Of a DNA stretch of 64,000 nt, positions 1 through 64,000 are shown one piece after another; positions within the stretch are counted from its first letter, which is position 1; the number at the start of each line of letters is the position of its first letter. The notes under the pieces were generated by a model, which was not told where the DNA came from, searched no databases, and saw nothing but the letters and a program-made list of their open reading frames with translations. Source of the stretch: Allosalinactinospora lopnorensis. Lineage in GTDB: Bacteria; Actinomycetota; Actinomycetes; Streptosporangiales; Streptosporangiaceae. The stretch spans positions 1 through 64,000 of the forward strand of contig NZ_LAJC01000017.1 in NCBI RefSeq assembly GCF_000981225.1. The letters run 5' to 3'. The translations under genes and the position numbers were made by a program.

Positions 1-1575
1 CCCTGGCCGAGGCCGGCCCGGCCCTGGCCGACGTGGCCGCCACCGCGGCCCACCCGCCGCGACCACCACCCCTGCCGGGCTGTTGTGGTGGCCTGCAGCA
101 CCGGCGAGGCCGCCGCGGCACTGGAAGCACTGGCCGCAGGAGTGCCCCATCCCGCCCTGGTGGGGCCGCGGGCGGCTGCGCGGCGCCGTCCACGCGTGGT
201 GTTCGTCTATCCCGGCCACGGCCACCACACCGAGTCCATGGGGCGCGGCCTCAGCCAGCACGAACCCGTCTACGCCGAGGCGCTGGCCCACGCCCACACC
301 GCGCTGGAGCCCCACCTCGACCAGCCGCCGTGGACACCGGGAAGCGGCCGACCTTTGGTGGGCATGCACACCACCCAACCGGCCGGGGTGGCCCACCAGA
401 TCGCGCTGACCGCGTTGTTGGCCCACTGGGGTCTCACCCCGGATGCGGTGGTGGGCCACAGCGCCGGCGAGGTCGCCGCCGCCCATGCCGCCAACATCTT
501 GTCCCTGGCCCAGGCCGCGCATCTGGTCGCCGAGCGCAGCCGCCTGCTGCAACGCGCCGCATCCCGGGGCGGGATCGCAGCCGTGATTCTCGGCGCCGAA
601 CAGGCGCACGCCGCGTTGGCCGCCTATCCCGGGCTGCGTGTGGCCGCTGTCAACGGGGCGCGCTCCTGTGTGGTCGCCGGCCCGCACCCCGACCTGCACC
701 ACCTGTGCGGACGCCTCAACGCCGATGGCATCACCACCCGTCTGATGCCCGATGCGACCCCCGCTCACCATCCCGACCTGCTGGCCGACGAGGCCGCCCA
801 ACTCGCCGCCGCCCTGCAGGGCCTCGCCCCCCAGCCGGGCACGATCCCGCTGTATTCCACCGCCACCGGCCGCCGCATCACCGGCACCGACCTAGATTCG
901 GCCTACTGGGAACACCAGCTGCTGAGCACCGTGCAGCTGCACCCCACCATCCAGACCCTGGCCCAGGACGGGCCGCCGTGCGTGTTCATCGTGCTGGGTG
1001 CGCGCCCGGTGCTGGCCGCCGACCTCGCCGACACCCTGGCCCGCCTGCCCGGCCATGAGGCCGCTGATCCGCCGGTCATCAGTCGCCGCGCCGAGGCCGC
1101 CGAACACACCGGTTGGCTCGGTGTCCTGGCTGCGGCCTACACCCGCGGCCTGGTCCCGCGCTGGCCCGCCCCCACCGGCCTGCCCGCCGCTGAGTTGCCC
1201 CCGCGCGCTTGGGCCCGTCCCACCCCGGGACGTCGTCCACACCGTGCGGATCTCAGCCAGCGTCTGGCCCAGGCTCGCACCGCCGGCCAGCGACGCGCGG
1301 CCATCACCGCCGCCCTGACCGCCTTGATCGCTCCCCTCCTAGCCGCCCGCCGCGGCGACCCCACCGAGCTGGCCCCCGATGCCGACCTCACCGAACTGGG
1401 CCTGGAATCGCTCACCGTGGTCGCGCTGCGCTACCAGATCACCCGCCTGGCCCCCGAGCTGGCCGACCTGCCCACTACCCACCTCCTCGTTCCCGGTGGC
1501 GCCACCACCGTGCAGCGCCTGGCCACCGCCATCGAGAACCACCTCACCGCCACCGAGCACCGGGCCTGCGCATGA
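1..1575 (+). CDS. Polyketide synthase 3' part: acyltransferase and acyl-carrier domains, frameshifted near the start, 5' end outside window
   Basis: The acyltransferase region carries the nucleophile motif GHSAGE (Ser about residue 126, counted from the ATG at 85) and a later AHHPDL that fits the second catalytic His. Its first core motif is the unusual VYPGHGHH instead of the common FPGQGSQ. After a linker, DLTELGLESL (Ser about 442) is the phosphopantetheine attachment site of a carrier protein, and the protein ends shortly after it. Upstream, bases 3-53 encode LAEAGPALADVAATAAH, a typical ketosynthase-to-AT linker, in another frame; one extra C near base 54 separates the two frames. The gene is therefore the end of a KS-AT-ACP synthase whose front lies outside the window. 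Loading of an extender unit and its transfer to the carrier is known for the family. The product and extender choice cannot be read by eye. Confidence 0.82.
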   Translation, partial: PWPRPARPWPTWPPPRPTRRDHHPCRAVVVACSTGEAAAALEALAAGVPHPALVGPRAAARRRPRVVFVYPGHGHHTESMGRGLSQHEPVYAEALAHAHTALEPHLDQPPWTPGSGRPLVGMHTTQPAGVAHQIALTALLAHWGLTPDAVVGHSAGEVAAAHAANILSLAQAAHLVAERSRLLQRAASRGGIAAVILGAEQAHAALAAYPGLRVAAVNGARSCVVAGPHPDLHHLCGRLNADGITTRLMPDATPAHHPDLLADEAAQLAAALQGLAPQPGTIPLYSTATGRRITGTDLDSAYWEHQLLSTVQLHPTIQTLAQDGPPCVFIVLGARPVLAADLADTLARLPGHEAADPPVISRRAEAAEHTGWLGVLAAAYTRGLVPRWPAPTGLPAAELPPRAWARPTPGRRPHRADLSQRLAQARTAGQRRAAITAALTALIAPLLAARRGDPTELAPDADLTELGLESLTVVALRYQITRLAPELADLPTTHLLVPGGATTVQRLATAIENHLTATEHRACA

Positions 1576-1818
1576 ACACACCACCCCCTCACCACTTCGG
1601 CCGCACCCCATTGCTTGGGCCGGCGTGCCGGCACCGGGGACGAAGTCCACACCGCGTGCTGCCCCCGGGCGTCCACCACCGCCGGACCAAGACCCCCGGC
1701 CTGACCTCCTGGGGCACTGCCGGCTCATGGCCGCGCCCTGCTTGTTCCCCTCGGGCTTCTGCTCCCCGGCGGGGCGTGGCCACCTGCCCATACCCGCCCA
1801 CACCCTCGTGAGGATTCC
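1576..1818. other. Intergenic stretch, no supported gene
   Basis: An 80-codon frame starts with an ATG overlapping the PKS stop (ATGA), but its product is Pro/Arg/His-rich low-complexity sequence with no recognisable motif. It looks like non-coding GC-rich DNA. Confidence 0.5.
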
Positions 1819-2655
1819 ATGCACCACCTCTCCGACGATGATGACGAGGTCTGCCTCACCGCCTGTCCTCAGATTCCCATCAACACCGGTGAACCCAGCA
1901 TTGCCCGGGTCTATGACGCGGTGTTGGGCGGCAAGGACAACTTCGCCGTAGATAGGGAGGTCGCGGTCAAATTCGTTGAGGTGCCAGGGGCCGGCGAGAT
2001 GCCCTTCGACAACCGGCGCTGGCTGGCCCGGGTCACCCGGTGGCTGGTGGGCGAGGCCGGAATCCGCCAGATCATCGACCTGGGTTCCGGCCTGCCCACC
2101 ACCAGCAGCATCCACCAGTTCGCCGGCCAGGTGGCCGGCGACGTCCGGGTGGTCTATGTGGACAACGACCCCATCGTGCTCGCCCACGGACGCGCCCTGC
2201 TGGTGGAGAACGACCGCACCACCGTTGTCACCGCCGACGTGCGCGACCCCGACAGCATCTTCACCAACCCCGACCTGCGGGCGCTGATCGACCTGGAACA
2301 ACCGTTCGCGGTGCTGCTGGCCAGCGTGCTGCACCACCTGCCCGAGGGCGAGGACCAGCGGGTGGCCGCCGAGTTGCGTGCCTACCTGCACTCCGGCTGC
2401 TACCTCGCCATCGCCAACTTCCACGACCCCGGCCCCAGCGACCCGCGCGCCCGCGGGATCGAGACCGCGCTGGTCGAGGGTGGACTGGGCTCGGGGTGGG
2501 TGCGCCCCTGGCCCCAGCACCGCATGTACTTCGGCGGGCTCGACCTCGTTGAGCCGGGGCTGTGCCCGGTCAACGAGTGGAAACCCGACGCCGAGACCCC
2601 CACCGACTCGCCCGTGCACCACCTCTACCTCGGCGGTGTGGGCTACCACCCCTGA
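1819..2655 (+). CDS. DUF574-family SAM-dependent methyltransferase, first copy
   Basis: A 278-residue protein of the actinobacterial S-adenosyl methyltransferase family (Methyltransf_19/DUF574). It has the family opening PSIARVYDAVLGGKDNFAVD, a glycine-rich SAM-site motif IIDLGSGLPTT, the acidic strand VVYVDNDPIVLAH that would hold the SAM ribose, and VLLASVLHHLPEGED. Length and motif order look complete. The family is abundant in streptomycete-type genomes and its substrates are mostly unknown. A close paralogue follows on the same strand, so the two probably arose by tandem duplication. The adjacent PKS remnant makes a tailoring role possible, but nothing in the sequence demonstrates it. 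Confidence 0.87.
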   Translation: MHHLSDDDDEVCLTACPQIPINTGEPSIARVYDAVLGGKDNFAVDREVAVKFVEVPGAGEMPFDNRRWLARVTRWLVGEAGIRQIIDLGSGLPTTSSIHQFAGQVAGDVRVVYVDNDPIVLAHGRALLVENDRTTVVTADVRDPDSIFTNPDLRALIDLEQPFAVLLASVLHHLPEGEDQRVAAELRAYLHSGCYLAIANFHDPGPSDPRARGIETALVEGGLGSGWVRPWPQHRMYFGGLDLVEPGLCPVNEWKPDAETPTDSPVHHLYLGGVGYHP

Positions 2656-2743
2656 CCCGGCACACACCCTTTCCTTCTCACTCATGCGCCACCGAGTGCT
2701 GAAGGCAGCGCACCGCCCCGAAACCACAAAGGACTTCCCACCG

Positions 2744-3571
2744 ATGACCGATGATGCCGATCCGTGCTCCAATATCCCGCCGAGGATCGACACCAGCCAC
2801 CCGCATTCGGCGCGGATCTGGAACTACTGGTTGGGTGGCAAGGACTACTACCCCATCGATCGGGAGATGGGCGAGCGGATCCAGCAAATCTTTCCCGGCA
2901 TCGTCGACTACGCGCTCCAGGATCGGGCGTTCCTCGGTCGCGCGGTGCGCCACCTCGCCGGGGAGGTCGGCATCGACCAGTTCCTCGACATCGGCACCGG
3001 GTTGCCCACCGTCGACAACACCCATGAGGTCGCCCAGAACATAACGCCGCGGGCCCGCGGCGTCTACGTCGACAACGACCCTCTTGTGCTGGCGCACGCC
3101 CGCGCGCTGCTGGTGGGTTCTCCTGAGGGGGCGACCGACTACATCGACGCCGACCTGCGCGAGCCGGAGACGATCCTGCGGGAGGCCGCTCAGACGTTGG
3201 ACTTCCGCCGCCCTGTGGGGTTAATGCTGCTGGGGGTCGTCAACTTCATCGCCGATGACGCTGAGGCGCGCTCCATCATTCGCCGGCTCAGCGACGCCCT
3301 GCCCCCGGGCAGCTACCTCGCCCTCGCCCATCCCACCATTGCGGTCGCCGATGCGCAGATGCGCGCCGACTTCCAGATGGCGGTGCAGGCGTGGAATCGG
3401 TCCGGCGAACCCAAGCTCGTCCTGCGCTCCCCAGAGCAGCTCGGTTACCTGCTCGACGGCCTGGAGCTGCTAGAGCCCGGCATCGTCACCTGCGCCCGGT
3501 GGCGGCCCGATCCCCTCGACATCGGGGAGATCCGTGAGGTGCCCATGCTCGCGGTGATGGCGCGCACGTGA
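2744..3571 (+). CDS. DUF574-family SAM-dependent methyltransferase, second copy
   Basis: A 275-residue paralogue of the preceding gene. It shares the motifs SARIWNYWLGGKDYYPID, FLDIGTGLPT, GVYVDNDPLVLAHARAL and LMLLGVVNFI. The ATG chosen starts MTDDADPCSN just ahead of the conserved N-terminal block; the frame runs open further upstream, but only into sequence that overlaps the first copy and lacks family features. It differs enough from its neighbour (for example IPPRIDTSHP at the N-terminus and a different C-terminal tail) that the duplication is not recent. The substrate is unknown. All SAM-site residues that can be judged by eye are present, so it is probably active. Confidence 0.87.
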   Translation: MTDDADPCSNIPPRIDTSHPHSARIWNYWLGGKDYYPIDREMGERIQQIFPGIVDYALQDRAFLGRAVRHLAGEVGIDQFLDIGTGLPTVDNTHEVAQNITPRARGVYVDNDPLVLAHARALLVGSPEGATDYIDADLREPETILREAAQTLDFRRPVGLMLLGVVNFIADDAEARSIIRRLSDALPPGSYLALAHPTIAVADAQMRADFQMAVQAWNRSGEPKLVLRSPEQLGYLLDGLELLEPGIVTCARWRPDPLDIGEIREVPMLAVMART

Positions 3572-3719
3572 GGCCACCGCATACCCCCGCGCGGCCACCA
3601 CGACCAGCCCGCCGACCTGCGTGGTGACCGCGCGGGCCCAGCCGGGCTGCGTCCCCGCGAGGGGCGCCGCCCCTCCACACCGTCCTTCGAAACACCCCTT
3701 GATCAGAGGAAAACCTGAC

Positions 3720-4061
3720 ATGGCTCCTTCTCCTATCGACCCCGGTAGCGCCCGCGCCTCCCAGTCCAAGGGCAGGAAGTTCCACACGCAGGGACGCACT
3801 GGGGAGCGGGAATGGTTCTGCCGCTCATGCGCGACCACCGAGATCAGCACTGAGATGCCGGTGGGCTGGTACCGGCTCGATCGCAAGTTCGCTTACATAC
3901 AAGGCCAGGTTGGCAGCGAGAGCCCGTTTGTGCGGCTGGGCCTGTACTGCTCGATCGCATGCTTTGAAAAACAGATTCCGCGTCTTGAGGGCATCGAGGC
4001 TGAGGTGGATTCCGGCGAGGTCGATCCCAGAGAGTTCGACGAGATGAGGCGTCGGCGCTGA
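3720..4061 (+). CDS. Small putative zinc-binding protein, function unknown
   Basis: 113 residues. A CRSC pair near residue 40 and a second CSIACF pair near residue 78 have the spacing of a treble-clef or zinc-ribbon knuckle, the second resembling the end of an MYM/FCS-like finger. The region between reads like a compact beta domain (GWYRLD, FVRLGLYC). The C-terminus is a charged helix ending RRRR. The ATG has an AGAGGA ribosome site about 8 bases ahead. It is followed on the same strand by the clipped EEP fragment and the HAD gene. I do not recognise a named family beyond the metal-binding pattern. Confidence 0.62.
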   Translation: MAPSPIDPGSARASQSKGRKFHTQGRTGEREWFCRSCATTEISTEMPVGWYRLDRKFAYIQGQVGSESPFVRLGLYCSIACFEKQIPRLEGIEAEVDSGEVDPREFDEMRRRR

Positions 4062-4184
4062 CTGCGCCGCATACAGGTTCCCGCGCGTTAGAGGCCGGCC
4101 TGCCACACCGACGCCATAGGGATCCGGGCTACTCCCGGGCAGGCAAGAGGCACCGCCGCAACCGAGGTCGAAAGGAACACCATT

Positions 4185-4460
4185 GTGCCACCCCTGCGTC
4201 TCCTCTCCCGGAACTTGCAGTACGGAGAGGGCCGCGACTCCACCGGTGCCCGCCATGACCGGTGGGAGGCGCTTGCGGAGATGATCCGCGCCAGCGGCGC
4301 CCATATCGTGTTGCTGCAGGAGGCTGCGGGCTGGTGTGAGCACAATTTCCAGCAGGCCGCCCGCGCCGAACGGGACTTAGGGATGCAGGTGCCTTGGGAC
4401 GCGCTGGAGCCGGGCCAGTCCACCACCATGCCGATTCGCCCCTTGTGGCCCCTGCGATGA
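4185..4460 (+). pseudogene. Clipped endonuclease/exonuclease/phosphatase (EEP) N-terminus, copy A
   Basis: 91 codons from a GTG. RLLSRNLQYGEG and ASGAHIVLLQEAAGW match the first two conserved blocks of EEP-fold phosphodiesterases: the Asn of the NLQYG-type strand and the metal-binding Glu of LLQE. The family normally needs about 250-300 residues and further His/Asp motifs, which are absent here. It stops eight bases before the TTG option of the HAD gene and sixteen before its ATG. The equivalent N-terminus occurs again just after the HAD gene, so the HAD frame may have been inserted into, or recombined between, EEP genes. A functional protein is unlikely. Confidence 0.55.
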
Positions 4461-4476
4461 AAGCCCTTTGAGCGTC

Positions 4477-5304
4477 ATGGACGTCGACACTCTCGTCTTC
4501 GACTTCGCCGGCACCCTTACGTTGCGGCGCAGCACGACGGGTGATCATGTGTACCGGAACCCCACTGGTGCCCACCTACACCAGGTCCTCGCCGAGTACG
4601 GATGCGCGTTGCCCCAGCAGGCGGCCTGCGACCTCGATGACGCCTTCCTGCGGTATCGGCGGTTCGGCGATACCACGGTGATGGCGCTGCTGCTCGAGCA
4701 GACGCTGCACCGCCACGGCATCATCCCGCCCATCTGCCCCAGCGCACTCGCCCACATGGTGATCGAACGCGCCGGAGACCACCCCGTCGATCCCGCGGCT
4801 GCCGCGACCCTGCAACGCCTGCATTCCCGCGGTTATCGCATCCTGATCGCCGCCAATTCCACCCGCACCCGGCGCCAGCGCCAGCGCACGCTCGACCAGG
4901 CGGGACTGTCCTTCATCACCCCGGTGCTCTCAAGCAACGTCGGTACCGCCAAGCCCGACGATGCCTTCTACCAGCACCTCCTCAACACCGCCGGCACACG
5001 CCCGCAGCGGATGCTCTTCGCCGGAAACCAGCTCATCGAGGATGTCCTCGCCCCGCTCAGCCACGGCATGCACGCCTGCCTCGTCGACACCCACCCCGAG
5101 CGCGGCCAAGCAGAGCGCGCCCGCCGTTTCGACACCGTGGTGATCAACCACGTGCGGGAACTGCAGGAGATCCTGCCCACCCGAGCCGTGCCGCACCGCC
5201 GCCAAGCACGAGGGGGGCCAACCACGCAGAAACGTGTGCGCTGGCGCCTCACCACAGCATTCCGCCGGGTTCCGCCCCCATCAAGCAAGGGAGTGATCTG
5301 CTGA
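4477..5304 (+). CDS. HAD-superfamily hydrolase-like protein with atypical motif I
   Basis: About 275 residues. Motif I is VFDFAGTLT, with the nucleophile Asp and Ala two positions later instead of the usual Asp of phosphatases; Ala there is seen in phosphonatase-type HAD enzymes. Motif II is LIAANST, the motif III Lys is in TAKPDDAFY, and motif IV is LFAGNQLIEDV, with Asn where many members have Asp. The helical cap lies between motifs I and II. The start is the ATG giving MDVDTLVFDF; a TTG nine bases earlier is possible. The stop overlaps the next frame as TGATG, so the two were translationally coupled. It could act on a small phospho-compound; the changed motifs make the chemistry uncertain. 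Confidence 0.72.
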   Translation: MDVDTLVFDFAGTLTLRRSTTGDHVYRNPTGAHLHQVLAEYGCALPQQAACDLDDAFLRYRRFGDTTVMALLLEQTLHRHGIIPPICPSALAHMVIERAGDHPVDPAAAATLQRLHSRGYRILIAANSTRTRRQRQRTLDQAGLSFITPVLSSNVGTAKPDDAFYQHLLNTAGTRPQRMLFAGNQLIEDVLAPLSHGMHACLVDTHPERGQAERARRFDTVVINHVRELQEILPTRAVPHRRQARGGPTTQKRVRWRLTTAFRRVPPPSSKGVIC

Positions 5305-5486
5305 TGCACCTGCCCGTGGCCTTGTTCAACTACCAACGCGGCGGAAAACAGCCCGACGGCAGCTACGACTTCACCAGGCTGGCTGCGGCGTTCTCGATCG
5401 GGATCCCCACCCCGGCGCTCATCGTCAGCCTGCCTGGTACGTTCCCACGGCCAGAATCGGTCACTTTTGGTGACTTTGTTCGTTAG
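5304..5486 (+). pseudogene. Clipped EEP-like N-terminus, copy B
   Basis: 60 codons: LFNYQRGGKQPDGSYDFTRL resembles the first strand and helix of endonuclease/exonuclease/phosphatase proteins, and PTPALIVSLPG sits where family members read PALIVLQE. The sequence then ends without the catalytic remainder. The start ATG overlaps the HAD stop. Together with the fragment ahead of the HAD gene it suggests an EEP-HAD-EEP arrangement in which both EEP genes are broken. Confidence 0.45.
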
Positions 5487-5552
5487 ATGCGTTACCGTTG
5501 CCCGGTGCTCGGGGCCTCCCCAAGTCGGAGGAGAGGCGCTGAGCGTGAGGCA

Positions 5553-6272
5553 ATGCCCGATCGACGTCACGTACGTGGGGTGGGGACGCTGGTTAGCGAC
5601 GCGAGCGCATGTCGCGTGTTGCTGTTGGATGCTTGTGGTGTTCTCGTTGGTGAGCCGATGGGGCCGCTGTTCTCGGCGGTGGTTGTGTCGAGCGGTCTCC
5701 ATGAACGGGTCGTGAAGGACGTCTTCCGCGATCAGCTTCGGGATGATCTCTGGAGCGGCCGGATCTCCACCGGTGAGTTCTGGGAGCGCTTCGCGTTCGC
5801 GGTGGGGCTTGATCATGCATCACCTGAGTGGCATGAGGTCCTTGTTGATGCGATGGAGCCATTGCCTGCTGCTGCGCTCGTTCCCGACTGGGCTAATCGG
5901 GCGCGGTTGGCCCTCATCTCGAATCACCGGCACGAATGGTTGCTCCCCGTACTGCGCAAACACGGGTTGGAGCAGTACTTCCATGCGCTGGGAATCTCCA
6001 GCGCGACCGGTGTGGTCAAGCCTGCCCCCGAGGCGTTCCTCCGCGCTCTTGGCGACCACCCGCCGCATGCGGCGTTGTACGTCGATGACAAGGACGCCAA
6101 TGTGCGGGCGGCACACGGGGTAGGTATCGCCGCCGTTCAGGCTGATCCGGGTGGGGCGTGGATCGACGAGGTGGAGAGGTGGCTTGGACCTGAGTCCGGC
6201 AGCGTGCGTGTTCGACCGGAAGTTCATCGACCAGATGCCCGAGATCGTCGCGGGTCTCTCCAAGGAGGTTGA
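5553..6272 (+). CDS. HAD-superfamily hydrolase, first gene of the TrpRS-like operon
   Basis: Motifs of subfamily IA are present: LLLDACGVLVGEP (nucleophile Asp), LALISNHRHEW (motif II Ser), GVVKPAPEAF (motif III Lys) and LYVDDKDANVRAA (motif IV Asp pair). The cap is an alpha-helical insert between motifs I and II. The chosen ATG gives about 239 residues; a GTG at 5580 is equally good and lies nearer the first motif. The gene overlaps the next one by roughly 90 bases, which is long and suggests that the next gene starts late or that this C-terminus is shorter. The substrate is unknown. Context points to a phosphorylated intermediate in the pathway encoded by this operon. Confidence 0.8.
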   Translation: MPDRRHVRGVGTLVSDASACRVLLLDACGVLVGEPMGPLFSAVVVSSGLHERVVKDVFRDQLRDDLWSGRISTGEFWERFAFAVGLDHASPEWHEVLVDAMEPLPAAALVPDWANRARLALISNHRHEWLLPVLRKHGLEQYFHALGISSATGVVKPAPEAFLRALGDHPPHAALYVDDKDANVRAAHGVGIAAVQADPGGAWIDEVERWLGPESGSVRVRPEVHRPDARDRRGSLQGG

Positions 6273-7026
6273 TGACCTACCCGTGCTGGACCGGCACTGG
6301 GTGTTCTACGGAAGTCAGCCCTTGGGGGCCGCACAGGCGACCAGTGATCTGGACGTGCTCCTGGTCCACGACGAGGCAGGGTGGCCAGTCCACCGGCGCA
6401 GCGCGGTGTGGAATGGCATCCCCGTCACGATCTATGTGCTGAACCGCCAGGACCTGTACTCCGACGGAGCGGATCGGCGGTTCGGCGGGTACTTCGCGCT
6501 GAAGCTGTTCGGCCCCTTCATCACCGACAACTCCGCTGATGAGTCAGCTTTGGCCTCGATGGTGGCCGACTTCCTGGCGCCGATTGCCCACGCGAGCGCG
6601 CTGAGGTGGGGCCGGTCGTCATGGAGCGCTGACCAACTTGTCGCTCATGCGCATCTGGCGTTCCTGGACCTGTACCCCGATGCGGCCTCCTACTTGGCCC
6701 GGCTGCACCGGGATCGCGAGCTGTTCCGGCGGGTGTGGCACCACCAGCGTGCTGTCTATCTGACAGCCCTTCAGGCCAACGGGCACGTCCAAGACACTGG
6801 TGATGGTCTCTGGCGCTACGAACCCGATTCCCTCGTCGATGACCTGCCACGGGAGCGGTCGCGGTGCGCGGCGCGGTTCTGGGCATGCGGTGCGGTGTTC
6901 CACGAGTCCGACCCGGGCTTCCCGGACCTCTACTTCCACAAGGCGGACGCCGCGGCGACACGGGCCGAGCAGGGGCACATATACCGCGTTCTTCAACGCG
7001 TGGTGGCGGGCGGTGTTCTGCCATGA
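6184..7026 (+). CDS. Nucleotidyltransferase-fold protein (Pol beta superfamily)
   Basis: The motif HWVFYGSQPLGAAQATSDLD followed by VLLVHD is the GS...DxD signature of DNA-polymerase-beta-type nucleotidyltransferases; the two Asp residues of SDLDV would bind metal and nucleotide. A third carboxylate may lie in IPVTIYVL or after it. The C-terminal half is helical (YLARLHRDRELFRRVWHHQR). The TTG at 6184 is chosen because GGAGAGG lies four bases ahead; a GTG at 6208 or the ATG at 6235 are alternatives. The stop overlaps the next ATG as ATGA, so translation is coupled to the fusion gene. Possible roles are aminoglycoside-type adenylylation, nucleotide transfer to an intermediate, or tRNA/protein modification. 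Confidence 0.75.
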   Translation: MDLSPAACVFDRKFIDQMPEIVAGLSKEVDDLPVLDRHWVFYGSQPLGAAQATSDLDVLLVHDEAGWPVHRRSAVWNGIPVTIYVLNRQDLYSDGADRRFGGYFALKLFGPFITDNSADESALASMVADFLAPIAHASALRWGRSSWSADQLVAHAHLAFLDLYPDAASYLARLHRDRELFRRVWHHQRAVYLTALQANGHVQDTGDGLWRYEPDSLVDDLPRERSRCAARFWACGAVFHESDPGFPDLYFHKADAAATRAEQGHIYRVLQRVVAGGVLP

Positions 7027-9005
7027 CGCGAGGGCTGGAGTGGTGGCACCGCCAGTGCAACGCGGCGACCGCGCGGCGCGAGCAGCAGCGCGTCCGCCAG
7101 TTCGGCCTGCACCCGGTGGTCTCGGAGCCACGCACAGACGTCGAGCTTCCCGGTGAGGTGTGGGCCTGGCAGGTGCCGGCGCCTCGACGCGAGAGTGGTG
7201 ACGTGGGGATCTCGCCTCCGGTCCGGGTCGGCTTCGCGGGCAGCCACCCCCATACCGGGCACCTCGGGTTGGCGCGCGCTGCCAGCGAGCTCACCGGCCA
7301 CGACGGAACGATCCTGGTGTTCGATGCCTCCGGCGATGGCAACCGGCGGATGGTCGATGCTTTCCGCGCGGCCTTGGACTACTTCGCTATCGAGGTACCC
7401 GAGGTTCGCGTCATTGGCGATGACCCTGAGGTACGTCACTTCCAGCGGCAGGCGGCTCGCTCGCTGCCGCTGGCTCGGGTTCGCCGGATCTACGGGTTCG
7501 ACGCAACGACGAACCTGGCCTCAGCGCTCGACGTCGCTGACATGCTCGCCTTCTTCCTCTTCACCCCCGGTGACAGTGATGCTGCTGGGGTGGCGTTGGT
7601 CGATGCCCCGCAGGCGCCGCACTCGGCCGCGCTCAACCACGCGGCCCGGGCGCTCGACATGACACCGCCCGCGCTGCTGTACCGGCGCCTCTTCCCGCAC
7701 CTGCGCCGTGCTGGCGAACGCGGGAGTGTGCGCGAGGCCGCCTCGGTGATGTTCCTCCACGATGACGAGGACACCGTGCGCGCCAAGTTCGGCCGCGCGA
7801 TCACGGGCGGGCGTCCCACCATCGCTGAACAGCGTGCCTACGGCGGCGATCCCACCCGGTGTTCGGTCTTCGCGACCGTTGAGCTGCTGTGTTCTGCGCA
7901 TCGGGCACAGACCATGCTGGATGAGTGCCGGGCGGGCGAGGTCACGTGCTCTGGGTGCAAGGCGAAGAACACCGATGCCGTGGTCGCCGGGATGCGTGCG
8001 ATCACCGAACGACTCAGCACGCGCCGCGCCGGGACATCCCCTGATGTTGGGCCCGCAGTGCAGAGAACTGCCCGGGCGCTGCATCGGCCCCCGCCGCGCG
8101 AGTGCGAGGAGCTGGAGTCGGCGATCGCCGCGCGAACCGGCGCCCGCAGTGATCAGGTCGTGGCGGGCAACGGCTCGACCGAGGTCATGGACTGGCTGTT
8201 TCGGCTGCAGGCCCAGCCCGGCACGGAGGTCGTGGCCACCGAGCCCGCCTTTGAGCTCCACCGTGACCTCGCGCAGCGACACCGGCTCACCTACGTGCCA
8301 GTCCGCTGGGATCCCGCCACGTTCACCCCCGACCTCACGGAGCTGGGGCGCGCCATCGGGGAGCGCACGGCGCTTGTGGTCGTGGAGCTGCCGCATTCGG
8401 TCTCCGGAACCGCCGTATCCCTCGATACCGTCGTCGAGCGTCTGGTGCCCAGGCTGCCCAGCGGCGCCCGGCTACTCCTCGACTTGGCCTACGCCGACTT
8501 CATGGACCCCCCACCCCAGCTGTCCGCTGAGTTCGTTGAGGAGCACCCGGAGATCGTGGCCTGCGGCACCCTGTCGAAGGCCCACTGCCTGCTGGGGGCA
8601 CGCGTGGGTTATGCGCTGACCGCAACGGTCACAGCCAAACGGCTGCGTCAGCAGCGGCTGCCGTATGCTCTCGATGCGCTCGCCACTGCCGCGGCGGAAG
8701 CATCGCTTGCCGATAAGGCGCGGGTCGAACAGACGATCCAGGCCAACCGCATTGCCCGTGCGCGCCTGAGGGCCGCACTCGACGAGCGCAACATCCCCTA
8801 CGTTCCCAGCCAGGCGAACTTCCTGCTGATGAATCTCACGGGCTTGCACCAACCGGTCGTCGATAGACTTCGAGCGCGGAACGCCCGGTATCGAGACGGT
8901 CACCGCTGGGATTTGCCCGGGTGGATCCAGGTCCACCTGATCGATGTCCCCACGGTCACCCCGGTTATCGAAGCGATCGAAGCTGCCGTGCCGGGCCGCC
9001 CGTGA
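7023..9005 (+). CDS. Fusion protein: TrpRS-like class I synthetase domain plus PLP aminotransferase domain
   Basis: 660 residues. Residues about 65-335 resemble tryptophanyl-tRNA synthetase: GFAGSHPHTGHLGLA is a variant HIGH loop (about 71-85), VMFLHDDEDTVRAKF and AYGGDPTRCSVFATVELL match the TrpRS C-terminal half, and CRAGEVTCSGCKAKN is the usual TrpRS tail. The KMSKS loop is replaced by RGSVREAAS, so normal aminoacylation is doubtful. Residues about 340-660 form a fold-type I aminotransferase of the histidinol-phosphate/CobD type: GNGSTEVMDWLF, VVATEPAFELH, LDLAYADF, and GTLSKAHCLLGARVGYA with the PLP lysine near 519. I know of no standard protein with this architecture. Its ATG overlaps the nucleotidyltransferase stop, and a separate TrpRS gene follows. 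Confidence 0.8.
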   Translation: MTRGLEWWHRQCNAATARREQQRVRQFGLHPVVSEPRTDVELPGEVWAWQVPAPRRESGDVGISPPVRVGFAGSHPHTGHLGLARAASELTGHDGTILVFDASGDGNRRMVDAFRAALDYFAIEVPEVRVIGDDPEVRHFQRQAARSLPLARVRRIYGFDATTNLASALDVADMLAFFLFTPGDSDAAGVALVDAPQAPHSAALNHAARALDMTPPALLYRRLFPHLRRAGERGSVREAASVMFLHDDEDTVRAKFGRAITGGRPTIAEQRAYGGDPTRCSVFATVELLCSAHRAQTMLDECRAGEVTCSGCKAKNTDAVVAGMRAITERLSTRRAGTSPDVGPAVQRTARALHRPPPRECEELESAIAARTGARSDQVVAGNGSTEVMDWLFRLQAQPGTEVVATEPAFELHRDLAQRHRLTYVPVRWDPATFTPDLTELGRAIGERTALVVVELPHSVSGTAVSLDTVVERLVPRLPSGARLLLDLAYADFMDPPPQLSAEFVEEHPEIVACGTLSKAHCLLGARVGYALTATVTAKRLRQQRLPYALDALATAAAEASLADKARVEQTIQANRIARARLRAALDERNIPYVPSQANFLLMNLTGLHQPVVDRLRARNARYRDGHRWDLPGWIQVHLIDVPTVTPVIEAIEAAVPGRP

Positions 9006-9055
9006 CGCGCGTGTACATCGACGACCGACCAACACCTACGAAGGACCCCACCGCC

Positions 9056-10116
9056 ATGACAGATCAGCGGATGCTCACCGGTGACCGGCCCACCGGAAAG
9101 CTGCACCTGGGCCACTACGTGGGCAGCATCGCCAACCGGGTCAAGCTGCAACACCAGTACGAGACCTGGCTCATCATCGCTGATCTGCACATGCTCACCA
9201 CCAAGAACACCCGCGCCGACATCGACCAGGTCTCGGCCAACGCCCGCCAGATGGTGCTCGACTCCCTGGCCGCGGGCATCGAGCCCGAACGCGCGACCTT
9301 CTATCTGCAGTCGGCCATCCCGGAGATCGGCGAACTCAACACGCTCTTCCAGAACCTGATCACGGTGGCGCGCCTGGAACGCATCCCCAGCCTGAAGGAC
9401 ATGGCCCGCGACGCCGACAAGGAAAACGAGATGCCCTACGGGCTGCTGGGCTACCCGGTCCTGCAGGCCGCCGACATCCTCTGCGTCAAGGCCAACGCCG
9501 TCCCGGTGGGCAAGGACAACCACGCCCACGTGGAGGTCACCCGGGAGATCGCGCGCCGGTTCAACCACCTCTACGGCGAGACCTTCCCGATCCCCGAGCT
9601 CATCACCAGCGAGGTGTCCTCCCTGGTCGGCACCGACGGCCAGGCCAAGGCCAGCAAGTCCCTGGCAACGTCATCTACCTCTCCGACAGCGCCGAGGAGG
9701 TCCGCACGAAGGTCTCGGCCATGTACACCGACCCCAACCGGGTGCGCGCCGACATCCCGGGCACGGTCGAGGGCAACCCGGTCTTCGTCTACCACGACGC
9801 GTTCAACGACAACCCGGCCGAGGTGGCCGAGCTCAAAGACCGCTACCGGGCGGGCACGGTCGGCGACGTCGAGGTCAAGGACAAGCTCGCCGCCGCGCTC
9901 AACCGGTTCCTGGACCCCATCCGCGAGCGCCGCGCCACATTTGAGGCCCAGCCTGGCCTGGTGGACCAGATCATCGTGGAGGGCACCGAGCGCACCCGGC
10001 GCGAGGTCCAGCAGGTGGTCTTCGAGGTGCGCAAGGCCATGGGACTGGCCGGGGCCTACAACCAGCTGCGCCGCAAGGCCGAGCGGGCACAGAAGAAGGC
10101 AGCAGCCCAGACCTGA
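9056..10116 (+). CDS. trpS: Tryptophanyl-tRNA synthetase, one-base frameshift near the KMSKS loop
   Basis: Catalytic motifs are TGKLHLGHYVGS (HIGH type) at residues about 13-24 and GQAKASKS followed by LGN (KMSKS type). The reading frame breaks directly after ASKSL, where CTGGCAAC needs one more G (near 9665). The remainder, NVIYLSDSAEEVRTKV through the C-terminus RKAERAQKKAAAQT, is intact in the second frame, giving about 350 residues, the normal family length. The Ala in KASKS instead of Met is notable. In known producers an extra TrpRS gives resistance to tryptophan-mimic inhibitors such as indolmycin. Position in this operon, next to the TrpRS-like fusion, makes resistance or substrate activation more likely than housekeeping. 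Confidence 0.85.
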
Positions 10117-10132
10117 CCCCGGCCCCACCCCC

Positions 10133-11203
10133 ATGACGCCCAACCTCATAGGCACCAACCCCACCTGCGGGAGCCGCAGGAACGGCACGGCGCGCAGCGG
10201 CTCCTCCGGTGCGGCGGTGCACATCGTCGAACGCCCCAACGGCTCACGCGTAGCAGTCAAGATCGCCGAGTCTCCGCGGGTCTCGGCGCTGCGCCAGGCC
10301 GCGGCCCGGGACCAGATCGTGCCGTTCTTCGGCGATCGCCTTCCCCGCGTGCTCTACGCGGGGCGTCATGCAGGCCACGACATCCTGATCAGCGAGTGCC
10401 CCTCCCCGGACACCTTCGCTGAGACGGTCAGCGAACACGGCCCCACCCCCGACCTCCTGGACACCTGGGCCGAGATCGTCGACCAGCTGGTCGCCGTGTG
10501 GAAACAGTCCGCCCGGCCCGGATACAAGCCCGCGAACGCGACCCGCAGCCACCAACGCCGACTCCAACGCGCGGCCGATGGGCTGGCCTACACCTTCAAT
10601 GCCCTGGGAGAGCGCTTCACCGACCAGCACCGCTTCATCGTCAACGGTGCTGACCTCGGCACGTGGAACCAGCTACAACACCGCCTCGCCGCACTCCCCC
10701 CACCGGACTTTCGTGTCGCCTGCCTCGGCGATCCCCAACCGGCCAACATCCTGCTCACACCGCAGCTGCAGTGGTACCTCATCGACTGGGAATGGGCAGG
10801 ACGTCACCATGACTGGCGCATGATGGCCAGCCACCTGCTCGCCTGGTGGTTCGTCGAGGAACTCCTCGACCGCACCCGTGGCACGCTCGCCACCGCGCCG
10901 AACCGGATCGCGCTGACCTACACGCCACCGGACCTCGACACCGTACGACCGTGGGCGAGCCGCGCAGCACACGCCTTCCACGCCATGACAACGCGCCGCG
11001 AGCACGACCGCGACCACGCCGCGCTATGCCTGCACATGGCCATGCTGCTACTCCGTGAGGTCCCCCGTAGCGCGACCAGCGGCAACCATCTCATCGCCCC
11101 GCTGCTGGGCGAGGCGCTGCGCCTGGTCGACGCGGCCCACGACGGGCCTGCCCACCCGCTGCAGCCGGCACCCACCGCCCCGTCCCCGAGGAGCAGCCAG
11201 TGA
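10133..11203 (+). CDS. Aminoglycoside-phosphotransferase-like kinase (APH/choline kinase fold)
   Basis: 356 residues. The kinase-like core shows VHIVERPNGSRVAVKIAES (nucleotide-lobe Lys), ILISECPS at the hinge, the catalytic loop CLGDPQPANILL (Asp and Asn; the usual His is replaced by Leu) and the metal motif LIDWEWAGRHHDWRMM. The C-terminal helices follow the APH pattern. It could phosphorylate a small hydroxylated metabolite, a nucleoside or an antibiotic. It starts 17 bases after trpS, and its TGA overlaps the next GTG as GTGA. The extension after residue 320 is Pro/Ala-rich and probably disordered. Confidence 0.78.
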   Translation: MTPNLIGTNPTCGSRRNGTARSGSSGAAVHIVERPNGSRVAVKIAESPRVSALRQAAARDQIVPFFGDRLPRVLYAGRHAGHDILISECPSPDTFAETVSEHGPTPDLLDTWAEIVDQLVAVWKQSARPGYKPANATRSHQRRLQRAADGLAYTFNALGERFTDQHRFIVNGADLGTWNQLQHRLAALPPPDFRVACLGDPQPANILLTPQLQWYLIDWEWAGRHHDWRMMASHLLAWWFVEELLDRTRGTLATAPNRIALTYTPPDLDTVRPWASRAAHAFHAMTTRREHDRDHAALCLHMAMLLLREVPRSATSGNHLIAPLLGEALRLVDAAHDGPAHPLQPAPTAPSPRSSQ

Positions 11204-12114
11204 CCACCTTCGGCCTCGCCCTCCCGCACTACGACGCCCTCTTCCCCCAACACGCAGTCACGGGAGCCCACCGAACCCAGGCAGCGCTCGACTACGCCCA
11301 CCACGCCGAAGAGAACGGCTTCACCGAGGTGTGGGTCTCCGACCATCTCTGGCTCGACCTCGACGCTGGCCCGCGACGGCGCTCTCCGGACTGCTGGACC
11401 CTGCTCGCCGCCCTCGCAGCAGCGACACGCCGCATACGCCTTGGCTCACTCGTGACCAACGCGTCCCTGCGCCACAGCGCCCTTTTCACCCACCAGGTCG
11501 CCACCGTCTGCGACATCGCCGGCGACCGCGTCGACGTGGGGCTCGGCGCCGGGTGGAGCGCACCGGAGTTCACCGAACTCACCGGAACCGTGCCCCCCGT
11601 GCAGGAACGCCTCCAAGCGGTCGAACACAGCGCTGATAGCGTGCGTCACCATCTCGGAGCCGACGCGCCCCCGATCTGGGTCGGGGGAAAGCGCCGCGGG
11701 ATCCTGACAACCGCCGCACGCATAGCAGACGGGTGGAACCTCGCCTGGGATCCCACCCCGCAGACCTACCGCCACCGGTCACGCATGTTCGCCAACGCCG
11801 CCAAAGAGGCAGGACGCGACGCTTCTGGCATATCGCATTCGGTCGGGCTGACCACCTTCCTCGGCAGCGACGAGGACGACCTCCACCGCCGCTGGAGGCA
11901 CCTACAACGGTGGGTACCCGGAGGCTACCTGGACAACGCGAACTTCGACGCCTGGCGAAAGCGTGGCCTCATCGGCACCCCCGAAGAGGTTCGCCACCGA
12001 ATCACGCAGTGGAAAGAACTGGGCGTCAGCCACATCGTCTGCGCCTTCGGGATCCCATACGGTATCTGCGACGACGAACAACTGAACCTCTTCACCAAGA
12101 CCATCCTGAAGTAG
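11200..12114 (+). CDS. Luciferase-like (LLM) flavin/F420-dependent oxidoreductase
   Basis: 304 residues with a TIM-barrel LLM pattern: TTFGLALPHYD at the first strand, ENGFTEVWVSDHLWLD, IRLGSLVTNASLRHSA, VDVGLGAGWSAPEF, and PPIWVGGKRRG with ILTTAARIADGWN. GGKxxG and the ADGWN block are diagnostic of F420- or FMN-dependent members. The GTG start overlaps the kinase stop. It is the last gene of the operon. Its reaction would be a flavin-dependent oxidation, reduction or monooxygenation of a pathway intermediate; cofactor choice cannot be settled from motifs. Confidence 0.85.
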   Translation: MTTFGLALPHYDALFPQHAVTGAHRTQAALDYAHHAEENGFTEVWVSDHLWLDLDAGPRRRSPDCWTLLAALAAATRRIRLGSLVTNASLRHSALFTHQVATVCDIAGDRVDVGLGAGWSAPEFTELTGTVPPVQERLQAVEHSADSVRHHLGADAPPIWVGGKRRGILTTAARIADGWNLAWDPTPQTYRHRSRMFANAAKEAGRDASGISHSVGLTTFLGSDEDDLHRRWRHLQRWVPGGYLDNANFDAWRKRGLIGTPEEVRHRITQWKELGVSHIVCAFGIPYGICDDEQLNLFTKTILK

Positions 12115-12167
12115 AAGGGTTCATGCGGGTGCTGACCAGGGGAAAGGCGGCCTGCCTCCCTGAGGCT

Positions 12168-12352
12168 CTAGAGCTGGCCGTTTCGTACGTCGGCGAGGAA
12201 GCGCGCCCACTCCGCGGCCGGGAACTCCAGGTGCCCGAGGTAGCGATTCTGGGTATCGCGTACTCGGGTAGGTACTCCTTCAGCTACCTCGACGCAGCTG
12301 CCCTGGGGTCCGCTGTAGCTGCTGGTGGGCCACCCAGACTACGTGTCGCCAT
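12168..12352 (-). pseudogene. DUF397 small protein, frameshifted remnant
   Basis: Read on the minus strand, TSSYSGPQGSCVEVAEG then RVRDTQNRYLGHLEFPAAEW and ARFLADVRNGQL are the full DUF397 pattern. The ATG at 12352 is in another frame, one base off, and the DUF397 frame carries a TAG just ahead of the homology. The overlap of this ATG with the end of the upstream regulator remnant copies the arrangement of the intact pair near 41.25 kb. Confidence 0.72.
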
Positions 12353-12680
12353 CGAGTCTTTCCTGGGCTCATTCCATCAGGTTCAGCGTGGCCTCGCTGG
12401 ACAGTGCTTCGCTCCGCAGAGCTCGGAAGACGGTGCCACACTGCCTCATCTGGTCCGGGTCGTCGATGAGCTACTCGCCGACCATGTACTCCGCGGGGGC
12501 GACCGTAGAGCCAGCACCGCCGAGGCGCTCCCTCCGGGTCGACCCTTTCACCGCGACCTGGGCGCCCTCACGACGGTGCAGCAACCATAGGCCATCTGCC
12601 AGCCCCGGGGTGTGCCGGGGCAAAGCTGGTGCTGCGAATCCGACCACGTGAGCCTGCCGCCTGGCCCACTTCCCGCTCAC
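12339..12680 (-). pseudogene. XRE/DUF5753 regulator, decayed C-terminal remnant
   Basis: The minus strand encodes VAPAEYMVGE, stop, then LIDDPDQMRQCGTVFRALRS and EALSSEATLNLME, a second stop, and AQERLDG. This aligns with the C-terminus of the intact regulator near 41.1 kb (SAEYVVDDQIIDDADQVRQC). Internal stops and loss of the N-terminal helix-turn-helix show that it is dead. It is the upstream partner of the DUF397 remnant. Confidence 0.68.
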
Positions 12681-13576
12681 GTGGGACGCGAGGCGCGGAT
12701 GTGAGGCAAATGCGCGGCGATGGTGCGAGCGTAGTCGACCAGCCGCGCAAGCAGTTGTTCGGCACGCTCGTCCAAAGTCTTGTCGTCCTCCTCGGCCCAG
12801 GTGGTCTCCTCAAGTATCTCGCCTGCGGCCAGTCGCCGGTGGGCCTCGACGAGCCCAAAGGCAGCCGCCAGCGCCTCCTCCACCGCCTGGGAAGCCGCCC
12901 CCACCGCCGCAACGGTGGCCTCCTTCACGCCCCGGTTTCGCAGGGCCTCGACAAGCTCGCCTGTATCCGGCAATGCTGGCGCCTGGCACTGATCCCACAC
13001 CGCGCCCCACAGGCGCTGGCGCAACGCCTCGGGCTCTCCCGATTCCACCAGGATCACGCCACCGTCAGCGTCAGAACGAATCGCCAACCCACAGCGCCTG
13101 GCCGCCGCCTGTGCCGTAGTCACCGGATCGGCGGTGCTGCCCGCATCACCGCCCATCGGTCCGGTGGCCAGGTGCAGGCTCAGCTCGGCGAGCTGCCGGT
13201 CGGATTCGGGGATGGGCGCAAGCCGGTCAAGCTCATCTGGCCGCAGCCCAACGGGGTTGGCCGCCATCACCCGCACTGGATCCGGGGAATTGTCGCCGAT
13301 GGCCGATTGCACCGCGAGGGCGGCGACGTCGGCCCACCAGGACACGAACGCCCGCACCGCCCTGCGGTGACGGTGAAACGCTTCCAAGGCCAGATCCTCG
13401 CGCAGGGAGATCACCGAATCGGCCGGGGCCCAGAAGGTGGCACCGTCGTTTGAGGTGCGCTTCAGCAGCCGTTCCACCTCCTCGACCCTCTGCTCGGCGG
13501 CGGCCTGATCGGCCAGCAGGGCCTCGGTGGCCGTGTCCAGCTCGTCCAGCAAACGATCGAGGTCTTCATGCGTCAT
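12677..13576 (-). CDS. Hypothetical helical protein
   Basis: About 299 residues from the ATG that gives MTHEDLDRLLDELDTATEAL; a TTG 54 bases earlier is possible. The N-terminal 60 residues look like a coiled coil (heptad Leu/Ala with AAAEQRVEEVERLLKR). The middle contains VRAFVSWWADVAALAVQSAI, possibly an amphipathic or membrane-associated helix, and the C-terminus is again helical and acidic (EEDDKTLDERAEQLL). No catalytic motif is visible and I do not recognise the family. Codon use is typical of a real high-GC gene. It runs convergently toward the preceding dead regulator remnant. Confidence 0.6.
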   Translation of the reverse strand: MTHEDLDRLLDELDTATEALLADQAAAEQRVEEVERLLKRTSNDGATFWAPADSVISLREDLALEAFHRHRRAVRAFVSWWADVAALAVQSAIGDNSPDPVRVMAANPVGLRPDELDRLAPIPESDRQLAELSLHLATGPMGGDAGSTADPVTTAQAAARRCGLAIRSDADGGVILVESGEPEALRQRLWGAVWDQCQAPALPDTGELVEALRNRGVKEATVAAVGAASQAVEEALAAAFGLVEAHRRLAAGEILEETTWAEEDDKTLDERAEQLLARLVDYARTIAAHLPHIRASRPT

Positions 13577-13626
13577 TGCGGTGGCCGAACAGCTGATCAC
13601 CACTGGCTGGGGCGAGGCGGGTGAGA

Positions 13627-13896
13627 TCAACTTGGCTCCTTGTCCGTGGGACCTACGGCGACCGGGTCAGAGTAGCGAGGCATCCAGCTCGTAGGGGCCA
13701 AAACGGTGAAACCCCCCACACGGGATAGGCCCTGGCCGCCCTCGTCTGGCATGTGCGCCCCCGTGGGATTCTCGGCGAGTGCCGCTAAACGCGCCGCCTG
13801 CTGAGCCTGCTTTTGGGTGATGTCGGTGGGGCGGGAGTGGACGCAGCACACTAATAATGCGAACATGAGTTCGAATCTGCTGGTCTTCCCCCTGGT
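13627..13896 (-). CDS. Possible short gene upstream of the helical protein (weak)
   Basis: The frame ITQKQAQQAARLAALAENPT followed by GAHMPDEGGQGLSRVGGF looks protein-like. The end is ambiguous: an alternative frame reads PYELDASLL directly after a run of six G's, so a frameshift is possible. It overlaps the LexA box region. I cannot assign a function and it may be spurious. Confidence 0.22.
   Translation of the reverse strand, partial: TRGKTSRFELMFALLVCCVHSRPTDITQKQAQQAARLAALAENPTGAHMPDEGGQGLSRVGGFTVLAPTSWMPRYSDPVAVGPTDKEPS
13859..13874. promoter_or_regulatory. Likely LexA (SOS) box
   Basis: gcGAACatgaGTTCga matches the actinobacterial SOS consensus TCGAAC-N4-GTTCGA in all eight core bases. 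It lies about 65-80 bases ahead of a start codon for an ImuA-like protein, a known SOS-controlled family. Confidence 0.7.
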
Positions 13897-13938
13897 GGAT
13901 GACGGTGCTGTGCGTGCGGTCATTGTGGGAGGGGGCTT

Positions 13939-14238
13939 TTGTCGGGTTCGGGGGCGATGCAGCGCGCGCACCTACGAGCGGCCGGCACCCCAGGCCAGGT
14001 GGTGCGCCCTGCTGCGGTGGCTGCGCGTTTGGGGGTGCTGCCGGCGCTGCGCCCGGTGGTGGGTGAGTTGTCGGCGGGGGCGTTGGTGTCAGTGGGGGGC
14101 GCTGGCGCGGCGTCGCTGGGGGTCGCGTTGGCGGCCGGGGCGTGCCACGAGCAGGCCTGGGCCGCGGTGGTGGGCCTGCCTGAGTTTGGGGTGCGCGCGG
14201 CTGCTGGGATGGGGGCTGACCTCTCGCGTCTGCTGCCG
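13939..14238 (+). pseudogene. imuA: ImuA-like (RecA-related) SOS mutagenesis protein, 3' end lost at IS junction
   Basis: The product contains GALVSVGGAGAASLGVALAA and WAAVVGLPEFGVRAAAGMG then ADLSRLL. These correspond to the degenerate P-loop region and the VGLPxLGxxAAxELGxDLSRL block of actinobacterial ImuA' proteins, partners of ImuB and DnaE2 in translesion synthesis. GGGAGGGGG sits just before the TTG; an ATG at 13957 is the alternative. Homology stops abruptly after DLSRLL, where the sequence becomes the reverse strand of an IS3-type OrfB. The rest of imuA and any imuB/dnaE2 are absent. Together with the LexA box this is a beheaded SOS operon. Confidence 0.66.
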
Positions 14239-14860
14239 GCCTGTTCCAGGCGTTCGCTGTAGCGCAGCGACAGATACTGCGACCCGCGGTCGCAAGTGAT
14301 GGATGAGCCCGGTCCCAGAGCGGACGCCGTGTGCCCACAGCGCCTGCTCCAACGCGTCCAGCACGAGCTCGGTGCGCATGTGCGAGGCGAGCTGCCAGCC
14401 CACGATCATCCGGGAGTAAACGTCGAGGACGAAGGCGACATAGGCCCATCCCGACCAGGTGCGCACATAGGTCAGATTGGCCACCCACAGCCGGTTGGGG
14501 CCCCTGGCGTCGAAGCACCGGTCTACCAGGTCGGGCGGAGGCGCGGTTGAGATCTGGGCTGAGGTGGTAGTGCGGCGCCGCCGCCCGCGGATCACCCCTC
14601 CAGCCCTGCGGTGCGCATGAGCCGCCCCGCGGTGCAGCGGGCCACATCGATGCCCTCGCGCCGCAGCTGATGATGGATGCGCCGAGCACCGTAGACACCG
14701 CCAGAGGCGGCGTGGACGCGCTCGATGTGCTGGGCCAGAACCCGGTCGTGGTGGGCACGCATGCAGGCGGGGCGTTTCCTTCGCGCGTAGTAGGCCGATT
14801 CCGACAGGTTGAGTTCCCGGCATAGGGGCCCGACCCCGAAGCGTGCACGCAGATAGGTGA
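14239..14860 (-). pseudogene. IS3-family OrfB transposase, truncated and frameshifted
   Basis: The N-terminal part reads FGVGPLCRELNLSESAYYAR and GGVYGARRIHHQLRREGIDV (IS3 HTH region). After a frameshift near GLEG the rve core follows: RLWVANLTYVRTWSGWAYVA and FVLDVYSRMIVGWQLASHMR, supplying the first Asp region and the second Asp. A second frameshift precedes DRGSQYLSLRYSERLEQAG, after which the gene is cut. It cannot encode an active transposase. Confidence 0.78.
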
Positions 14861-14861
14861 G

Positions 14862-15174
14862 TCAGCGCGTCGGCCTTGTCCGGGGTTGGTCGAGCTCGGT
14901 GGCGAAAAACGCGCTCGCCGCCTTGAGAATGTCGTTAGCACGTTTGAGCTCGGCGTTTTCCTTGCGCAACCGGCGCAGTTCCTCACGTTCGACAGTGGTG
15001 AGCCGGTCGTCGCGCCCGCCGGTGCCGGCTTCACCCCTGGCGGACCCAGTTGCGCAGGGCCTCACGGTGGATGCCCAGATCCTGGGCCACATGCGCGATC
15101 GGACGGCCGGTGGTGCGAACCTCGCGCACCGCGCGCTCGCGAAGCTCCTCGGGGTAGGTGCGTGGTGGTGCCAT
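14862..15174 (-). pseudogene. IS3-family OrfA, one-base frameshift
   Basis: From the ATG at 15174 the frame reads MAPPRTYPEELRERAVREVR and RPIAHVAQDLGIHREALRNW, the HTH_Tnp_1 domain. An extra G near 15045 shifts it; the leucine-zipper part ELRRLRKENAELKRANDILK and ASAFFATELDQP continue in the second frame. This break lies inside OrfA and is not the programmed OrfA/OrfB frameshift of this family. Confidence 0.78.
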
Positions 15175-15200
15175 CGTTCGCTGACTCTCCAATCACCAGA

Positions 15201-15652
15201 GGCTAACCCCTGGTCAGAGACTCTACGAAACCCAGTACAGGTCAAGTGGCAGGAGTGCAAGCGCTCGCGCACTGTCGTTTGGCAGCAACCGTGGCCCGTC
15301 GGGATCTGCTTCCCCGCCTCTCATCACGATGGCGCCAAGCGATCCAGCCACGATAGCAAGCCCAAACCCCAACCCGTCGTTGACGACGCGCATAGTTCGG
15401 GCCAAGGGATCCTGCAGACTCCGTCCTGCTTTACCTCTGGGGTTCTACTGCGAATCCTTGAGCAACCGAGGACCAGGCGCGGGGCAAGTTGGCACGTATC
15501 GTGCGCTAACGCTCCTTGACTTGTGAAAACGCGCCCAACGAAGGAATGCGTGGCCACCGCCGCATGAATTGGTCATCTACCGGTCGACAAGGGTCCGCCC
15601 GACCAGCATCCTCTAGGGCAAGCGTCGGCAGGAGCGGCCGGCTCGGAGGACC
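15201..15652. other. Gene-free stretch after the IS remnant
   Basis: About 450 bases. A 60-codon minus-strand frame (MRVVNDGLGFGLAIVAGSLG) could be a tiny membrane protein, but it has no clear ribosome site and its C-terminus is low-quality. I see no conserved gene, repeat or RNA here. Confidence 0.4.
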
Positions 15653-16300
15653 GTGAGAAAGGGCGGCATGGGGCGGAGGCGTGCACCGGCGGTGGGAGAT
15701 ACGACGCTCATCGCGCTGGTCGAGTGGATCCGTGGGCTGATGGATGAGCGAGGGCAGACCTACGCGGCAGTGGCGAGCAAGATCCCGTGCCACCCGTCTA
15801 CGCTCTCTCGCGCGCTGTCAGGACACAGCATCCCGTCCTGGCCGACGGTGCAGCGTATCGTCGAGCGGTGCGGCGGCTGCGAGCAGCAGGCATGGCGACT
15901 GTGGAAAGACGCCGACTCGGCTCGCCATGCCCAGCAGGTCCGTGAACTGGAGGGCTATCCACCGCCAGATCTCTGCTCCTACGATGATCTGGTAGAGGCC
16001 CTGCGCGATCTGCTGGTGCGTCGGCGGATATCTCAGCGGGAGCTGGTACGCCAGGACGACAGCGGGATTCTCCGCCGCTCGACGGTCGGAGCGATCTTGC
16101 GCTGGGAGCGCAGCCTGCGCCTAGAGGTGACCATCGCCCTTGTCCAGTCATGCGGGGTGCCGGAGGCAGCCGTTGACGACTGGGTGGCCGCCTGGCTCCG
16201 CCACGGACTGCCCTTCGAGGAGGCTATGGATCGCAGGAGGCGTCGGATCGCCTACGTGCGACTGCGTCCCCCGAGGCACTGGCGAGGTAGCTGGCGGTGA
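15653..16300 (+). CDS. XRE-type helix-turn-helix DNA-binding protein with two HTH units
   Basis: 215 residues from a GTG; an ATG five codons later (15668) fits GGAGGA spacing about equally. The first HTH is QTYAAVASKIPCHPSTLSRA followed by LSGHSIPSWPTVQRIVERCG, the actinobacterial XRE pattern. A second related unit is RRRISQRELVRQDDSGILRR and STVGAILRWE near residues 120-150. The C-terminus is basic (RRRRRIAYVRLRPPRHWRG). Its TGA overlaps the GTG of a small membrane protein, so the two are coupled. A regulator of its own locus or of the membrane partner is likely; the target is unknown. Confidence 0.7.
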   Translation: MRKGGMGRRRAPAVGDTTLIALVEWIRGLMDERGQTYAAVASKIPCHPSTLSRALSGHSIPSWPTVQRIVERCGGCEQQAWRLWKDADSARHAQQVRELEGYPPPDLCSYDDLVEALRDLLVRRRISQRELVRQDDSGILRRSTVGAILRWERSLRLEVTIALVQSCGVPEAAVDDWVAAWLRHGLPFEEAMDRRRRRIAYVRLRPPRHWRGSWR

Positions 16301-16584
16301 CATCGACGAGCCAGCCGCCCGTCGCGACAGGTCATCGAGAGATCCCTCCTCAGCCGTGGGCACAAGCGCTGAAGTCTGGTTCCGTGGCCAGTCTTCTCGC
16401 GCTGGTGTGCTGGCAGGGAGGTCCGTGGGCGGTGCTCGCCTTGGCGCTGGTCTTCCTCACGGCCGTTGGCCTGCTCATCATTGTGCTGGTGTGGCTCTCA
16501 GATGAGAGCGTCAACCGACTTTTCCGTGCCGCTCGGCTTGTGCTGAACCGCGCTGAGCCCTCGGAGCAGCACCAGCGTTCGTAG
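16297..16584 (+). CDS. Small membrane protein coupled to the HTH gene
   Basis: 95 residues. A hydrophobic stretch of about 35 residues, SVASLLALVCWQGGPWAVLA then LALVFLTAVGLLIIVLVWLS, forms one long or two short membrane helices, followed by a basic amphipathic tail ending EQHQRS. The GTG start overlaps the upstream stop as GTGA. The HTH-plus-membrane-protein arrangement is common in actinobacterial accessory DNA. Possible roles are signal-sensing anti-regulator, small toxin or holin-like protein; nothing distinguishes these. Confidence 0.6.
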   Translation: MTSTSQPPVATGHREIPPQPWAQALKSGSVASLLALVCWQGGPWAVLALALVFLTAVGLLIIVLVWLSDESVNRLFRAARLVLNRAEPSEQHQRS

Positions 16585-16766
16585 TCGGTCTTGTCCCTCG
16601 GGCCACGCAGCAGGGAGCGGCTTCGGGACGCGGCCTCGCTCCCCGGACCATTGGCTGAACGAGCTGCTCGGACGGGACAATGACTCAACGCGCAGCGACC
16701 GTCGTTCACGCCTGGAATGATGGTGCGAAGCAACTTCAGGCAGGCCACCGGGCCCGCGTGCATTCC

Positions 16767-19700
16767 TCAGTCAACGAGGTAGTGGGCTTGGATGTAGGCG
16801 ACGGTGGAGTCATACGGCTCTCCCACCGGCTTCAAGGCGTACTTGCGGAAGACCGCGGCGGTGGCACGGCGAACGCCGCGGTTGCGAGCCTCGGCGTTGT
16901 CCCATGACTTGGCGAGGGTCTCAGTGACCACCCGGTCGATCTCCTCGGCCAGGTTCCTCTCCGTGATGGTGAGTCCGGAGGGCGCGTGCTCGCGGATAAT
17001 CCTCGACAAGACACCCACGTGGTCGTCGTCCAGCTTGACGACGGCTTCGTCGGGGTGCTTCTCGGCGTCCACGATTGTGCGGGCAATCCGGAGCGCTTCG
17101 GACAGGAACTCCAGCGCGTCCTGGGCGTTCTGGATGATCCGGTCTCGCAGTTGCTTGATTCGCTCCGCGAGTGCGGTGTACTTCGCAGACTCCGGTTCGA
17201 CGCCCTTATCGAGGGCGGCCTTGATGCGGTCCAGGATCTCCGCCGCCGACGGCGGCGCCTCATCCTCGTCGTCCTTGCCGGGCTTGGGACGGACGAGGGA
17301 CATCAGCTCCTTAAGAAGGGCGATTCCCCGGGCATCCAGGACGAGAGGTTCCTCTTGGGAGGCAACCACGGAGAAAGAGTGGACGTGGGCGTTGATGATG
17401 TCCAGGACCATCGGCCCCAGCTCGCCCAGCCGTTCCTTCCTCTCCTCGTCGGAGGACTTCTTGAACAGGGTCGTGTACACCGACCCGAACAGCCCGATAC
17501 CGTCCCGGTACTTGGCGATCCGCTTGTCGGTGTTGATGAGCGGATACAGGCGGGCCAAGAGCCGGTAGTCCTTGGCGAACGCCTCGGCGGCGCCGGGGTT
17601 GGCGTCCAGGAAGGCATTGATGGCGCGCACGGACTCGTAGCCGTGGACCGTGAGGTCTAGGCCGTCCACGTCGGTGAGGAGGTCTTCGATGCGGGCGAAG
17701 GTGGTGCGGAATTCGGCGACCAGCTCCGACAGGTCGGTGACGAACCCTCCTCCCTTGTCGGTTCCCTTCACGGTGGGGTCAGCGACGGCGCGTTGGACCT
17801 CTTCGGCCAGGCCGATGTAGTCCACGACCACGCCGGAGGTCTTCACGAAGCCGGTTGGGGACACCCATGTGCGGTTCGGGCGGGTGATCGCCTGGAACAA
17901 GGTGTGGGCCTTCAGCGGCTTGTCCAGGTAGAGGACACCCTCGTTGGGGGCGTCGAACCCGGTCATGAGCTTTGCGGTCACCACTAGGAAGCACAGCGGG
18001 TCGTCCGGGGTGAGGAACCGCCGCTTCTGTGCCTCCTCCTCAGGCCCCGAGAGCTGGAACGGCCGCATGGCGGGGTCTTCGTCCTTGGAGTCGGAGACAG
18101 AGATGTTCACCTCGGCGGTGATCCGGTCATGCTCCCCGACCTCGGTGAGCACCTGAGACGCTCGAAGCCCGCCAGCAGCTCGTTGATCTTGTCGGTGTAG
18201 GCCACGGCCAGCTCACGGTTGTAGGTGACGACCTGGGCCTTGAGGCCGTTGCGGTAGGCGCCGGCCAGGTAGTGGTCGACGATGTGCTGGCAGACCGCGT
18301 GAATGCGGTCGGGGTTGGAGAACACCGAGGTGAGGCGCCCGAACTTGCGGGACAGGGCCTCACGGTCGGGATCGTCGAGGTCGAAGTCGTCGGCGAACTG
18401 GTCGAACTCCTCCTGCAACGCCTGGTCGTTCATCTCGAAGGAGACCGGGTGCGGGTCCAGCATGACCGGGACAGTCGTCTCGTCCAGCAGAGACCGGGAC
18501 ACCGAGTACCGGTGCAGCACCCTGCCCGGATCGGTCTCCTCGCCGAAGAGGGCGAAAGTGTCGGTGGCGAGGTTCTTGACGGGGGTGCCGGTCATGCCGA
18601 AGAACTTCGCGTGCGGCAACGCTGCGCGCATCTGCCCGGCCAGGGAGGCCGACCTGGTGGACTGGGTGCGGTGTGCCTCATCGACGAGCACGATGATGTT
18701 GGCCCGGGTTGACAGGTTCTTGCCGGCGTCGGCGAATTTGTGGACGGTCGTGGAGATGACGCCGCGCACGTCGTCGGCCAGCAGGGAACGCAACTCCCCA
18801 CCGGTGGCGGGCTGGTGGAAGTAGGCATCCCCCATCGCGGAGGTGAACTTCCCGGAGGTTTGTCGGACGAGATGGAGGCGGTCTGAGAGCAGGATGATCG
18901 TGGGCGAATCGGTGCGGGGGTCGGCCAGCAGCAGTGAGGCGGCGAACACCATCAGCAGCGTCTTTCCGGACCCCTGGTGGTGCCAAATCAGGCCCTTCGA
19001 CCCGCCTTCCAGGACCCGTTCGTGGACCAGCCGCGCGGCCTCCATCTGCGGGTAGCGGGGCAGGTACTTCTGGTCCGCTCCACCTCCGGAGGTGGCGAAG
19101 AGGGCGAAGTTGGCGAGCATGTCCAGGATCGTGGCCGGGTTAAGTAGCAGCTGGACCGAGCGCTGCACGTCGGCTTGGCCGGACAGGTTCTCATCGTCGG
19201 CGGTAGAGCGGAACGGCTGCCACAGGTTCGTGGGCGCGCCGACGGCACCGAACCGCAGCTTCAGCCCGTCGGAGGCGACAGCGAAGACATTAGGGGTGAA
19301 AAACCACGGGTACTCGGTGGCATACACGTTGTTGATCTCGCGGGCGGCCTCGGCCCACGCGGACTTCGCGGTCGGGGACTTCACCTCGATCACGACCAGG
19401 GGCAGGCCGTTGACCCAGTACACGAGGTCGAACCGGCGGGAGGTCTTACCGGGAACGGTGATGGTCACCTCGTCTGAGACGACCAGTGTGTTGGTGGTCG
19501 GGTGTTCGAAGTCGATGACCTTCAGGGCGTGCCACACGCCGTCGGCGTCCCGGAACTCCTTGCGTCCGCGCAGCAGATGCAGCACCTGCTCATTGGCCCG
19601 CACCAGGCCGCCATCGACGGCGTTGACCGTGGCGACGATCTCTTCGACCACTGCGTGCACGTCGAACCCGTCGATCACCCCGGGGTTGAGCCGGACGATG

Positions 19701-19840
19701 GCATCCCGCAGCTGGCCGACGATCACCGTCTGCGTCGTCTCACGCGACAGCGACCTTCCCGCCGTGAAATCCCAGCCCATCGGGAGGGACCACTGGATCA
19801 TCAGGTTCTGAAACTCACGCTCCCGAATTCCCTTTGCCAC
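16767..19840 (-). CDS. hsdR: Type I restriction endonuclease subunit R, frameshifted once
   Basis: The N-terminal nuclease shows RFDLVYWVNGLPLVVIEVKS (D...ExK, about residues 138-155). The SF2 motor has IWHHQGSGKT (Lys about 292), VDEAHRTQS (about 384-392) and GMTGTP. After LLAGFER the frame changes near 18155; VLTEVGEHDRITAEVN, LVVTAKLMTGFDAPNEGVLY and QAITRPNRTW (motif VI) continue in the second frame to a helical C-terminus. Together about 1,020 residues, the normal EcoR124-type length. The GTG start follows hsdS by three bases. It cleaves DNA after translocation when HsdM/HsdS recognise unmethylated sites. If the frameshift is real the enzyme is dead and only modification persists. Confidence 0.9.
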
Positions 19841-19843
19841 GGC

Positions 19844-21037
19844 TCAAATCTCCGACTCAGCGAACTCGATGTCGATAGTGCGATCCAACAGGCTGCTGAG
19901 CAGAGATGCACGAACCTCACGTAGACGGGCAGCCTCCGCGCGGGTCGCCTTCAACGCAGACTCCATCGCTTCAAGTTCCATCGCCATCTCGCGTTGGCGG
20001 GCGATCGAAGGTAGGCGCACGGCCATGCCCTTAACCCGCTTGGCGCTGATGTGCTTGATGTTGGTGCCCCCCGCAACGTCGAGGAAGGCCCTGGACTCGT
20101 AAGCCCACATGCTCCAGTGGAAGGCGAACTCAGGGATGCAGACCCCTTCCAGCGCCCGGAGACGGAGCAAGGTCATCTGGGTACAGACAGGCCCTGGCAA
20201 CTCGTCTCGCCACATGGCGGGCATCCCGACCGCATTCGCGCTTGCGCTGCCCTCGGACACCACGACGTCGCCGTAGCGGAGGCCGAACTTCTCGCGCTCT
20301 GCTGGGTCGTAGTTCATCTCCAACACGTCGGTCAGGTCGAGCGTCCCATAGCCGACGTTCGCGGAACGGAGGTAGGGCGTCATGTACGGGCCGGTCGCCC
20401 TGTCGGGTGTCCGGCGTACGCCGGTGGAGAAGTCGAAGGCGTGCTCGGCCCTCACGGCTTCAACCGAGTCGTCCGTGATGAGGTCGGCTCGTCGGCGACG
20501 CAGAACCGCTGTCAGCGCCCCCGCTTCGGCGTCGAGTGCGGTGATCTGCTCGTCGACCGCGCCGATCACCTCGACGATCCGCTCCTGTGTCGGCAGCGGA
20601 GGCAAAGCGAACGGGATGGCACGGAATGAAGCGTCAGAGATTGTCTTGCGGCGCAAGACTGTTCCCGAGGCACGGTTCTGCATCTCGTCCCAGAACGCTG
20701 GCGTCTGGAAGTACAGTCCCAGGAACTCCGGGAGAGCTCTCTGGTCCACCTCATAGGTGAGGAATACACCGGAGACGTAGGTGCCGTCATGCTCTGCCCG
20801 CGCGACGCCTGCAGGAGCCTCGAACGCCGTGATCGTGCGGAGCACGACGTCGTTCTCTCGCACCGTGTTCAGCGTCGTGTACTTCGAGACACCGCCGGTG
20901 AATGGCTCCTTCTCACCTAGGCCGCGCCCGTACATCTGGACACTGACTGCGGGGTAGGTGACGCCATCCTCCACAACTACCTTGCGGCGCACACGGGTCA
21001 GAACGTCACCGAGGGTGATTCGCCGCCAGTCACTCAT
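19844..21037 (-). CDS. hsdS: Type I restriction-modification specificity subunit
   Basis: 397 residues from MSDWRRITLGDVLTRV, whose ATG overlaps the hsdM stop as ATGAGTGA. Two target-recognition domains are each followed by a conserved helix: IPFALPPLPTQERIVEVIGA and VDEQITALDAEAGAL for the first, VRLPSIARQREMAMELEAME for the second. That repeat symmetry is the HsdS hallmark. The two TRDs define a bipartite recognition sequence that cannot be predicted by eye. The C-terminal helix ends just before hsdR. Confidence 0.9.
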   Translation of the reverse strand: MSDWRRITLGDVLTRVRRKVVVEDGVTYPAVSVQMYGRGLGEKEPFTGGVSKYTTLNTVRENDVVLRTITAFEAPAGVARAEHDGTYVSGVFLTYEVDQRALPEFLGLYFQTPAFWDEMQNRASGTVLRRKTISDASFRAIPFALPPLPTQERIVEVIGAVDEQITALDAEAGALTAVLRRRRADLITDDSVEAVRAEHAFDFSTGVRRTPDRATGPYMTPYLRSANVGYGTLDLTDVLEMNYDPAEREKFGLRYGDVVVSEGSASANAVGMPAMWRDELPGPVCTQMTLLRLRALEGVCIPEFAFHWSMWAYESRAFLDVAGGTNIKHISAKRVKGMAVRLPSIARQREMAMELEAMESALKATRAEAARLREVRASLLSSLLDRTIDIEFAESEI

Positions 21038-22604
21038 CGAAGCCCTCGATCCCAGCGGCGGCGAGCACTTTGAACATCCGCTCCTCGGTGATCCGGCGCT
21101 CAGCTCGGGCGATGTTGTAGGCGTCGATAAGGGCACCGAGGTCTTCCTGTTCGACGGCCGCCTGCTTGATGTATCGCCCGATGTTGAGGTCGTAGCCGTT
21201 CGCCGCGATCTCCGCGGCGGGGACGAATCGCGCCGCGAGTCCGCCATCGCCGTCAGCGTCGACCGGATTGCCGTTGGAATCGAACTTCGAGTGGTAGGTG
21301 GTCACCGCATCGGCGATGTCCGCGTCAGTCAGGACGTTGCGGTTCTTGCCCTTGGTGAACCGTTTGGAGGCGTCGACGAACAACACCCCGTCCCGGCGCT
21401 CCTCAGCCTTGGTGTCACGGGAACGGAACACGAGGATGCAGGTCGGAATGGTAGTCGAATAGAAGAGGTTCGCTGGCAGGCCGATCACGGCTTCGAGGAG
21501 GTCGTCGTCCAGGACGCGTTGGCGGATGGCTGCTTCCTGGCCGCCGCGGAAGAGGACGCCGTGGGGCAGGACGACGCCGGCGCGGCCCTTCTTTGGGTCC
21601 ATGCTGGCGATCATGTGCTGTACGAACGCCCAATCCGCTGAGGACTGTGGGGCGACTCCGCCGAGGGCGCGCGGGTCATTGGTCCAGGGCTTCCACTTCA
21701 GGCTGAACGGTGGGTTAGCCACGATGACATCGAACTGCGCGGCGGACCCGTCCGGCTTCTTGAAGCGCGGGTCTTTCAGGGTGTCGCCAACTTCGATCTG
21801 GAACTGGGTCAGGTTGTGCATGAAGAGGTTCATGCGGGCCACACCCGCGGTGTCCGGGACCGCCTCCTGCCCGTACAGGTTGAGTGTGTAGCCACGCCCG
21901 CCGCGGGCCTTCAGGAGGTTGGCCGACGCGATGAGCATGCCGCCCGACCCGCAGGTCGGGTCATACACAGACTCGAAGCCCTTGGGATCCAAGAGCTCGA
22001 CGAGCAACTCGACGACCTCGCGCGGGGTGAAGAACTGGCCGGCGCGGGTACCAGATCCGTCAGAGAACCGTTTCAGCAGGTACTCATACGCCCCGCCGAG
22101 CACGTCATGGGACATATTGCCCTCATGCATTTTCGGGGTGCGGTCCATCGTCTGCATGACCGCCGCCAACACCTCCGGTGACAGCACTTCTTCGGAGGTC
22201 CAGGTCATGGACCCGAACAGGCGGGAAAACTTGTCAGGGTTGGCCGTCTCGATCGCCTGCAAGGAGGCGCGGATCCGCTGGCCGAGGCCGGGCTGAGTGA
22301 TGGTGGCGAGGATGGACGACCAGGAGGCACGGCGCTCCCGAACGGTGTCGGGATAGATGAACGGGATCTCGAACGACTGGTAGTCGCGATACTCGATCTC
22401 TCGGGCCTCCTCGGCAGAGAGATCGCCCAAGCCCTCGTTCTCGGCCAGAAACTCCTGGTGATGATACTCCCAGGTGTCCGACAGGTACTTCCAGAACATC
22501 AACGGGAAGACGACCGAGGAGTATTGCGCTTCGGGCAACGCCACGCGCAGCTCATCGGCGGCGTCCCACAGCCGACTCTCGATCTCCTGTTGGGTCACTG
22601 CCAT
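21030..22604 (-). CDS. hsdM: Type I restriction-modification DNA methyltransferase subunit
   Basis: About 524 residues from the ATG giving MAVTQQEIESRLWDAADELR; a TTG 69 bases upstream would add an unlikely Gly/Pro-rich leader. The N-terminal helical HsdM_N domain is followed by the N6-adenine methyltransferase core: FFTPREVVELLVELLDPKG, SVYDPTCGSGGMLIASANLL (SAM site) and FDVIVANPPFSLKW (catalytic NPPF). It methylates adenine in the site chosen by HsdS. It is first in the minus-strand operon hsdM-hsdS-hsdR and has a palindromic element upstream. Confidence 0.92.
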   Translation of the reverse strand: MAVTQQEIESRLWDAADELRVALPEAQYSSVVFPLMFWKYLSDTWEYHHQEFLAENEGLGDLSAEEAREIEYRDYQSFEIPFIYPDTVRERRASWSSILATITQPGLGQRIRASLQAIETANPDKFSRLFGSMTWTSEEVLSPEVLAAVMQTMDRTPKMHEGNMSHDVLGGAYEYLLKRFSDGSGTRAGQFFTPREVVELLVELLDPKGFESVYDPTCGSGGMLIASANLLKARGGRGYTLNLYGQEAVPDTAGVARMNLFMHNLTQFQIEVGDTLKDPRFKKPDGSAAQFDVIVANPPFSLKWKPWTNDPRALGGVAPQSSADWAFVQHMIASMDPKKGRAGVVLPHGVLFRGGQEAAIRQRVLDDDLLEAVIGLPANLFYSTTIPTCILVFRSRDTKAEERRDGVLFVDASKRFTKGKNRNVLTDADIADAVTTYHSKFDSNGNPVDADGDGGLAARFVPAAEIAANGYDLNIGRYIKQAAVEQEDLGALIDAYNIARAERRITEERMFKVLAAAGIEGFDE

Positions 22605-22695
22605 CAGTCGGGGGTTTCCTTGCTCGTCAAAGGGGGACGACCCGAAGGCCCTGGTGGTCTGGTTCTTGCTCAACGTAATTCAGGCATGCCCGGCA

Positions 22696-22716
22696 CGTAC
22701 ATGACAGGCGTGTACG
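22696..22716 (-). promoter_or_regulatory. Short inverted repeat upstream of hsdM, possible operator
   Basis: CGTACA and TGTACG arms separated by nine bases lie about 90-110 bases ahead of the hsdM ATG. The position suits a controller site, but the arms are only six bases and no -35/-10 pair is convincing. Confidence 0.3.
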
Positions 22717-22929
22717 CTACACGCGGCCGCCGACACTCTGCTTCATATTTGCCAGGGCAGGTTCAGCGGCGCCATCGTTCTCCATGCTGCCGAGCTCTGT
22801 CCGAAGGTAGCCTGCTTCCCCGCGCCGTTTGACGATGCGTCCCCACCGCTCGCGACGGCTGTGCGCCTCGGCGTTGCGTGGGAACCCGGGCTCCACACCC
22901 CTGACTGGGAGATCGTGGGGATCGGCCAA
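22717..22929 (-). pseudogene. Fragment of a gene whose full copy lies at 38.5-38.85 kb
   Basis: The minus-strand product ends RRERWGRIVKRRGEAGYLRT then ENDGAAEPALANMK. The protein at 38508-38852 ends RRERWGRIVKERGEAGHLRG and EHDRAAEPALANAE. The homology extends upstream only to about LPVRG versus LPTGR, so this copy has lost its N-terminus. The family is not one I can name with certainty; such short basic tails occur with plasmid-transfer proteins of actinomycetes. Confidence 0.55.
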
Positions 22930-22994
22930 CAGGTGCGCGACTCTTCTCCCAGCACAGCCGACAGATCGCTACTGTAGCCCCACGTGGGGCAAGC

Positions 22995-23132
22995 GTGCGG
23001 GACCGCATCCGGATCGGCTATAGCACCGCCCGGCCGGCATCGCCCACTCCCTTCCGTGAAGGCCACGCCTGGGCTCAACTGGCCACCCATCACGGCATTG
23101 ATCCGGAAGCTGTGGTGTCGCCTCAGTGGTGA
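22995..23132 (+). pseudogene. Unassigned protein fragment ahead of the relaxase remnant
   Basis: The frame RIGYSTARPASPTPFREGHA followed by WAQLATHHGIDPEAVVSPQW has strong protein character and then stops. I do not recognise it. It abuts the relaxase-like remnant in another frame and may belong to the same broken gene. Confidence 0.35.
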
Positions 23133-23425
23133 GCCGACATTCCGAGGGCGACGGCGACATCCCGGCGCGGCTGGCCGACCAGTTGTGGGATCCGCGCCGT
23201 GGCCCCGTCGCCGACCGCGCTCACGTCACCCGTACTCAGATCCTGACGTCCGTCGCTGCTCTACTGCGAGAAGGAGTGCGAGACCGAAAGGAGCTAGACC
23301 GCCTCGTTTCCGCAGCTCTGGACGACAACCGAGTCGTGAAGCTCCCTTCTGTCGGAGCGGCACACCTGAGCAACAGCGACCGATTCGCCCTACACCAGCC
23401 GCAGTGCTATAGCCGCTCTGCGATG
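23126..23425 (+). pseudogene. MobF-type relaxase (TraA/TrwC-like) fragment
   Basis: DRAHVTRTQILTSVAALLRE then GVRDRKELDRLVSAALDDNR and VVKLPSVGAAHLSNSDRF resemble the linker between relaxase and helicase parts of actinobacterial MobF relaxases (AVTRxxVLxAV...DLxELExLTDxVL...LPDxGAxHLTxxxRYT). No three-His relaxase motif or helicase motif is present, so this is a stump of a conjugation gene. Recognition is by pattern memory and moderately sure. Confidence 0.48.
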
Positions 23426-23752
23426 TGTCACTGGCCGCGCTTTCCGGCAATCAGTAGTTGTGGCGCTGCCTGCCGGTCAGGTGATCTTCGTGGCCCACCG
23501 ACCGCCCAAGCGCATGGTTGGCGAACTCGGAACCGGGCGGTTCGACGCCGCGCGTGCCCGCACATGACCGAGATCACCTTCCCCTCGCTGTCCAGACCCT
23601 ACGCATTTCCCGCAAGCGGCCTCGCTCCACCATGAGGGCCCCGCTACCAATTCGGTCGGAGCCGGCCACCCACACGTCTCTCCAATCCTGAGCGCATCAT
23701 GCAAGGAATATTTCGTGCTAATCTTATGAGAGTTGATGCGAGGTGATGGACG
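23426..23752. other. Gene-free stretch with the promoter region of the ImmA-type gene
   Basis: No supported gene. The last 60 bases turn AT-rich (ATATTTCGTGCTAATCTTAT) ahead of the GTG at 23753 and probably hold its promoter, with TAATCT or TATGAG as a candidate -10. Confidence 0.4.
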
Positions 23753-24868
23753 GTGGAGGAAGAGCTGCGGGCTCAGGCGGCGATGCTCACGGTCGCCCGA
23801 GAGTCACGTGGCCTCACCCAGGGGGAAGTGGCCGCTGCGATGGCCGACGCCGCCGGGAATGCAGGAACGGCCGTGTCCCAGGGCTATGTCAGCAAGGCCG
23901 AGGCGGGACGCCTGCATGTCACCGGGGAACGCCTCCAGCTCTACGCCGCCGCGCTGGGGTACCCGCCCGAGCTACTGTGCCTGGACCCGCAGGTCCACGG
24001 GGTGGGTGTGGGCTTGATCCACCACCGCAAACGCGCCTCCCTACCCGTCAGTGCCGTGCGTCGCATCCACGCACAGATCGCTCTGACGCGGATCCAGCTC
24101 GACGGGTTGGTGACAGCAACGCGGGGAGTTCCCCCTGCGTCGTGCTTCCCCCACGTCGAACTGAGTGATCTGACGACGCCAAAGGACGCGGCGCGTCTTC
24201 TGCGTACGGAATGGGGCTTACCTGAGGGGCCTGTGCCCGACCTTGTGCGTGCAGCCGAAGAGGCGGGAGCATGGATCGTCTTGCGAGACCTCGAAAGTGA
24301 CCTGCTCGATGCAGTCAGTCAGCGAACCGGGCAGAATGCACCTCTGTTCTTGCTGAACGATCGGGCTCCCGGGGACCGCTGCCGGTTCAGCGTCGCTCAC
24401 GAGATCGGCCACATCGTACTGCATACGCAACCTGGGGCAAGTTCGGAGCAGGAGAAGCAGGCCGACGCCTTTGCCGCAGAGTTCCTCATGCCGGCCAAGG
24501 ATATTCGCGGGGACTTCTCCGGTACCGTCACCATCTCGAAACTGGCGGACCTCAAACGCAAGTGGCGGGTGTCCATGGCGGCACTTCTTCGCCGCGCACA
24601 GGCACTGAGCGCCGTCACCGAATGGCAGTACCGCAACATCATGGTCGAAATGTCTACCCTGGGATACCGAACCGCAGAACCTGTGGACCTCGACCTGGAA
24701 CGCCCCTGCCGTATATCGCGCCTCCTCAATAACTTGCGGAAGGAGTACGGTTTCACCGACCAGCAGGCAGCAGAGCACAGCTACCTGCTGCGGGAGGAAT
24801 TCGTGCGCCTCTACCGCGACGGTATCGATCCACTCGCTCTGAACACTTCGTCGAAGGTGAGGCCATGA
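23753..24868 (+). CDS. XRE-type HTH plus ImmA/IrrE metallopeptidase
   Basis: 371 residues. Residues 10-70 form an XRE helix-turn-helix (ARESRGLTQGEVAAAMADAA, GYVSKAEAGRLHVTGERLQL). Residues about 160-290 are an ImmA/IrrE domain: FLLNDRAPGDRCRFSVAHEI then GHIVLHTQ contains the zinc motif HEIGH, and EKQADAFAAEFLMPAKDI supplies the third ligand Glu and the conserved FAAEFLMP block. Such proteins cleave or sense a repressor, as ImmA does for ICEBs1 and IrrE/DdrO in Deinococcus. The GTG start gives MEEELRAQAAM. The stop overlaps the next ATG as ATGA, so it is coupled to the TGT-like protein. A control role for that partner or for the surrounding element is inferred. Confidence 0.85.
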   Translation: MEEELRAQAAMLTVARESRGLTQGEVAAAMADAAGNAGTAVSQGYVSKAEAGRLHVTGERLQLYAAALGYPPELLCLDPQVHGVGVGLIHHRKRASLPVSAVRRIHAQIALTRIQLDGLVTATRGVPPASCFPHVELSDLTTPKDAARLLRTEWGLPEGPVPDLVRAAEEAGAWIVLRDLESDLLDAVSQRTGQNAPLFLLNDRAPGDRCRFSVAHEIGHIVLHTQPGASSEQEKQADAFAAEFLMPAKDIRGDFSGTVTISKLADLKRKWRVSMAALLRRAQALSAVTEWQYRNIMVEMSTLGYRTAEPVDLDLERPCRISRLLNNLRKEYGFTDQQAAEHSYLLREEFVRLYRDGIDPLALNTSSKVRP

Positions 24869-26072
24869 ACGACGTCCCCCCTCCTCTACCACGTGATGGC
24901 GAGCCAAGTTCCGCTGCATCCGGCTTGCTCTCCTCGCTGAAGGATCGTGTGCTGTTGCACGTCGGCCAATCGCGCCTGTGGCAGGTCCGCGACCATATCG
25001 ATGCCGACCGTGGTGGCTGGTCCTGTGCGGGAGCGGCGCCTACGTCGAAGCTGCGCAGCTGCGCCGCAAAGGGTTCTCGGCTCCACTTCTGGTCGATCCC
25101 TGTGTCTATGAATCGCAGTTCGCCACCGAAGACGCGCCCTTTCCTTTGCCCGAGGTCGTAAAAAACTCCGAGGTCATGCTGACCTTTGACGACCCTCACT
25201 ACGATGATCCCCTGCGCTCGTCTTTGTATGGGCAGCAGTCCGCGGGAATGACGGCCGCGATGACACCGACCGGATACATCCGGGCCGAGGATTCGGATGC
25301 GCTTCTTGCCGCGGTGCGCCAGACCGTAGCGCTGGATGACCCCTCGGTCATCTTCACAGCACCGGTCGATGTCAGCTGGCTGCGCGACGATAACGTCGGT
25401 CAGCTCATCGCGGCGCTCAAACTGCTCCCGGGAGGAAAGGCTCTGATGCTGGGGGGCCAGATGGATCCGCTCGGGCATTTTTCCCAGGCAGTGGGCAACC
25501 TGATTCGGATTTTGGGGGAGGTTCCGAACTGTGCATTGATGCGCAGCGATCTGGCGGCCTTCGGCGCTCTGGCCCACGGAGCGTGGTTCGGATCCTTCGG
25601 CGCGACCGCATCGGTGCGCCACATCGTGCCCCCTGGAGAGCCGGTAGACAACAGCAAACCTGTGGTGCTCTCGCCCCACGTGCTATTCCCCGAACTGATG
25701 GGGTTTTTCCTGGGAGGCACGATCGCCCACCGCTTCGCCGCAGCCGAGACGCCCTGCTGCAGCTGCTCGGTGTGCGACGGCGCTGGCCTGGACCGGTTCA
25801 CCACAACTAAGGGCGAGCTGAAGCGGCAAGCGGCCGGGCACAACATCGCGGTCATGGGGCGCTGGGTGGAGGATCTGATGTCAGTCCCCCCGGGTTATGC
25901 GCGCCAGCAGAAGTGGCACGAGCTGTGCCACGCCGCCAAGGAGCACCACCAGGTTCTCAACACTTTCCTTGGTCTGAAGAAAGGGTTTGAGGCCAGCGAT
26001 CAGCTCAAGCGATGGGCGTCGTTGACCCCGACCACCACGGGCAGCACACCAGCTGCTCAGCGCACGCGCTGA
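24865..26072 (+). CDS. TGT-superfamily-like TIM-barrel protein with zinc motif, frameshifted once
   Basis: The first 50 residues (MNDVPPPLPRDGE to DHIDADRG) are in one frame and the rest in another; one missing base near 25015 would join them into about 400 residues. LVLCGSGAYVEAAQLRRKGF and SAPLLVDPCVYES open a barrel-like fold. CSCSVCDG followed about 25 residues later by AGHNIAVMGRWVEDLM reproduces the CxCxxC...HN zinc site of tRNA-guanine transglycosylases, where the His precedes a helix ending in LM. ALMLGGQMDPLGHF and VPNCALMRSDLAAFG could bind a base. Relatives act on 7-deazaguanine in tRNA or, as DpdA, in DNA. Substrate is unknown here; the assignment to this superfamily is by motif and inference. 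Confidence 0.55.
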
Positions 26073-26668
26073 TACACCGTCTCGACGAAGCTCCAGGCTG
26101 CCGGGGTGTGGCGGATCGGGCGGTGCATCTGGGGCTCCAGGACCAGTTCCGGCCCGGCGGAGGAGTTCACTAGGACCCCGACCCCGTAGAACGATGCTTC
26201 ATTGAGGTAGTCGTCCATGCGCGGGGCCGGCCGCCGAAGGAGTACTGCGCGGCGGCAATACGGAGCGAACCGAGTGGCGGCCTCCAGCCCTTGTCTGGGC
26301 CGTGCCGCGCGCACCACCACGAGGTCCACATGCAGGGGACGCACCGCATGACGCGTGACCTGGCTGTGATCGCGGCCCACAGCTCCTGCTGGCAGTCGGC
26401 CAATACCGGCATGTTCCGTCGCGCTCAAGGAACTCATCGGTACGGGTATATCCACCGGCAGGGACATCAGCGTCTCCAAGTCGGCCAAGGACGTCAACGG
26501 CTGCGCCGTGACCCGGCGTCGGCGGCGATGCTCGGTGGCATCGACCGAGTAGAAGACCACGACGTTGCTCCCCAGAAGCGACAGGGCCTTCGCCTTGCTA
26601 CTGGAAGGCAGCAGGACGTCCGAGGCGGCCTTGAGCGAACCGTCTGCGGTTCCTAGGGAGGTTGCCAT
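26057..26668 (-). CDS. Hypothetical protein downstream of the winged-helix regulator
   Basis: About 203 residues from MATSLGTADGSLKA. The N-terminal half (AKALSLLGSNVVVFYSVDAT) and the C-terminal half (YLNEASFYGVGVLVNSSAGP, HTPAAWSFVETVYQRVR) look well folded. The central part, rich in Arg, may include a frame problem near 26330. It follows the winged-helix gene by 55 bases on the same strand and converges with the TGT-like gene, their ends overlapping by 16 bases. I do not recognise the family; regulation by the upstream protein is likely. Confidence 0.52.
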   Translation of the reverse strand: MATSLGTADGSLKAASDVLLPSSSKAKALSLLGSNVVVFYSVDATEHRRRRRVTAQPLTSLADLETLMSLPVDIPVPMSSLSATEHAGIGRLPAGAVGRDHSQVTRHAVRPLHVDLVVVRAARPRQGLEAATRFAPYCRRAVLLRRPAPRMDDYLNEASFYGVGVLVNSSAGPELVLEPQMHRPIRHTPAAWSFVETVYQRVR

Positions 26669-26723
26669 GGAGCCCACCTTGCCTTACCGGGAATAGCGCG
26701 CTAACAGGGGCATGCCGATCTGA

Positions 26724-27041
26724 TCAGTGCGTGTGTGCTAGCACGTCGTCAGCCAAGTAGTCCAGCACCGGACGAAGCAGGGGCCACAGCGGATCCTCAC
26801 CGGTGATGCGGTGCCAGCGCCGCCGCTGGCCGGGAACCGGCGCCAACGCCTCCACCGCCCCCAACTCCATCAGCGCCTTCATGGGCTGGCGGTAGACGCT
26901 GGGCTGGACACCGTTGTGGGCGGCCAAGTCGCCCATGCACACTCCGTCAGCATCTGCCTCTACCAGCGCAAGCATCAGTTCCGCCCTATAGCGGTTACCG
27001 AAGAGCTTCCGGGAAGCCTGACGCATAGCCTCTAGAGACAT
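26724..27041 (-). CDS. Winged-helix (ArsR-like) transcriptional regulator
   Basis: 105 residues. KLFGNRYRAELMLALVEADA and GVCMGDLAAHNGVQPSVYRQ then PMKALMELGAVEAL fit the helix-turn-helix and wing of ArsR/MarR-like regulators. The C-terminus DPLWPLLRPVLDYLADDVL is a dimerisation helix. The start codon lies inside one arm of a perfect palindrome, and TTGACT (-35) and AATAAT (-10) precede it closely enough that the transcript would start at or next to the ATG. This suggests a leaderless, autorepressed mRNA. It heads a two-gene minus-strand operon. Confidence 0.72.
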   Translation of the reverse strand: MSLEAMRQASRKLFGNRYRAELMLALVEADADGVCMGDLAAHNGVQPSVYRQPMKALMELGAVEALAPVPGQRRRWHRITGEDPLWPLLRPVLDYLADDVLAHTH

Positions 27042-27063
27042 GATTAATTATTGGTTAATCATG
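27039..27063. promoter_or_regulatory. Perfect 9-base inverted repeat operator at the winged-helix start codon
   Basis: Arms CATGATTAA (27039-27047) and TTAATCATG (27055-27063) flank a seven-base spacer. The repeat covers the -10 element AATAAT of the minus-strand gene, with TTGACT 18 bases before it. Binding of the dimeric regulator here would block its own transcription. Confidence 0.68.
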
Positions 27064-27254
27064 TCTTATAAGTCAACTTCTCAAGTACTTCGAACGGTGA
27101 TGGAGCGCTCAGCCGACACGAGCGCGGACTCGGGGGCGGATTCGTTTGGGGTCTGGTTGGCACGCCTGCGGTGCCTCGCCCTCACTCAGCCGTCACCAGC
27201 CCTCTGCGACCCGGGATCCGGTCTCTGCTTAGCGCTTCTCAGCCGTGATGATTG
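27064..27254. other. Short stretch without a supported gene
   Basis: It contains the minus-strand promoter at its left edge. Otherwise I see no coding signal before the integrase stump. Confidence 0.4.
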
Positions 27255-27605
27255 CGCGCACCAACGGCCACCTGCTCCGCGCCTAAAGTCGACCGGCCCG
27301 AGCACAACAGGCGCGCACACTGCGACTTCTACACCCCGAAAGACTCCTCGAAGGGCCAGCTCCTGGAGGCCAAGGCCAACCTCCAGCGCATGCTGGCCTC
27401 GATCCCGCTGAGCGACGACGAACGCGCTGCGGTGGACGAAGGGCAGTCTGCTTTGGACAAGCTGCTCGACCGGCTCGTCGATGTCCCAACGCCATCAGGT
27501 CAGACACCGCGAGAGCTCGTTGCTCCCACCTCAGCGACACTCCTGCCCATCGTCGACATCACCAAGGACAGGCAGGACGGACTTGACAATCCTGATTCCA
27601 CATAA
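27255..27605 (+). pseudogene. C-terminal stump of a site-specific integrase-type recombinase
   Basis: CDFYTPKDSSKGQLLEAKAN followed by LQRMLASIPLSDDERAAVDE and LLDRLVDVPTPSGQTPREL is the characteristic tail found after the catalytic domain of large actinobacterial tyrosine recombinases/transposition proteins. The catalytic R...H-R...Y part is not upstream in any frame. It is a leftover of the enzyme that may once have moved this island. The family assignment rests on pattern recall. Confidence 0.45.
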
Positions 27606-27850
27606 GACTCAAGATGCTCAAACGAAAGATGTATGGGCGCCACGCCTGACCTGCTGCGGAAGCGTGTCCTGCTTGACGCCTGATCGGAGGAGAGCGAGGA
27701 TTCACCGAATCCGTGCCAGAACCGGTATTCACGTGTTGCCGGCACGTAGCGTCTGTGTGCAGTTGGCTCTCGTACGTGCGCCCCGCCGGGTTTCGGGCAC
27801 TGAGCTTGCCACGATTGCCAGAAGGTCCTGATTTACAGTTCGCTGGGGGC

Positions 27851-29112
27851 ATGCCGTTGCCGTCGCGCGGGAGCAGCCCGGAGCGCATTGCAGCCCTGCG
27901 GGAAGCAGCAGGGCTCTCCAAAGCCGAGCTCGCGCGGCGCATCGGAGTGTCTCCACGCATGCTTTCTTTCTACGAGCAGGGACGAAGTACCCCCCTCCGC
28001 AGCGTCTCCAGCAATTGGCTGAAGCGCTGCGGTGCCCAGTCCAGGAGCTTATCGGAATCCGACGCGGTGAAGAGCACCTCCTCGACCTGCGGATGGCCGC
28101 AGGACTCACTCTGGAACAGGCGGTGGAGAGACTGCGCCGCGCAACTCCCGGACGTGAACCGACACTCTCAGCATCACAGCTCTCCGCCCTAGAACAGGGG
28201 CAGCCCATCGGCCGCACCGGGAACAACGCTTGGGAGGCAGAGGAATATCTTATTGGCGCGCTGGCCAGGCTCTATGAGGTGCCGACGCGCATGGTCGTCG
28301 ACGCCTGGATGCGCACCCGCCCCGCCGATCCTGCACCCGTGCGGCCCCGTCTCCAGAGCCCGCCGACCCCAAACGCGAGCAGTCGGAAGACGTGGGAGTC
28401 GCTGAACGAGCGGCAGCAGACCTACCTCGGCGAGATCCTGCGGGATGAGCGAATGACCGAGACCGAAGTGTGGATGCGCCGAGTCCACCATATGCCTGCA
28501 TCCAGCCCTGCCCAATGGCGCAAACTACCGCTGGCACTGCACGAGCCAACACGCCTCGTCGGCTACACCCGGCTGCAGCAGCGCCTAAGCAGAAGCGGCG
28601 TCCACGACCCTGGTGCCGGCTCGACCGTTCAGGCGCTTGAGCGCCGCGGCCTGCTGACCACTAGTACAGATGTGGTTCACCATCCGGCTGTCGGTCAAGT
28701 GCGGCGCACCTTGGTGGAGTTGACCCGCCGAGGGCGGGCCGCCGCCCGCGCCGGGCTGGGGGAGCCGGCTGAGCCGAAACCGCCGACCCCACTGCTCTCG
28801 GAGTGGCTGTGGAGCGTTGTGGCCCGAGTGGCCCGCGCCGGCCCAGACGGACTCCAACGGGACGAACTCTCAGGCCGGGCCCCCTTCTTTGTGGGAGTCG
28901 GCTACAAGAACAAGCCTAAGGGCCGCCCGAGTCGAGGTTTCATCGACGATGTGCCGGTGCTCGCCGACGACGGCAGCCACGTCATCGACTACCGATGGCG
29001 GCTCACCCCGCTCGGCTGGCGGCACGTCGCCACCTATCTGCAGGAGTACCAAAAGCGCTATCCGCAAGTCGACACCACGGGACTTGCCGATCTTGCCCGG
29101 AACACTCAATAG
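27851..29112 (+). CDS. Large HTH regulator upstream of the pPIWI-RE island, frameshifted in a C-run
   Basis: The N-terminal XRE domain reads PERIAALREAAGLSKAELAR and RIGVSPRMLSFYEQGRSTP. A run of six C's at 27990-27995 then shifts the frame. One added C restores QRLQQLAEALRCPVQELIG, the normal end of an XRE domain, and a second HTH-like unit LRMAAGLTLEQAVERLRRAT follows. The C-terminal 200 residues contain winged-helix-like segments (GSTVQALERRGLLTTSTDVV, TLVELTRRGRAAARAGL) and end LADLARNTQ. Joined length is about 420 residues. It ends 60 bases before the REase gene on the same strand, so it may control the island. The target is unknown. Confidence 0.66.
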
Positions 29113-29172
29113 CCGAACTTCATTACCAAAGAGCCGGGCGAATGTCAGCGGCGCCCCCTAGTCTCTGGGCGC

Positions 29173-30399
29173 ATGGGTAATGCGACGAACAACGAAGTTC
29201 GGCCCGAGTGGGTGAAGTCCCTGGTGGCGCGCGCTGTGTTGCGGGCTGCCGATGCGGTCACCACCCCCGGGGTTGCACCGGCTGCTCGCCTGGACACTCT
29301 GATGGAATGCCACGGCGCTTTGCTAGCCGCACGCGGCCCTGGCAGCCCGCTGTCCTTCGCCGACTTCCGCAATCAGATCCGTGGCGATCCCTCCTGCCTC
29401 CTGCCGCCTGGCGTGGACGGCTGGGATATCGACGGGTTGCGCATGGTCGACGCCGATGGACACGTCACCGAGGACGCCTTCGACATCGACGCAGAGCAGC
29501 GCCTGGTACTCGGGGTCCTGCGCCGGAGCAACCGCGGTACCGGTCTGATCAGCGGATCCGATCTGGAGGACGAAGTCGCTCAGGAGACGGCTTTCGCGCA
29601 GCTGAGCAAGACCGGAGACCAGAAGAGCTACGAAGACGGCCGCAATGCGCTGATCCGCCACCCCTCAGGACCAGTAAGCATGCTGAGCGAACTGCAACTT
29701 CCTCCCCTCATCTCTGATCTCTACGGAGACATCGCATATGCCTCGGCCTACCGTGACTGGTGGTTCGCCTGCCCGGTGTGCCAATGGCCGATGCGCGTCG
29801 CCTTGCGCCGGGAGTCGAGCCGCGTGATTGGCGCGGTCGCCTGCTGGCACAAGCCTCACCAGCGCATCGGAGCGGCTTATCACTTCCGTCCCACCGAGGG
29901 ACCCGAACCCCCCGAACTGCAGCCAGAACCGCCCGCAGCTCCACCGGGGCCTCACGAAGCCATCCTGTGGCCCGATCTGCAGACGGTGCCGCCCGCCCAG
30001 CCGATCGAGGGGCACAAGGCACTGGCTCGCGGCGTATGGCGCTACACCTGCGTCCCCGGGCTGGCCGAGATCGCCCTACGTGACCGCCTCGTCGAGCGTG
30101 GTCTGCAAGTGCAGCTGTGGCCTTCACTGGACGCCTATGACCTGGCCGTGCACATCGAGAATCGCAAGGAGACGCTTCGCGTCGACGTCAAGGACTACAC
30201 CTCTGCTACTGCACTTTCCGAGCTTATCCACGCCCAGGAGGGCGACCGCGGGGGCGCGCAGTGGCTGGTGGTCCCCGATCACCGGGCAAGCCAGGTGCCG
30301 CTGCTGAGCGGGGTCGGGCAACGCTACGGCCTCCAGGTGGCTACGGCTTCCGCCTTCGGCGCGATGGTCTGTGAGCGAGCGGGGGTGGCCTGGTCATGA
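29173..30399 (+). CDS. pPIWI-RE island restriction-endonuclease-fold protein
   Basis: 408 residues. The C-terminal third contains LRDRLVERGLQVQLWPSLDA then YDLAVHIENRKETLRVDVKD, a PD-(D/E)xK arrangement with Asp in YDLAV and DVK as the second motif (about residues 322-341). VACWHKPH and WFACPVCQWPMR suggest a zinc knuckle in the middle. The TGA overlaps the helicase ATG as ATGA. In the three-gene islands described by comparative genomics, a REase of this kind accompanies a DinG-like helicase and the pPIWI-RE protein, which is exactly the order here. Cleavage of invading nucleic acid is predicted; experimental proof for this family is not known to me. Confidence 0.75.
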   Translation: MGNATNNEVRPEWVKSLVARAVLRAADAVTTPGVAPAARLDTLMECHGALLAARGPGSPLSFADFRNQIRGDPSCLLPPGVDGWDIDGLRMVDADGHVTEDAFDIDAEQRLVLGVLRRSNRGTGLISGSDLEDEVAQETAFAQLSKTGDQKSYEDGRNALIRHPSGPVSMLSELQLPPLISDLYGDIAYASAYRDWWFACPVCQWPMRVALRRESSRVIGAVACWHKPHQRIGAAYHFRPTEGPEPPELQPEPPAAPPGPHEAILWPDLQTVPPAQPIEGHKALARGVWRYTCVPGLAEIALRDRLVERGLQVQLWPSLDAYDLAVHIENRKETLRVDVKDYTSATALSELIHAQEGDRGGAQWLVVPDHRASQVPLLSGVGQRYGLQVATASAFGAMVCERAGVAWS

Positions 30400-33300
30400 A
30401 CACCCCTTCGCGGACCGAATTCGCGCTTTGCGCGTCCCTGGCGCTTGCCGCCCACTACTTCCCCGAGACCACGCCGGAGGGCGGGGCCCCCGCCGGCCCC
30501 TTCGACCGGGCGGCATACCTGCTGTCCGGGCAGTTCCAGGCATGGCCGCAGTGGGAGAAGCTGACGAGCGAAGAGCGCCGCCGCATCGTCGACGTCTTCG
30601 CCAACGCCCCCGGCGGACTCGCCGACCCGCGCCGATTCTTCAGCGCTGCCCGCGCCATGCTCGCCTCGCTCGCTGAGGAACCTCCCGGCCAGGCGCAGCA
30701 GCTGCGTACCTTCAATGCCGCAGGAGGCGACCCCTTCACCGCCCGAGCAGCCGTCCCGCACGTCGGTGATGACCTGCTGAGCTACGTCGACCGCCAACTC
30801 CAACCCTTCCGCCGGCCCAGCGCACGCCCCAAACCTCCCGAGTTCGCCGGGCCTGGAACCTGGTCAACCGGGGAAATCTATGTGTCCCAGAGCGGGCGCG
30901 TGCACGGCCGAACCACGATCCCCACCTACCCGGGATACACCGAGCCCTTCGGCCACGAGAGCCTCCCCCGCGCTGAGACCGCCGAGCCGCTCGAGGAACT
31001 GCCAATCCCCACACGCGAACTGCTCTACCTGGCCGAGCGCATCGAAAGCCGCCGCCCCGAGGACCAGCGCTATCTGCGCACGACTCTGAACGAACTGCTG
31101 GACGCGCTGAACACCTCGGACTCCATCAGCCCGCAGGAGGCCCTGCGGATGGCCGCGGGCGGGCTGGAGATCTTCCACGCACCGACCGGGACGGGCAAAA
31201 GCATCCTGGTGCGGGTCGTGGCGGCCTGGATGGCCCAGCAGGGGCACCGAGTGGCCATCGTGCTGCCCGACATCAAGGCGTGCTTGAAGACCACCCGTGA
31301 AATCCAAGCGGATCTGCGCATCCTGCGAGAGCTCGGAGACATCGAGCACGAGACCGGATGCGCGCACCTGATGTCCTCCAGCGGTATGCAGGAGCGCGCG
31401 CTTAAACTGTCCCGCCTCATCAGCGAAGACCCCGACGACCCCGGAGAATGGGGCGAACACGGCGACCGCGACATCGACCCGCTGGCCTACGGGTGCGCCC
31501 AACGGCCGCTCATGGAATCCAGTGCCCCCTATCCACCGGGCCGTGAGCCCTGCATGTCACTGCATCGCCAAGGCGTTGGCGCCGCAGCCTGCCCCTGGAT
31601 CCCCACCTGCGGCAAGTTCGCGCCCGTCTATGAGGCCTGCTCGGCACACGTCGTCGTGACCAACCACTTCGCCTTCCTCAAAGGCAACCTGGGTATCGGC
31701 CTCAACCTTGACGGCCGCCCAGTCCGCGGCGTCAGTGTCGCCGAGTTCACGCTGCGCACCTGCCACGCAGTGTTCGTTGACGAGGTCGATCAGTTCCAGT
31801 CACGGGCGGTGGACTGCTGCGCCGGCGAGGTGGTACTGCACTCGCGACGGCACTGGACGTCGGCCCCTCAGGAGATGGACACCGACGCCAAACGGCTGTC
31901 GATCGCCGAGGAGGCCGAACTGCTGACCGCGATCGGGCAAGTGCGCCTCATGGCCGAGTTCCTCCTGCTCGCGGTTAGCCGCAACGCCCTGAGCTTGGAA
32001 GCCATCGACGACGCACGCGTCCGAGAACGCGTTCCCGACCGGACCGGAGTGCGCTGGCACCTCGCACGGGGCCGTGACCGCCAATTAGCCCGCCTGCTCT
32101 GGCCCAACGAGGAGGAAGCCGCAGGGGAGACGGACCTGCCGAGCGACATCGCCGCGCGTTTGCAGCGCTTCATGCCCGTCCGCTACGGGGACGAACCCGC
32201 GGCGACCGCCAACGACGAGCGCGCGGTGAGCCGAGCCCTGGAAGCGTTGGTCGCCCCGCGAGGCGAGTCCGTGCTCAACGAGGTCAAGATCCGCCTCCAT
32301 GAGCTGCTGGCGCCGCGGATCAGTGACCCGCAGCGCCGCGCCCAGACCGTCCACCTACTCATGGCACGGGCGATCATGGGCGAGCTGGACGAAGCGTTGT
32401 CCCATCTACGCACCCGCGCCCAACAGCACCGCCCCACTGGATTGCGTTCGGCCCAGCGCATCTCCGAAACCCTCAGCCGCAGCGCCGTCACCGACACTCT
32501 TCCCCTGGGACTGCTGGGGCGATCCCTCACCGGCTACCGCGTGACCGGCCTCGAAGACCGTGAACGCAGCGCCACACTGGTCGCGCAAAGCCTCGCCGGC
32601 GACCCGCACACCTTTACCGCCGAGCTTGGGGGACTCGTCGCACTGAGCCTTGCCGGGGCCGAAAGGCCGGTTATGGGTCTCTCAGCCACTGCGTTCTTCC
32701 CTCAGGCCGTGCGCGAGCACGTGGCGGCACCGGTGCGCTGGTGGATGACCGATGCCCAGGCGCGCTCGATCCTAGCCCGGCGACACCGCATCGACTACGG
32801 GGAGGGACACCCTCTCTTCGGCGAGCCGATCAAGATCTCCGGACAGCACCCCAGCCGCAAGAAGAACGCCTCGATCGAACTCGGCACCCAGCTCTACGAC
32901 CGACACATCCACGGCGAGCTACAGCGCCAGCGCGCCAAAGACCCCGACCGCGCCCACGTACTGGTCGTGGCCAATTCCTACGAGCAGTGCGCCTGGCTCG
33001 CCCGCGGCATTTCTCAGGCGGGCAATTACCGCGAGGGACTCTGTGTGGCCGTCCGCGACGGCGATACCGACCACACTGACCTGCCTCGGGAGAATATCGC
33101 CGCGCGTCTGACCGCAGAGCAGTTCGAGGACTTCCCCCAGCACGGCAGCATCCTGGTCGTTCCCCTGGCGCTGATCGCCCGCGGACTGAACATCGTCGTC
33201 GGCACCCGCTCCGCCGTGCGCTCGATCTATCTGTGCGTGCGGCCCCTTTCGCTATTCACCGATCCCGCACAGATGTATGCCAGTGTCAATGCAGCCGGGA

Positions 33301-33683
33301 TGGCTGCCCTCGCCAAAGCCAAGGCGAACTCTATGGACCCCGGGGATGCATTGCAACAGGCGCGTAACGCCGCACAAGTGCGGCTCGACTTGATCCTGAG
33401 GGCCTCCCCACAGTTCACCGCCATGCCCCATGTGCTGCAAGAGGAAGTGGTTGCCGGCGTCATCGTCGACTTGATTCAACTGGCTGGGCGAGCCCGCCGC
33501 GGGGGCACCGAAGCCATCCTCCACTTGGTCGACTACGCCTTCCACGAGGACACCTGGAGCTCCGATTTGGAGACGATCCTGGGCCGCATTAGCGAACAGT
33601 GGACCTCGGAAGTGCGCGAGCAGATGAACGGTCTCTACGGACAGGCGCTGGACGCCTTCCTCTCCTACGCCGGGCTCGCCTGA
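30396..33683 (+). CDS. DinG-like superfamily 2 helicase of the pPIWI-RE island
   Basis: 1,095 residues. Walker A is FHAPTGTGKSILVRVVAAW (Lys about 270). Four cysteines, GCAQ, EPC, AACPW and PTCGK (about residues 367-406), form the Fe-S cluster site typical of XPD/DinG helicases. Walker B is VFVDEVDQF (about 460-468), later motifs are GLSATAFFP (about 762) and LIQLAGRARRGG (motif VI, about 1026-1038). The N-terminal 250 residues are specific to the island. It would unwind duplexes from a single-stranded 5' end for the pPIWI-RE/REase pair. Codon use and length look intact, with no frameshift. Confidence 0.86.
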   Translation: MNTPSRTEFALCASLALAAHYFPETTPEGGAPAGPFDRAAYLLSGQFQAWPQWEKLTSEERRRIVDVFANAPGGLADPRRFFSAARAMLASLAEEPPGQAQQLRTFNAAGGDPFTARAAVPHVGDDLLSYVDRQLQPFRRPSARPKPPEFAGPGTWSTGEIYVSQSGRVHGRTTIPTYPGYTEPFGHESLPRAETAEPLEELPIPTRELLYLAERIESRRPEDQRYLRTTLNELLDALNTSDSISPQEALRMAAGGLEIFHAPTGTGKSILVRVVAAWMAQQGHRVAIVLPDIKACLKTTREIQADLRILRELGDIEHETGCAHLMSSSGMQERALKLSRLISEDPDDPGEWGEHGDRDIDPLAYGCAQRPLMESSAPYPPGREPCMSLHRQGVGAAACPWIPTCGKFAPVYEACSAHVVVTNHFAFLKGNLGIGLNLDGRPVRGVSVAEFTLRTCHAVFVDEVDQFQSRAVDCCAGEVVLHSRRHWTSAPQEMDTDAKRLSIAEEAELLTAIGQVRLMAEFLLLAVSRNALSLEAIDDARVRERVPDRTGVRWHLARGRDRQLARLLWPNEEEAAGETDLPSDIAARLQRFMPVRYGDEPAATANDERAVSRALEALVAPRGESVLNEVKIRLHELLAPRISDPQRRAQTVHLLMARAIMGELDEALSHLRTRAQQHRPTGLRSAQRISETLSRSAVTDTLPLGLLGRSLTGYRVTGLEDRERSATLVAQSLAGDPHTFTAELGGLVALSLAGAERPVMGLSATAFFPQAVREHVAAPVRWWMTDAQARSILARRHRIDYGEGHPLFGEPIKISGQHPSRKKNASIELGTQLYDRHIHGELQRQRAKDPDRAHVLVVANSYEQCAWLARGISQAGNYREGLCVAVRDGDTDHTDLPRENIAARLTAEQFEDFPQHGSILVVPLALIARGLNIVVGTRSAVRSIYLCVRPLSLFTDPAQMYASVNAAGMAALAKAKANSMDPGDALQQARNAAQVRLDLILRASPQFTAMPHVLQEEVVAGVIVDLIQLAGRARRGGTEAILHLVDYAFHEDTWSSDLETILGRISEQWTSEVREQMNGLYGQALDAFLSYAGLA

Positions 33684-34159
33684 GGGCCCGGTGCGGCGGT
33701 GGCCCCGCGAGGCTCGGCCGAACAGGGTAGAGCGCTCTCGCAGGGCCACGCAGAACCCGCAGTCGAATCCGGTGCTGGCCTGGAAGGGAGAACGGCACCT
33801 GCCGTTCCGCGACGCACCGAGAGGGATCGTCTCGCGATCAGTCGATCGTTGCCGGATCAGTCTTTGAGGTGGAGCTGATAGCCACGAGTGCGGACCCTGC
33901 TGCCAGCCAATTCGTCGAAGTCCGCCGCACGGGACGTGGGCGCCTGATAGGACATTATGCACCAGACCCCACCCACGCCCCCGGGCAACTCTGCGCGGGC
34001 GGGCCTCACTACGCGCGCGGCAGCCGCCCTTCCGGGCTGTCGCCCTCAGGGCCCACCGCCAATTAGGCCCGCGGAGCCGCCAATAAGCCCGACGTGGCCG
34101 ATCTGAGCATCCGAGCCACGCCGCCTTCGGGCGCCGTAGGGAACCCTCGTCAAAGGAGA
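33684..34159. other. Spacer between helicase and pPIWI-RE genes with a short direct repeat
   Basis: No supported gene in about 475 bases. Two near-identical segments, CCGCCAATTAGGCCCG (34056-34071) and CCGCCAATAAGCCCG (34077-34091), lie about 70-100 bases before the pPIWI-RE start and could be a regulatory repeat. The spacer is unusual given the tight coupling of the two preceding genes. Confidence 0.4.
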
Positions 34160-36951
34160 ATGAGTACCGTGCACGACCACCCCCCAGAGCCGGGCAAGTA
34201 CCTGCGCACGCTGGCCTACCGCTGCACCCCCGAGTTACTGGGGGATACCGCGGTCCGCCTCCGCCGGTTGGACGCCGAGACCACCGCGCTGTGGCGTGCG
34301 TTCACCGTCCAGTGCCGGCGGCGCTTCGGCAAGCAGGAAGCTCAGGCCCCCTACAGCATCGCCACAACCGTGCTGCAGGCGATTACCGGCGGCTATGTGT
34401 CCTTCGAGCCGACGGGTGAGGCCCCTTTCTTGGTGTCGCGCGTGCCTATCGATAACGGCCTGCTGTGCAAAGCCTTCGCACTGACCTACGGACTGGCTCT
34501 GGGCGGCTCGATCGAGGCGATCGATCTGCGTCGGCCCCCCGAGCTCGCCGAGCGCATCGCTCAGACTCCCGAGCAGGACCTCGCCTTGAGGGACCACCTG
34601 GACAGCGGAAACTCCACCCAGCCGAACGCGCCGAACTGGCTGTACAGGAGCGTGAGCTGGGGACTGGCCGAGCGTCTCTCCTCGCGGCCCTTCATCCTGT
34701 CCAACGGACGCGAAATCACGCTGCGCCCCGACACCACGGGTGGCCTGGTGGCCGTGGACGATCCTTGGGAAAACGATCGCGGCGGCCGCTATGCGCTCTG
34801 CCGCACCTCGGTGCTCTTGAAGACGCTGCCGAACATCCATCATCCGGTGCTGCTGCTGAATGCGCGCGTCTCGCGCATCTCCCAGTCGCTGATCTTCAGC
34901 TCCACCGCCTTGGCCGTCCAGTCCTATGAGGGGCGCCCCATCCTGCAGATCGATCTCAACGGGCGCGGCGGCGCGAAGACCATTCCACGCCAGGCTCTGC
35001 AGGCGCTGGGCCGATTGGAGCTGGACTACTCGATCCTGCGCGCCATCGACGAACGCTCCCAGAACGAACAGCGGCAATACAAGCAGGCCAAAGCCGACAA
35101 CGAGAAGCCGCGGTTCTCCTCCGAACATCCCGGCCGGATCTGGCCCATCCCCAAGAAGAACCACCAGCATCCCATCGGCACCGGCGTCGGCATGCACCAT
35201 CTGCGGCTGCTGCACAGCCATGCAAGAGAGGTTTTCGGGGATGCGGCTGCACCCCTACGGCTGCGCCAGACGGCGATGACGATGCCTCGACGACCGACCG
35301 ATCCCGAAACGATCTCGAGTGCCGAACTGCAGCGCCGTAAAGCCGAGCGCGAGCAGTCGGGCAGTAAGGAACCGCTGCGTCGGCGCGGCAGCCTCTTCCC
35401 TTCCCCGGAGTCGCTGTGGGCATCGGTCGAGGACACCGGATTCAAACAGTTGCGCATCGTCTGTCTCTGGTACCGGGATGAGACACGCCAGCGCATGCTG
35501 CAGACCCTGGCGCGCGCTTCGGACTCGACCCCGAAGGACTCGACTTCCGGGACGGCCGCGAGTTGGACCTCCATCAGGGTCGCATCCTGGCCGTCTTCCA
35601 CAACGCGCCCGACTTTCTGCGGCCCGGCCCCAACCCCGACCGCTCCGAAATGCTGGGGCCTGCGGAATCCTCGCTGACACCGGAGGAGGACACCCTCATC
35701 GGCGCCTGGTGCGAGACCGAGATGCCCGATGCCGAGGACTTCCCCGACTGGGACCCCCAACAGCTTGATGCCGTTGACGCCAAACCGCAGACGAAGTCGA
35801 TCCTGGCCCGGCGCGATATCGCATCGCAGTACCTGAAGGGCTACGACAGCGACGGTGTGATCACGCCGCAGGCCGAGGACCACCCCGCCCAGATGGCGCT
35901 ACTCGACCTCTTCCGTTCTCTCGGGGCCACTGACGAACGGATCGCCAACGCCGTGGAGGGAACGAGCACATTCGCGGTCGAGAAGCTGGCCCACATCGGC
36001 GTCCACGTGCGCCAGCAGAACCGGCGCCCTGGCGAACGCGGTGAGCCCAAGGTCGTCATCACCGCCACCGCGCTGGTCCCTCCGCACACCGCATCACGCA
36101 CCTGGTCCCTGCTCGGATGGAGCAGCACCGACCCGGTGTGGAAGCCCTACCACGCGGCCCAAAACGCCTTCCACGCGAGTAACTATCCTCCGCCCTCCGT
36201 CGGTGAGAAGAGCTACCGGGCGAAGTGGGACGAGGCCGCCCAGACAGTCGAGCAGGCGCTGACCGACTTCGTCGATGTTCAGGACGGTCTGCCTTACACG
36301 GTCACCGTCGATAGCAATGCCGCACGCCGGATGTGGGACGGCCTGCAGAACATGCGGCTCGGCACCCAGCCTGCGCACACCGGGTCCTCCGACAGGGGCA
36401 GCCGCCTGCGACTGCCCGGCGAACGGCTCGGCACAGATGCCCCGGTGGCAGTCATACGCCTCAACACCGACGACAAGGAAGTCCCCCGGCCTATCGGGGT
36501 CATCCACCGCGGTAAGAGGCCGGGCGCTACGCCGGTGGACCAGGAGACCTCGACGCTGCTATTCGAAATCGACACCGACTTCGGTACGCCGGCATGGCTG
36601 CTGAGCAACGTTCCACGCAACTACGACGGCAACAGCGGCAGCGGGCGCCGGCTGGGATCCAAGCGCACTCGCTGGGAGGTGAACCGGTCGGTGTATTCGG
36701 ACGAGCCCGCGCAGCGACGTAAGGGGGAGATGAGCCAGAATTTCTACGGCATGACCGCCACTGAAATCTTGCCCATCGGAGGACCCTCGGACCAGGCCCG
36801 TGAGGCTCTGGCGGCGATGACCGCCCGCCTATGCCATCAGACCATGTTCTGGTCCGACCGCGCCCGCTACCCAGTGCCCCTGCACGCCGCTCAGCAGATG
36901 GACGACGACCACCCACAGCATCGACGCGAAGCCCTCCAGGACGAGCAGTGA
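34160..36951 (+). CDS. pPIWI-RE family protein (Argonaute/PIWI-related), frameshifted once
   Basis: The two frames join at about 35517, where one base is missing between LQTLARA and FGLDPEGLDF, giving about 930 residues. The C-terminal block LLSNVPRNYDG, VYSDEPAQRRKGEMSQNFYG then MTATEILPIGG, ending CHQTMFWSDRARYPVPLHAA and QQMDDDHPQHR, is the hallmark end of pPIWI-RE/RNaseH_pPIWI_RE proteins. The N-terminus (YLRTLAYRCTPELLG) matches their X-type domain. The conserved Arg and Glu that name the family cannot be fixed by eye. It is predicted to bind a guide:target duplex and direct the helicase and nuclease. ATG is listed; the GTG nine bases on (34169) has better spacing from AAGGAG. Confidence 0.82.
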
Positions 36952-36954
36952 ATG

Positions 36955-37064
36955 CCCATTCGGCCGCCATCAGGGCCGACGCCGCGCCTGCTTCGCCTGC
37001 TCTGGTCCTACGATGGCGAGGCCTGGGTGGCCCTGACGGTCGGCGAATCGTACGGCGATGGTGG
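36955..37064. other. Spacer between the pPIWI-RE gene and a convergent helicase remnant
   Basis: I see no gene or clear hairpin in this stretch. Confidence 0.4.
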
Positions 37065-38464
37065 TCAGCGTGAGGTGAGCGCGATGGTCAGAAAGACCGT
37101 GTCGTGGTCAGAGAGCTGGCTCGTTCCGATCTGAGACGTGCCGGCGCAGACGTCGGTGCTCAGCCGTGCGTAGACGTGGGGAGCGGGGTCGTCGTCCAAG
37201 ACGAGGGCGAGCGATATCTCGGACGATCCAGCCGAGGAAGACGCCTTGGTGTCGGACTCGGACAGAATTCGCGTCCGACCTATCGAGCGGGGTCTCAGCG
37301 GACAACTGAGCGAAGTGACCGGCGTTGCCAGCATGGTGAAGGCCGCGCAAAGGGCAAGTGAAGTGCCATTATCGCTGAGAATCGCAGCCTGCGCGATGCA
37401 CGGGCTACGACGTTCCACGCTGCGGATAGGGAGACGCGCGGTGTCAGGGTCCGTGATCCTGATGATCTCGTTGGCCGGAGCGTATGACCGCGGTGCGTGC
37501 CGGGCGGTCGGGAAACCGCTGGGCGATGGCCGTGACGCGGAAGGCGGAGAAGCGGGCAATTGGAGCCAAAGGCCAATCCCAAGAGCCGAGCTGGTGGCCG
37601 GCGAGCGTGTCACTAAGAAGATCCTGGGCGGCCTGTTCGAGGAGGCGTTGGTCGGGGTGTCGATAATCTCCTCGGCAAGGAGAGCCAGGAGCTGGATGTC
37701 CAATCCCTCGACCGACCCGGACAGTGTTCCGTCAGCGGGCTCGTCCAAGTCCAGTGCGCTGAGATTCTGTCCGTTCGCAGGCCAATGACCAAGGCGGGCG
37801 CGGACCAGCTCGCGGTAGAGGCAGGCGAGCGTGGAAATGACCGGTTCGATGTTTCACGGTTCATGTTCCCCGGCGGCGGAGCCTTCGGGCGGTGTTGGCA
37901 TCCTTTGCGATCAGGATGACGTGGCCCTCGGTCTCTAGCCCGGCGCGGCCAGCCCGTCCGACAGTGTTCCAGAAATCGCGGATGCTGACCTGGTTGCTTG
38001 GGCCGCGCCAGGTGTCAGGGACGAGGACTGTCTTGGTCGGCAGGTTCATCCCCTGGGACAAGGTGCAGGTGGCGCACAGAACCCGAAGTGCGCCACTGCG
38101 GTAGGCCGCGCTCGAAACAGTGGCGGACGGCTTGGGGAACCTCGGAGTGGTGGTAGGCGTAGCCTTGCAGGACCATGGCGGCCAGTTCGTGGTCCTCACC
38201 GATATGTCGCCCGATCTCAGCAGAAGCTTCCCGGCGCCGCTGTAAGACGTCGGAGCTGAAGGAATCATCCGAGACGCCGAATTCTGGAGCGCCTTCCTGC
38301 TTCAGGGCTGTGCCCAGGGCATTAGCGGCAGCACGGGCCATGATCTTGGTGGGCTGGGCGATGAGCACGGGGCCGAGCCGATCGAAGTGCAGCGCCAGGG
38401 CAGTAGCGACGTCCTTGGGCGCATTCGGGAAGGGCTTGGTCCGCTTCAGGTGCCGAGTCAGCAC
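37065..38464 (-). pseudogene. Ski2-like DEAD/DEAH helicase, decayed C-terminal half
   Basis: The minus strand reads VATALALHFDRLGPVLIAQP then TKIMARAAANAL. After a frameshift near 38110 it continues ALRVLCATCTLSQGMNLPTK and TVLVPDTW, then VSIRDFWNTVGRAGRAGLET, motifs V and VI of Ski2-type helicases. Further on, ELVRARLGHWPANGQNLSAL and LDIQLLALLAEEIIDTPTN match the family tail in yet another frame. The N-terminal ATPase half is missing. Several frames and loss of Walker motifs make it non-functional. Confidence 0.68.
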
Positions 38465-38507
38465 GTGGGGAAGAACCGACGGTTACGTAGCCCTTCCGAC
38501 GCGGAGA

Positions 38508-38852
38508 TCATTCGGCATTCGCCAAGGCGGGTTCGGCGGCGCGGTCGTGCTCCACGCCGCCGAGTGTGCCCCTCAGATGGCCTGCTTCGCCGCGCTCCTT
38601 GACGATGCGTCCCCACCGCTCACGGCGGTTGTGTGCCTCGGCGATCTGCCTACCGGTGGGAAGAGACCCGTGCTCGCGCTGATAGCACAGCGCCCAAGCC
38701 CACGCCTCGCACTGGATACGTGGTGGGCGCCGATCCGCCCCCGATACCTCGGCGAATTCCGCATGCTCGGAGGAATCAGGCTCGACCACCCGAAGGTGTG
38801 CGTGCGCATCGTCCTGCGGCTCCTGCGCAGGCGTCTCGTGCTCCTCTGGCAC
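38508..38852 (-). CDS. Short protein of unknown family, full-length relative of the 22.7 kb fragment
   Basis: 114 residues from a GTG. The N-terminal half is acidic and probably disordered (PEEHETPAQEPQDDAHAHLR). The C-terminal half, ALCYQREHGSLPTGRQIAEA then HNRRERWGRIVKERGEAG, looks like a helix-turn-helix in which GRQIAEAHNRRERWGRIVK is the recognition part. An old copy of this tail lies on the same strand at 22.75 kb. In actinobacterial mobile elements similar short HTH tails end DUF2637/SpdB-type transfer proteins; here only the tail-like part exists. It abuts a clipped NUDIX frame. Confidence 0.48.
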   Translation of the reverse strand: MPEEHETPAQEPQDDAHAHLRVVEPDSSEHAEFAEVSGADRRPPRIQCEAWAWALCYQREHGSLPTGRQIAEAHNRRERWGRIVKERGEAGHLRGTLGGVEHDRAAEPALANAE

Positions 38853-38859
38853 TTCGGTG

Positions 38860-39090
38860 TCGTAAGGGGTGTGCGTACGCCTGGCGTTCGCCGGGGTCCA
38901 TGGCTCCGCCGGGCAAGGCCCAGTTGCCGTTGTCGGCGCGACGGATCATGAGCAGGTTCCCGGCCTCGTTGAACACCGCGACGTTCACCGAGGGGACGAT
39001 GCTGTTGGCCTTCGGGGCGGCGGGATCGTTGAGATAGTCGATGCGGCGTCCCACAGGTTTGCTGTGCTCCCGCTCGCGGGGGACCTCCAT
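38860..39090 (-). pseudogene. NUDIX hydrolase N-terminus, cut inside the Nudix box
   Basis: MEVPREREHSKPVGRRIDYL opens the frame, then IVPSVNVAVFNEAGNLLMIR and RADNGNWALPGGAMDPGE. This is the first half of a NUDIX domain up to GGAMDPGE; the REUxEExGU half is missing and replaced by the sequence leading into the next short gene. The cut marks a recombination point at the right edge of the island. Confidence 0.65.
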
Positions 39091-39494
39091 ATCCCCTACG
39101 TTACAGAGCTTGCAGGCCGGTGGTTGGGAGGTTCGAGGGCCGCTCGTGGCCTGACTCTGTTGCGGTGTCTTCCCCTCTCGGCCCGGGGCACCCCTTGACG
39201 CACTGGTGTGGAAAACGGAGCGCACACAGCGCGTAGAGCGACAGGTGCCGGCCTGAAGCGGTGATCGATGGCTGCCCAGCCCCGAGGGGGCCAGGGCTGG
39301 GCAGCCCTTGGGAAGGCCGCTCAACCAGGGAAGAATGATGAGCGGCCCTGAGGAACCTCCAGGCGACCTCCGTTGGTCGATACGTGGTCCCGGGGCTTGA
39401 GGTTTTCCTGGCGTATCGACGCCGTTCCGAGCAAGGACGCGGTTGAACAACCAGTCCCGACGGTCGGGGCCTTGGGGTTTCTGCGCTATGGCGG
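39091..39494. other. Gene-free stretch with two hairpins
   Basis: No supported gene. It holds the strong hairpin listed separately and a weaker perfect 9-base repeat, GTCGATACG (39376-39384) with CGTATCGAC (39412-39420). Confidence 0.45.
39270..39306. terminator. Strong 13-bp GC hairpin, terminator-like
   Basis: GGCTGCCCAGCCC (39270-39282) and GGGCTGGGCAGCC (39294-39306) are perfectly complementary around an 11-base loop. There is no U-tract, as is common for actinobacterial terminators. It lies downstream of the minus-strand HATPase region. Confidence 0.55.
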
Positions 39495-39716
39495 TCACGA
39501 TGATTGGGCCAAGTGACGTTCGGCCTCTCCGATGGTGTGGGAGAGCTGGTCGACGCTCGGTGCGGAGAGGTATATGGCCGTGGTCGCCCCGACGAGGTAA
39601 GCCCAGTAGCGGCGAGAGCCTGGCTCCCAGAGGATCATCCACCGTTGGGGACCGAGTTCCTTCTGGAGGCGAGCTGCGTCTCGATACTGTTGCGCGTCGT
39701 GCTACTCCACGCCATG
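39495..39716 (-). pseudogene. Small DUF-type protein downstream of the ATPase, in-frame stop near its start
   Basis: The minus strand reads HDAQQYRDAARLQKELGPQR then WMILWEPGSRRYWAYLVGAT and LSAPSVDQLSHTIGEAERHL, followed by a stop. This resembles short actinobacterial proteins that sit with RsbW-like ATPases and HTH/DUF397 genes. A TAG lies just before HDAQQ, and the only ATG nearby is out of frame, so it is either frameshifted or begins at an internal codon. Confidence 0.4.
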
Positions 39717-39718
39717 AC

Positions 39719-40237
39719 TCACCCTTGCCCCTGTTGGCGCAGGAGTTCGACCCAGACGGTCATGTGCTGGCGATCGGCGATGACGCCCCAGCGGTGAGCG
39801 TAGGCGTGTACGAGGAAGAGCCCGCGGCCGCAGTCGCTGGCGGGGTCGAGGGGGCGCAGGTGCGGCGTTGAGGCGGCCTTTGCGCGTGGCCCTTCGTCGA
39901 TGACTTTGAGCTGGACTCGGCCGGACTCGCGGATGATCGCCACCGTGATCTGACCGTTGTCGCCGGATTTGGAGTGGCGGATGCTGTTCGTGAACAGCTC
40001 GGAGATGACCAGTTCGAGGGTGTCTTTCTCGGTGGTGTGCAGCCCAGGGGCGAAGCGGACCCAGCGTCGGGCTGCTCGGACGTTGCACGGGTGGCCGGTG
40101 AATGTGGCGCAGCGCCCCTGAGCAACAGCCGAGAAGTCGTTGGGAACATCGATCGGGGCTGCGTGGTGGGGCGCGCTGCGCTGGGGAAACAGGGGTGAAA
40201 CTCCCTCTCCCTCATTTCTGGCTACAGCTGGTCGCAT
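39719..40237 (-). CDS. RsbW-like anti-sigma ATP-binding protein (HATPase_c)
   Basis: 172 residues. ELVISELFTNSIRHSKSGDN is the N box (Glu and Asn for Mg-ATP), VQLKVIDEGP the G1 box and DCGRGLFLVHAYAHRWGV the G2 box of GHKL ATPases. There is no sensor or phosphoacceptor domain. Proteins of this size pair with XRE/DUF5753 and DUF397 proteins in streptomycetes, and an intact pair starts divergently 200 bases away. It would bind a regulator or sigma-like protein and may phosphorylate an antagonist. Confidence 0.85.
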   Translation of the reverse strand: MRPAVARNEGEGVSPLFPQRSAPHHAAPIDVPNDFSAVAQGRCATFTGHPCNVRAARRWVRFAPGLHTTEKDTLELVISELFTNSIRHSKSGDNGQITVAIIRESGRVQLKVIDEGPRAKAASTPHLRPLDPASDCGRGLFLVHAYAHRWGVIADRQHMTVWVELLRQQGQG

Positions 40238-40439
40238 CTCGTTTACCGTCCTTCGTTCGCGACGCCGCCTGGTGGCGTTCGGTCATCGATGCATGGCCAA
40301 CACCCTGGCCCGATTCAGGCAGAATTCGCTATGGCCACCAACGGACAGTCACAAGTATTCAATTTGGGTGGCGAAAGGTGGTCCTCTAGTGATCAAGTGT
40401 CAAAAAACATGGACGAGGCAGGCGCAGTGGAGGTAACAC
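40238..40439. promoter_or_regulatory. Divergent promoter region between the HATPase and XRE/DUF5753 genes
   Basis: About 200 bases separate the two start codons. An AT-richer part (AAGTGTCAAAAAACATGG) lies roughly 60 bases before the right-hand gene and GGAGG seven bases before its ATG. I cannot fix individual -35/-10 boxes. Confidence 0.4.
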
Positions 40440-41255
40440 ATGAGTCGCACCCCCGGCCCTATGTGGCACCGATTTGGCGCTGAAGTGCGCAAACGCAGGT
40501 CAGGTACGGGGCTTTCCCAGGCTCAGCTCGCCGGAAGAATCGCTCTGTCCGCGTCGATGCTGTCCTACATCGAGACCGGGGCGAAGACTCCACGGTTCGA
40601 GCATGCCCAGGCACTTGATGCCGTCCTTGATACGGGAGGGGCCTTTGAGCGCCTGTGGCATCAGTGCAATAACCAGGGCGCGTTCCCTGTGGGTTTCAGC
40701 CAGTTCCTCGATTTGGAACGCACTGCACTTGAGCTGCATGAATTCCACAACGCCCTGGTTCCCGGCCTGGCGCAGACCCCGGAATACGCTCGTGCGGTCT
40801 TCGTCAGCACCCGCCCCTGGGATAACGAAGAGTCGATCGAGCGTCTGGTGGAGGGCCGGGTCAAGCGGCAGGCTCTTCTTGACCAAGGTGACCGCCCGCT
40901 AATCTGGATGGTGTTGGATGAGGAAGTCATCCGCCGCGTGATCGGAGACGTGAACATCGCCAAGGCGCAACTCGACCACCTGCTGACGCTGGTGGAGCAG
41001 CGAAAGCTTCGCCTGCAAGTGGTGCCGCGCGACGTCAGGTTCCATCCTGGCCTCTCCGGGCCCTTCCGGGTCTATGTGTTCCAGGACCGCCCGACCATCG
41101 CGTCCGCCGAGTACGTGGTAGACGATCAGATCATCGATGATGCGGATCAGGTCCGGCAGTGTGCCACCATCTTCGGGGCGCTCCAGGCGGAGGCACTTTC
41201 ACCCCAGAAAAGTGCCGATCTGATCAAGGAGGTACAGGGAGAACTCGATGGCTAG
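40440..41255 (+). CDS. XRE-type regulator with DUF5753 domain (Scr1-like)
   Basis: 271 residues. The HTH is RRSGTGLSQAQLAGRIALSA followed by SMLSYIETGAKTPRFEHAQA. The remaining 190 residues are DUF5753: LEEFHNALVPG-type sequence here as LHEFHNALVPGLAQTPEYAR, then RQALLDQGDRPLIWMVLDEE, RFHPGLSGPFRVYVFQD and QVRQCATIFGALQAEALSPQ. Ribosome site GGAGG is well placed. Its TAG lies inside the start of the DUF397 gene (ATGGCTAG), the standard arrangement in which the small protein antagonises or partners the regulator. A decayed second copy of this pair lies at 12.2-12.7 kb. Confidence 0.9.
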   Translation: MSRTPGPMWHRFGAEVRKRRSGTGLSQAQLAGRIALSASMLSYIETGAKTPRFEHAQALDAVLDTGGAFERLWHQCNNQGAFPVGFSQFLDLERTALELHEFHNALVPGLAQTPEYARAVFVSTRPWDNEESIERLVEGRVKRQALLDQGDRPLIWMVLDEEVIRRVIGDVNIAKAQLDHLLTLVEQRKLRLQVVPRDVRFHPGLSGPFRVYVFQDRPTIASAEYVVDDQIIDDADQVRQCATIFGALQAEALSPQKSADLIKEVQGELDG

Positions 41256-41436
41256 CACGCGCGAGTGGCACAAGAGCAGCTACAGCAACGGCAGCGGCGG
41301 CAACTGCGTCGAAGTGGCCGAAGGACCCGAGGTCGTTAGGGTACGGGACACCCAAAACCGCCAGCTCGGTCACCTCGACTTCAACACAGCTGAGTGGTCC
41401 TTCTTCCTGCGAGAGGTCAAGGCCGACCACCTGTAA
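41248..41436 (+). CDS. DUF397 small protein, partner of the XRE/DUF5753 regulator
   Basis: 62 residues: STREWHKSSYSNGSGGNCVE then VAEGPEVVRVRDTQNRQLGH and LDFNTAEWSFFLREVKADHL, a complete DUF397. Members bind the cognate DUF5753 regulator and influence development or antibiotic production in streptomycetes. Translation is coupled through the overlapping ATG. Confidence 0.92.
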   Translation: MASTREWHKSSYSNGSGGNCVEVAEGPEVVRVRDTQNRQLGHLDFNTAEWSFFLREVKADHL

Positions 41437-41613
41437 CCCCTGCCCTACTGTGGTGCTGCACAGCCGGAGGAAGCCCCACCACGTCACGTCGGTCCCACCG
41501 TTTGCCGCCCCCGCACGCCTTCTTAAACGTTGGCTGCTGAGCGAGGTCCCCGGCCAATGGCAAGCGCGCGGAAGGCGGTGCCTGCGTGCGGCCAGTCGGC
41601 TTTCCCAGGCGAG
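41437..41613. other. Convergent spacer, no gene seen
   Basis: It lies between the DUF397 gene and the last gene of the minus-strand conjugation module. No convincing terminator hairpin was found by eye. Confidence 0.35.
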
Positions 41614-42075
41614 TCAGGAAAACCTTCCCGTCCAGGTATCGCCGTCCAGGGCTTCCAGCGCGCGTTCTTCGTGGGAGGTCAGCACAAGGAGCACGAAGGT
41701 ATCCCATGCGTGCAGCTCGGAGAGCTCGGCGCCTGTGGCAGGCTGCACCACGGCGCTTTGGCCGGTCACCAGGCTGAAGCTGATGCCTGTAGTAGTGACG
41801 CTCACCTTGCTCCATTTCAAAGCGCGGCGCCTGCTCACATTGAGGTTGAAGACTCGCAGCCCTGTGGTCCGGTCCGGGCTTCCGGGGATGATGGGGCGGA
41901 TCCACAGCAGCGTGGGATCGTCGTCATCGATGCGGTAGTGGCGCGCGAGGGCCGCGCGGAAGACTTCCCTGCCCTCCTCGTCGCAGACGACCAGTTGCGC
42001 CCCGGCGTCTGTGGAATCTCCCGTATCGCTGTGCCCCCCGGCCAGGAGGCCGGCCAGGCGCTGTTGCCAGTCCAT
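41614..42075 (-). CDS. Hypothetical protein at the 3' end of the conjugation module
   Basis: About 153 residues from the ATG giving MDWQQRLAGLLAGGH; a TTG 30 bases earlier would overlap the stop of the upstream gene. AGAQLVVCDEEGREVFRAAL and HYRIDDDDPTLLWIRPIIPG then VSVTTTGISFSLVTGQSAVV indicate a beta-rich fold. There are no cysteine motifs or signal peptide. Its position 20 bases after the ART-like protein suggests an immunity, chaperone or accessory function, which is inference only. Confidence 0.58.
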   Translation of the reverse strand: MDWQQRLAGLLAGGHSDTGDSTDAGAQLVVCDEEGREVFRAALARHYRIDDDDPTLLWIRPIIPGSPDRTTGLRVFNLNVSRRRALKWSKVSVTTTGISFSLVTGQSAVVQPATGAELSELHAWDTFVLLVLTSHEERALEALDGDTWTGRFS

Positions 42076-42094
42076 AGTCGCTCTCAGGACCTCT

Positions 42095-44218
42095 CTACTT
42101 GACAACCTGGTCGACGGGCTTGCCTGCGAGGTGGGTGATACCTCGCTTCTTCAGCAGGGACAGCACCTGCTGCTTTTCCTGTGCGCTACCGCAGAGGATG
42201 CGAGACGGTGCTTCGGCGCCCAGGAGATCGAGGCCGTTGCGGAACATGATCTCGTTGTCGGAGGCATTGAAGTCGGCCATTTTCATCGGGTCCTTGGTCA
42301 ACCCGTTCATGGAGTGGTGGCCTTCGGGATTGAGCGCTCCGAAGTGGTCGCTGTTGTAGCCGTAGATCGAGGTGTTGTTGAGTAGGCGAGGCGGGTCATC
42401 CCAGACCAGGCGTGCGCCCGGGCCGATCGATGAGGTTTTCCGGACGCGGGTGAAGACGGAGTTCGCGCCTCCCGACATCTTGTCGGATCCTTCGCTCATT
42501 CCTTTACCGGATGTGATCCCCATGGCGCTGCGGCGCTCGGTCGAGGCGAGAACGCCTGTGGCCAGGAGTTCTGCGAGATTTCCTCCGCTGACCTCGTGGA
42601 CGAGGCTCCTGCCCTTCCAGGCCGACTCGATCGCGGGCTGCTGGTTGCCCACATCGAAGCGGCCCCAGGTGAGCCATCCGCCCGAGGCTCGGGGGGCCGG
42701 GTCGTATCCTGGGCTGGCGGCCAGCCCAGCTCCGTCGGTGTGTCCGGTCGCCTGAGCGACCGCCTCTCGGATCACCTTTACCTGCGCGGGAAGGCAGGCG
42801 GCCGAGGCTTCGATTTGCCATTCCTTGGCGAGCTTGGTCAGCCCGTCCTGGTCGAGCCCTACCGCCTGGTGTGCGTGGGTGTGGAACAGCTCTTGGAGCT
42901 GGGCCTCTTCGAGTGCGTTGGCTTGGTTGAGGGCTTTTTTGATCTTCGGATTGCTACCGAGTTTCTGCGCCTCGATGTTGTTCTTCAGGTAGGTCCATTC
43001 GCCTTCGGCGTGTGTCATCGCTCGGTTGACCAGGTGTAGGTCGCCGAGCCGGCGGACCATCTCCTCGCCGTTCCCAGCGCCCTGCGGTGCATGCACCTCC
43101 AGTTGACCGCGCAGGGTGTATTCGTGTGTGGAAGGGTCGTTGAGGCTGTAGGGGCGGTAGACAGCGCTCCATCCTTCGCCCATGTCGATGAGGTATTCCT
43201 TCCCCCATGCCTTGGAGCGGCTCTTGCCGTCCCAGGAGGTCGTGCCAGTGGTTGTGTCGATTTGGGGGTGGATGCGGCTGGCGTCACGGATACTGGCCGA
43301 CAGCCCCGAGCCCGGGTCCTCTTCGGGCGCTGGCACCATCTTGGTGACAGTGGTCGTGCCGCTGTGCTCATAGGGGGAGACGAAGGGAACCTTGCCGCCT
43401 TCGTCGTAGGGCTGCGCGCCTGCGGTGTCGATCTTGTGGCTGATGTCGCCGAGCCAGTTGCTGTAGTAGGCGGCCATGGTCAGTTCGGCCTGGGTGCTCT
43501 CCGGGTTGTTCCATACCTCCTGGATTGCCGTCTGCGCCGTCGCCAGGTATTCCTTGGTGTGCTGGGGGATCGGGACCTCGTTGTTCTTGAGCTTGTGATT
43601 CACGCTCTTGGCGACCTTGGCGACGAGCTCGTAGAGCTGCTTGTCCTCGTCGACGGGCAGCCGTCCAGTGACCTCCTCCTCAACCTGTGTGGGAACGAGT
43701 GTCGGCTCGTTCACGGCGAGTGCCTCCAAGAGCTTGTCCTCGGCTTGTTCGTTGAGTGTGGTCAGCAGCACCTCGCGCGGGTCTTTCCCCTCAGGATCGG
43801 TATAGGAGACGAGCGTGGCGGTGGAGTCGACCAGGTCGGCGCCCCCCACCAGCACCGGGACTCCGGCCGCGGCGCCTTCGGGGGGTGTCTGGGGAATCGG
43901 GGTAACCACATCGGGCGGCGGCTCGATGTACAGATCGGCGAGCGCTTCCGCGTTCTCCTCGGCCGCCGGTGCCGCGTCCTCTGGTTCCTGCTGGAATGCT
44001 TGCTCTTCGACCTCGGAGCCACTCGACTCGTCGCTTTCCTCCTCAAGGAGGGGAATGTCCTCGGCGCCGGATGCGCCCGCTGCGGTGGCGACACCTTCGT
44101 CAAAGTGCTCTGCGGATTCGCCGGAAGGAGGAACCGGATCTGACTCTTCTGGCTGGATGGCCGCTGCGGTCGGGGCGGTCTGGTAGGTCTGGTGCGTTGT
44201 TTTTCCTCCGCTGCCCAT
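42095..44218 (-). CDS. Large tagged protein with ADP-ribosyltransferase-like C-terminus
   Basis: 707 residues. It opens with MGSGGKTTHQTYQTAPTA, nearly identical to the opening of the upstream 845-residue protein, then a Glu/Pro/Ser-rich disordered stretch to about residue 120 and a helical middle. The C-terminal 170 residues contain SLVHEVSGGNLAELLATGVL with ASTERRSAMGI, then SGGANSVFTRVRK and FNASDNEIMFRNGLDLLG. This order (H.S...NL..L...G.L.S, then a Ser/Thr strand, then N-E near the end) resembles ART/DarT-like toxin folds seen in phage head and polymorphic toxin proteins. No signal peptide or membrane segment is seen. An injected or transferred effector is the working idea; a phage-type structural protein is the alternative. 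Confidence 0.55.
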   Translation of the reverse strand: MGSGGKTTHQTYQTAPTAAAIQPEESDPVPPSGESAEHFDEGVATAAGASGAEDIPLLEEESDESSGSEVEEQAFQQEPEDAAPAAEENAEALADLYIEPPPDVVTPIPQTPPEGAAAGVPVLVGGADLVDSTATLVSYTDPEGKDPREVLLTTLNEQAEDKLLEALAVNEPTLVPTQVEEEVTGRLPVDEDKQLYELVAKVAKSVNHKLKNNEVPIPQHTKEYLATAQTAIQEVWNNPESTQAELTMAAYYSNWLGDISHKIDTAGAQPYDEGGKVPFVSPYEHSGTTTVTKMVPAPEEDPGSGLSASIRDASRIHPQIDTTTGTTSWDGKSRSKAWGKEYLIDMGEGWSAVYRPYSLNDPSTHEYTLRGQLEVHAPQGAGNGEEMVRRLGDLHLVNRAMTHAEGEWTYLKNNIEAQKLGSNPKIKKALNQANALEEAQLQELFHTHAHQAVGLDQDGLTKLAKEWQIEASAACLPAQVKVIREAVAQATGHTDGAGLAASPGYDPAPRASGGWLTWGRFDVGNQQPAIESAWKGRSLVHEVSGGNLAELLATGVLASTERRSAMGITSGKGMSEGSDKMSGGANSVFTRVRKTSSIGPGARLVWDDPPRLLNNTSIYGYNSDHFGALNPEGHHSMNGLTKDPMKMADFNASDNEIMFRNGLDLLGAEAPSRILCGSAQEKQQVLSLLKKRGITHLAGKPVDQVVK

Positions 44219-44220
44219 GC

Positions 44221-46758
44221 TCAGGCTCCGTACTTCAGGGCCGCGACACCGTCGACCCCAAGATCTTCGAAGAATTTAGTAAACGCAGAGCGCAGGTTTT
44301 TCTTGCGTTCGCAGGCATGGTCGAGGAACGCATCGGCGATCTGATTTGTCGACACAGATTTCTCTGGGATTCCATGTTTATTCGCGGCCTGCTTGCGCAT
44401 GGTGGGGACCCATGAGATTTCGCTGCTCTTAGCGCCTTGGTGAGCGGCAGAGTGCAGCATCGCGCGCCATTGAGAATCCGGGATCTTCTCGATATTCGCG
44501 ATCACTGGATGGGCAACCGCTGGATTGATTTTCACCCCCTTCGCGAGCTCACCAGATTTGTAGCCTTTGTAGGCTTGATGATGGGCGGGCAGGGGGGATC
44601 CGTACTTGGCGTTGGGGTGGTAGTCGGTTGCGAGCTTGTCTTTTCCGAAGTATTTGAATGCCTGGCCCGCGTCAACGGGCACGAGTCCGCCTGCGGGCGT
44701 TTTGATGATGTTGGCGTGGTTGCCGTCGTGGTCGCCGATGGTCCAGGAGACCACGTGCGCGCGCACCAGTGCGTCGATGTCGCTCTGGGTCCATGAGCTG
44801 GTATCGGGCGAGAGCTGCACGGCGTTGGGCACCAAGGGCTGGACGACGCCGTTCTTCCCGTTGATCGTGGCGGTGTAGACCGGTACGGCCGGTACCCCTG
44901 CCGCTGCGAAGATCGAAGAGGCGGCGGCTTCGGCCGAGGCTTTGGCTCCTTTGGCCTGGTGGTCGGGTTTGAACATCCACTTGTTGCCGTCCGGGCCTGT
45001 GTGCACGGACTTGGTGTGCACTCCGCCGAGGACGCCCCCGGATGTCCCTTGCCCGAAGTCGTGGTTGGCGACGATCGTGGGGTCGACCGGTTTGGGAAGC
45101 TCGGTCCAGAGGGCTCCGTGCTGCTGCAGCGCCTGGACGAGCTTGGCGTGCTTACCGGCCCACCCCGTCTTCTGCGGTGTCTCGGCGGCCACGGGCTTGG
45201 AGGAGGGTTTCTGCTCCTGTGCCGCACCGCTTGTTGCCATTTCCCCGCCGCTTTCAGGACTCCCTTTCGACTTCTTGTCAGCTGCCTTCTGCTTCTTGGC
45301 GACGATGTGTTTCTTGATCTCCTCCTTGTCAAGCCCCAGGTCCCATTGCGCCGCGATCCACTTCTTGGCGTCGTATACGTGGACGCCCGAATCCCCTTCA
45401 AGGCCGAGCTGACCAGCGACCTGCTTCAGCGCCTTGGTATCCTTCTTGTTGGCCCACTTGGTGAACTTGTCAGTCAAGTTAATGTAATCGTTTTGGAGGC
45501 CCAGTTCTTCTGGTGATACTCCGATATCCTGAGTTGCGCTAGAGAAGTTGATCGGCGCCCCGGGGAACCACTCTAAGACGTCGACTTTCGTTTGAACGTA
45601 CTCATTTGCTGCGTGAGCGAATCCGGCTACTTCAGAGATCGAATCCGGGTCATTGACACTCAGGTTCTCAGGGAGCTGGAGTCCTCCTTCTGCGGGGTCG
45701 ATGTACTGGGTGATTTTTGCGTAGGCGGATTTCAGCGCCATAAGCTGGGCCATCCGCTGGTGCGCTGTCTCTTCGAGGTTTTCCTTCTCCTTGCTGGGGG
45801 TGGAGTCGCGCGCCAGCCGCAGGCTTGCTTGCATCGACAGGACTGCCCATTGCTCGTCTGTGAGCTTCCCGGCGGCCTTGGCCGCCTCCAAGGCGGGGTG
45901 CAACGCCGGCGAGTACGGTGAGATCTTCTCCAAGACCGCATCGACCTTGGCGGTGCTCTGGGCCTTCAAGGCAGCGACCGACCCACTGTCTTTGGCAGGG
46001 CAGTAAGCCGTTACCAGGTGGTTCTCGGTCTCGATCAGCGCGGCGAGCTGCTGTCCCGCCGCTTCGTTCCCCACAGCCATTTGGTAGCCCGAGGCGTGCT
46101 CCTGAGCCTGGGCGGTCAGCGTGTCCATCTGCTCGGGTGTGGCCGTCCAGGTCCCATGCTGTGCGCTGGGAGGTTCGATGTCGGAGTAGCTCAATCCCGC
46201 TACGCTCTCGCCCGCGCACAATGCGGCGAACCGTTCGAGGGCCTTGGCTTGGATGCGCTCCTTGACCTGGTCCTCGCTCATCGGGCTCAGCCACACCGAG
46301 AGTGGATGTGGCTTCCCGTCCTGGGTGGTAATCCCGACCAGCTCAGGGTGTTCGAACCCCTGCGCCTTTGCGAGCTCCTTGAGCTCCTCAGGTGTCAGCG
46401 AGTTGAGCGCATCAGAGACCGCGCCGTGGAAGGCCGCTCCCTCCTCGATCAAGGGTTCGTTGGGGGTTTCGGCCTGGCCCATCGTCTCGAGTTGGGTCCA
46501 CGCGTGGGCGGTGGCGGTCTGGAAATCCTGATACCAGGAGCCCAGTGCGTCATCGGAGGGGTTCTCGAGGGCGTGAGCTCCAACCCCCTGCGCCAGCTCT
46601 TTGAGGGAGTCGATGGCCTCCTCAAACTCCGCCTGCTGCGGTTTCCATTGCCCGTTGTCGCCGCCGGCCGCAAGGAGCTCGGTTGCATCCGGGGCGGGCT
46701 CTTCTGCAGTGGGTGCCGTGGCATAGGTCGCGTGCGTTGTCTTCCCGCCGGAGCCCAC
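44221..46758 (-). CDS. Large tagged protein with PI3K/HipA-type kinase-like C-terminus
   Basis: 845 residues from a GTG preceded by GAGGAGG. The opening MGSGGKTTHATYATAPTA is shared with the downstream protein. Residues 40-500 are long helices (ALKAQSTAKVDAVLEKISPY), then a Lys/Ser-rich linker. The C-terminal domain has KWMFKPDHQAKGAKASAEAA (nucleotide lobe, Lys about 594), VVSWTIGDHDGNHANIIKT (catalytic DxxxxN, about 672-684) and LVPVDAGQAFKYFGKD (metal-binding Asp). This is the pattern of PI3/4-kinase-like and HipA-like kinases. Such a domain at the end of a long helical protein suggests a toxin or regulator delivered by the conjugation machinery, or a phage-derived capsid-associated kinase. 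Confidence 0.62.
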   Translation of the reverse strand: MGSGGKTTHATYATAPTAEEPAPDATELLAAGGDNGQWKPQQAEFEEAIDSLKELAQGVGAHALENPSDDALGSWYQDFQTATAHAWTQLETMGQAETPNEPLIEEGAAFHGAVSDALNSLTPEELKELAKAQGFEHPELVGITTQDGKPHPLSVWLSPMSEDQVKERIQAKALERFAALCAGESVAGLSYSDIEPPSAQHGTWTATPEQMDTLTAQAQEHASGYQMAVGNEAAGQQLAALIETENHLVTAYCPAKDSGSVAALKAQSTAKVDAVLEKISPYSPALHPALEAAKAAGKLTDEQWAVLSMQASLRLARDSTPSKEKENLEETAHQRMAQLMALKSAYAKITQYIDPAEGGLQLPENLSVNDPDSISEVAGFAHAANEYVQTKVDVLEWFPGAPINFSSATQDIGVSPEELGLQNDYINLTDKFTKWANKKDTKALKQVAGQLGLEGDSGVHVYDAKKWIAAQWDLGLDKEEIKKHIVAKKQKAADKKSKGSPESGGEMATSGAAQEQKPSSKPVAAETPQKTGWAGKHAKLVQALQQHGALWTELPKPVDPTIVANHDFGQGTSGGVLGGVHTKSVHTGPDGNKWMFKPDHQAKGAKASAEAAASSIFAAAGVPAVPVYTATINGKNGVVQPLVPNAVQLSPDTSSWTQSDIDALVRAHVVSWTIGDHDGNHANIIKTPAGGLVPVDAGQAFKYFGKDKLATDYHPNAKYGSPLPAHHQAYKGYKSGELAKGVKINPAVAHPVIANIEKIPDSQWRAMLHSAAHQGAKSSEISWVPTMRKQAANKHGIPEKSVSTNQIADAFLDHACERKKNLRSAFTKFFEDLGVDGVAALKYGA

Positions 46759-47106
46759 TTAGTCCTCCTCCCAGATCGAGCCGGTGAGCAGGCGATCGAG
46801 TGCTTCCTCCGCGAGATGTTCAGTTGCTGGCGCCGACCACGGCGCCAGCTCGATGAGCTGATCGGTACCGCTGCCGTCCAGCCAGGCCCTGAGCGTTTCG
46901 GGGGTATGCTCAGCGGCATCGAGGCGCTGGCGCCACCCAGCAGAGGCCCCGTAGGTAAGCGGCACCCATGACACGGCGGATTCCAGCGCCCCGCCGATGT
47001 GCTGGACCGCGAGCACCCCGACCGGCTCGACCGCTGCGCCAAGCGCGGGGGCCCAGGTGAGCAGGACGAACAGTCGGCGGGTGAGAACAGGGTCGTCGTC
47101 TGTCAT
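46759..47106 (-). CDS. Hypothetical protein between DUF4417 and the tagged kinase-like protein
   Basis: 115 residues. RRLFVLLTWAPALGAAVEPV then GVLAVQHIGGALESAVSWVP are moderately hydrophobic; the C-terminus is acidic (EALDRLLTGSIWEED). The ATG overlaps the DUF4417 stop (ATGA), and the TAA is directly followed by the next GTG, so it is fixed in the coupled chain. It could be a chaperone or adaptor for the large protein translated after it, as small acidic partners often are. That is inference from context. Confidence 0.58.
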   Translation of the reverse strand: MTDDDPVLTRRLFVLLTWAPALGAAVEPVGVLAVQHIGGALESAVSWVPLTYGASAGWRQRLDAAEHTPETLRAWLDGSGTDQLIELAPWSAPATEHLAEEALDRLLTGSIWEED

Positions 47107-48219
47107 GTCAGGCTCCGGGTGGGCATGAGGGAGGCGAAGTAGGCGACGGAGGAGCGGAATGCGTCGCTGGTCTTGGCGTGGACTTGCTGGCGGCCGTTGG
47201 GCCCCATGACCTCGCCGTGCAGGCCATAGGACTGGGCGGTTGTGTTGACCAGGGCCATCCGGTGACCGAAGAGGTCGACTGCTGTGGCGATGCGGTTGGG
47301 GCGCGACAGGCCGGTGATGATGACCGGGAGGGTCGCGGGGATCTCCCTGGCCAGCCAGTGAAGACCGGGCAGCAGCCAGCTCTGCCAGTCCTCGGTGGTG
47401 CGCATGGTTTGGGCGTTGATCGCGATCGCTGGCGGGTGGCGTCGGTGATCCACTCGCCCCAGCGCTTCAAGTCCTCCAGGCGAAACCAGTAGACGTTGGG
47501 CACAGCCGGCAGCCCAGCCTCGGCGAATTCCGAGGCCACGATCAGTGAGCGCCGCATGTTGAGCAGCTGCTCGGCGCGGGGCCAGTTGCCGTAGACGCTG
47601 TAGTTGCAGGCCAGCACCAGATCCCATCCCTGCTCGGCGATGCGCTCGATCAGGCCGTCGCGGCGGCGTCGGGTCCAGAACGCCTCGACCAAGGGGTCCT
47701 CGCCGTACCCGCTCAGTACGGCGAGCTGGCCCGGTTTCAGTCCCAGGAGGTCGTGGGCGCTGGCATCGACCCAGCGCTGGTAGATCTCATAGCTGTTGGC
47801 AGAGAAGATCCGACGCAGCCCGATGGCGTAGCCGGCCAGTTGAGGTGCGCGTCGAGGTCGTCGATGCCGGTCCCGTCCGTTTGGGGGATGTAGGTGGGCA
47901 GGCCTGCGGGAAGCTGCGGCTCGATCTCGATGTCGTCGAAGGTCAGGGTGCCGCCGACGTCGGCCATCCAGGCGGCGATGTTGTCGCGGGAGGGGCAGCG
48001 GATGGGACAGGTTCCGCACACCCCGGCTGGCGCGTCGGCCTCGGTTCTGGCGCATCCGCAGTAGGAGCAGTCGGTGTTGCAGCCCGAGCACAGCGGCTCG
48101 ACCGTGGCGGGGCCACCAGCTCCGTCCTCACCAGTCCAGAAGGCGCAACGGGTGCAGTCGCAACCGCGGCCGGGCAAGGGCAGGGCCGCAGTGGGCATGG
48201 GCAGATCGATGCGTGTCAC
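47103..48219 (-). CDS. DUF4417-family protein with Cys-rich N-terminus, two frameshifts
   Basis: Three frames join into about 370 residues. The N-terminus has CDCTRCAFW, CSGCNTDCSYCGCAR and CGTCPIRCPSR, eleven or more Cys in 60 residues, suggesting zinc or Fe-S sites. After a missing base near 47838, YAIGLRRIFSANSYEIYQRW and LVLACNYSVYGNWPRAEQLL with GLPAVPNVYWFRLEDLKRWG give the DUF4417 core. A second missing base near 47430 precedes AIAINAQTMRTTEDWQSWL and LPVIITGLSRPNRIATAVDL. DUF4417 occurs with phage and conjugative elements; its activity is unknown. The GTG start overlaps the ParB stop. Confidence 0.68.
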
Positions 48220-49457
48220 GAGTCATCCTCGGCGGTGTTGAGAAGGGGACGCACTTCGTCGAGGAGCAGGCGCAGTGATCCGCTCGTGTAGCGGTCGAGC
48301 CGAGCATCCTCCCGCAGGTGGGCGCAGAGCGCTCGCAGCGCGATCAGGCACTGCTCAGCAGCCGCTCGCGTGCCTTCGTCCACATGCGCAGGCTCAAGAG
48401 TGGCCTGGCGCTCCTCAGCGCCGTCATCCTCCAGGGCGGAGAGCTCTTCGGAGGACCGGTATGTCTGCTGGTCTTCCTGGGACGCTCGCGCGAGTTCGGC
48501 AGGAAGCCCCGCGGTGGCGGTTCGAGACAGCGCATGGGAGCGGGCGTCGTTGGCTCTTTGGTGGCGCTGCTCGGCCCGATCGAGTGCCTCTTGTGCCGAG
48601 GCGGTGGGATCGTCGATGGCGGCCTGGACGGCCGATGGCAGCAGCGTGGTCTGCTTGCGAGCATTGACCGCGGCCCAGATCCCTTCTGCGGCCTCCCGGC
48701 GCCCGGCCATCAACTGGCCGAACCGGATCCGGGTGTGGAGACGAACCCGTTCCTCGTCCATCTCTTCGGAGATGTGTCGCGGCAGCGCCTTGAACGCCGC
48801 GACCAGTTGCCGCGCCTTGCGTGGGGAGAGCTGCAGACCGATCCGGCGTAGGACTTCGGGCCACGAAGCGGCGCACCTTGGGTCCTGGCCCCGGATGCGC
48901 TCCAGGGCCTCCCAGCGCTCGACCGGATCCTCGATCCCATACACCTCTGCCGGGATCGGGAGGCCTGCGCGCAAGAGCTTGCCCGTGAGCACCGCGCAAC
49001 GGTGCAGCAGCAGCGCCGCAGCCTGCTCTCCGGGACGCAGGGGTTCTCGGGCGAGGTTCTCCACGATCTGCCACACCCGCCGTTCCTCCGCGCTGAGCGG
49101 GCCAGGGCAGATAATCGCCGGCAGCGCCTCGAAATGGGGATTGTCTGGCATATGGCTCGCCCCCCATCGGCAGGCGAGCAGGCGGCGCTCCCCCGCCACC
49201 AGCAGCAGGCGCGGTGGGCCATCGTCCTGCTGGACCTCCTCGGCCAGCACGGGCTGGAGCACCCCCACGGTGCTGATCGAGCTGATCAGCTCCGACAGCT
49301 CCGCGGGCGTGGTGGAATCTCCGGGCCGGCGCCCCTGCACCTCGGTAGCCGCCGAACCGAGCCCGCGCAGCGGAATGGAATCGAAGCGGCGCTGCCGCAG
49401 GCGCGGTGAATCGAGCAAGGCCATTAGCCCGTCAGAGGATTCGACTTCTGCAACCAT
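48216..49457 (-). CDS. ParB/Spo0J N-terminal-domain protein
   Basis: 413 residues. SSISTVGVLQPVLAEEVQQD, LLVAGERRLLACRWGASHMP and IVENLAREPLRPGEQAAALL are the ParB boxes I and II and the following helix. The HTH part, VLRRIGLQLSPRKARQLVAA, is present. CTPase residues of box II (GERR) are intact. The C-terminal half is a long acidic helical region without a clear dimerisation module. No ParA gene is adjacent. In this module it may organise the element's DNA or act in transfer rather than partition. The GTG of the next gene overlaps its stop. Confidence 0.82.
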   Translation of the reverse strand: MVAEVESSDGLMALLDSPRLRQRRFDSIPLRGLGSAATEVQGRRPGDSTTPAELSELISSISTVGVLQPVLAEEVQQDDGPPRLLLVAGERRLLACRWGASHMPDNPHFEALPAIICPGPLSAEERRVWQIVENLAREPLRPGEQAAALLLHRCAVLTGKLLRAGLPIPAEVYGIEDPVERWEALERIRGQDPRCAASWPEVLRRIGLQLSPRKARQLVAAFKALPRHISEEMDEERVRLHTRIRFGQLMAGRREAAEGIWAAVNARKQTTLLPSAVQAAIDDPTASAQEALDRAEQRHQRANDARSHALSRTATAGLPAELARASQEDQQTYRSSEELSALEDDGAEERQATLEPAHVDEGTRAAAEQCLIALRALCAHLREDARLDRYTSGSLRLLLDEVRPLLNTAEDDS

Positions 49458-50544
49458 GCCCCTGGAAAGGCAAGGCGGGGGAGGCTTGTGACAGCCTCCC
49501 CCGCGCAGCTATGGCCTCAACCTCTGGGAGCGCGGTTCGCCGCACAGCGCTTCCGGCTGCGTCCTCATGTCTTGGGTGTGAGCGTGAAGTCGGTGTAGCC
49601 AGATGAGGGGCGAGCAGCGGCAAGAAGATCTCCGCAGTCGGGCCGTACTCCTCCAACTGCTCCAAGGTGGTGGCGCCGACCTGGAAGCCGGAGCGCTCAC
49701 TGGCGAGGTAGGGGTTCTCTTGGAGGCGCGCGGCCAGATCGAGCCGCCGGTGCTCCAAGCGTTGCGGGCGCGCGCCGGTCAAGATGATCAGCACCCTGGG
49801 GAACCGGTTGTAGCGCATACGCCACGCAGGTCTGGGCGAGCCCCTTCGTCGAGAATGGGAGGCTTTCGTTGGCTCGGGGACGTAGTCGTAGTAGGAGGCG
49901 TAAGCGGTGACCTTTGCGGCCAGGCGCGGCAACGGCATGGTCGCGCGATCGACTTCGAGGAAGAACTGCATCTGAGCGCGCTGCTTCCTCTTCGCGTCGA
50001 CGAGCAGGTAGTGCAACAGCGCATCGGAGACGAGGTGGGTGGTTTCAAAGGGCCCGTTGCCGCTGCGAATACGGTGGGCGATCTCTGGTGACCAGTCGAA
50101 AGGATCGACGTCATCGCCGCGTCGACGCCCGTGCCGCAGGAAGGCCAGACCGGTGTCGACAACGGCCAGCGCATGATGGCGCAAGGGGCCGCTGGCGCGC
50201 TGGCGGTCCATCCGGTAGGCCCGGCCTGGGATATCACCGCTGAGCTCGACGACGGCTGCGCCGTCAGGTGTGGCGTACCAGAGGCTGTCTTTTCGTGTGC
50301 CCCGGAAGTTCACCCGACCGGCAAGGCCCGCCTGGTGCAGCTGGTTCAACACGAACAGCACCTGGCGTGTCCACTTCGCGTGCGGAGTCGCCATCTCGTG
50401 CACGTGCCGGGTCTTCAGCAAACGGTGGTGGTACAGCAGGTGGAGGACATGTGCCGCAGCTGGGCTCAGCGCGAGGTCGGCTCCTGTCTGGGCCTGGGTG
50501 GCGGAGGCAAGCTCAGCAGCCTCATCCGTCGGTCTGGTCGTCAT
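49432..50544 (-). CDS. Replication-relaxation family protein
   Basis: About 370 residues from MTTRPTDEAAELASATQAQT, whose ATG overlaps the ATPase stop. ALSPAAAHVLHLLYHHRLLK and TRHVHEMATPHAKWTRQVLF then VLNQLHQAGLAGRVNFRGTR form the winged-helix front of the family, and PLRHHALAVVDTGLAFLRHG with FEVDRATMPLPRLAAKVTAY-like sequence (here FLEVDRATMPLPRLAAKVTA) is the restriction-nuclease-like core. FPRVLIILTGARPQRLEHRR lies near the end. These proteins accompany actinobacterial plasmid transfer and replication genes and may nick or bind the origin. The C-terminus overlaps the ParB start by about 25 bases. Confidence 0.76.
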   Translation of the reverse strand: MTTRPTDEAAELASATQAQTGADLALSPAAAHVLHLLYHHRLLKTRHVHEMATPHAKWTRQVLFVLNQLHQAGLAGRVNFRGTRKDSLWYATPDGAAVVELSGDIPGRAYRMDRQRASGPLRHHALAVVDTGLAFLRHGRRRGDDVDPFDWSPEIAHRIRSGNGPFETTHLVSDALLHYLLVDAKRKQRAQMQFFLEVDRATMPLPRLAAKVTAYASYYDYVPEPTKASHSRRRGSPRPAWRMRYNRFPRVLIILTGARPQRLEHRRLDLAARLQENPYLASERSGFQVGATTLEQLEEYGPTAEIFLPLLAPHLATPTSRSHPRHEDAAGSAVRRTALPEVEAIAARGRLSQASPALPFQGHGCRSRIL

Positions 50545-52894
50545 CTCGTGGTGTTCCTCTCCCACTCGCCCTCGGCCGTTATCGCGATTGAGTTGTCGCT
50601 GTTGCCGGCCAAGCGGCCCTCTGCTGGGCGCTTCCCACCTCCGTGGGCGACTGTGTCGCCTCGGTGAGCATGGTCGACATTCGGACTACTGGGCTTGGCT
50701 GCTCGCTCCAACACGGCGCTGAGGATGCGCTCGTCCAAGGTCTCGAGGTCGTCGAGTACGTCACGTATCCGGCGGCGCCTGAGGTTGGTGTCGATCGCTT
50801 TCTGCTGCATATCGAGCCGGTCTGGCCGGTTCTGTTCGGCGAAGAGTTCATCCAGTACCGCACCGCGGACCCGAAACGGCGTGGTGGTCTGACCGCGGAC
50901 GGTGGCGGAAACGATGTGGTGGAACCTCGGCAGGTCGAGGAGCGTGTCAGGGTGGACATGGCGTTGCCACTGCCGCGTCACGACGCGAACGGCATCGATC
51001 TCGCCAGCGGTGGAGGACAGCAAGCTTTGGTTCTGCAGGAGCGCGTCGCGGGTGGTCTTCGTCAGGCGCTGGGCCATCTGGGTCATCGCGTGAAGCCTGA
51101 CCCCGTACTTGCCGAGCTGCTCCAAGATCGCGGCCAGATACCCCTTGGAGGCACCGTCGACGGCGGTCACCTCGTCGATGAAGGCGTCAAAGCGGATACG
51201 TTGCTCCGGTGGGAGGTCGGCACGACTGCGGCCGGCCCTGAACAGGTCATAGGTCAGGAAGCAGGCGAGCAGGCGGTCGATGTCGCCGCCGGGAGTACAC
51301 AGGAACACCACCCTGCTCTGGTCCATTGCCACGCGCACGTCGTAGGTGCTCACGCTGGAACCGAAGAACGCCGAGAGGGTCCGGCTGGATCTCAGACGGT
51401 CGATGACGTTGGTGACCGTAGGGGTGGCTTCAGCGGGGTACTTCTCGTAGATGTTCTCCCAGTAGGTCTGGATGTGCCGGGGCAACGGTTGGACGACCGT
51501 GTCCCGCCAGGTCTTGTCGTGCAGCAGCGTGGGGATCTGGAAGAGCGTGGGCGCCACGTCAGCAGGCAGCCGCAGGGCCAGGTGACACAAGGTCTCCACA
51601 GCCTTGGTCAGGATCGTCCGGGCACGGGATGCTTGATCTCCCCACGACAGCGCTGAGGCGATGGCCGTCACCACGGCATCGACTTTGTCCTCCACGTGTT
51701 CGACGCTGAGCCCGTGCATGGACAGGGGGTTGTAGCCCGCGATTCTCGAGTCATCGCCGCGTTCGGTCAGATCGATCTCCCAGAGCCGTCCCAGGACCTG
51801 TGTTGAGTCAGGAGGGGGGCCGCACGTCGCCAGCCGTCGGCATGCGGATCCAAAAACCACACACCGTGCCCGGCGAGCGCGAGGGCCACCGCCTGGACCA
51901 GGGCGGTCTCTGTTTTTCCGTAGCGCGATTTGCCGATTCGGAAGCTGAAGAACAGATCCTCCAGGGGCATGCCGTAGAGGCGTTCCAGCGTGTCGGGGCC
52001 GGTGGCATAGCCGATCGGGAGGACATCGGCCTGGCCGGTGTAGACCGGCAGCTCGCGCGGTAGTGGGGGCACCACGCCCCCTGAGCGCTTCACGTTCAGA
52101 TGGCTGCAGTGCCGCGTCGGTGGCTTAAGCAGCCCGGCCAGCTCCGAGGCAGTCAACAGGTTGGTCTTGCGCGGGCGGAACAGGCCGGTGCGCAACCTGC
52201 GGTCGAAACTGCGGCGCCAAGGCCACCAGTCGGCTCCGATGTGGATGAAACCGAGGTTGAACCCAGCAGCACGCCAGTAATTCTCCGCCTTCCAGGCGTC
52301 GAAGGCCGCCTGGAGCTGGTGCAGGTGCGCCTGAGCCCGCCCAGGGATCTCAGATTGTGTTCTCAGAAGAACCTGGACCTCAAAAGCCGGCTCTCTCAGG
52401 TCGAACTTCGTCAACACCGGAGCGGTCGTTCGACCTGCTGGGGACATTTCACCGGGAGATGTCTGGCGGACGGGCCCAGCAGGACCCGGGGCTCCCCCGG
52501 GAACGAACTCATTGAGAAGCTCTGAGCCGAACGAACCGAGTTCCTTGCCCAGCTCTGAGAAGAATCCACCCATGCCTCCGCGACCGCCGGCCACACGCGC
52601 GTTCGCCTGGCGGCGCAAATAGGCCATGCGTGCCGGGGTCAACGGCAAAAGATCGATGTAGACCTCCGCTCGTTCCCCGAGCTCGGGGCGCACATCGTGG
52701 ACAGCGGCGGCAACCTGCTGCAGCGGGTCGGGCTTCAGGGGTAGATTCCGCAGCCAATGCGTCTCATCGGCGGCGAGGACGAGTTCCGCCCGCGCCACAT
52801 GCACCGGCCGCTCCTGCTCGTATGACTCAGTCCGTCGGCCTTCTGTGGCCGGTTCCTCCCGAAGGGCGATGTCTTCCACCTCTTGGTTCGCCAT
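50541..52894 (-). CDS. Conjugation ATPase of the VirB4/TraG (HerA-FtsK) type, frameshifted once
   Basis: Two frames join near 51800, where a base is missing between WRRAAPLL and DSTQVLGRLWEID, giving about 785 residues. The N-terminal part has AYLRRQANARVAGGRGGMGG and FEVQVLLRTQSEIPGRAQAH. Walker A is FFSFRIGKSRYGKTETALVQ, followed by VWFLDPHADG. In the second frame come YNPLSMHGLSVEHVEDKVDA, RVVFLCTPGGDIDRLLACFL, Walker B FDAFIDEVTAV and LHAMTQMAQRLTKTTRDALL. This is the motor of the transfer apparatus. The ATG at 52894 is chosen because GGAAGAGG lies just before it; an ATG at 52921 is possible. Confidence 0.8.
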
Positions 52895-53005
52895 ACCTCT
52901 TCCCCATGTCGTGGACTCCATGGCAGGAGGAAAGAGTGAAAAGCGCAGAGCTGTGACAGAGCGGGCGGGCCGAACTTCGAAGGCCCTGCCGCAGGCATCG
53001 GGAGG

Positions 53006-53338
53006 TCAGGTTGGGCGGCGGCGGATTCGCTGGCTGTCCCACGTATCGATGCGGCTCTTGCGCCAGACCTGAGGCACGCCCTCACTGCGCTTGTTTCCCG
53101 CCATCGACAGCAGTTTCCGCACAGCCTTTGCGACCTCTTCATCCGCCACGATCAAGGCGACGGGGTCGTCCTCAGGGTCGGGAAACGGTCGTGCGGCCGT
53201 CTCACGCTGACCAAGGTGAGCGAGCAACGTACCCCACTTGATCCCGAGATGCTCGGCCACGGCAGCAGCGTTGAGCAGTTCGTCACCGTCATTCAGCGGG
53301 ATGGACAGTGGCGTCCAGCCACGATGCACCCCTTCCAT
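53006..53338 (-). CDS. Small HTH-like protein of the conjugation module
   Basis: 110 residues. LNAAAVAEHLGIKWGTLLAH is a helix-turn-helix of the excisionase/MerR-like kind, followed by DDPVALIVADEEVAKAVRKL and a basic tail (DTWDSQRIRRRPT). A DNA-binding accessory or excisionase function is possible. It precedes the ATPase gene on the same strand by about 110 bases. Confidence 0.52.
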   Translation of the reverse strand: MEGVHRGWTPLSIPLNDGDELLNAAAVAEHLGIKWGTLLAHLGQRETAARPFPDPEDDPVALIVADEEVAKAVRKLLSMAGNKRSEGVPQVWRKSRIDTWDSQRIRRRPT

Positions 53339-53483
53339 GAGGGCGCCAGATCGCCATCCCGGCGCGCCTCGTGTTCTAGAGTGGCACAGTCTTCCTCCGC
53401 GTTTTCGCGCGGTTCTCGGACGACATGGAAGCGCCGCGTGCCGTCTCTCCCAAGACCGGCACGCGGCGCGTTGTCCGCGAGGG
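53339..53483. other. Short spacer, no gene seen
   Basis: It contains CGCGCCGTGCCG/CGGCACGCGGCG-type complementary segments (near 53436 and 53456) that could form a terminator for the upstream minus-strand gene. Confidence 0.35.
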
Positions 53484-53999
53484 CTACAGTGATGCGACCT
53501 CGTAGCTCTTGCGAGTCTTCATCACCAGCTTCAGTCCACTCCAGTCGTCTGGAACCGCTTCGACCCCGACCTCCAGCGCCATCAACAGGTTGTCGGCTAG
53601 GGTGTCGCGCGCTTCGGCGAAGGTTCCGCCCTTCCCCAGGCATTCGCCCAACCCCGCGTAGGGCGAATCGGTTCCAGCCATCCATCCTTCGGGGGTGAGA
53701 TCAGCGACGGCCTGAACCGTGACCGGGGCGCCGGAGAAATCCCCCTTCCGAGGGAAGTCGAAGACCGTGTGCGCATAGACCCGAACCTTCTCGATGGCGG
53801 TCATCGGGACGGAGACTTCTCCGCCCTGGATCAGTTTCCACACCTGCGAAGCAAGGTCCACGCGCGCCGATTTAAAGTCCACCGCGGTGGCGGTCGGAGC
53901 GTCGATCCCGAAGAGCTGGCCATGCCATCCCTCCTTTGAGGACGCGACGATGGCGTGGACGCACACAACGGACTCTCCGGCCATATTCCAGACGATCAT
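53484..53999 (-). CDS. Hypothetical protein with HicB-like segment
   Basis: 171 residues. The ATG has an excellent AGAGGAG site. The N-terminal half, HAIVASSKEGWHGQLFGIDA and ASQVWKLIQGGEVSVPMTAI, is beta-rich. The C-terminal half, DSPYAGLGECLGKGGTFAEA then RDTLADNLLMALEVGV, has the G.T..EA..NL..AL pattern of HicB-type antitoxins, but no HicA partner is adjacent. Promoter and an AT-rich palindrome lie about 110 bases upstream. A regulator or antitoxin is possible, not shown. Confidence 0.52.
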   Translation of the reverse strand: MIVWNMAGESVVCVHAIVASSKEGWHGQLFGIDAPTATAVDFKSARVDLASQVWKLIQGGEVSVPMTAIEKVRVYAHTVFDFPRKGDFSGAPVTVQAVADLTPEGWMAGTDSPYAGLGECLGKGGTFAEARDTLADNLLMALEVGVEAVPDDWSGLKLVMKTRKSYEVASL

Positions 54000-54098
54000 T
54001 TTCGCTTCTCCTCTGGGGTTCTCGGACCTTGGGGGTCGTCTCTCCCCTCGACCCCCAATCTGCGATCAAGGAGATCCTCCCTCCTCAATCTCTGATAC

Positions 54099-54114
54099 TA
54101 ATAATACATTATTA
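54099..54114. promoter_or_regulatory. AT-rich palindrome upstream of the HicB-like gene
   Basis: TAATAAT and ATTATTA flank AC in a perfect palindrome, striking in this GC-rich setting. TTGATA on the minus strand overlaps its right side. It is probably an operator or promoter for the minus-strand gene, perhaps a replication-associated AT-rich site. Confidence 0.5.
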
Positions 54115-54176
54115 TCAAGTGTGACACAACCGGATCCGGCTAACACCGGAGTAGAGGAACGTCTAAGTAGGGATGT

Positions 54177-54971
54177 TTATCCGGGGTGGTTGAAAGACCC
54201 TGAAATGCTTTCACCCCGAGCGGGTAGGGCGCGCATCTCAACCTGGCTATATGTCGGGTGGCGTAGCACAGAGCTGGCTTGACGAGGCCCGGAGAGGGTG
54301 AATCCAAGGTTGCCGTCATCGTCGGTCGCCAGCGTGATCCGCACGCTTGCCGCCCGCCTCGGGCGCATGCGCGACTCGGCTGGCCTCGTGCGGGTCAGCT
54401 GCAGGGCGAAGCGTTGGGTCTCTTCCTGGGTTGGGTCGAAGGTAGACGAGGGAAGGAGTTCGTACTCGACGCGTGTGGAGAGCGATCTTTTGATGATGAA
54501 ATGACGGATCAGTAGAACCGCGATCAAAGCAGCCGCTGCCGCACCAGCTATCGCGATCACCGGCATGAGGACGTCTGCTGTAAGGAGAGAGTGGAGCGCC
54601 TTCGGCGCACTGAGCCCATCCGGCGCGGCCAAGCCGCGCCCGAGTGCCCTCTCATGCAGGACAGGCGGGGCGGCTATGCCAACCGACGGGCACTGAGAGA
54701 GAGATGTCGCAGATTCCAGAACCACGTCCCCTCCTTTGCTGGCAAGGCCTTGGGAGTCGCCTCTTTGGTTGCCGAATGAAGTAATGTCTGAAGTGTTCAT
54801 TGAAGTGCTCTTTGAAGCATTCTTCGAAATTCCGAGTGAAGTAATGTCTGAAGTTCCGGACAAATAATCGAAGGGCCACAGGTTCAACAAGGCACAGAAG
54901 GCCTGTATGCCCGAGGGAGTGGAGCAATCAATTAACTGGGATCGGCGTTTCAGGAAACTTACCTGTTCCAT
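54177..54971 (-). CDS. Membrane protein of the conjugation apparatus
   Basis: 264 residues as read from the first ATG; internal ATG codons at 54800 or later are plausible because the first 55 residues include a repeat-encoded Ser/Thr-rich stretch. One membrane helix, DVLMPVIAIAGAAAAALIAV then LLIRHFIIK, lies near residue 140. It is followed by STRVEYELLPSSTFDPTQEE and RFALQLTRTRPA, then TLATDDDGNLGFTLSGPRQA with SSVLRHPTYSQVEMR. This matches the soluble N-terminal segment found next to VirB4-type ATPases in actinobacterial elements. It would anchor the transfer ATPase at the membrane. Confidence 0.66.
   Translation of the reverse strand: MEQVSFLKRRSQLIDCSTPSGIQAFCALLNLWPFDYLSGTSDITSLGISKNASKSTSMNTSDITSFGNQRGDSQGLASKGGDVVLESATSLSQCPSVGIAAPPVLHERALGRGLAAPDGLSAPKALHSLLTADVLMPVIAIAGAAAAALIAVLLIRHFIIKRSLSTRVEYELLPSSTFDPTQEETQRFALQLTRTRPAESRMRPRRAASVRITLATDDDGNLGFTLSGPRQASSVLRHPTYSQVEMRALPARGESISGSFNHPG
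54772..54854. repeat. Two 23-base direct repeats with one mismatch, 60 bases apart
   Basis: Copies at 54772-54794 and 54832-54854 share CCGA(A/G)TGAAGTAATGTC plus TGAAGT. Between them are further TGAAGT/TGAAGC echoes, so the block looks like degenerate iterons. It falls in the front of the membrane-protein frame and could be a regulatory or origin-like element. Confidence 0.55.
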
Positions 54972-55076
54972 TCAGAGCGAGGCCTCGAAAGATGCCTGCT
55001 CCACAGCCTCCTCCTGCCGACTTCCCCTCCCGCCCACCCTCAAGGCGAAGAATCTGCTGGCGATCAGCCCCTGCAT
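54972..55076 (-). CDS. Possible 34-residue ORF directly ahead of the membrane protein (weak)
   Basis: MQGLIASRFFALRVGGRGSR then QEEAVEQASFEASL; its TGA is followed at once by the ATG of the membrane protein. Arg/Glu composition and position allow a leader-type peptide, but no homology supports it. Confidence 0.22.
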   Translation of the reverse strand: MQGLIASRFFALRVGGRGSRQEEAVEQASFEASL

Positions 55077-55268
55077 TGACTCCCTGCGCTGCTGTTCAGC
55101 GCTTCAAGAACCAGGAAGGAAGACGCATCGGGAGTTGTGACACCGCAGGGGCTTCCTGGCCTTCGGGACTGGCAGGAGTCGGTGATCGAGTGATCTGTAC
55201 TCTCCGTGACGTAGATAACTGATCGTGCAAACGTCGGATACTGGCTGCGTGTAGAGCGGCTTGGGCGT

Positions 55269-55296
55269 GGTGCCCTGCCCGGCCGGGCAGGGCACC
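55269..55296. terminator. Perfect 28-base palindrome after the zinc microprotein
   Basis: GGTGCCCTGCCCGG is followed immediately by its exact reverse complement. It starts 10 bases beyond the stop of the minus-strand zinc microprotein gene, the expected place for its terminator. With no loop it could also form a cruciform or a dimer-binding site. Confidence 0.62.
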
Positions 55297-55306
55297 TCCG
55301 ACAGGG

Positions 55307-55420
55307 CTACCGGGGAATCACCCCCTCCCCCTGGCACATTTCGCAGACCTCGCGAGTCGTGGGGTGGGCACCGGAGCCGTTGCAGTCCGGGCACGTCCGG
55401 TTCGTCTTGTCGATCGCCAT
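55307..55420 (-). CDS. 37-residue DnaJ-type zinc-finger microprotein
   Basis: The minus strand reads MAIDKTNRTCPDCNGSG then AHPTTREVCEMCQGEGVIPR. CPDCNGSG and CEMCQGEG are a pair of CxxCxGxG knuckles as in the DnaJ cysteine-rich domain, 13 residues apart, enough to hold one zinc. Proteins like this are frequent on actinobacterial plasmids. A perfect palindrome follows the stop. No strong ribosome site is visible. Confidence 0.62.
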   Translation of the reverse strand: MAIDKTNRTCPDCNGSGAHPTTREVCEMCQGEGVIPR

Positions 55421-55539
55421 GGCGGCACATTCGCTGCCGGCCTGCTCTCCGCGATGGCCCCAATCTTTGTTTTCCTAGGTCAGAGCGGTTTTTCTGGGAC
55501 TCGTCTCCCGCGTAGAGGCCGGGGCGCGATACTGCGGAC
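55421..55539. other. Divergent spacer between the zinc microprotein and the next plus-strand gene
   Basis: No gene seen; it should hold two promoters facing away from each other. Confidence 0.35.
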
Positions 55540-56126
55540 ATGGTGAACATGACTTCGCTTAGGGTGTCGACCGCCGGTGTGCGGGTCGGCGACATCGCCG
55601 GCTGGCCCGGCTGGGAGGCCGAGGTCCCCATGGACTGGCGCACCGGACGCGCCCGGCGCGACTTCGAGGGCCGGTGGATCATCCACGACATCCCGCCCGA
55701 GGAGCCCGACCCGGTCGACGCCGACCGCCCCAGTGCCGACCGGGCCGCGCGGCGTGCGATCGTGGGCCTGGCCGAGGCGGCCGGAGGGCATGGCAGCGGA
55801 AACCTCTTCCTGGACCTGCTGGCCGCATCGGTGCCGACCCCGGTCGGCACCCGGGACGTCTACCAACGGGCGCGCGCCGTGGCGCTGATCTACCAGAGCG
55901 CCCACCACCATGGGCTGGACCCGCGCCGCGCGCTGTGCGCCGTCTACGGTCTGACGGTGGTCAACGATGTCCCCGGGCAGCGGGCCGAGTTTCCGAGCAC
56001 TCTGGACAACTGGCTGCGCCAGACACGCGCCGCCCGGCGGCCCGACGGACAGCCCTACCTGCCTGGCAGCGCTCCCCGGAGCGCCTGGCCGCGCCGCTGG
56101 CCGCTACGGCGCCAGCGCCCACTTGA
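55540..56126 (+). CDS. Hypothetical actinobacterial protein, probable late frameshift
   Basis: The product has DIAGWPGWEAEVPMDWRTGR then RDFEGRWIIHDIPPEEPDPV, followed by helices: ARRAIVGLAEAAGGHGSGNL, VYQRARAVALIYQSAHHHGL and DPRRALCAVYGLTVVNDVPG. Up to GQPYLPGS the quality is good; then the same frame becomes Arg/Pro-rich, whereas a neighbouring frame reads PERLAAPLAATAPAPT and stops at 56126. One missing base near 56078 would explain this. The helical core with STLDNWLRQTRAARRPDG hints at a DNA- or sigma-like binding module. I do not recognise the family. Confidence 0.52.
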
Positions 56127-56190
56127 ACACAGTCAGGCCCACCCCGAGCCTGCCCCGGGCACGACCGCACAGGGCCCTTACGCTGGACGC

Positions 56191-56430
56191 GTGCTGAGGG
56201 TGAAGGCTCACCCGACGCGGCCCGCTGGGCACGACATCGACGGGGTGCCCCTGGCCGACATCGCCCTGGAGGGCGAGTGGGACGACGGCCAGGAACTGGA
56301 GCTGGAGGAGCTGCCCGCGGTGCGCTATGCCGACCTGGTGGCGGTGCATATGGTGCGCCTGAGCGAGCGCCTCAAGGAGAGCTACCCTGGCGTGCGGGTG
56401 GAGGTCACTGGCGCGGCGATCCCGCACTGA
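56191..56430 (+). CDS. Small acidic hypothetical protein
   Basis: 79 residues from a GTG: MLRVKAHPTRPAGHDIDGVP then LADIALEGEWDDGQELELEE and LAVHMVRLSERLKESYPGVR-like C-terminus (here VAVHMVRLSERLKESYPGVR). Acidic middle and helical end look like a real small protein, but there is no clear ribosome site. It lies in the same frame as the preceding gene, so one long protein of 296 residues is the alternative reading. Confidence 0.42.
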   Translation: MLRVKAHPTRPAGHDIDGVPLADIALEGEWDDGQELELEELPAVRYADLVAVHMVRLSERLKESYPGVRVEVTGAAIPH

Positions 56431-56638
56431 ACAAAAGCCCCAAGGCCGTTAACGAACGTGCTGCCAACCGCAGGCGCGGAACCAGCACATCGGCCAGGTC
56501 GTCATATGAGATGTAGGGGAGTCACTCCCTTCCGCGCCTATCCCCTGGCGCCCGTCGATGTCATCGCGCTCTGCGCACACATCGACGGTCTCGTCCCACG
56601 CCTTTCGAGGGTGGGAGATCGAGAGGAAGAGGCCGCCC

Positions 56639-56725
56639 ATGGACCCGAGTGTTGTCGATTCGGTCCTCATCTTCCTGGTTGTGCTGCTCATGGTGGCTGC
56701 CGTCGAGCGGTACATCGGCAGGTAG
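56639..56725 (+). CDS. 28-residue single-helix membrane microprotein
   Basis: MDPSVVDSVLIFLVVLLMVA then AVERYIGR is a complete frame: a short acidic N-terminus, about 17 hydrophobic residues and a positively charged tail. GAGGAAGAGG lies eight bases ahead of the ATG, one of the best ribosome sites in this region, and a terminator hairpin begins 12 bases after the stop. This looks like a genuinely expressed small membrane peptide (regulatory or type I toxin-like). Confidence 0.6.
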   Translation: MDPSVVDSVLIFLVVLLMVAAVERYIGR

Positions 56726-56737
56726 ATGAGGCCAAGA

Positions 56738-56763
56738 GCCCCCGCCGGAGGACCGACGGGGGC
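56738..56763 (+). terminator. Rho-independent-like terminator after the microprotein
   Basis: GCCCCCGCCGG and CCGACGGGGGC pair around a four-base loop with one mismatch, followed by GTTCCT. Confidence 0.66.
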
Positions 56764-56881
56764 GTTCCTATGCCCTCGCCTGTCCGAGAATCGATCGTTT
56801 TACAGACAGCGGCCGGGGGTGGCCCCGCTGCCGTTTCCGTTTGGGCTGCCGCCGCCGGGTCTTAGTGGGCACACTTTGGTC

Positions 56882-57271
56882 ATGTCGGTTCTTTCCCGGG
56901 TGATGTACGTACTGGGTGGGGTGGCGGTCTTCGCCGCGGTGGCACTGGCGCTGTGGCGCCAGGATGTGGAGTTCGCCAGCTGGGTCGCGGCGATCGTGGG
57001 GGCGGGGGTAATCGGTGGCGGGTGGATCCTGCGCGGCCTGGCCGCCCACCCGGCCCCCGGCGGTGGGGTGGGCGGTGATGACATCACGCTGACCGAGGTC
57101 GTGACTAAGGGCGGCGTCACCGGCAAGCGCGGCCTGGCCGCCCCACCCCGCGACCCCGAGGCGCCCCCCGGATCCGGCGGTGTGGGCAACGACCGCATCC
57201 GTATCGAAGGGGTCCAGGCCGGAGGGGACGTCGTGGGCAAGGAAGAGCGCCCGGCCAACCCCGACACCTGA
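56882..57271 (+). CDS. Two-helix membrane protein with two copies of a GGDVxGK-type motif, partner of the NLR-like protein
   Basis: 129 residues. Helix 1 is about 7-24 (VMYVLGGVAVFAAVALAL) and helix 2 about 33-52 (SWVAAIVGAGVIGGGWIL). The soluble C-terminus carries two similar segments: DDITLTEVVTKGGVTGKRG (about 66-84) and NDRIRIEGVQAGGDVVGKEE (about 103-122), separated by a Pro-rich linker. The next gene begins with DSIHMHDITAGGDAIGKK, the same motif. Effector proteins with a C-terminal amyloid-like motif matching the N-terminus of an adjacent NLR are known from bacterial amyloid signalling (BASS) studies. This protein would be the membrane-damaging effector. That role is inference from architecture. 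Confidence 0.62.
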   Translation: MSVLSRVMYVLGGVAVFAAVALALWRQDVEFASWVAAIVGAGVIGGGWILRGLAAHPAPGGGVGGDDITLTEVVTKGGVTGKRGLAAPPRDPEAPPGSGGVGNDRIRIEGVQAGGDVVGKEERPANPDT

Positions 57272-57307
57272 ACCCCCCTGTCCCCTGCGACCGATGCGGA
57301 GCCGCCC

Positions 57308-59358
57308 ATGCCCGCCGCGCCTGAGCCCGCCGGCGACTCCATCCACATGCACGACATCACCGCCGGTGGTGATGCCATTGGTAAGAAAGTCGTCCACGAA
57401 CACCACTACGGGCCCGCCCCCCAGGCGGTGCAGGCCCTGCCCTCGGTTCCGGCCGGCTTCACCGGCCGCACCCAGGAGCTGACCGAACTGCTCGCAGCCT
57501 TGGACCCCACCTCTGCCAACGCCGCCGGGGAATCGGGGGGTGTGGTGATCTCGGCGCTGGCCGGAATGGGCGGGGTGGGCAAGACCGCGCTGGCCGCCAG
57601 GGCCGGCACCGCCGCACGCGCCAAGGCGTGGTTCAGCGGGGTGCTGTGGGTAGACCTGCGCGGCTACACCCCCGACGCCGAGCCGGTCAGCGCGCACCAG
57701 GCATTGGATGCGCTGCTGCGCGCCCTGGGGGTGGCCCCGGCACACATCCCCGCCCAGACCTCCCCGCGGGCCGCGCTGTATCGCTCCCAGCTGGCGGAGG
57801 TGGCCGCCCAGCGGGGCGGCCCGCTGCTGGTGGTGGCCGACAACGCCGCCACCCTCGCCCAGGTCCACCCCCTGCTGCCCGGCCCGGGCGGGCACCGGCT
57901 GCTGGCCACCTCCCGCGAACGGCTCGCCCTGACCGGGGCTCGCCACCTCGACCTCGACGTCCTGACCCCCCAGGAAGCGCGTGAACTGCTTGTCCGGGCG
58001 TTGCAGATCAACCACCCCGAGGACGCGCGCGGTGAAGACACCACCGGGCTAGATGAGCTCGCCGGTGTGTGCGGGTTCTTGCCGCTGGCCCTTGATGTGG
58101 CTGCGGCCGTGCTGGTGCGCTCCCCACACCTGGGGCCTTCCCGGCTGGCCACCCGCCTAAGCGGCACCGCCCGCCTGAAGCGTTTGGACCGGGTGCGCGC
58201 GGTCTTCGACGCCTCCTTCGCCCACCTCACCGAGCAGCAAGCCCAGGTGTTCCTTCTGTTGGGGGCCGCGCCGGGCCCTGCCACCTCCACCCGGGCGGCC
58301 GCGGTGCTCACCGGCCTGGACAAAGACGACGCAGAGGAGGTGCTGGAGGTGCTGGAGGTGCTGGAGGTGCTGGAGGTGCTGGCCGCGGCCCACCTGCTCA
58401 TCGCCCGCCCTAACGACCGGTGGGCCATGCACGACCTGCTCACCGACTACGCCCGCCACCACCAAACCCCCGCCACCACCAAACCCCCGCCAACCGCGAC
58501 CAGGCCCTGCACCGGCTGCTGGACTTCTACACCACCACCGCGCGTGACGCCGACGCCCACCTGCGCGCCCTGCCCGGCGATGCCGTGCCCGAGGCCTTCC
58601 CCGACCACGACGAGGCGCTGGCCTGGCTGGAGGCCGAACACCCCACTCTGCTCGCCGCCGTCGAAGCGGCGCGGGCGGCCGGCCACACCACCGCGGCCAT
58701 CGACCTGCCCCTGCATCTGGCCACCTACCTGGACCGAGGGCGCTACTTCGAGGACCTAGCGAAGGTCTCCCGCATCGCCCAGGCCACCGCCTACGCAGAA
58801 GGCGACCGCCACCGCGAAGCCAGGGCGTGGACCAACCGCGGCAACGCCCTGCGTCGGGTGCGGCGATTTGAGGAGGCCATCGACGCCCACCAGCACGACC
58901 TCGCCTACTGCCAGCAGGTGGGCGACCGCCACGGCGAAGCCAGGGCATGGAATGGCCTTGGCTTGGCCCTGCGGCAGGTGCGCCGGTTTGGCGAGGCGAT
59001 CGAGGCTCACACCTACGCCCGCGACACCTTCGCCGAACTGGGCGACCGCCACGGCGAAGCCAGGGCGTGGTACCACCTCGGCTTGACCCTGCTTTGGGTG
59101 CCGCGGTTTGGCGAGGCGATCGAGGCTCACACCTACGCCCGCGACACCTTCGCCGAACTGGGCGACCGCCACCGCGAAGCCAGGGCATGGAACAACCTCG
59201 GCCTCGCCCTGCACGGCAGCGGTCGGGTGGGTGAGGCGGTTGCGGCGGTGGAGCGGGCGGTGGAGTTGTATGAGGCGACCGGTGATGAGCACCGGGGGGC
59301 CATCGCCCAAGAGCTGCTGGCCAAGATCCGGCGAGACCTTGGCCGGGATGGGGGCTGA
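57308..59358 (+). CDS. NB-ARC/TPR (NLR-like STAND) protein, frame broken by a 17-bp duplication
   Basis: The N-terminus has the motif DSIHMHDITAGGDAIGKK (about 10-27). The NB-ARC core shows VPAGFTGRTQELTELLAALD, P-loop ISALAGMGGVGKTALAARAG (about 82-101), LLVVADNAATLAQVHPLLPG (Walker B region), RLLATSRERLALTGARHLDL (sensor) and CGFLPLALDVAAAVL (GLPL-type). A winged-helix part and RWAMHDLLTDYARHH (MHD) follow. A tandem 17-bp duplication then shifts the frame; removing one copy restores NRDQALHRLLDFYTTTARDA and the TPR region with at least four repeats around GDRHGEARAWNGLGLALRQV. Total about 675 residues. Ligand binding by the TPRs should trigger oligomerisation and, through the shared motif, activation of the membrane partner. 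Confidence 0.82.
58337..58381. repeat. Five tandem copies of GAGGTGCTG
   Basis: An in-frame 9-base microsatellite encodes (Glu-Val-Leu)5 in the NLR-like protein just before the MHD region. Copy-number change would lengthen or shorten a helix without breaking the frame. Confidence 0.85.
58455..58488. repeat. 17-bp tandem duplication that breaks the NLR-like frame
   Basis: GCCACCACCAAACCCCC occurs twice in a row (58455-58471 and 58472-58488), followed by GCCAACCGCGACC. With one copy the reading frame is continuous; with two it shifts. Confidence 0.85.
58984..59172. repeat. Identical 69-bp segments in neighbouring TPR units
   Basis: Bases 58984-59052 and 59104-59172 are identical, 120 bases apart, with similar sequence also around 58921 and 58801. 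Such uniform repeats indicate recent duplication or gene conversion of TPR units. Confidence 0.8.
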
Positions 59359-59603
59359 CTTCTGGGAGGGTCCGCGGGCCACCCGGTTGGCCAGACGGCC
59401 AGAGGGTCACTGCAGGGTGTGGCCGACGCGTACCAGGCGGGCAACGAAAAAAGCTGGGGGACGCCCACCGGATCCAACCCGGCCATGTGACCGCGGCGGG
59501 GGCCTCGCCCCCGAGGCCACCCGCTCTGGGCTTTTCCCGCTACGCCTGAGCCGCCCCCAAGCGCCCTTGAGGAAGCCTTCTGAGAGCCCCGAGCTGTGAT
59601 GGC
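59359..59603. other. Convergent spacer, no gene seen
   Basis: It lies between the NLR-like gene and a minus-strand membrane protein gene and carries no recognisable feature. Confidence 0.35.
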
Positions 59604-59843
59604 CTACTCGGGCTTGTGGCCTTCAGGGGGAGTGCGCCCCTGGTGGGGGTGGGCGATCAGCGAGTCGAAGAACCGGAAGGCGCTGGCGAACACCACCAGG
59701 CCAGCGAGGACCGCCTCGGCAATATGGCGGCCAGACAACCAGGTCAGCACCGCCGCTACCCCGGTGCAGACACAGCTCATCGACAACACCAAAGCCAGGC
59801 GCATGCTCAGGCGGGCAGAAGGAGCGTCTCCAAAGGAGGTCAT
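59604..59843 (-). CDS. Small two-helix membrane protein
   Basis: 79 residues: RLALVLSMSCVCTGVAAVLT and HIAEAVLAGLVVFASAFRFF are two membrane helices, with a short polar N-terminus (MTSFGDAPSARLSM) and a basic, Pro-rich tail ending EGHKPE. An incomplete relative, ending LAGAFKFADSVIHS, occurs near 63.6 kb on the same strand. Function unknown. Confidence 0.58.
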   Translation of the reverse strand: MTSFGDAPSARLSMRLALVLSMSCVCTGVAAVLTWLSGRHIAEAVLAGLVVFASAFRFFDSLIAHPHQGRTPPEGHKPE

Positions 59844-60086
59844 GACAACCTTTCAGCGGTAAAGGGCCACAGCCCGGACGATGCCGGGCTGTAGGTCGCT
59901 TCGGCCCCACCACCCCACGGCAGCAAGCGATTCAACGGCGAGAGAAAAACCTCGAGAAAATCCGTGGGGTCCCTGCCCTGCCCTGACATAGGAGGGACGG
60001 CACGCCTTCACGCGGCGTGGCGCTCCCGGCCGGTCGTTTCCGGGAGCGCCTATCGCGTCACAAGGAAGGACACGAAGGGAACACGG

Positions 60087-60970
60087 ATGGACGAGCAGGC
60101 CGGACTGGGTCCGGGCTCGTCTGAGCGCCTACAACCCGATGTATGTAGGCGCTCAGGCGAGCCCGGCTCCGGTTCCGCGAATCTTTCCACCGGCTCTTTG
60201 CATCCCCCCGCCGGTGACTGGGCGGTGTTGGGAGACCTCCTTGAGCGCCTCGAAGCGGACTACGCTTCTGAGGAAGGCGACCAGCTGCGTCAGGGCCAGG
60301 AGAACCTGCTTCGACGCCTGGCCGACCACACCCTCCTCAGCGAGCTCGCTGAGGACGGCTTCACTGGCCCCCGCTATGAGATGTTCGAGGCTGACCTGGC
60401 CGCATATGGCTATCCGGTCATGCTCTCCTGGATCCGAAAACGCCGCATCTACTCCCTGTGCGCACGCCAGGGCCGCCCCCTACAGCCCCTCGAAGCCGAC
60501 GCCGAGCTGCTGAGCACCTCGTTCAACGAACGTCTCGGACTTGCGGTAGAGACCGTGGCCGAGGCGCTGAAGTTCTTCCGAGACCACGCGCTCATGCAGC
60601 GTAAATGGTCGATCGAGGGCGGCGCCTCGATCAAGACCTACTTCGTCGGCGCCTGCCTCTTGGCCTTCCCCAACGTCTACCGCCGCTGGTCGGGTGAGCG
60701 CGCCAAATGGCGCCAGGCCCATTCAGTCGCCGCTGCCTTTGAGGACGACCGCTGCGTTATGGACCACATCCGGGATCCGGCCGAGACTGCCACGTTGAAG
60801 CTGATGGCCCAGCAGGCCATGGATGAGATGCCACCTGACACCCGTGAGATAGCCGAACTCGTCCTCGACGGTCACACCCATGCCGAGATTGGCCAGCAAC
60901 TAGGATGAGCCCCCGCGCAGTCGAAGGCCGCCTTTATCGGATCCGGAGGAGGATGGGAGAACGAGGATGA
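60087..60970 (+). CDS. Sigma-70-like (ECF-related) protein, region 4 restored by one-base frameshift
   Basis: The N-terminal part contains AAYGYPVMLSWIRKRRIYSL and LLSTSFNERLGLAVETVAEA then KFFRDHALMQRKWSIEGGAS with YFVGACLLAFPNVYRRWSGE, resembling sigma region 2. Region 4 begins MPPDTREIAELVLDGHTHAE and IGQQLG, then hits a stop; one more base near 60906 gives MSPRAVEGRLYRIRRRM, the expected recognition helix end. In that restored frame the stop overlaps the next ATG as ATGA, strong support for a single-base error. About 294 residues. It probably directs RNA polymerase to a small regulon together with the Crp-like protein it is coupled to. Confidence 0.68.
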
Positions 60971-62007
60971 GCGAATCCCACTTCAGCGCGGACGACATCG
61001 TCCTCCTCTACGAGGTCCTGGAACGTCTCCAAGCCGAATCGCCCGACCCCGTACGCGCTGAGACGCTCTCGGCTCTGTCCTGCGTGCGCGATGCGGCCGA
61101 CCACGGTGAACCGGTCGATTCCGAAGCTCAGCAATCTGCGCTGACGGCGCTACAGCGCTACCTCTCTCTTGTAAACGAGAGTTCGCTGGGCACCGCAGGG
61201 GCTCGAGCGATGAAACGGCGAGCTCTTTCCGCTCATGTCAGCGCGATCCTGCAGGCTGCCCACAAGCCCGATGAGCACCGTCGGACCTCCCCCCAAGGCG
61301 GCAGGGGCGTGGGGGGAGGGGGCCGCCGTCCTTGGCCCGCGAAAAGCGTCATCGCCTCCCTCAAGCCCGACCAGTGCCGTGCTCTCCTCGCCCTGGGGCA
61401 TCTGCGACACTTCGCCGCCGAAGACGTCCTGGTGCACCAGGGCGAGAGAACGAGACACGTCTTCGTGCTCATCGACGGCGTCACCAAGGTGACCCACAGC
61501 TCCCGCAACGGGCGCCGCGTCCTGCTCGCGATCCGTTCCCGCGGCGACCTCATCGGTGAGCTGGCCAGCCTGGACGGCAGTCCGCGGATCGCGACGGTCA
61601 CCGCCACCGGCCTGGTCTCCGCCGTGGTCATCGCGCACCGGGACTTCGAGGCGTTCCTGGCCAAAAACCCGGAGGTCTCCCAGGCGGTCAGCGCGTCGAT
61701 CGCCGGCAAGTTCCACTCCACCACCCAGCGGGTGATCGACTACAGCGCGCACGACGTCCCGGTGCGCCTGGCCCGGGTGCTGTACCAGCTCTACCAGGAC
61801 TACGGGCTACGCAAAGGCGACCGCGTCGAACTGGGAATCCCCATCACCCCGCCCGAGCTCGCCTCCATCATCGGCGCCTCGGAGGTCACCGTACAGAAGG
61901 CCCTGGCTGACCTGCGGCAGCGCAGAATCGCCAGCACCGGCTACCGCACCAACGCGATCACCTCATTTGCGGCACTCGCGGAAACAGCAGATATCAATGA
62001 CCAGTGA
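60967..62007 (+). CDS. Crp/Fnr-family transcription regulator
   Basis: 346 residues. Residues 1-110 are an extra helical region (VLLYEVLERLQAESPDPVRA) with a Gly-rich linker. The cyclic-nucleotide-binding-like domain follows: LGHLRHFAAEDVLVHQGERT, VFVLIDGVTKVTHSSRNGRR and GDLIGELASLDGSPRIATVT (GELA phosphate-binding cassette). The C-terminal HTH is ITPPELASIIGASEVTVQKA with LADLRQRRIAST. GEL is present but the cassette lacks the full RTA signature of cAMP binders, so the ligand is unclear. Coupled to the sigma-like gene upstream; the extra N-terminus could be the contact. Confidence 0.85.
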   Translation: MSESHFSADDIVLLYEVLERLQAESPDPVRAETLSALSCVRDAADHGEPVDSEAQQSALTALQRYLSLVNESSLGTAGARAMKRRALSAHVSAILQAAHKPDEHRRTSPQGGRGVGGGGRRPWPAKSVIASLKPDQCRALLALGHLRHFAAEDVLVHQGERTRHVFVLIDGVTKVTHSSRNGRRVLLAIRSRGDLIGELASLDGSPRIATVTATGLVSAVVIAHRDFEAFLAKNPEVSQAVSASIAGKFHSTTQRVIDYSAHDVPVRLARVLYQLYQDYGLRKGDRVELGIPITPPELASIIGASEVTVQKALADLRQRRIASTGYRTNAITSFAALAETADINDQ

Positions 62008-62166
62008 GTTTTGGCTCAGATCCACCCACCTGGCCACCATGGCGCTGCTGGGACAAACGGATGCGCGAGCGCGGCGCGGTGTCCTTCTCGCCGAAGGCGC
62101 GGCCGCCAGCTCGTCCCGCGAACGTACCGACGTCTGCCACGAATCCGCGGAAACCGCTCCGCGAAT

Positions 62167-62209
62167 GAGTACGGGTGCGCACACTCTGGATGTGTACGCA
62201 CCCGTACTC
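62167..62209 (+). terminator. 13-bp perfect hairpin after the Crp-like gene
   Basis: Arms GAGTACGGGTGCG (62167-62179) and CGCACCCGTACTC (62197-62209) with further ACAC/GTGT pairing inside the loop, followed by GTTTT. A terminator for the Crp-like gene is most likely; lying 13 bases before the next start it could also regulate that gene. Confidence 0.6.
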
Positions 62210-62222
62210 GTTTTGGGGTGGG

Positions 62223-62645
62223 ATGGAGGACGACCGGTGGCCCGCCTTCCGCGGTGAACCCACCGTGGAGCAGGGTTCGGAGCACGTGCGCGACCGGCTG
62301 GGCACCGTGGTGACCGACGTCGCCGACACCGGCGGCGCGGTGGTGCTCACCGACGCCGGCACCCCCGACGGGGCGATCGTGCACCGCGACGTGCTCGCCC
62401 AGGCCGGGCTCGACATCGCGGCCGAATGGGGGGTGCGCCAGGCCCGCGCCGCCGAGATCGGCCCCCAGGGCATCACCTACCGCGGATCCCTGGCCGGGGT
62501 GCTGGTCGACCAGGCCACCGCCGCGGCGCTCGCCTGCGGGCTGCCGGTGCTCCTCTTCGAGGAGCTGGAGCTGGCGCCCGGCGGTACCACCCTGGCCAAC
62601 GACTCACCCAGCACCGACGACTCGAACTCCTACGCAAGATCCTGA
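62223..62645 (+). CDS. Hypothetical protein with Phd/YefM-like N-terminus, C-terminus probably cut
   Basis: 140 residues. EQGSEHVRDRLGTVVTDVAD then TGGAVVLTDAGTPDGAIVHR resembles the Phd/YefM antitoxin fold (RDRLGELVxxV...GxxVVLTxxGxPxAxLV). A second half GITYRGSLAGVLVDQATAAA and LACGLPVLLFEELELAPGG follows. The last 20 residues (TLANDSPSTDDSNSYARS) overlap the start of the integrase remnant in another frame, so the true end has probably been lost. No toxin gene is adjacent. Confidence 0.48.
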   Translation: MEDDRWPAFRGEPTVEQGSEHVRDRLGTVVTDVADTGGAVVLTDAGTPDGAIVHRDVLAQAGLDIAAEWGVRQARAAEIGPQGITYRGSLAGVLVDQATAAALACGLPVLLFEELELAPGGTTLANDSPSTDDSNSYARS

Positions 62646-63121
62646 ACGAAGCTTCGGGGCCACTGCGTTCACGCACGGCGGCCTGCCTCATGCTCCTCTA
62701 CGCCCAGCCCGCAAGCCGCATCGTCCTGCTGACCACCGACGACATCACCCAGGACGACGGCCAGGTCTTCATCCGCTTCGGTGACCCGCCGACCCTGGTC
62801 CCCAGCCCCTTCGACGGACTCTTGCTCCGCGCCCGCCACGAGCGCGGCAACGCGAAGACTTCTGCCTCGGCCGACTCTCCCTGGCTCTTCCCCGGACAGG
62901 CCGGGCGGCCGCTGAACTCCTTGTACCTCGCGGCTCTGGTCGGCGAGATCGGTATCCCCAGCGGCTCGGTCCGCTCTGCTGCCCTGCGCCAACTCGTGCT
63001 CCAGGCTCCCGCTCCGGTCATCGCCCGCGCCCTCGGCTTCCACGACAAGACCACCACCCGCATCGCCGCGAGCGAGGGTGGGGCCTGGAACCGCTACGCC
63101 ACCAGTGACCACACGCAGTGA
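62607..63121 (+). pseudogene. Tyrosine-recombinase/integrase-like fragment
   Basis: ELLRKILNEASGPLRSRTAA, LMLLYAQPASRIVLLTTDDI and SPWLFPGQAGRPLNSLYLAA then VRSAALRQLVLQAPAPVIAR and ALGFHDKTTTRIAASEGGAW resemble the catalytic half of an actinobacterial integrase, with HD/HDKTT where HxLGH-type motifs occur. No start codon with a ribosome site precedes it and the N-terminal half is missing. Confidence 0.5.
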
Positions 63122-63141
63122 CCAAGACGGCAGGGACTGCG

Positions 63142-63219
63142 GAGAATAGTAGGGTCGGGTCGAGGCGCGGTTCCAAACTTGCGGTTGGACCGTTTCCTCG
63201 ACCCGACCCTACTATTCTC
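63142..63219. repeat. Perfect 24-bp inverted repeat with 30-base loop
   Basis: Arms 63142-63165 and 63196-63219 are exact reverse complements. Within the loop GGTTCCAA and TTGGACC can pair further. It begins 20 bases after the stop of the integrase fragment. It could be a terminator, a recombination site or the ends of a tiny mobile element. Confidence 0.78.
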
Positions 63220-63227
63220 GGCGGCGG

Positions 63228-63509
63228 TTCAGTGACGGCGGGATCCCTGCCACCGAGGAGATGTGCGCCCGGCTGTCCCCGCTGGGCTACGGGCACATTA
63301 GCCTCCTGGGCTCCTACGCTTTCCCCAACCCGATGTGGAAGCCGGGCTGCGCACCCGGCGCCGACGAGGACGGCGCCAACACCTCCACCCTGCTCGCCTA
63401 CTCCGGCCACACCTCAGTGGCGTCCGTGGCCCGCTACGCCCGGGTCTCCACCGAGGCGCTCTCGGCCTGGCAGGCCCAACGCGACCCGGCTGCCCGCAGG
63501 ACGCACTGA
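63228..63509 (+). pseudogene. Chimeric remnant: Tn3-type transposase tail joined to an integrase tail
   Basis: EEMCARLSPLGYGHISLLGS then YAFPNP resembles the last residues of Tn3-family transposases (ARLSPLxxxHIxxxGxYxF). It continues without a break into NTSTLLAYSGHTSVASVARY and ARVSTEALSAWQAQRD, an integrase C-terminus with the GHTS...Y pattern that includes the catalytic Tyr region. The join shows recombination between two mobile-element genes. Confidence 0.5.
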
Positions 63510-63569
63510 ATGGTGACCAGTGGCCAGCTGCGCCGCAGGGGCGGGGTAGCCCAGCCGGGGGTGGGCCCG

Positions 63570-63645
63570 TCATGAATGGATCACCGAGTCAGCGAACTTG
63601 AACGCCCCGGCGAGCACGAGCAGCCCGGCCAGGATGCGTCGCCTC
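63570..63645 (-). pseudogene. C-terminal fragment of the small two-helix membrane protein
   Basis: The minus strand encodes RRILAGLLVLAGAFKFADSV then IHS and a stop, matching EAVLAGLVVFASAFRFFDSL of the protein at 59.6-59.84 kb. The N-terminal helix is absent. Confidence 0.55.
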
Positions 63646-63803
63646 CCGCTTCCCCGGTTTGGGACAGCCCCTGCGGCGGCCCTCACCGCGTAGATGTGAC
63701 ATCTCGCTCTCGGCGCACGCGGGGACACTCGTCTCAGAGGTTGCGCGACTGCTATTTGAGATCCGGACGGCAGGTTAGAGACATGCAGGCAGAAATGGAT
63801 TGC
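63646..63803. other. Gene-free stretch
   Basis: No supported feature between the membrane-protein fragment and the partial gene at the window edge. Confidence 0.35.
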
Positions 63804-64000
63804 TTACCGCACGGTGTCGTTGACGCACTCGACTCCAGCCTGCTCCGCCCATGCCCGTAGGCTCGGCTGAAAGCGGGGGTCCCAGTAGCGCATGCGCAGC
63901 TGTCCTTGGGGGCTGAACTGCAGGATCTCAGGCCGGCCGAAGGCTTGGACAAGGTGGCCACCCAGCCGGTGGGCGGCTGCCACCAGTTCGGGTCCTTCAT
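63804..64000 (-). CDS. C-terminal part of a gene that starts beyond the right edge
   Basis: The minus-strand frame reads DPELVAAAHRLGGHLVQAFG then RPEILQFSPQGQLRMRYWDP and RFQPSLRAWAEQAGVECVND before its stop. It looks like a genuine protein end (amphipathic helix, then beta strands). I do not recognise the family from this part. Confidence 0.5.
   Translation of the reverse strand, partial: EGPELVAAAHRLGGHLVQAFGRPEILQFSPQGQLRMRYWDPRFQPSLRAWAEQAGVECVNDTVR

What the first reader, a model, noticed from the sequence alone, without database searches (positions are those of the whole stretch)
29173..36951. Complete three-gene pPIWI-RE island (REase, DinG-like helicase, pPIWI-RE)
Order, overlaps and motifs fit the islands predicted by comparative genomics to act in inter-genomic conflict: a PD-(D/E)xK nuclease with DVK, an Fe-S DinG-like helicase with four Cys, and a PIWI-related protein with the MTATEI...HQTMFW...DHP tail. 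A dual-HTH regulator sits directly upstream and hsdMSR is close by, so this is a defence island. The biochemical function of this family is little explored, and guide type and target are open.
Basis: partly seen in the sequence, partly recalled or inferred. Interest (0 to 1): 0.78.

Follow-up and report, generated by a model that had tools for sequence, protein, structure and literature searches.

The report
Damage-linked bacterial PIWI gene island
A known but little-studied set of bacterial genes (a DNA cutter, a helicase and an Argonaute-like protein) is here, broken in two places as sequenced, and in its relatives it sits behind a switch of the kind used by DNA-repair genes, which hints at when it acts.

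Summary
The REase - DinG - pPIWI-RE triad is real (29173-36951): profiles, signature residues and 33 related actinobacterial loci agree. It is not complete as read: pPIWI-RE lies in two frames (break near 35512), 476 bp after dinG, and the dual-HTH gene upstream is split too (near 27990). Assembly indels are likelier than decay, because ordinary genes elsewhere in this assembly are split the same way; not settled. In relatives the HTH gene is a regular fourth component. New here: the short HTH-REase gap carries the published RecA-NDp/PafBC DNA-damage promoter (tTGTCRgtg-N8-TannnT), usually 8 bases before the REase start: 13 of 30 loci exact, 29 of 30 with the core, and the window keeps the core. 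In eight relatives' genomes (chosen with an exact site at this operon) exact sites number 113 against 0 for the reversed pattern; some precede recA, ruvC, uvrD, dnaX and glycosylase genes. The operon is therefore predicted to be DNA-damage-inducible, which fits the ciprofloxacin phenotype reported for P. stutzeri PIWI-RE. The locus is a member of a known kind; its four-gene form with a damage promoter is a variant found in no paper searched.

The parts
27815..27844 (+). Promoter region of the HTH gene: -35-like TTGCCA kept; the palindrome of relatives (ATGAAGTCTTCAT in the spacer) and the -10 are diverged here
   Evidence: palindrome within 2 mismatches in 27 of 30 loci, 5 mismatches in the window
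27851..27994 (+). Dual-HTH (XRE) regulator, N-terminal part, first frame
   Evidence: 73% identical to L046 over 48 aa; in one frame with the C part in 31 of 31 relatives that have it
27997..29112 (+). Dual-HTH regulator, rest of the protein, second frame (break at a C run near 27990)
   Evidence: 68-69% identical to L046-L048; PF13560 0.00068, below cut-off
29142..29164 (+). RecA-NDp / PafBC-type promoter: core TGTCR-N11-TANNNT kept, 2 mismatches to the full consensus, 8 bases between it and the REase start codon
29173..30399 (+). REase with pPIWI-RE-associated PD-(D/E)xK domain; zinc ribbon C200/C203/C224/H229, D338-x-K340
   Evidence: PF18154 1.2e-26; PADLOC REase, PprRE and, weakly (0.00042), pPIWI_RE_Y; alignment A4
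30396..33683 (+). DinG-like helicase, 1095 aa; Walker A GTGK 265-268, DEVD 462-465, invariant C322, C367, C386, C399, C405
   Evidence: PADLOC PprDinG 3.9e-100; 16-row alignment A5
33684..34159 (.). 476-bp stretch between dinG and pPIWI-RE, one match (itself) in the genome; in the three nearest relatives the two genes are 15 bp apart
34160..35512 (+). pPIWI-RE, N-terminal part (X domain and start of MID), first frame
   Evidence: PF13111 7.5e-31; frame change placed at 35512 by codon usage
35513..36951 (+). pPIWI-RE, C-terminal part (rest of MID, RNase H/PIWI), second frame; catalytic Asp codons at 36310 and 36577, signature R at 36670, E at 36763
   Evidence: PF18157 5.1e-07, PF13032 6.6e-65; alignment A2

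Best explanation
This is an actinobacterial clade of the pPIWI-RE (PADLOC 'Ppr') system with a fourth regular gene, a dual-HTH regulator. Shown here: gene content, order, domains, kept catalytic residues, and a RecA-NDp/PafBC-type promoter just before the REase start. Inferred: when single-stranded DNA builds up (DNA damage, stalled forks, incoming phage or plasmid DNA), PafBC turns on a near-leaderless REase-dinG-pPIWI mRNA; the HTH protein controls its own gene through a palindrome inside its promoter. pPIWI-RE then holds a short RNA (or DNA) guide in an Argonaute-like cleft and binds an RNA-DNA hybrid or exposed strand, DinG unwinds or moves along it, and the REase cuts. The broken frames in this window are more likely assembly indels than loss of the genes.
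For: Profiles and residues. Four-gene unit: HTH found in 31 of 33 loci, before the REase in 30; among 341 genomes of the family all 13 full-length HTH matches lie beside a DinG match on the same contig. Promoter: in 30 HTH-REase gaps 13 exact, 8 with one, 8 with two, 1 with three mismatches to the published consensus; of random 95-bp windows of the same loci 0.26% reach one mismatch or fewer, of shuffled gaps 0.04%; core in 29 of 30 plus the window; motif positions 1.67 bits, spacer 0.67, upstream 0.31, over 18 representatives. Genome-wide exact sites: 15 in Crossiella and 98 in 7 other genomes, reversed-pattern control 0 in each of the 8 (these 8 were chosen for an exact site at this operon, which is counted); genes behind sites include recA, ruvC, uvrD, dnaX, three kinds of DNA glycosylase, dnaN paralogues and the proteasomal ATPase. 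The window's genome has a tandem-WYL ORF of the fused-PafBC kind. The intact orthologue L046 is predicted to have an Argonaute fold (mean pLDDT 83; best Z 17.6 to T. thermophilus Argonaute, 542 residues, rmsd 5.5). Deleting PIWI-RE sensitises P. stutzeri to ciprofloxacin (PMC10991935).
Against: No expression data. The window's own site has two mismatches to the full consensus, and its genome has only 1 exact site (control 0), or 14 sites at up to one mismatch against 7 in the control. Of 16 triads fetched without the HTH gene 14 lack the core, as does one of three more distant HTH-type loci (L123); the other two (L121, L122) have the core but no site within two mismatches of the full consensus. 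A motif search in S. venezuelae was reported as not finding the PafBC motif (PMC9380542). ClgR has also been said to recognise this promoter type (PMC5656591). Guide, target and defence role were not tested for this clade.
Confidence: 0.6

Rival explanations
1. The classical proposal: an R-loop-directed restriction system aimed at phages, plasmids and conjugative elements, whose expression has nothing special to do with DNA damage. pPIWI-RE senses the RNA-DNA hybrid, DinG unwinds, REase cuts.
For: Burroughs et al. 2013 (PMC3702460); patchy distribution, 69 of 341 genomes of the family; window DinG groups with Streptomyces, not with rows of its own family; hsdMSR next door.
Against: The promoter type shared with recA, ruvC and uvrD is unexpected for a system that only waits for invaders, though phage infection also makes ssDNA. 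The ciprofloxacin phenotype was seen without phage.
Confidence: 0.3
2. A recently inactivated (decaying) island: HTH and pPIWI-RE are true pseudogenes in this strain, leaving REase and DinG as remnants.
For: Two frame breaks, a unique 476-bp stretch, a lost HTH palindrome and altered -10, two mismatches in the damage promoter; detector events are denser on this contig (12 in 83 kb, against 10 in 200 kb of ten other contigs); the DinG end branch is long (0.33).
Against: Split tRNA synthetase, MurJ, AMP-binding enzyme, glycosyltransferase and HsdR genes in the same assembly; catalytic and signature residues kept; private changes at otherwise invariant columns are in the range of other long branches (window 20; L068 67, L064 26, L066 17, L060 15, L065 13).
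Confidence: 0.3
3. A chromosomal replication-stress or repair complex rather than defence: guided nuclease plus DinG clears R-loops or stalled forks during damage.
For: Damage-type promoter, DinG family, ciprofloxacin and filamentation phenotype in P. stutzeri.
Against: Accessory and patchy: 13 of 341 family genomes carry this form; apparent horizontal spread; a REase is an odd part for a repair complex (inference).
Confidence: 0.25
4. Programmed frameshifting joins the two pPIWI-RE halves on purpose.
For: The break joins two conserved halves without loss of conserved sequence.
Against: One frame in 31 of 32 relatives with both halves; the exception L076 has breaks in REase and DinG as well. 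No slippery heptamer is apparent by eye at 35500-35520.
Confidence: 0.02

Closest known systems
pPIWI-RE three-gene system (Burroughs, Iyer and Aravind 2013, PMC3702460)
   Same: Gene order REase-DinG-pPIWI-RE, X/MID/PIWI domains, R and E signature, zinc-ribbon REase, Fe-S type DinG
   Different: A separate dual-HTH gene upstream as a regular fourth part (the sections read describe HTH domains fused to the REase), a RecA-NDp-type promoter, and, in this assembly, two split genes and a 476-bp stretch between dinG and pPIWI-RE
P. stutzeri PIWI-RE (Huang et al. 2022, PMC10991935)
   Same: Family, DinG neighbour; two catalytic Asp, with the second Asp 29 residues before the signature R as in L046 (D610 and R639 in the paper)
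   Different: HTH and promoter not described in the parts read; the paper measured activity, here only sequence
PADLOC Ppr models (PprRE, PprDinG, PprPIWI)
   Same: All three models match
   Different: The scanned part of the HTH protein (28015-29109) has no PADLOC match
PafBC / RecA-NDp regulon (PMC5656591, PMC8223512, PMC6789036, PMC11804915)
   Same: Promoter consensus; in relatives the same motif lies a few bases before the start codons of several repair genes
   Different: No PIWI- or Argonaute-type regulon member was found in the papers searched

Membership tests
pPIWI-RE protein family | PIWI-type RNase H domain with conserved Arg and Glu | tested here: met
   PF13032 6.6e-65; R in 27 of 27 and E in 26 of 27 rows with the domain, both in the window
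pPIWI-RE protein family | X and MID domains before the RNase H domain | tested here: met
   PF13111 7.5e-31 and PF18157 5.1e-07, on the two halves
pPIWI-RE protein family | One continuous open reading frame | tested here: not met
   Two frames in the window, one frame in 31 of 32 relatives; lowers the claim of a working copy, not the homology
pPIWI-RE protein family | Catalytic Asp pair (present in a subset of the family) | tested here: met
   Both D in the window; 26 of 27 rows at each position
pPIWI-RE three-gene system | Order REase, DinG helicase, pPIWI-RE on one strand | tested here: met
pPIWI-RE three-gene system | Overlapping or very close gene ends | tested here: inconclusive
   REase/dinG overlap 4 bp; dinG/pPIWI 476 bp apart in the window, 15 bp in the three nearest relatives
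pPIWI-RE three-gene system | RNA-guided recognition of DNA-RNA hybrids and restriction of invading DNA | not testable with these tools
   needs bench work
PafBC / RecA-NDp regulon | tTGTCRgtg-N8-TannnT promoter before the operon | tested here: met
   Upper-case core in the window and in 29 of 30 relatives; 13 of 30 exact; the window has 2 mismatches to the full consensus
PafBC / RecA-NDp regulon | PafB and PafC homologues in the genome | tested here: inconclusive
   Two WYL domains in one 723-aa open frame, as in natural PafBC fusions; orthology not tested further
PafBC / RecA-NDp regulon | PafBC-dependent induction by DNA damage | not testable with these tools
   needs RNA data

The most novel reading that the evidence does not exclude
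The actinobacterial pPIWI-RE operon is a DNA-damage-response effector: a guided Argonaute-like nuclease made only when PafBC senses ssDNA, so that the cell adds a guided DNA-cleaving complex to its recA/ruvC/uvrD response, aimed at foreign replicons or at failing replication forks, with the dual-HTH protein as a second brake.
Probability: 0.4. Interest if true: 0.82.

Novelty: new variant of a known kind. Interest (0 to 1): 0.6.

Why it matters
What pPIWI-RE systems are for is open: the 2013 proposal says anti-invader restriction, the one experimental paper found here saw a replication-stress phenotype. A promoter type shared with recA, ruvC and uvrD gives a direct, cheap test of when the system is made, names a regulator to delete, and suggests growth conditions in which guides could be recovered.

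Tried and rejected
Programmed frameshift: rejected, because relatives have one frame. Copies of the 476-bp stretch elsewhere in the genome: none found; Rfam on 27000-38000: two sub-threshold matches only. Close DNA relatives on plasmids: none by megablast; 15 plasmid records encode distant DinG relatives, all under 60% identity. Phage records and viral contigs: no relative of the C-terminal half. Solved structures by sequence: none for REase or DinG, no credible one for pPIWI-RE; for the HTH protein the matches lie within residues 3-111, and its model gives no Foldseek match at E <= 0.001, the best rows being HTH regulators. SOS (LexA-type) boxes as the damage switch, sought only as GAAC-N4-GTTC: upstream of one of 30 HTH-type loci (L067) and near one other triad (L115), so not the rule. 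PMC7641849 matched 'PIWI-RE' only as 'Piwi-related'. Relaxed selection as a sign of decay: not seen. My first N-terminal query for pPIWI-RE was one base off frame and its N-half rows there are void; one search replaces them. One search ran before the fetched loci were readable under the names used and had wrong frames; one search replaces it. The first detector script found nothing because of a fault in its scoring; one search replaces it. I looked for pafB/pafC beside the proteasomal ATPase gene of Crossiella and did not see them in the stretch fetched. The palindrome before the HTH gene overlaps a possible earlier ATG; by the spacings it would be in frame at most loci but out of frame at eight, and at two loci (L066, L070) both arms change together, so I read it as an operator, with less certainty than the damage promoter.
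Full report
What is there. The REase (29173-30399) matches PF18154 and three PADLOC models; the helicase (30396-33683) matches PADLOC PprDinG at 3.9e-100 over nearly its whole length although it has no Pfam-A hit; the third gene matches PF13111 (X), PF18157 (MID) and PF13032 (RNase H). NCBIfam gives only a far sub-cut-off reverse-gyrase match to the helicase. Signature residues are in place: REase C200, C203, C224, H229 and D338-x-K340, invariant in 16 rows; DinG Walker A, DEVD and the cysteines 322, 367, 386, 399, 405, invariant in 16 rows; pPIWI-RE catalytic Asp pair and the R and E that name the family.

The pPIWI-RE gene is not one frame: its first half runs from 34160 to about 35512 and its second half, in another frame, to 36951. 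A codon-usage Viterbi scan places the change at 35512 without homology. The HTH gene upstream is split as well (near 27990, at a C run; the scan did not find this one). dinG and pPIWI-RE are 476 bp apart, whereas in the three nearest relatives the gap is 15 bp; the extra DNA has no second copy in the genome and no Rfam match above threshold.

Error or decay. The scan gave 22 frame changes in 283 kb of this assembly (window 10; rest of its contig 2 in 19 kb; ten other contigs 10 in 200 kb) and 6 in 200 kb of a two-contig relative of the same family. The scan is rough and its events include false ones; by my reading of the printed frames 17 of the 22, and 2 of the 6 in the control, behave like a lost base. 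Pfam shows several as splits of ordinary genes: tRNA synthetase (profile 6-204, then 208-291), AMP-binding enzyme (8-113, then 153-384), MurJ (66-192, then 197-405), a glycosyltransferase (N and C domains), and HsdR. A candidate at window 58483 (NB-ARC in one frame, TPR in the next) and one at L079 17186 are inconclusive; at window 51803 neither frame had a Pfam match; for L080 3885 only one frame was scanned; the remaining events were not tested by homology. Constraint on the four proteins looks normal: 20 private changes at otherwise invariant columns in the window, against 67 (L068), 26 (L064), 17 (L066), 15 (L060) and 13 (L065) in other long branches among 18 taxa; sixteen partial, broken or near-duplicate loci were left out. 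I therefore favour assembly indels, but the contig has an excess of events and the regulatory sites of this copy have drifted, so real, recent loss is not excluded.

Relatives. One scan of the genome collection gave 33 loci, all actinobacterial by their titles. The HTH gene was found in 31, each time in one frame; it lies just before the REase in 30; pPIWI-RE is in one frame in 31 of the 32 loci that have both halves. Exceptions: L062 shows no HTH, REase or most of DinG within its 10-kb flank; L073 starts inside the locus; L078 ends inside pPIWI-RE; L070 (DinG, and the last part of pPIWI-RE) and L076 (REase, DinG, pPIWI-RE) have their own breaks; L061 is an in-frame fusion of the HTH protein to the C-terminal part of pPIWI-RE without REase and DinG. 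In 341 genomes of the window's family, 69 match PF13032 at E <= 1e-10, 30 match the DinG profile at E <= 1e-15, and 13 have a full-length HTH match, each with a DinG match beside it on the same contig (each search scored only the best few candidates per genome). The DinG tree of 30 rows puts the window next to three Streptomyces loci (100/100), away from the Streptosporangiaceae rows; the tool warns that the window's branch is long (0.33) and such placements are less sure. No relative of the C-terminal half was found in phage records or viral contigs.

The promoter. The HTH-REase gap is 31-97 bp long in 30 relatives. Reading these gaps I recognised, from memory, the actinobacterial RecA-independent damage promoter; the consensus 'tTGTCRgtg - 8 nt - TannnT' is printed in PMC5656591 (passage). 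Scored against it, 13 of 30 gaps are exact, 8 have one mismatch, 8 two, 1 three; the window has two. Of 20,000 random 95-bp windows of the same loci, which include the true sites, 0.13% are exact and 0.26% within one mismatch; of 60,000 gaps shuffled in two-base blocks none was exact and 0.04% were within one; the 95 bases upstream of the HTH gene are a negative control (29 of 30 at four or more mismatches). The loci are not independent; among 18 representatives the motif positions carry 1.67 bits, the spacer 0.67 and the 20 bases upstream 0.31. The upper-case core is in 29 of 30, in the window (29143-29164), in two of three more distant HTH-type loci (L121, L122, not L123; none of the three is within two mismatches of the full consensus), and in two of 16 triads that lack the HTH gene. 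In 23 of 30 loci and the window 8 bases lie between the site and the assigned REase start codon, so the mRNA should be nearly leaderless (inference).

Is it the damage regulon in these genomes? I counted exact sites in 8 genomes, all chosen because their own REase site is exact: 15 in the 10.7-Mb Crossiella genome and 98 in seven others (20, 15, 15, 3, 13, 2 and 30), with zero for the reversed pattern in each. I scanned with Pfam the downstream ORFs of 10 of the 15 Crossiella sites and of 10 of the 30 loci made from the other 98 sites; the second ten were picked after seeing their first residues, several because they looked like repair proteins, so they are not a random sample. Crossiella, 10 scanned: proteasomal ATPase, dnaN paralogue, methylpurine glycosylase, RecF/SMC-like ATPase, PhoH-PIN, DUF1963, glyoxalase, and three without a match. 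Others, 10 scanned: recA, ruvC, uvrD, dnaX, a methyladenine glycosylase, an AlkZ-like glycosylase, a dnaN paralogue, two SWIM-domain proteins and a sigma factor. In Actinomadura roseirufa the only two exact sites precede the AlkZ-like glycosylase and this REase. Against: the window's own genome has one exact site (control 0), and 14 at up to one mismatch with 7 in the control, and a search in S. venezuelae was reported negative (PMC9380542, passage). The window's genome does hold a tandem-WYL 723-aa frame of the fused-PafBC kind.

The HTH gene's own promoter. In 27 of 30 loci a palindrome (ATGAAGWCTTCAT, up to two mismatches) lies 17-18 bp before the assigned HTH start, mostly behind a -35-like TTGCNA; L060, L063 and L067 lack it. 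In the window the TTGCCA is kept and the palindrome is lost. Autoregulation is my inference. The predicted structure of the HTH protein (mean pLDDT 76, pTM 0.55) is helical in its N-terminal part and mixed helix and strand after it; no PDB match reached E 0.001.

Structure. The intact orthologue L046, folded from 28 aligned rows (26 relatives and the window's two halves), has mean pLDDT 83 and pTM 0.84. Foldseek ranks R. sphaeroides Argonaute with RNA guide and DNA target first (E 2.7e-14); VIA-align gives Z 17.6, rmsd 5.5, to T. thermophilus Argonaute over 542 residues, spanning model residues 7-918. So the X region probably takes part in an Argonaute-like layout; which domain it equals was not resolved.

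Literature seen. PMC3702460: abstract, the whole section on the bacterial family, and passages. PMC10991935: abstract, part 1 of the results, the deletion section and passages. PMC6789036, PMC8223512, PMC11804915, PMC5656591, PMC9380542, PMC7641849: passages. Searches for pPIWI-RE, PIWI-RE, PafBC, the motif and combinations listed no paper that, by title or abstract start or by the passages read, links PIWI-RE to PafBC or RecA-NDp; the library holds open-licence PMC papers only and long lists were cut, so a paper elsewhere may exist. That E. coli DinG is damage-inducible is named in PMC10991935 (passage).

Verdict. The locus is a member of a known family, damaged in this assembly. The new content is the four-gene form and its damage-type promoter, which turns an open question about function into a direct expression test.

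Noticed in passing
L061:8678-11308: Catenulispora rubra: one 876-aa frame joins the dual-HTH regulator to the C-terminal MID/PIWI part of pPIWI-RE; REase and DinG were not found in the locus, and the first catalytic Asp reads as Glu in the translation (by eye). Fusion by deletion, or an assembly artefact.
   Followed up: partly
window 16767-22673: hsdM, hsdS, hsdR on the minus strand; hsdR is split in two frames near 18155.
   Followed up: partly
window 8921-11203: Class I (W/Y) tRNA synthetase-like gene split near 9667, beside aminotransferase and luciferase-like genes; perhaps the edge of a biosynthetic cluster.
   Followed up: partly
window 42095-52921: Block of minus-strand genes with a ParB-like and a Replication-relaxation protein and two large ORFs (707 and 845 aa) without Pfam or PHROG match: perhaps an integrated mobile element next to the island.
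   Followed up: partly
window 23753-24868: HTH plus ImmA/IrrE-type metallopeptidase gene between hsdM and the island.
   Followed up: no
L048, L046, L058 genomes (G365, G371, G366): Three Streptomyces genomes hold 20, 30 and 15 exact RecA-NDp sites with none for the reversed control, one of them before recA in S. glomeratus; this differs from a published note that the motif is not conserved in S. venezuelae.
   Followed up: partly
L105, L106: Two pPIWI-RE triads without the HTH gene also carry the damage-promoter core, starting 28 bp before the expected REase start; 14 other such triads do not.
   Followed up: partly
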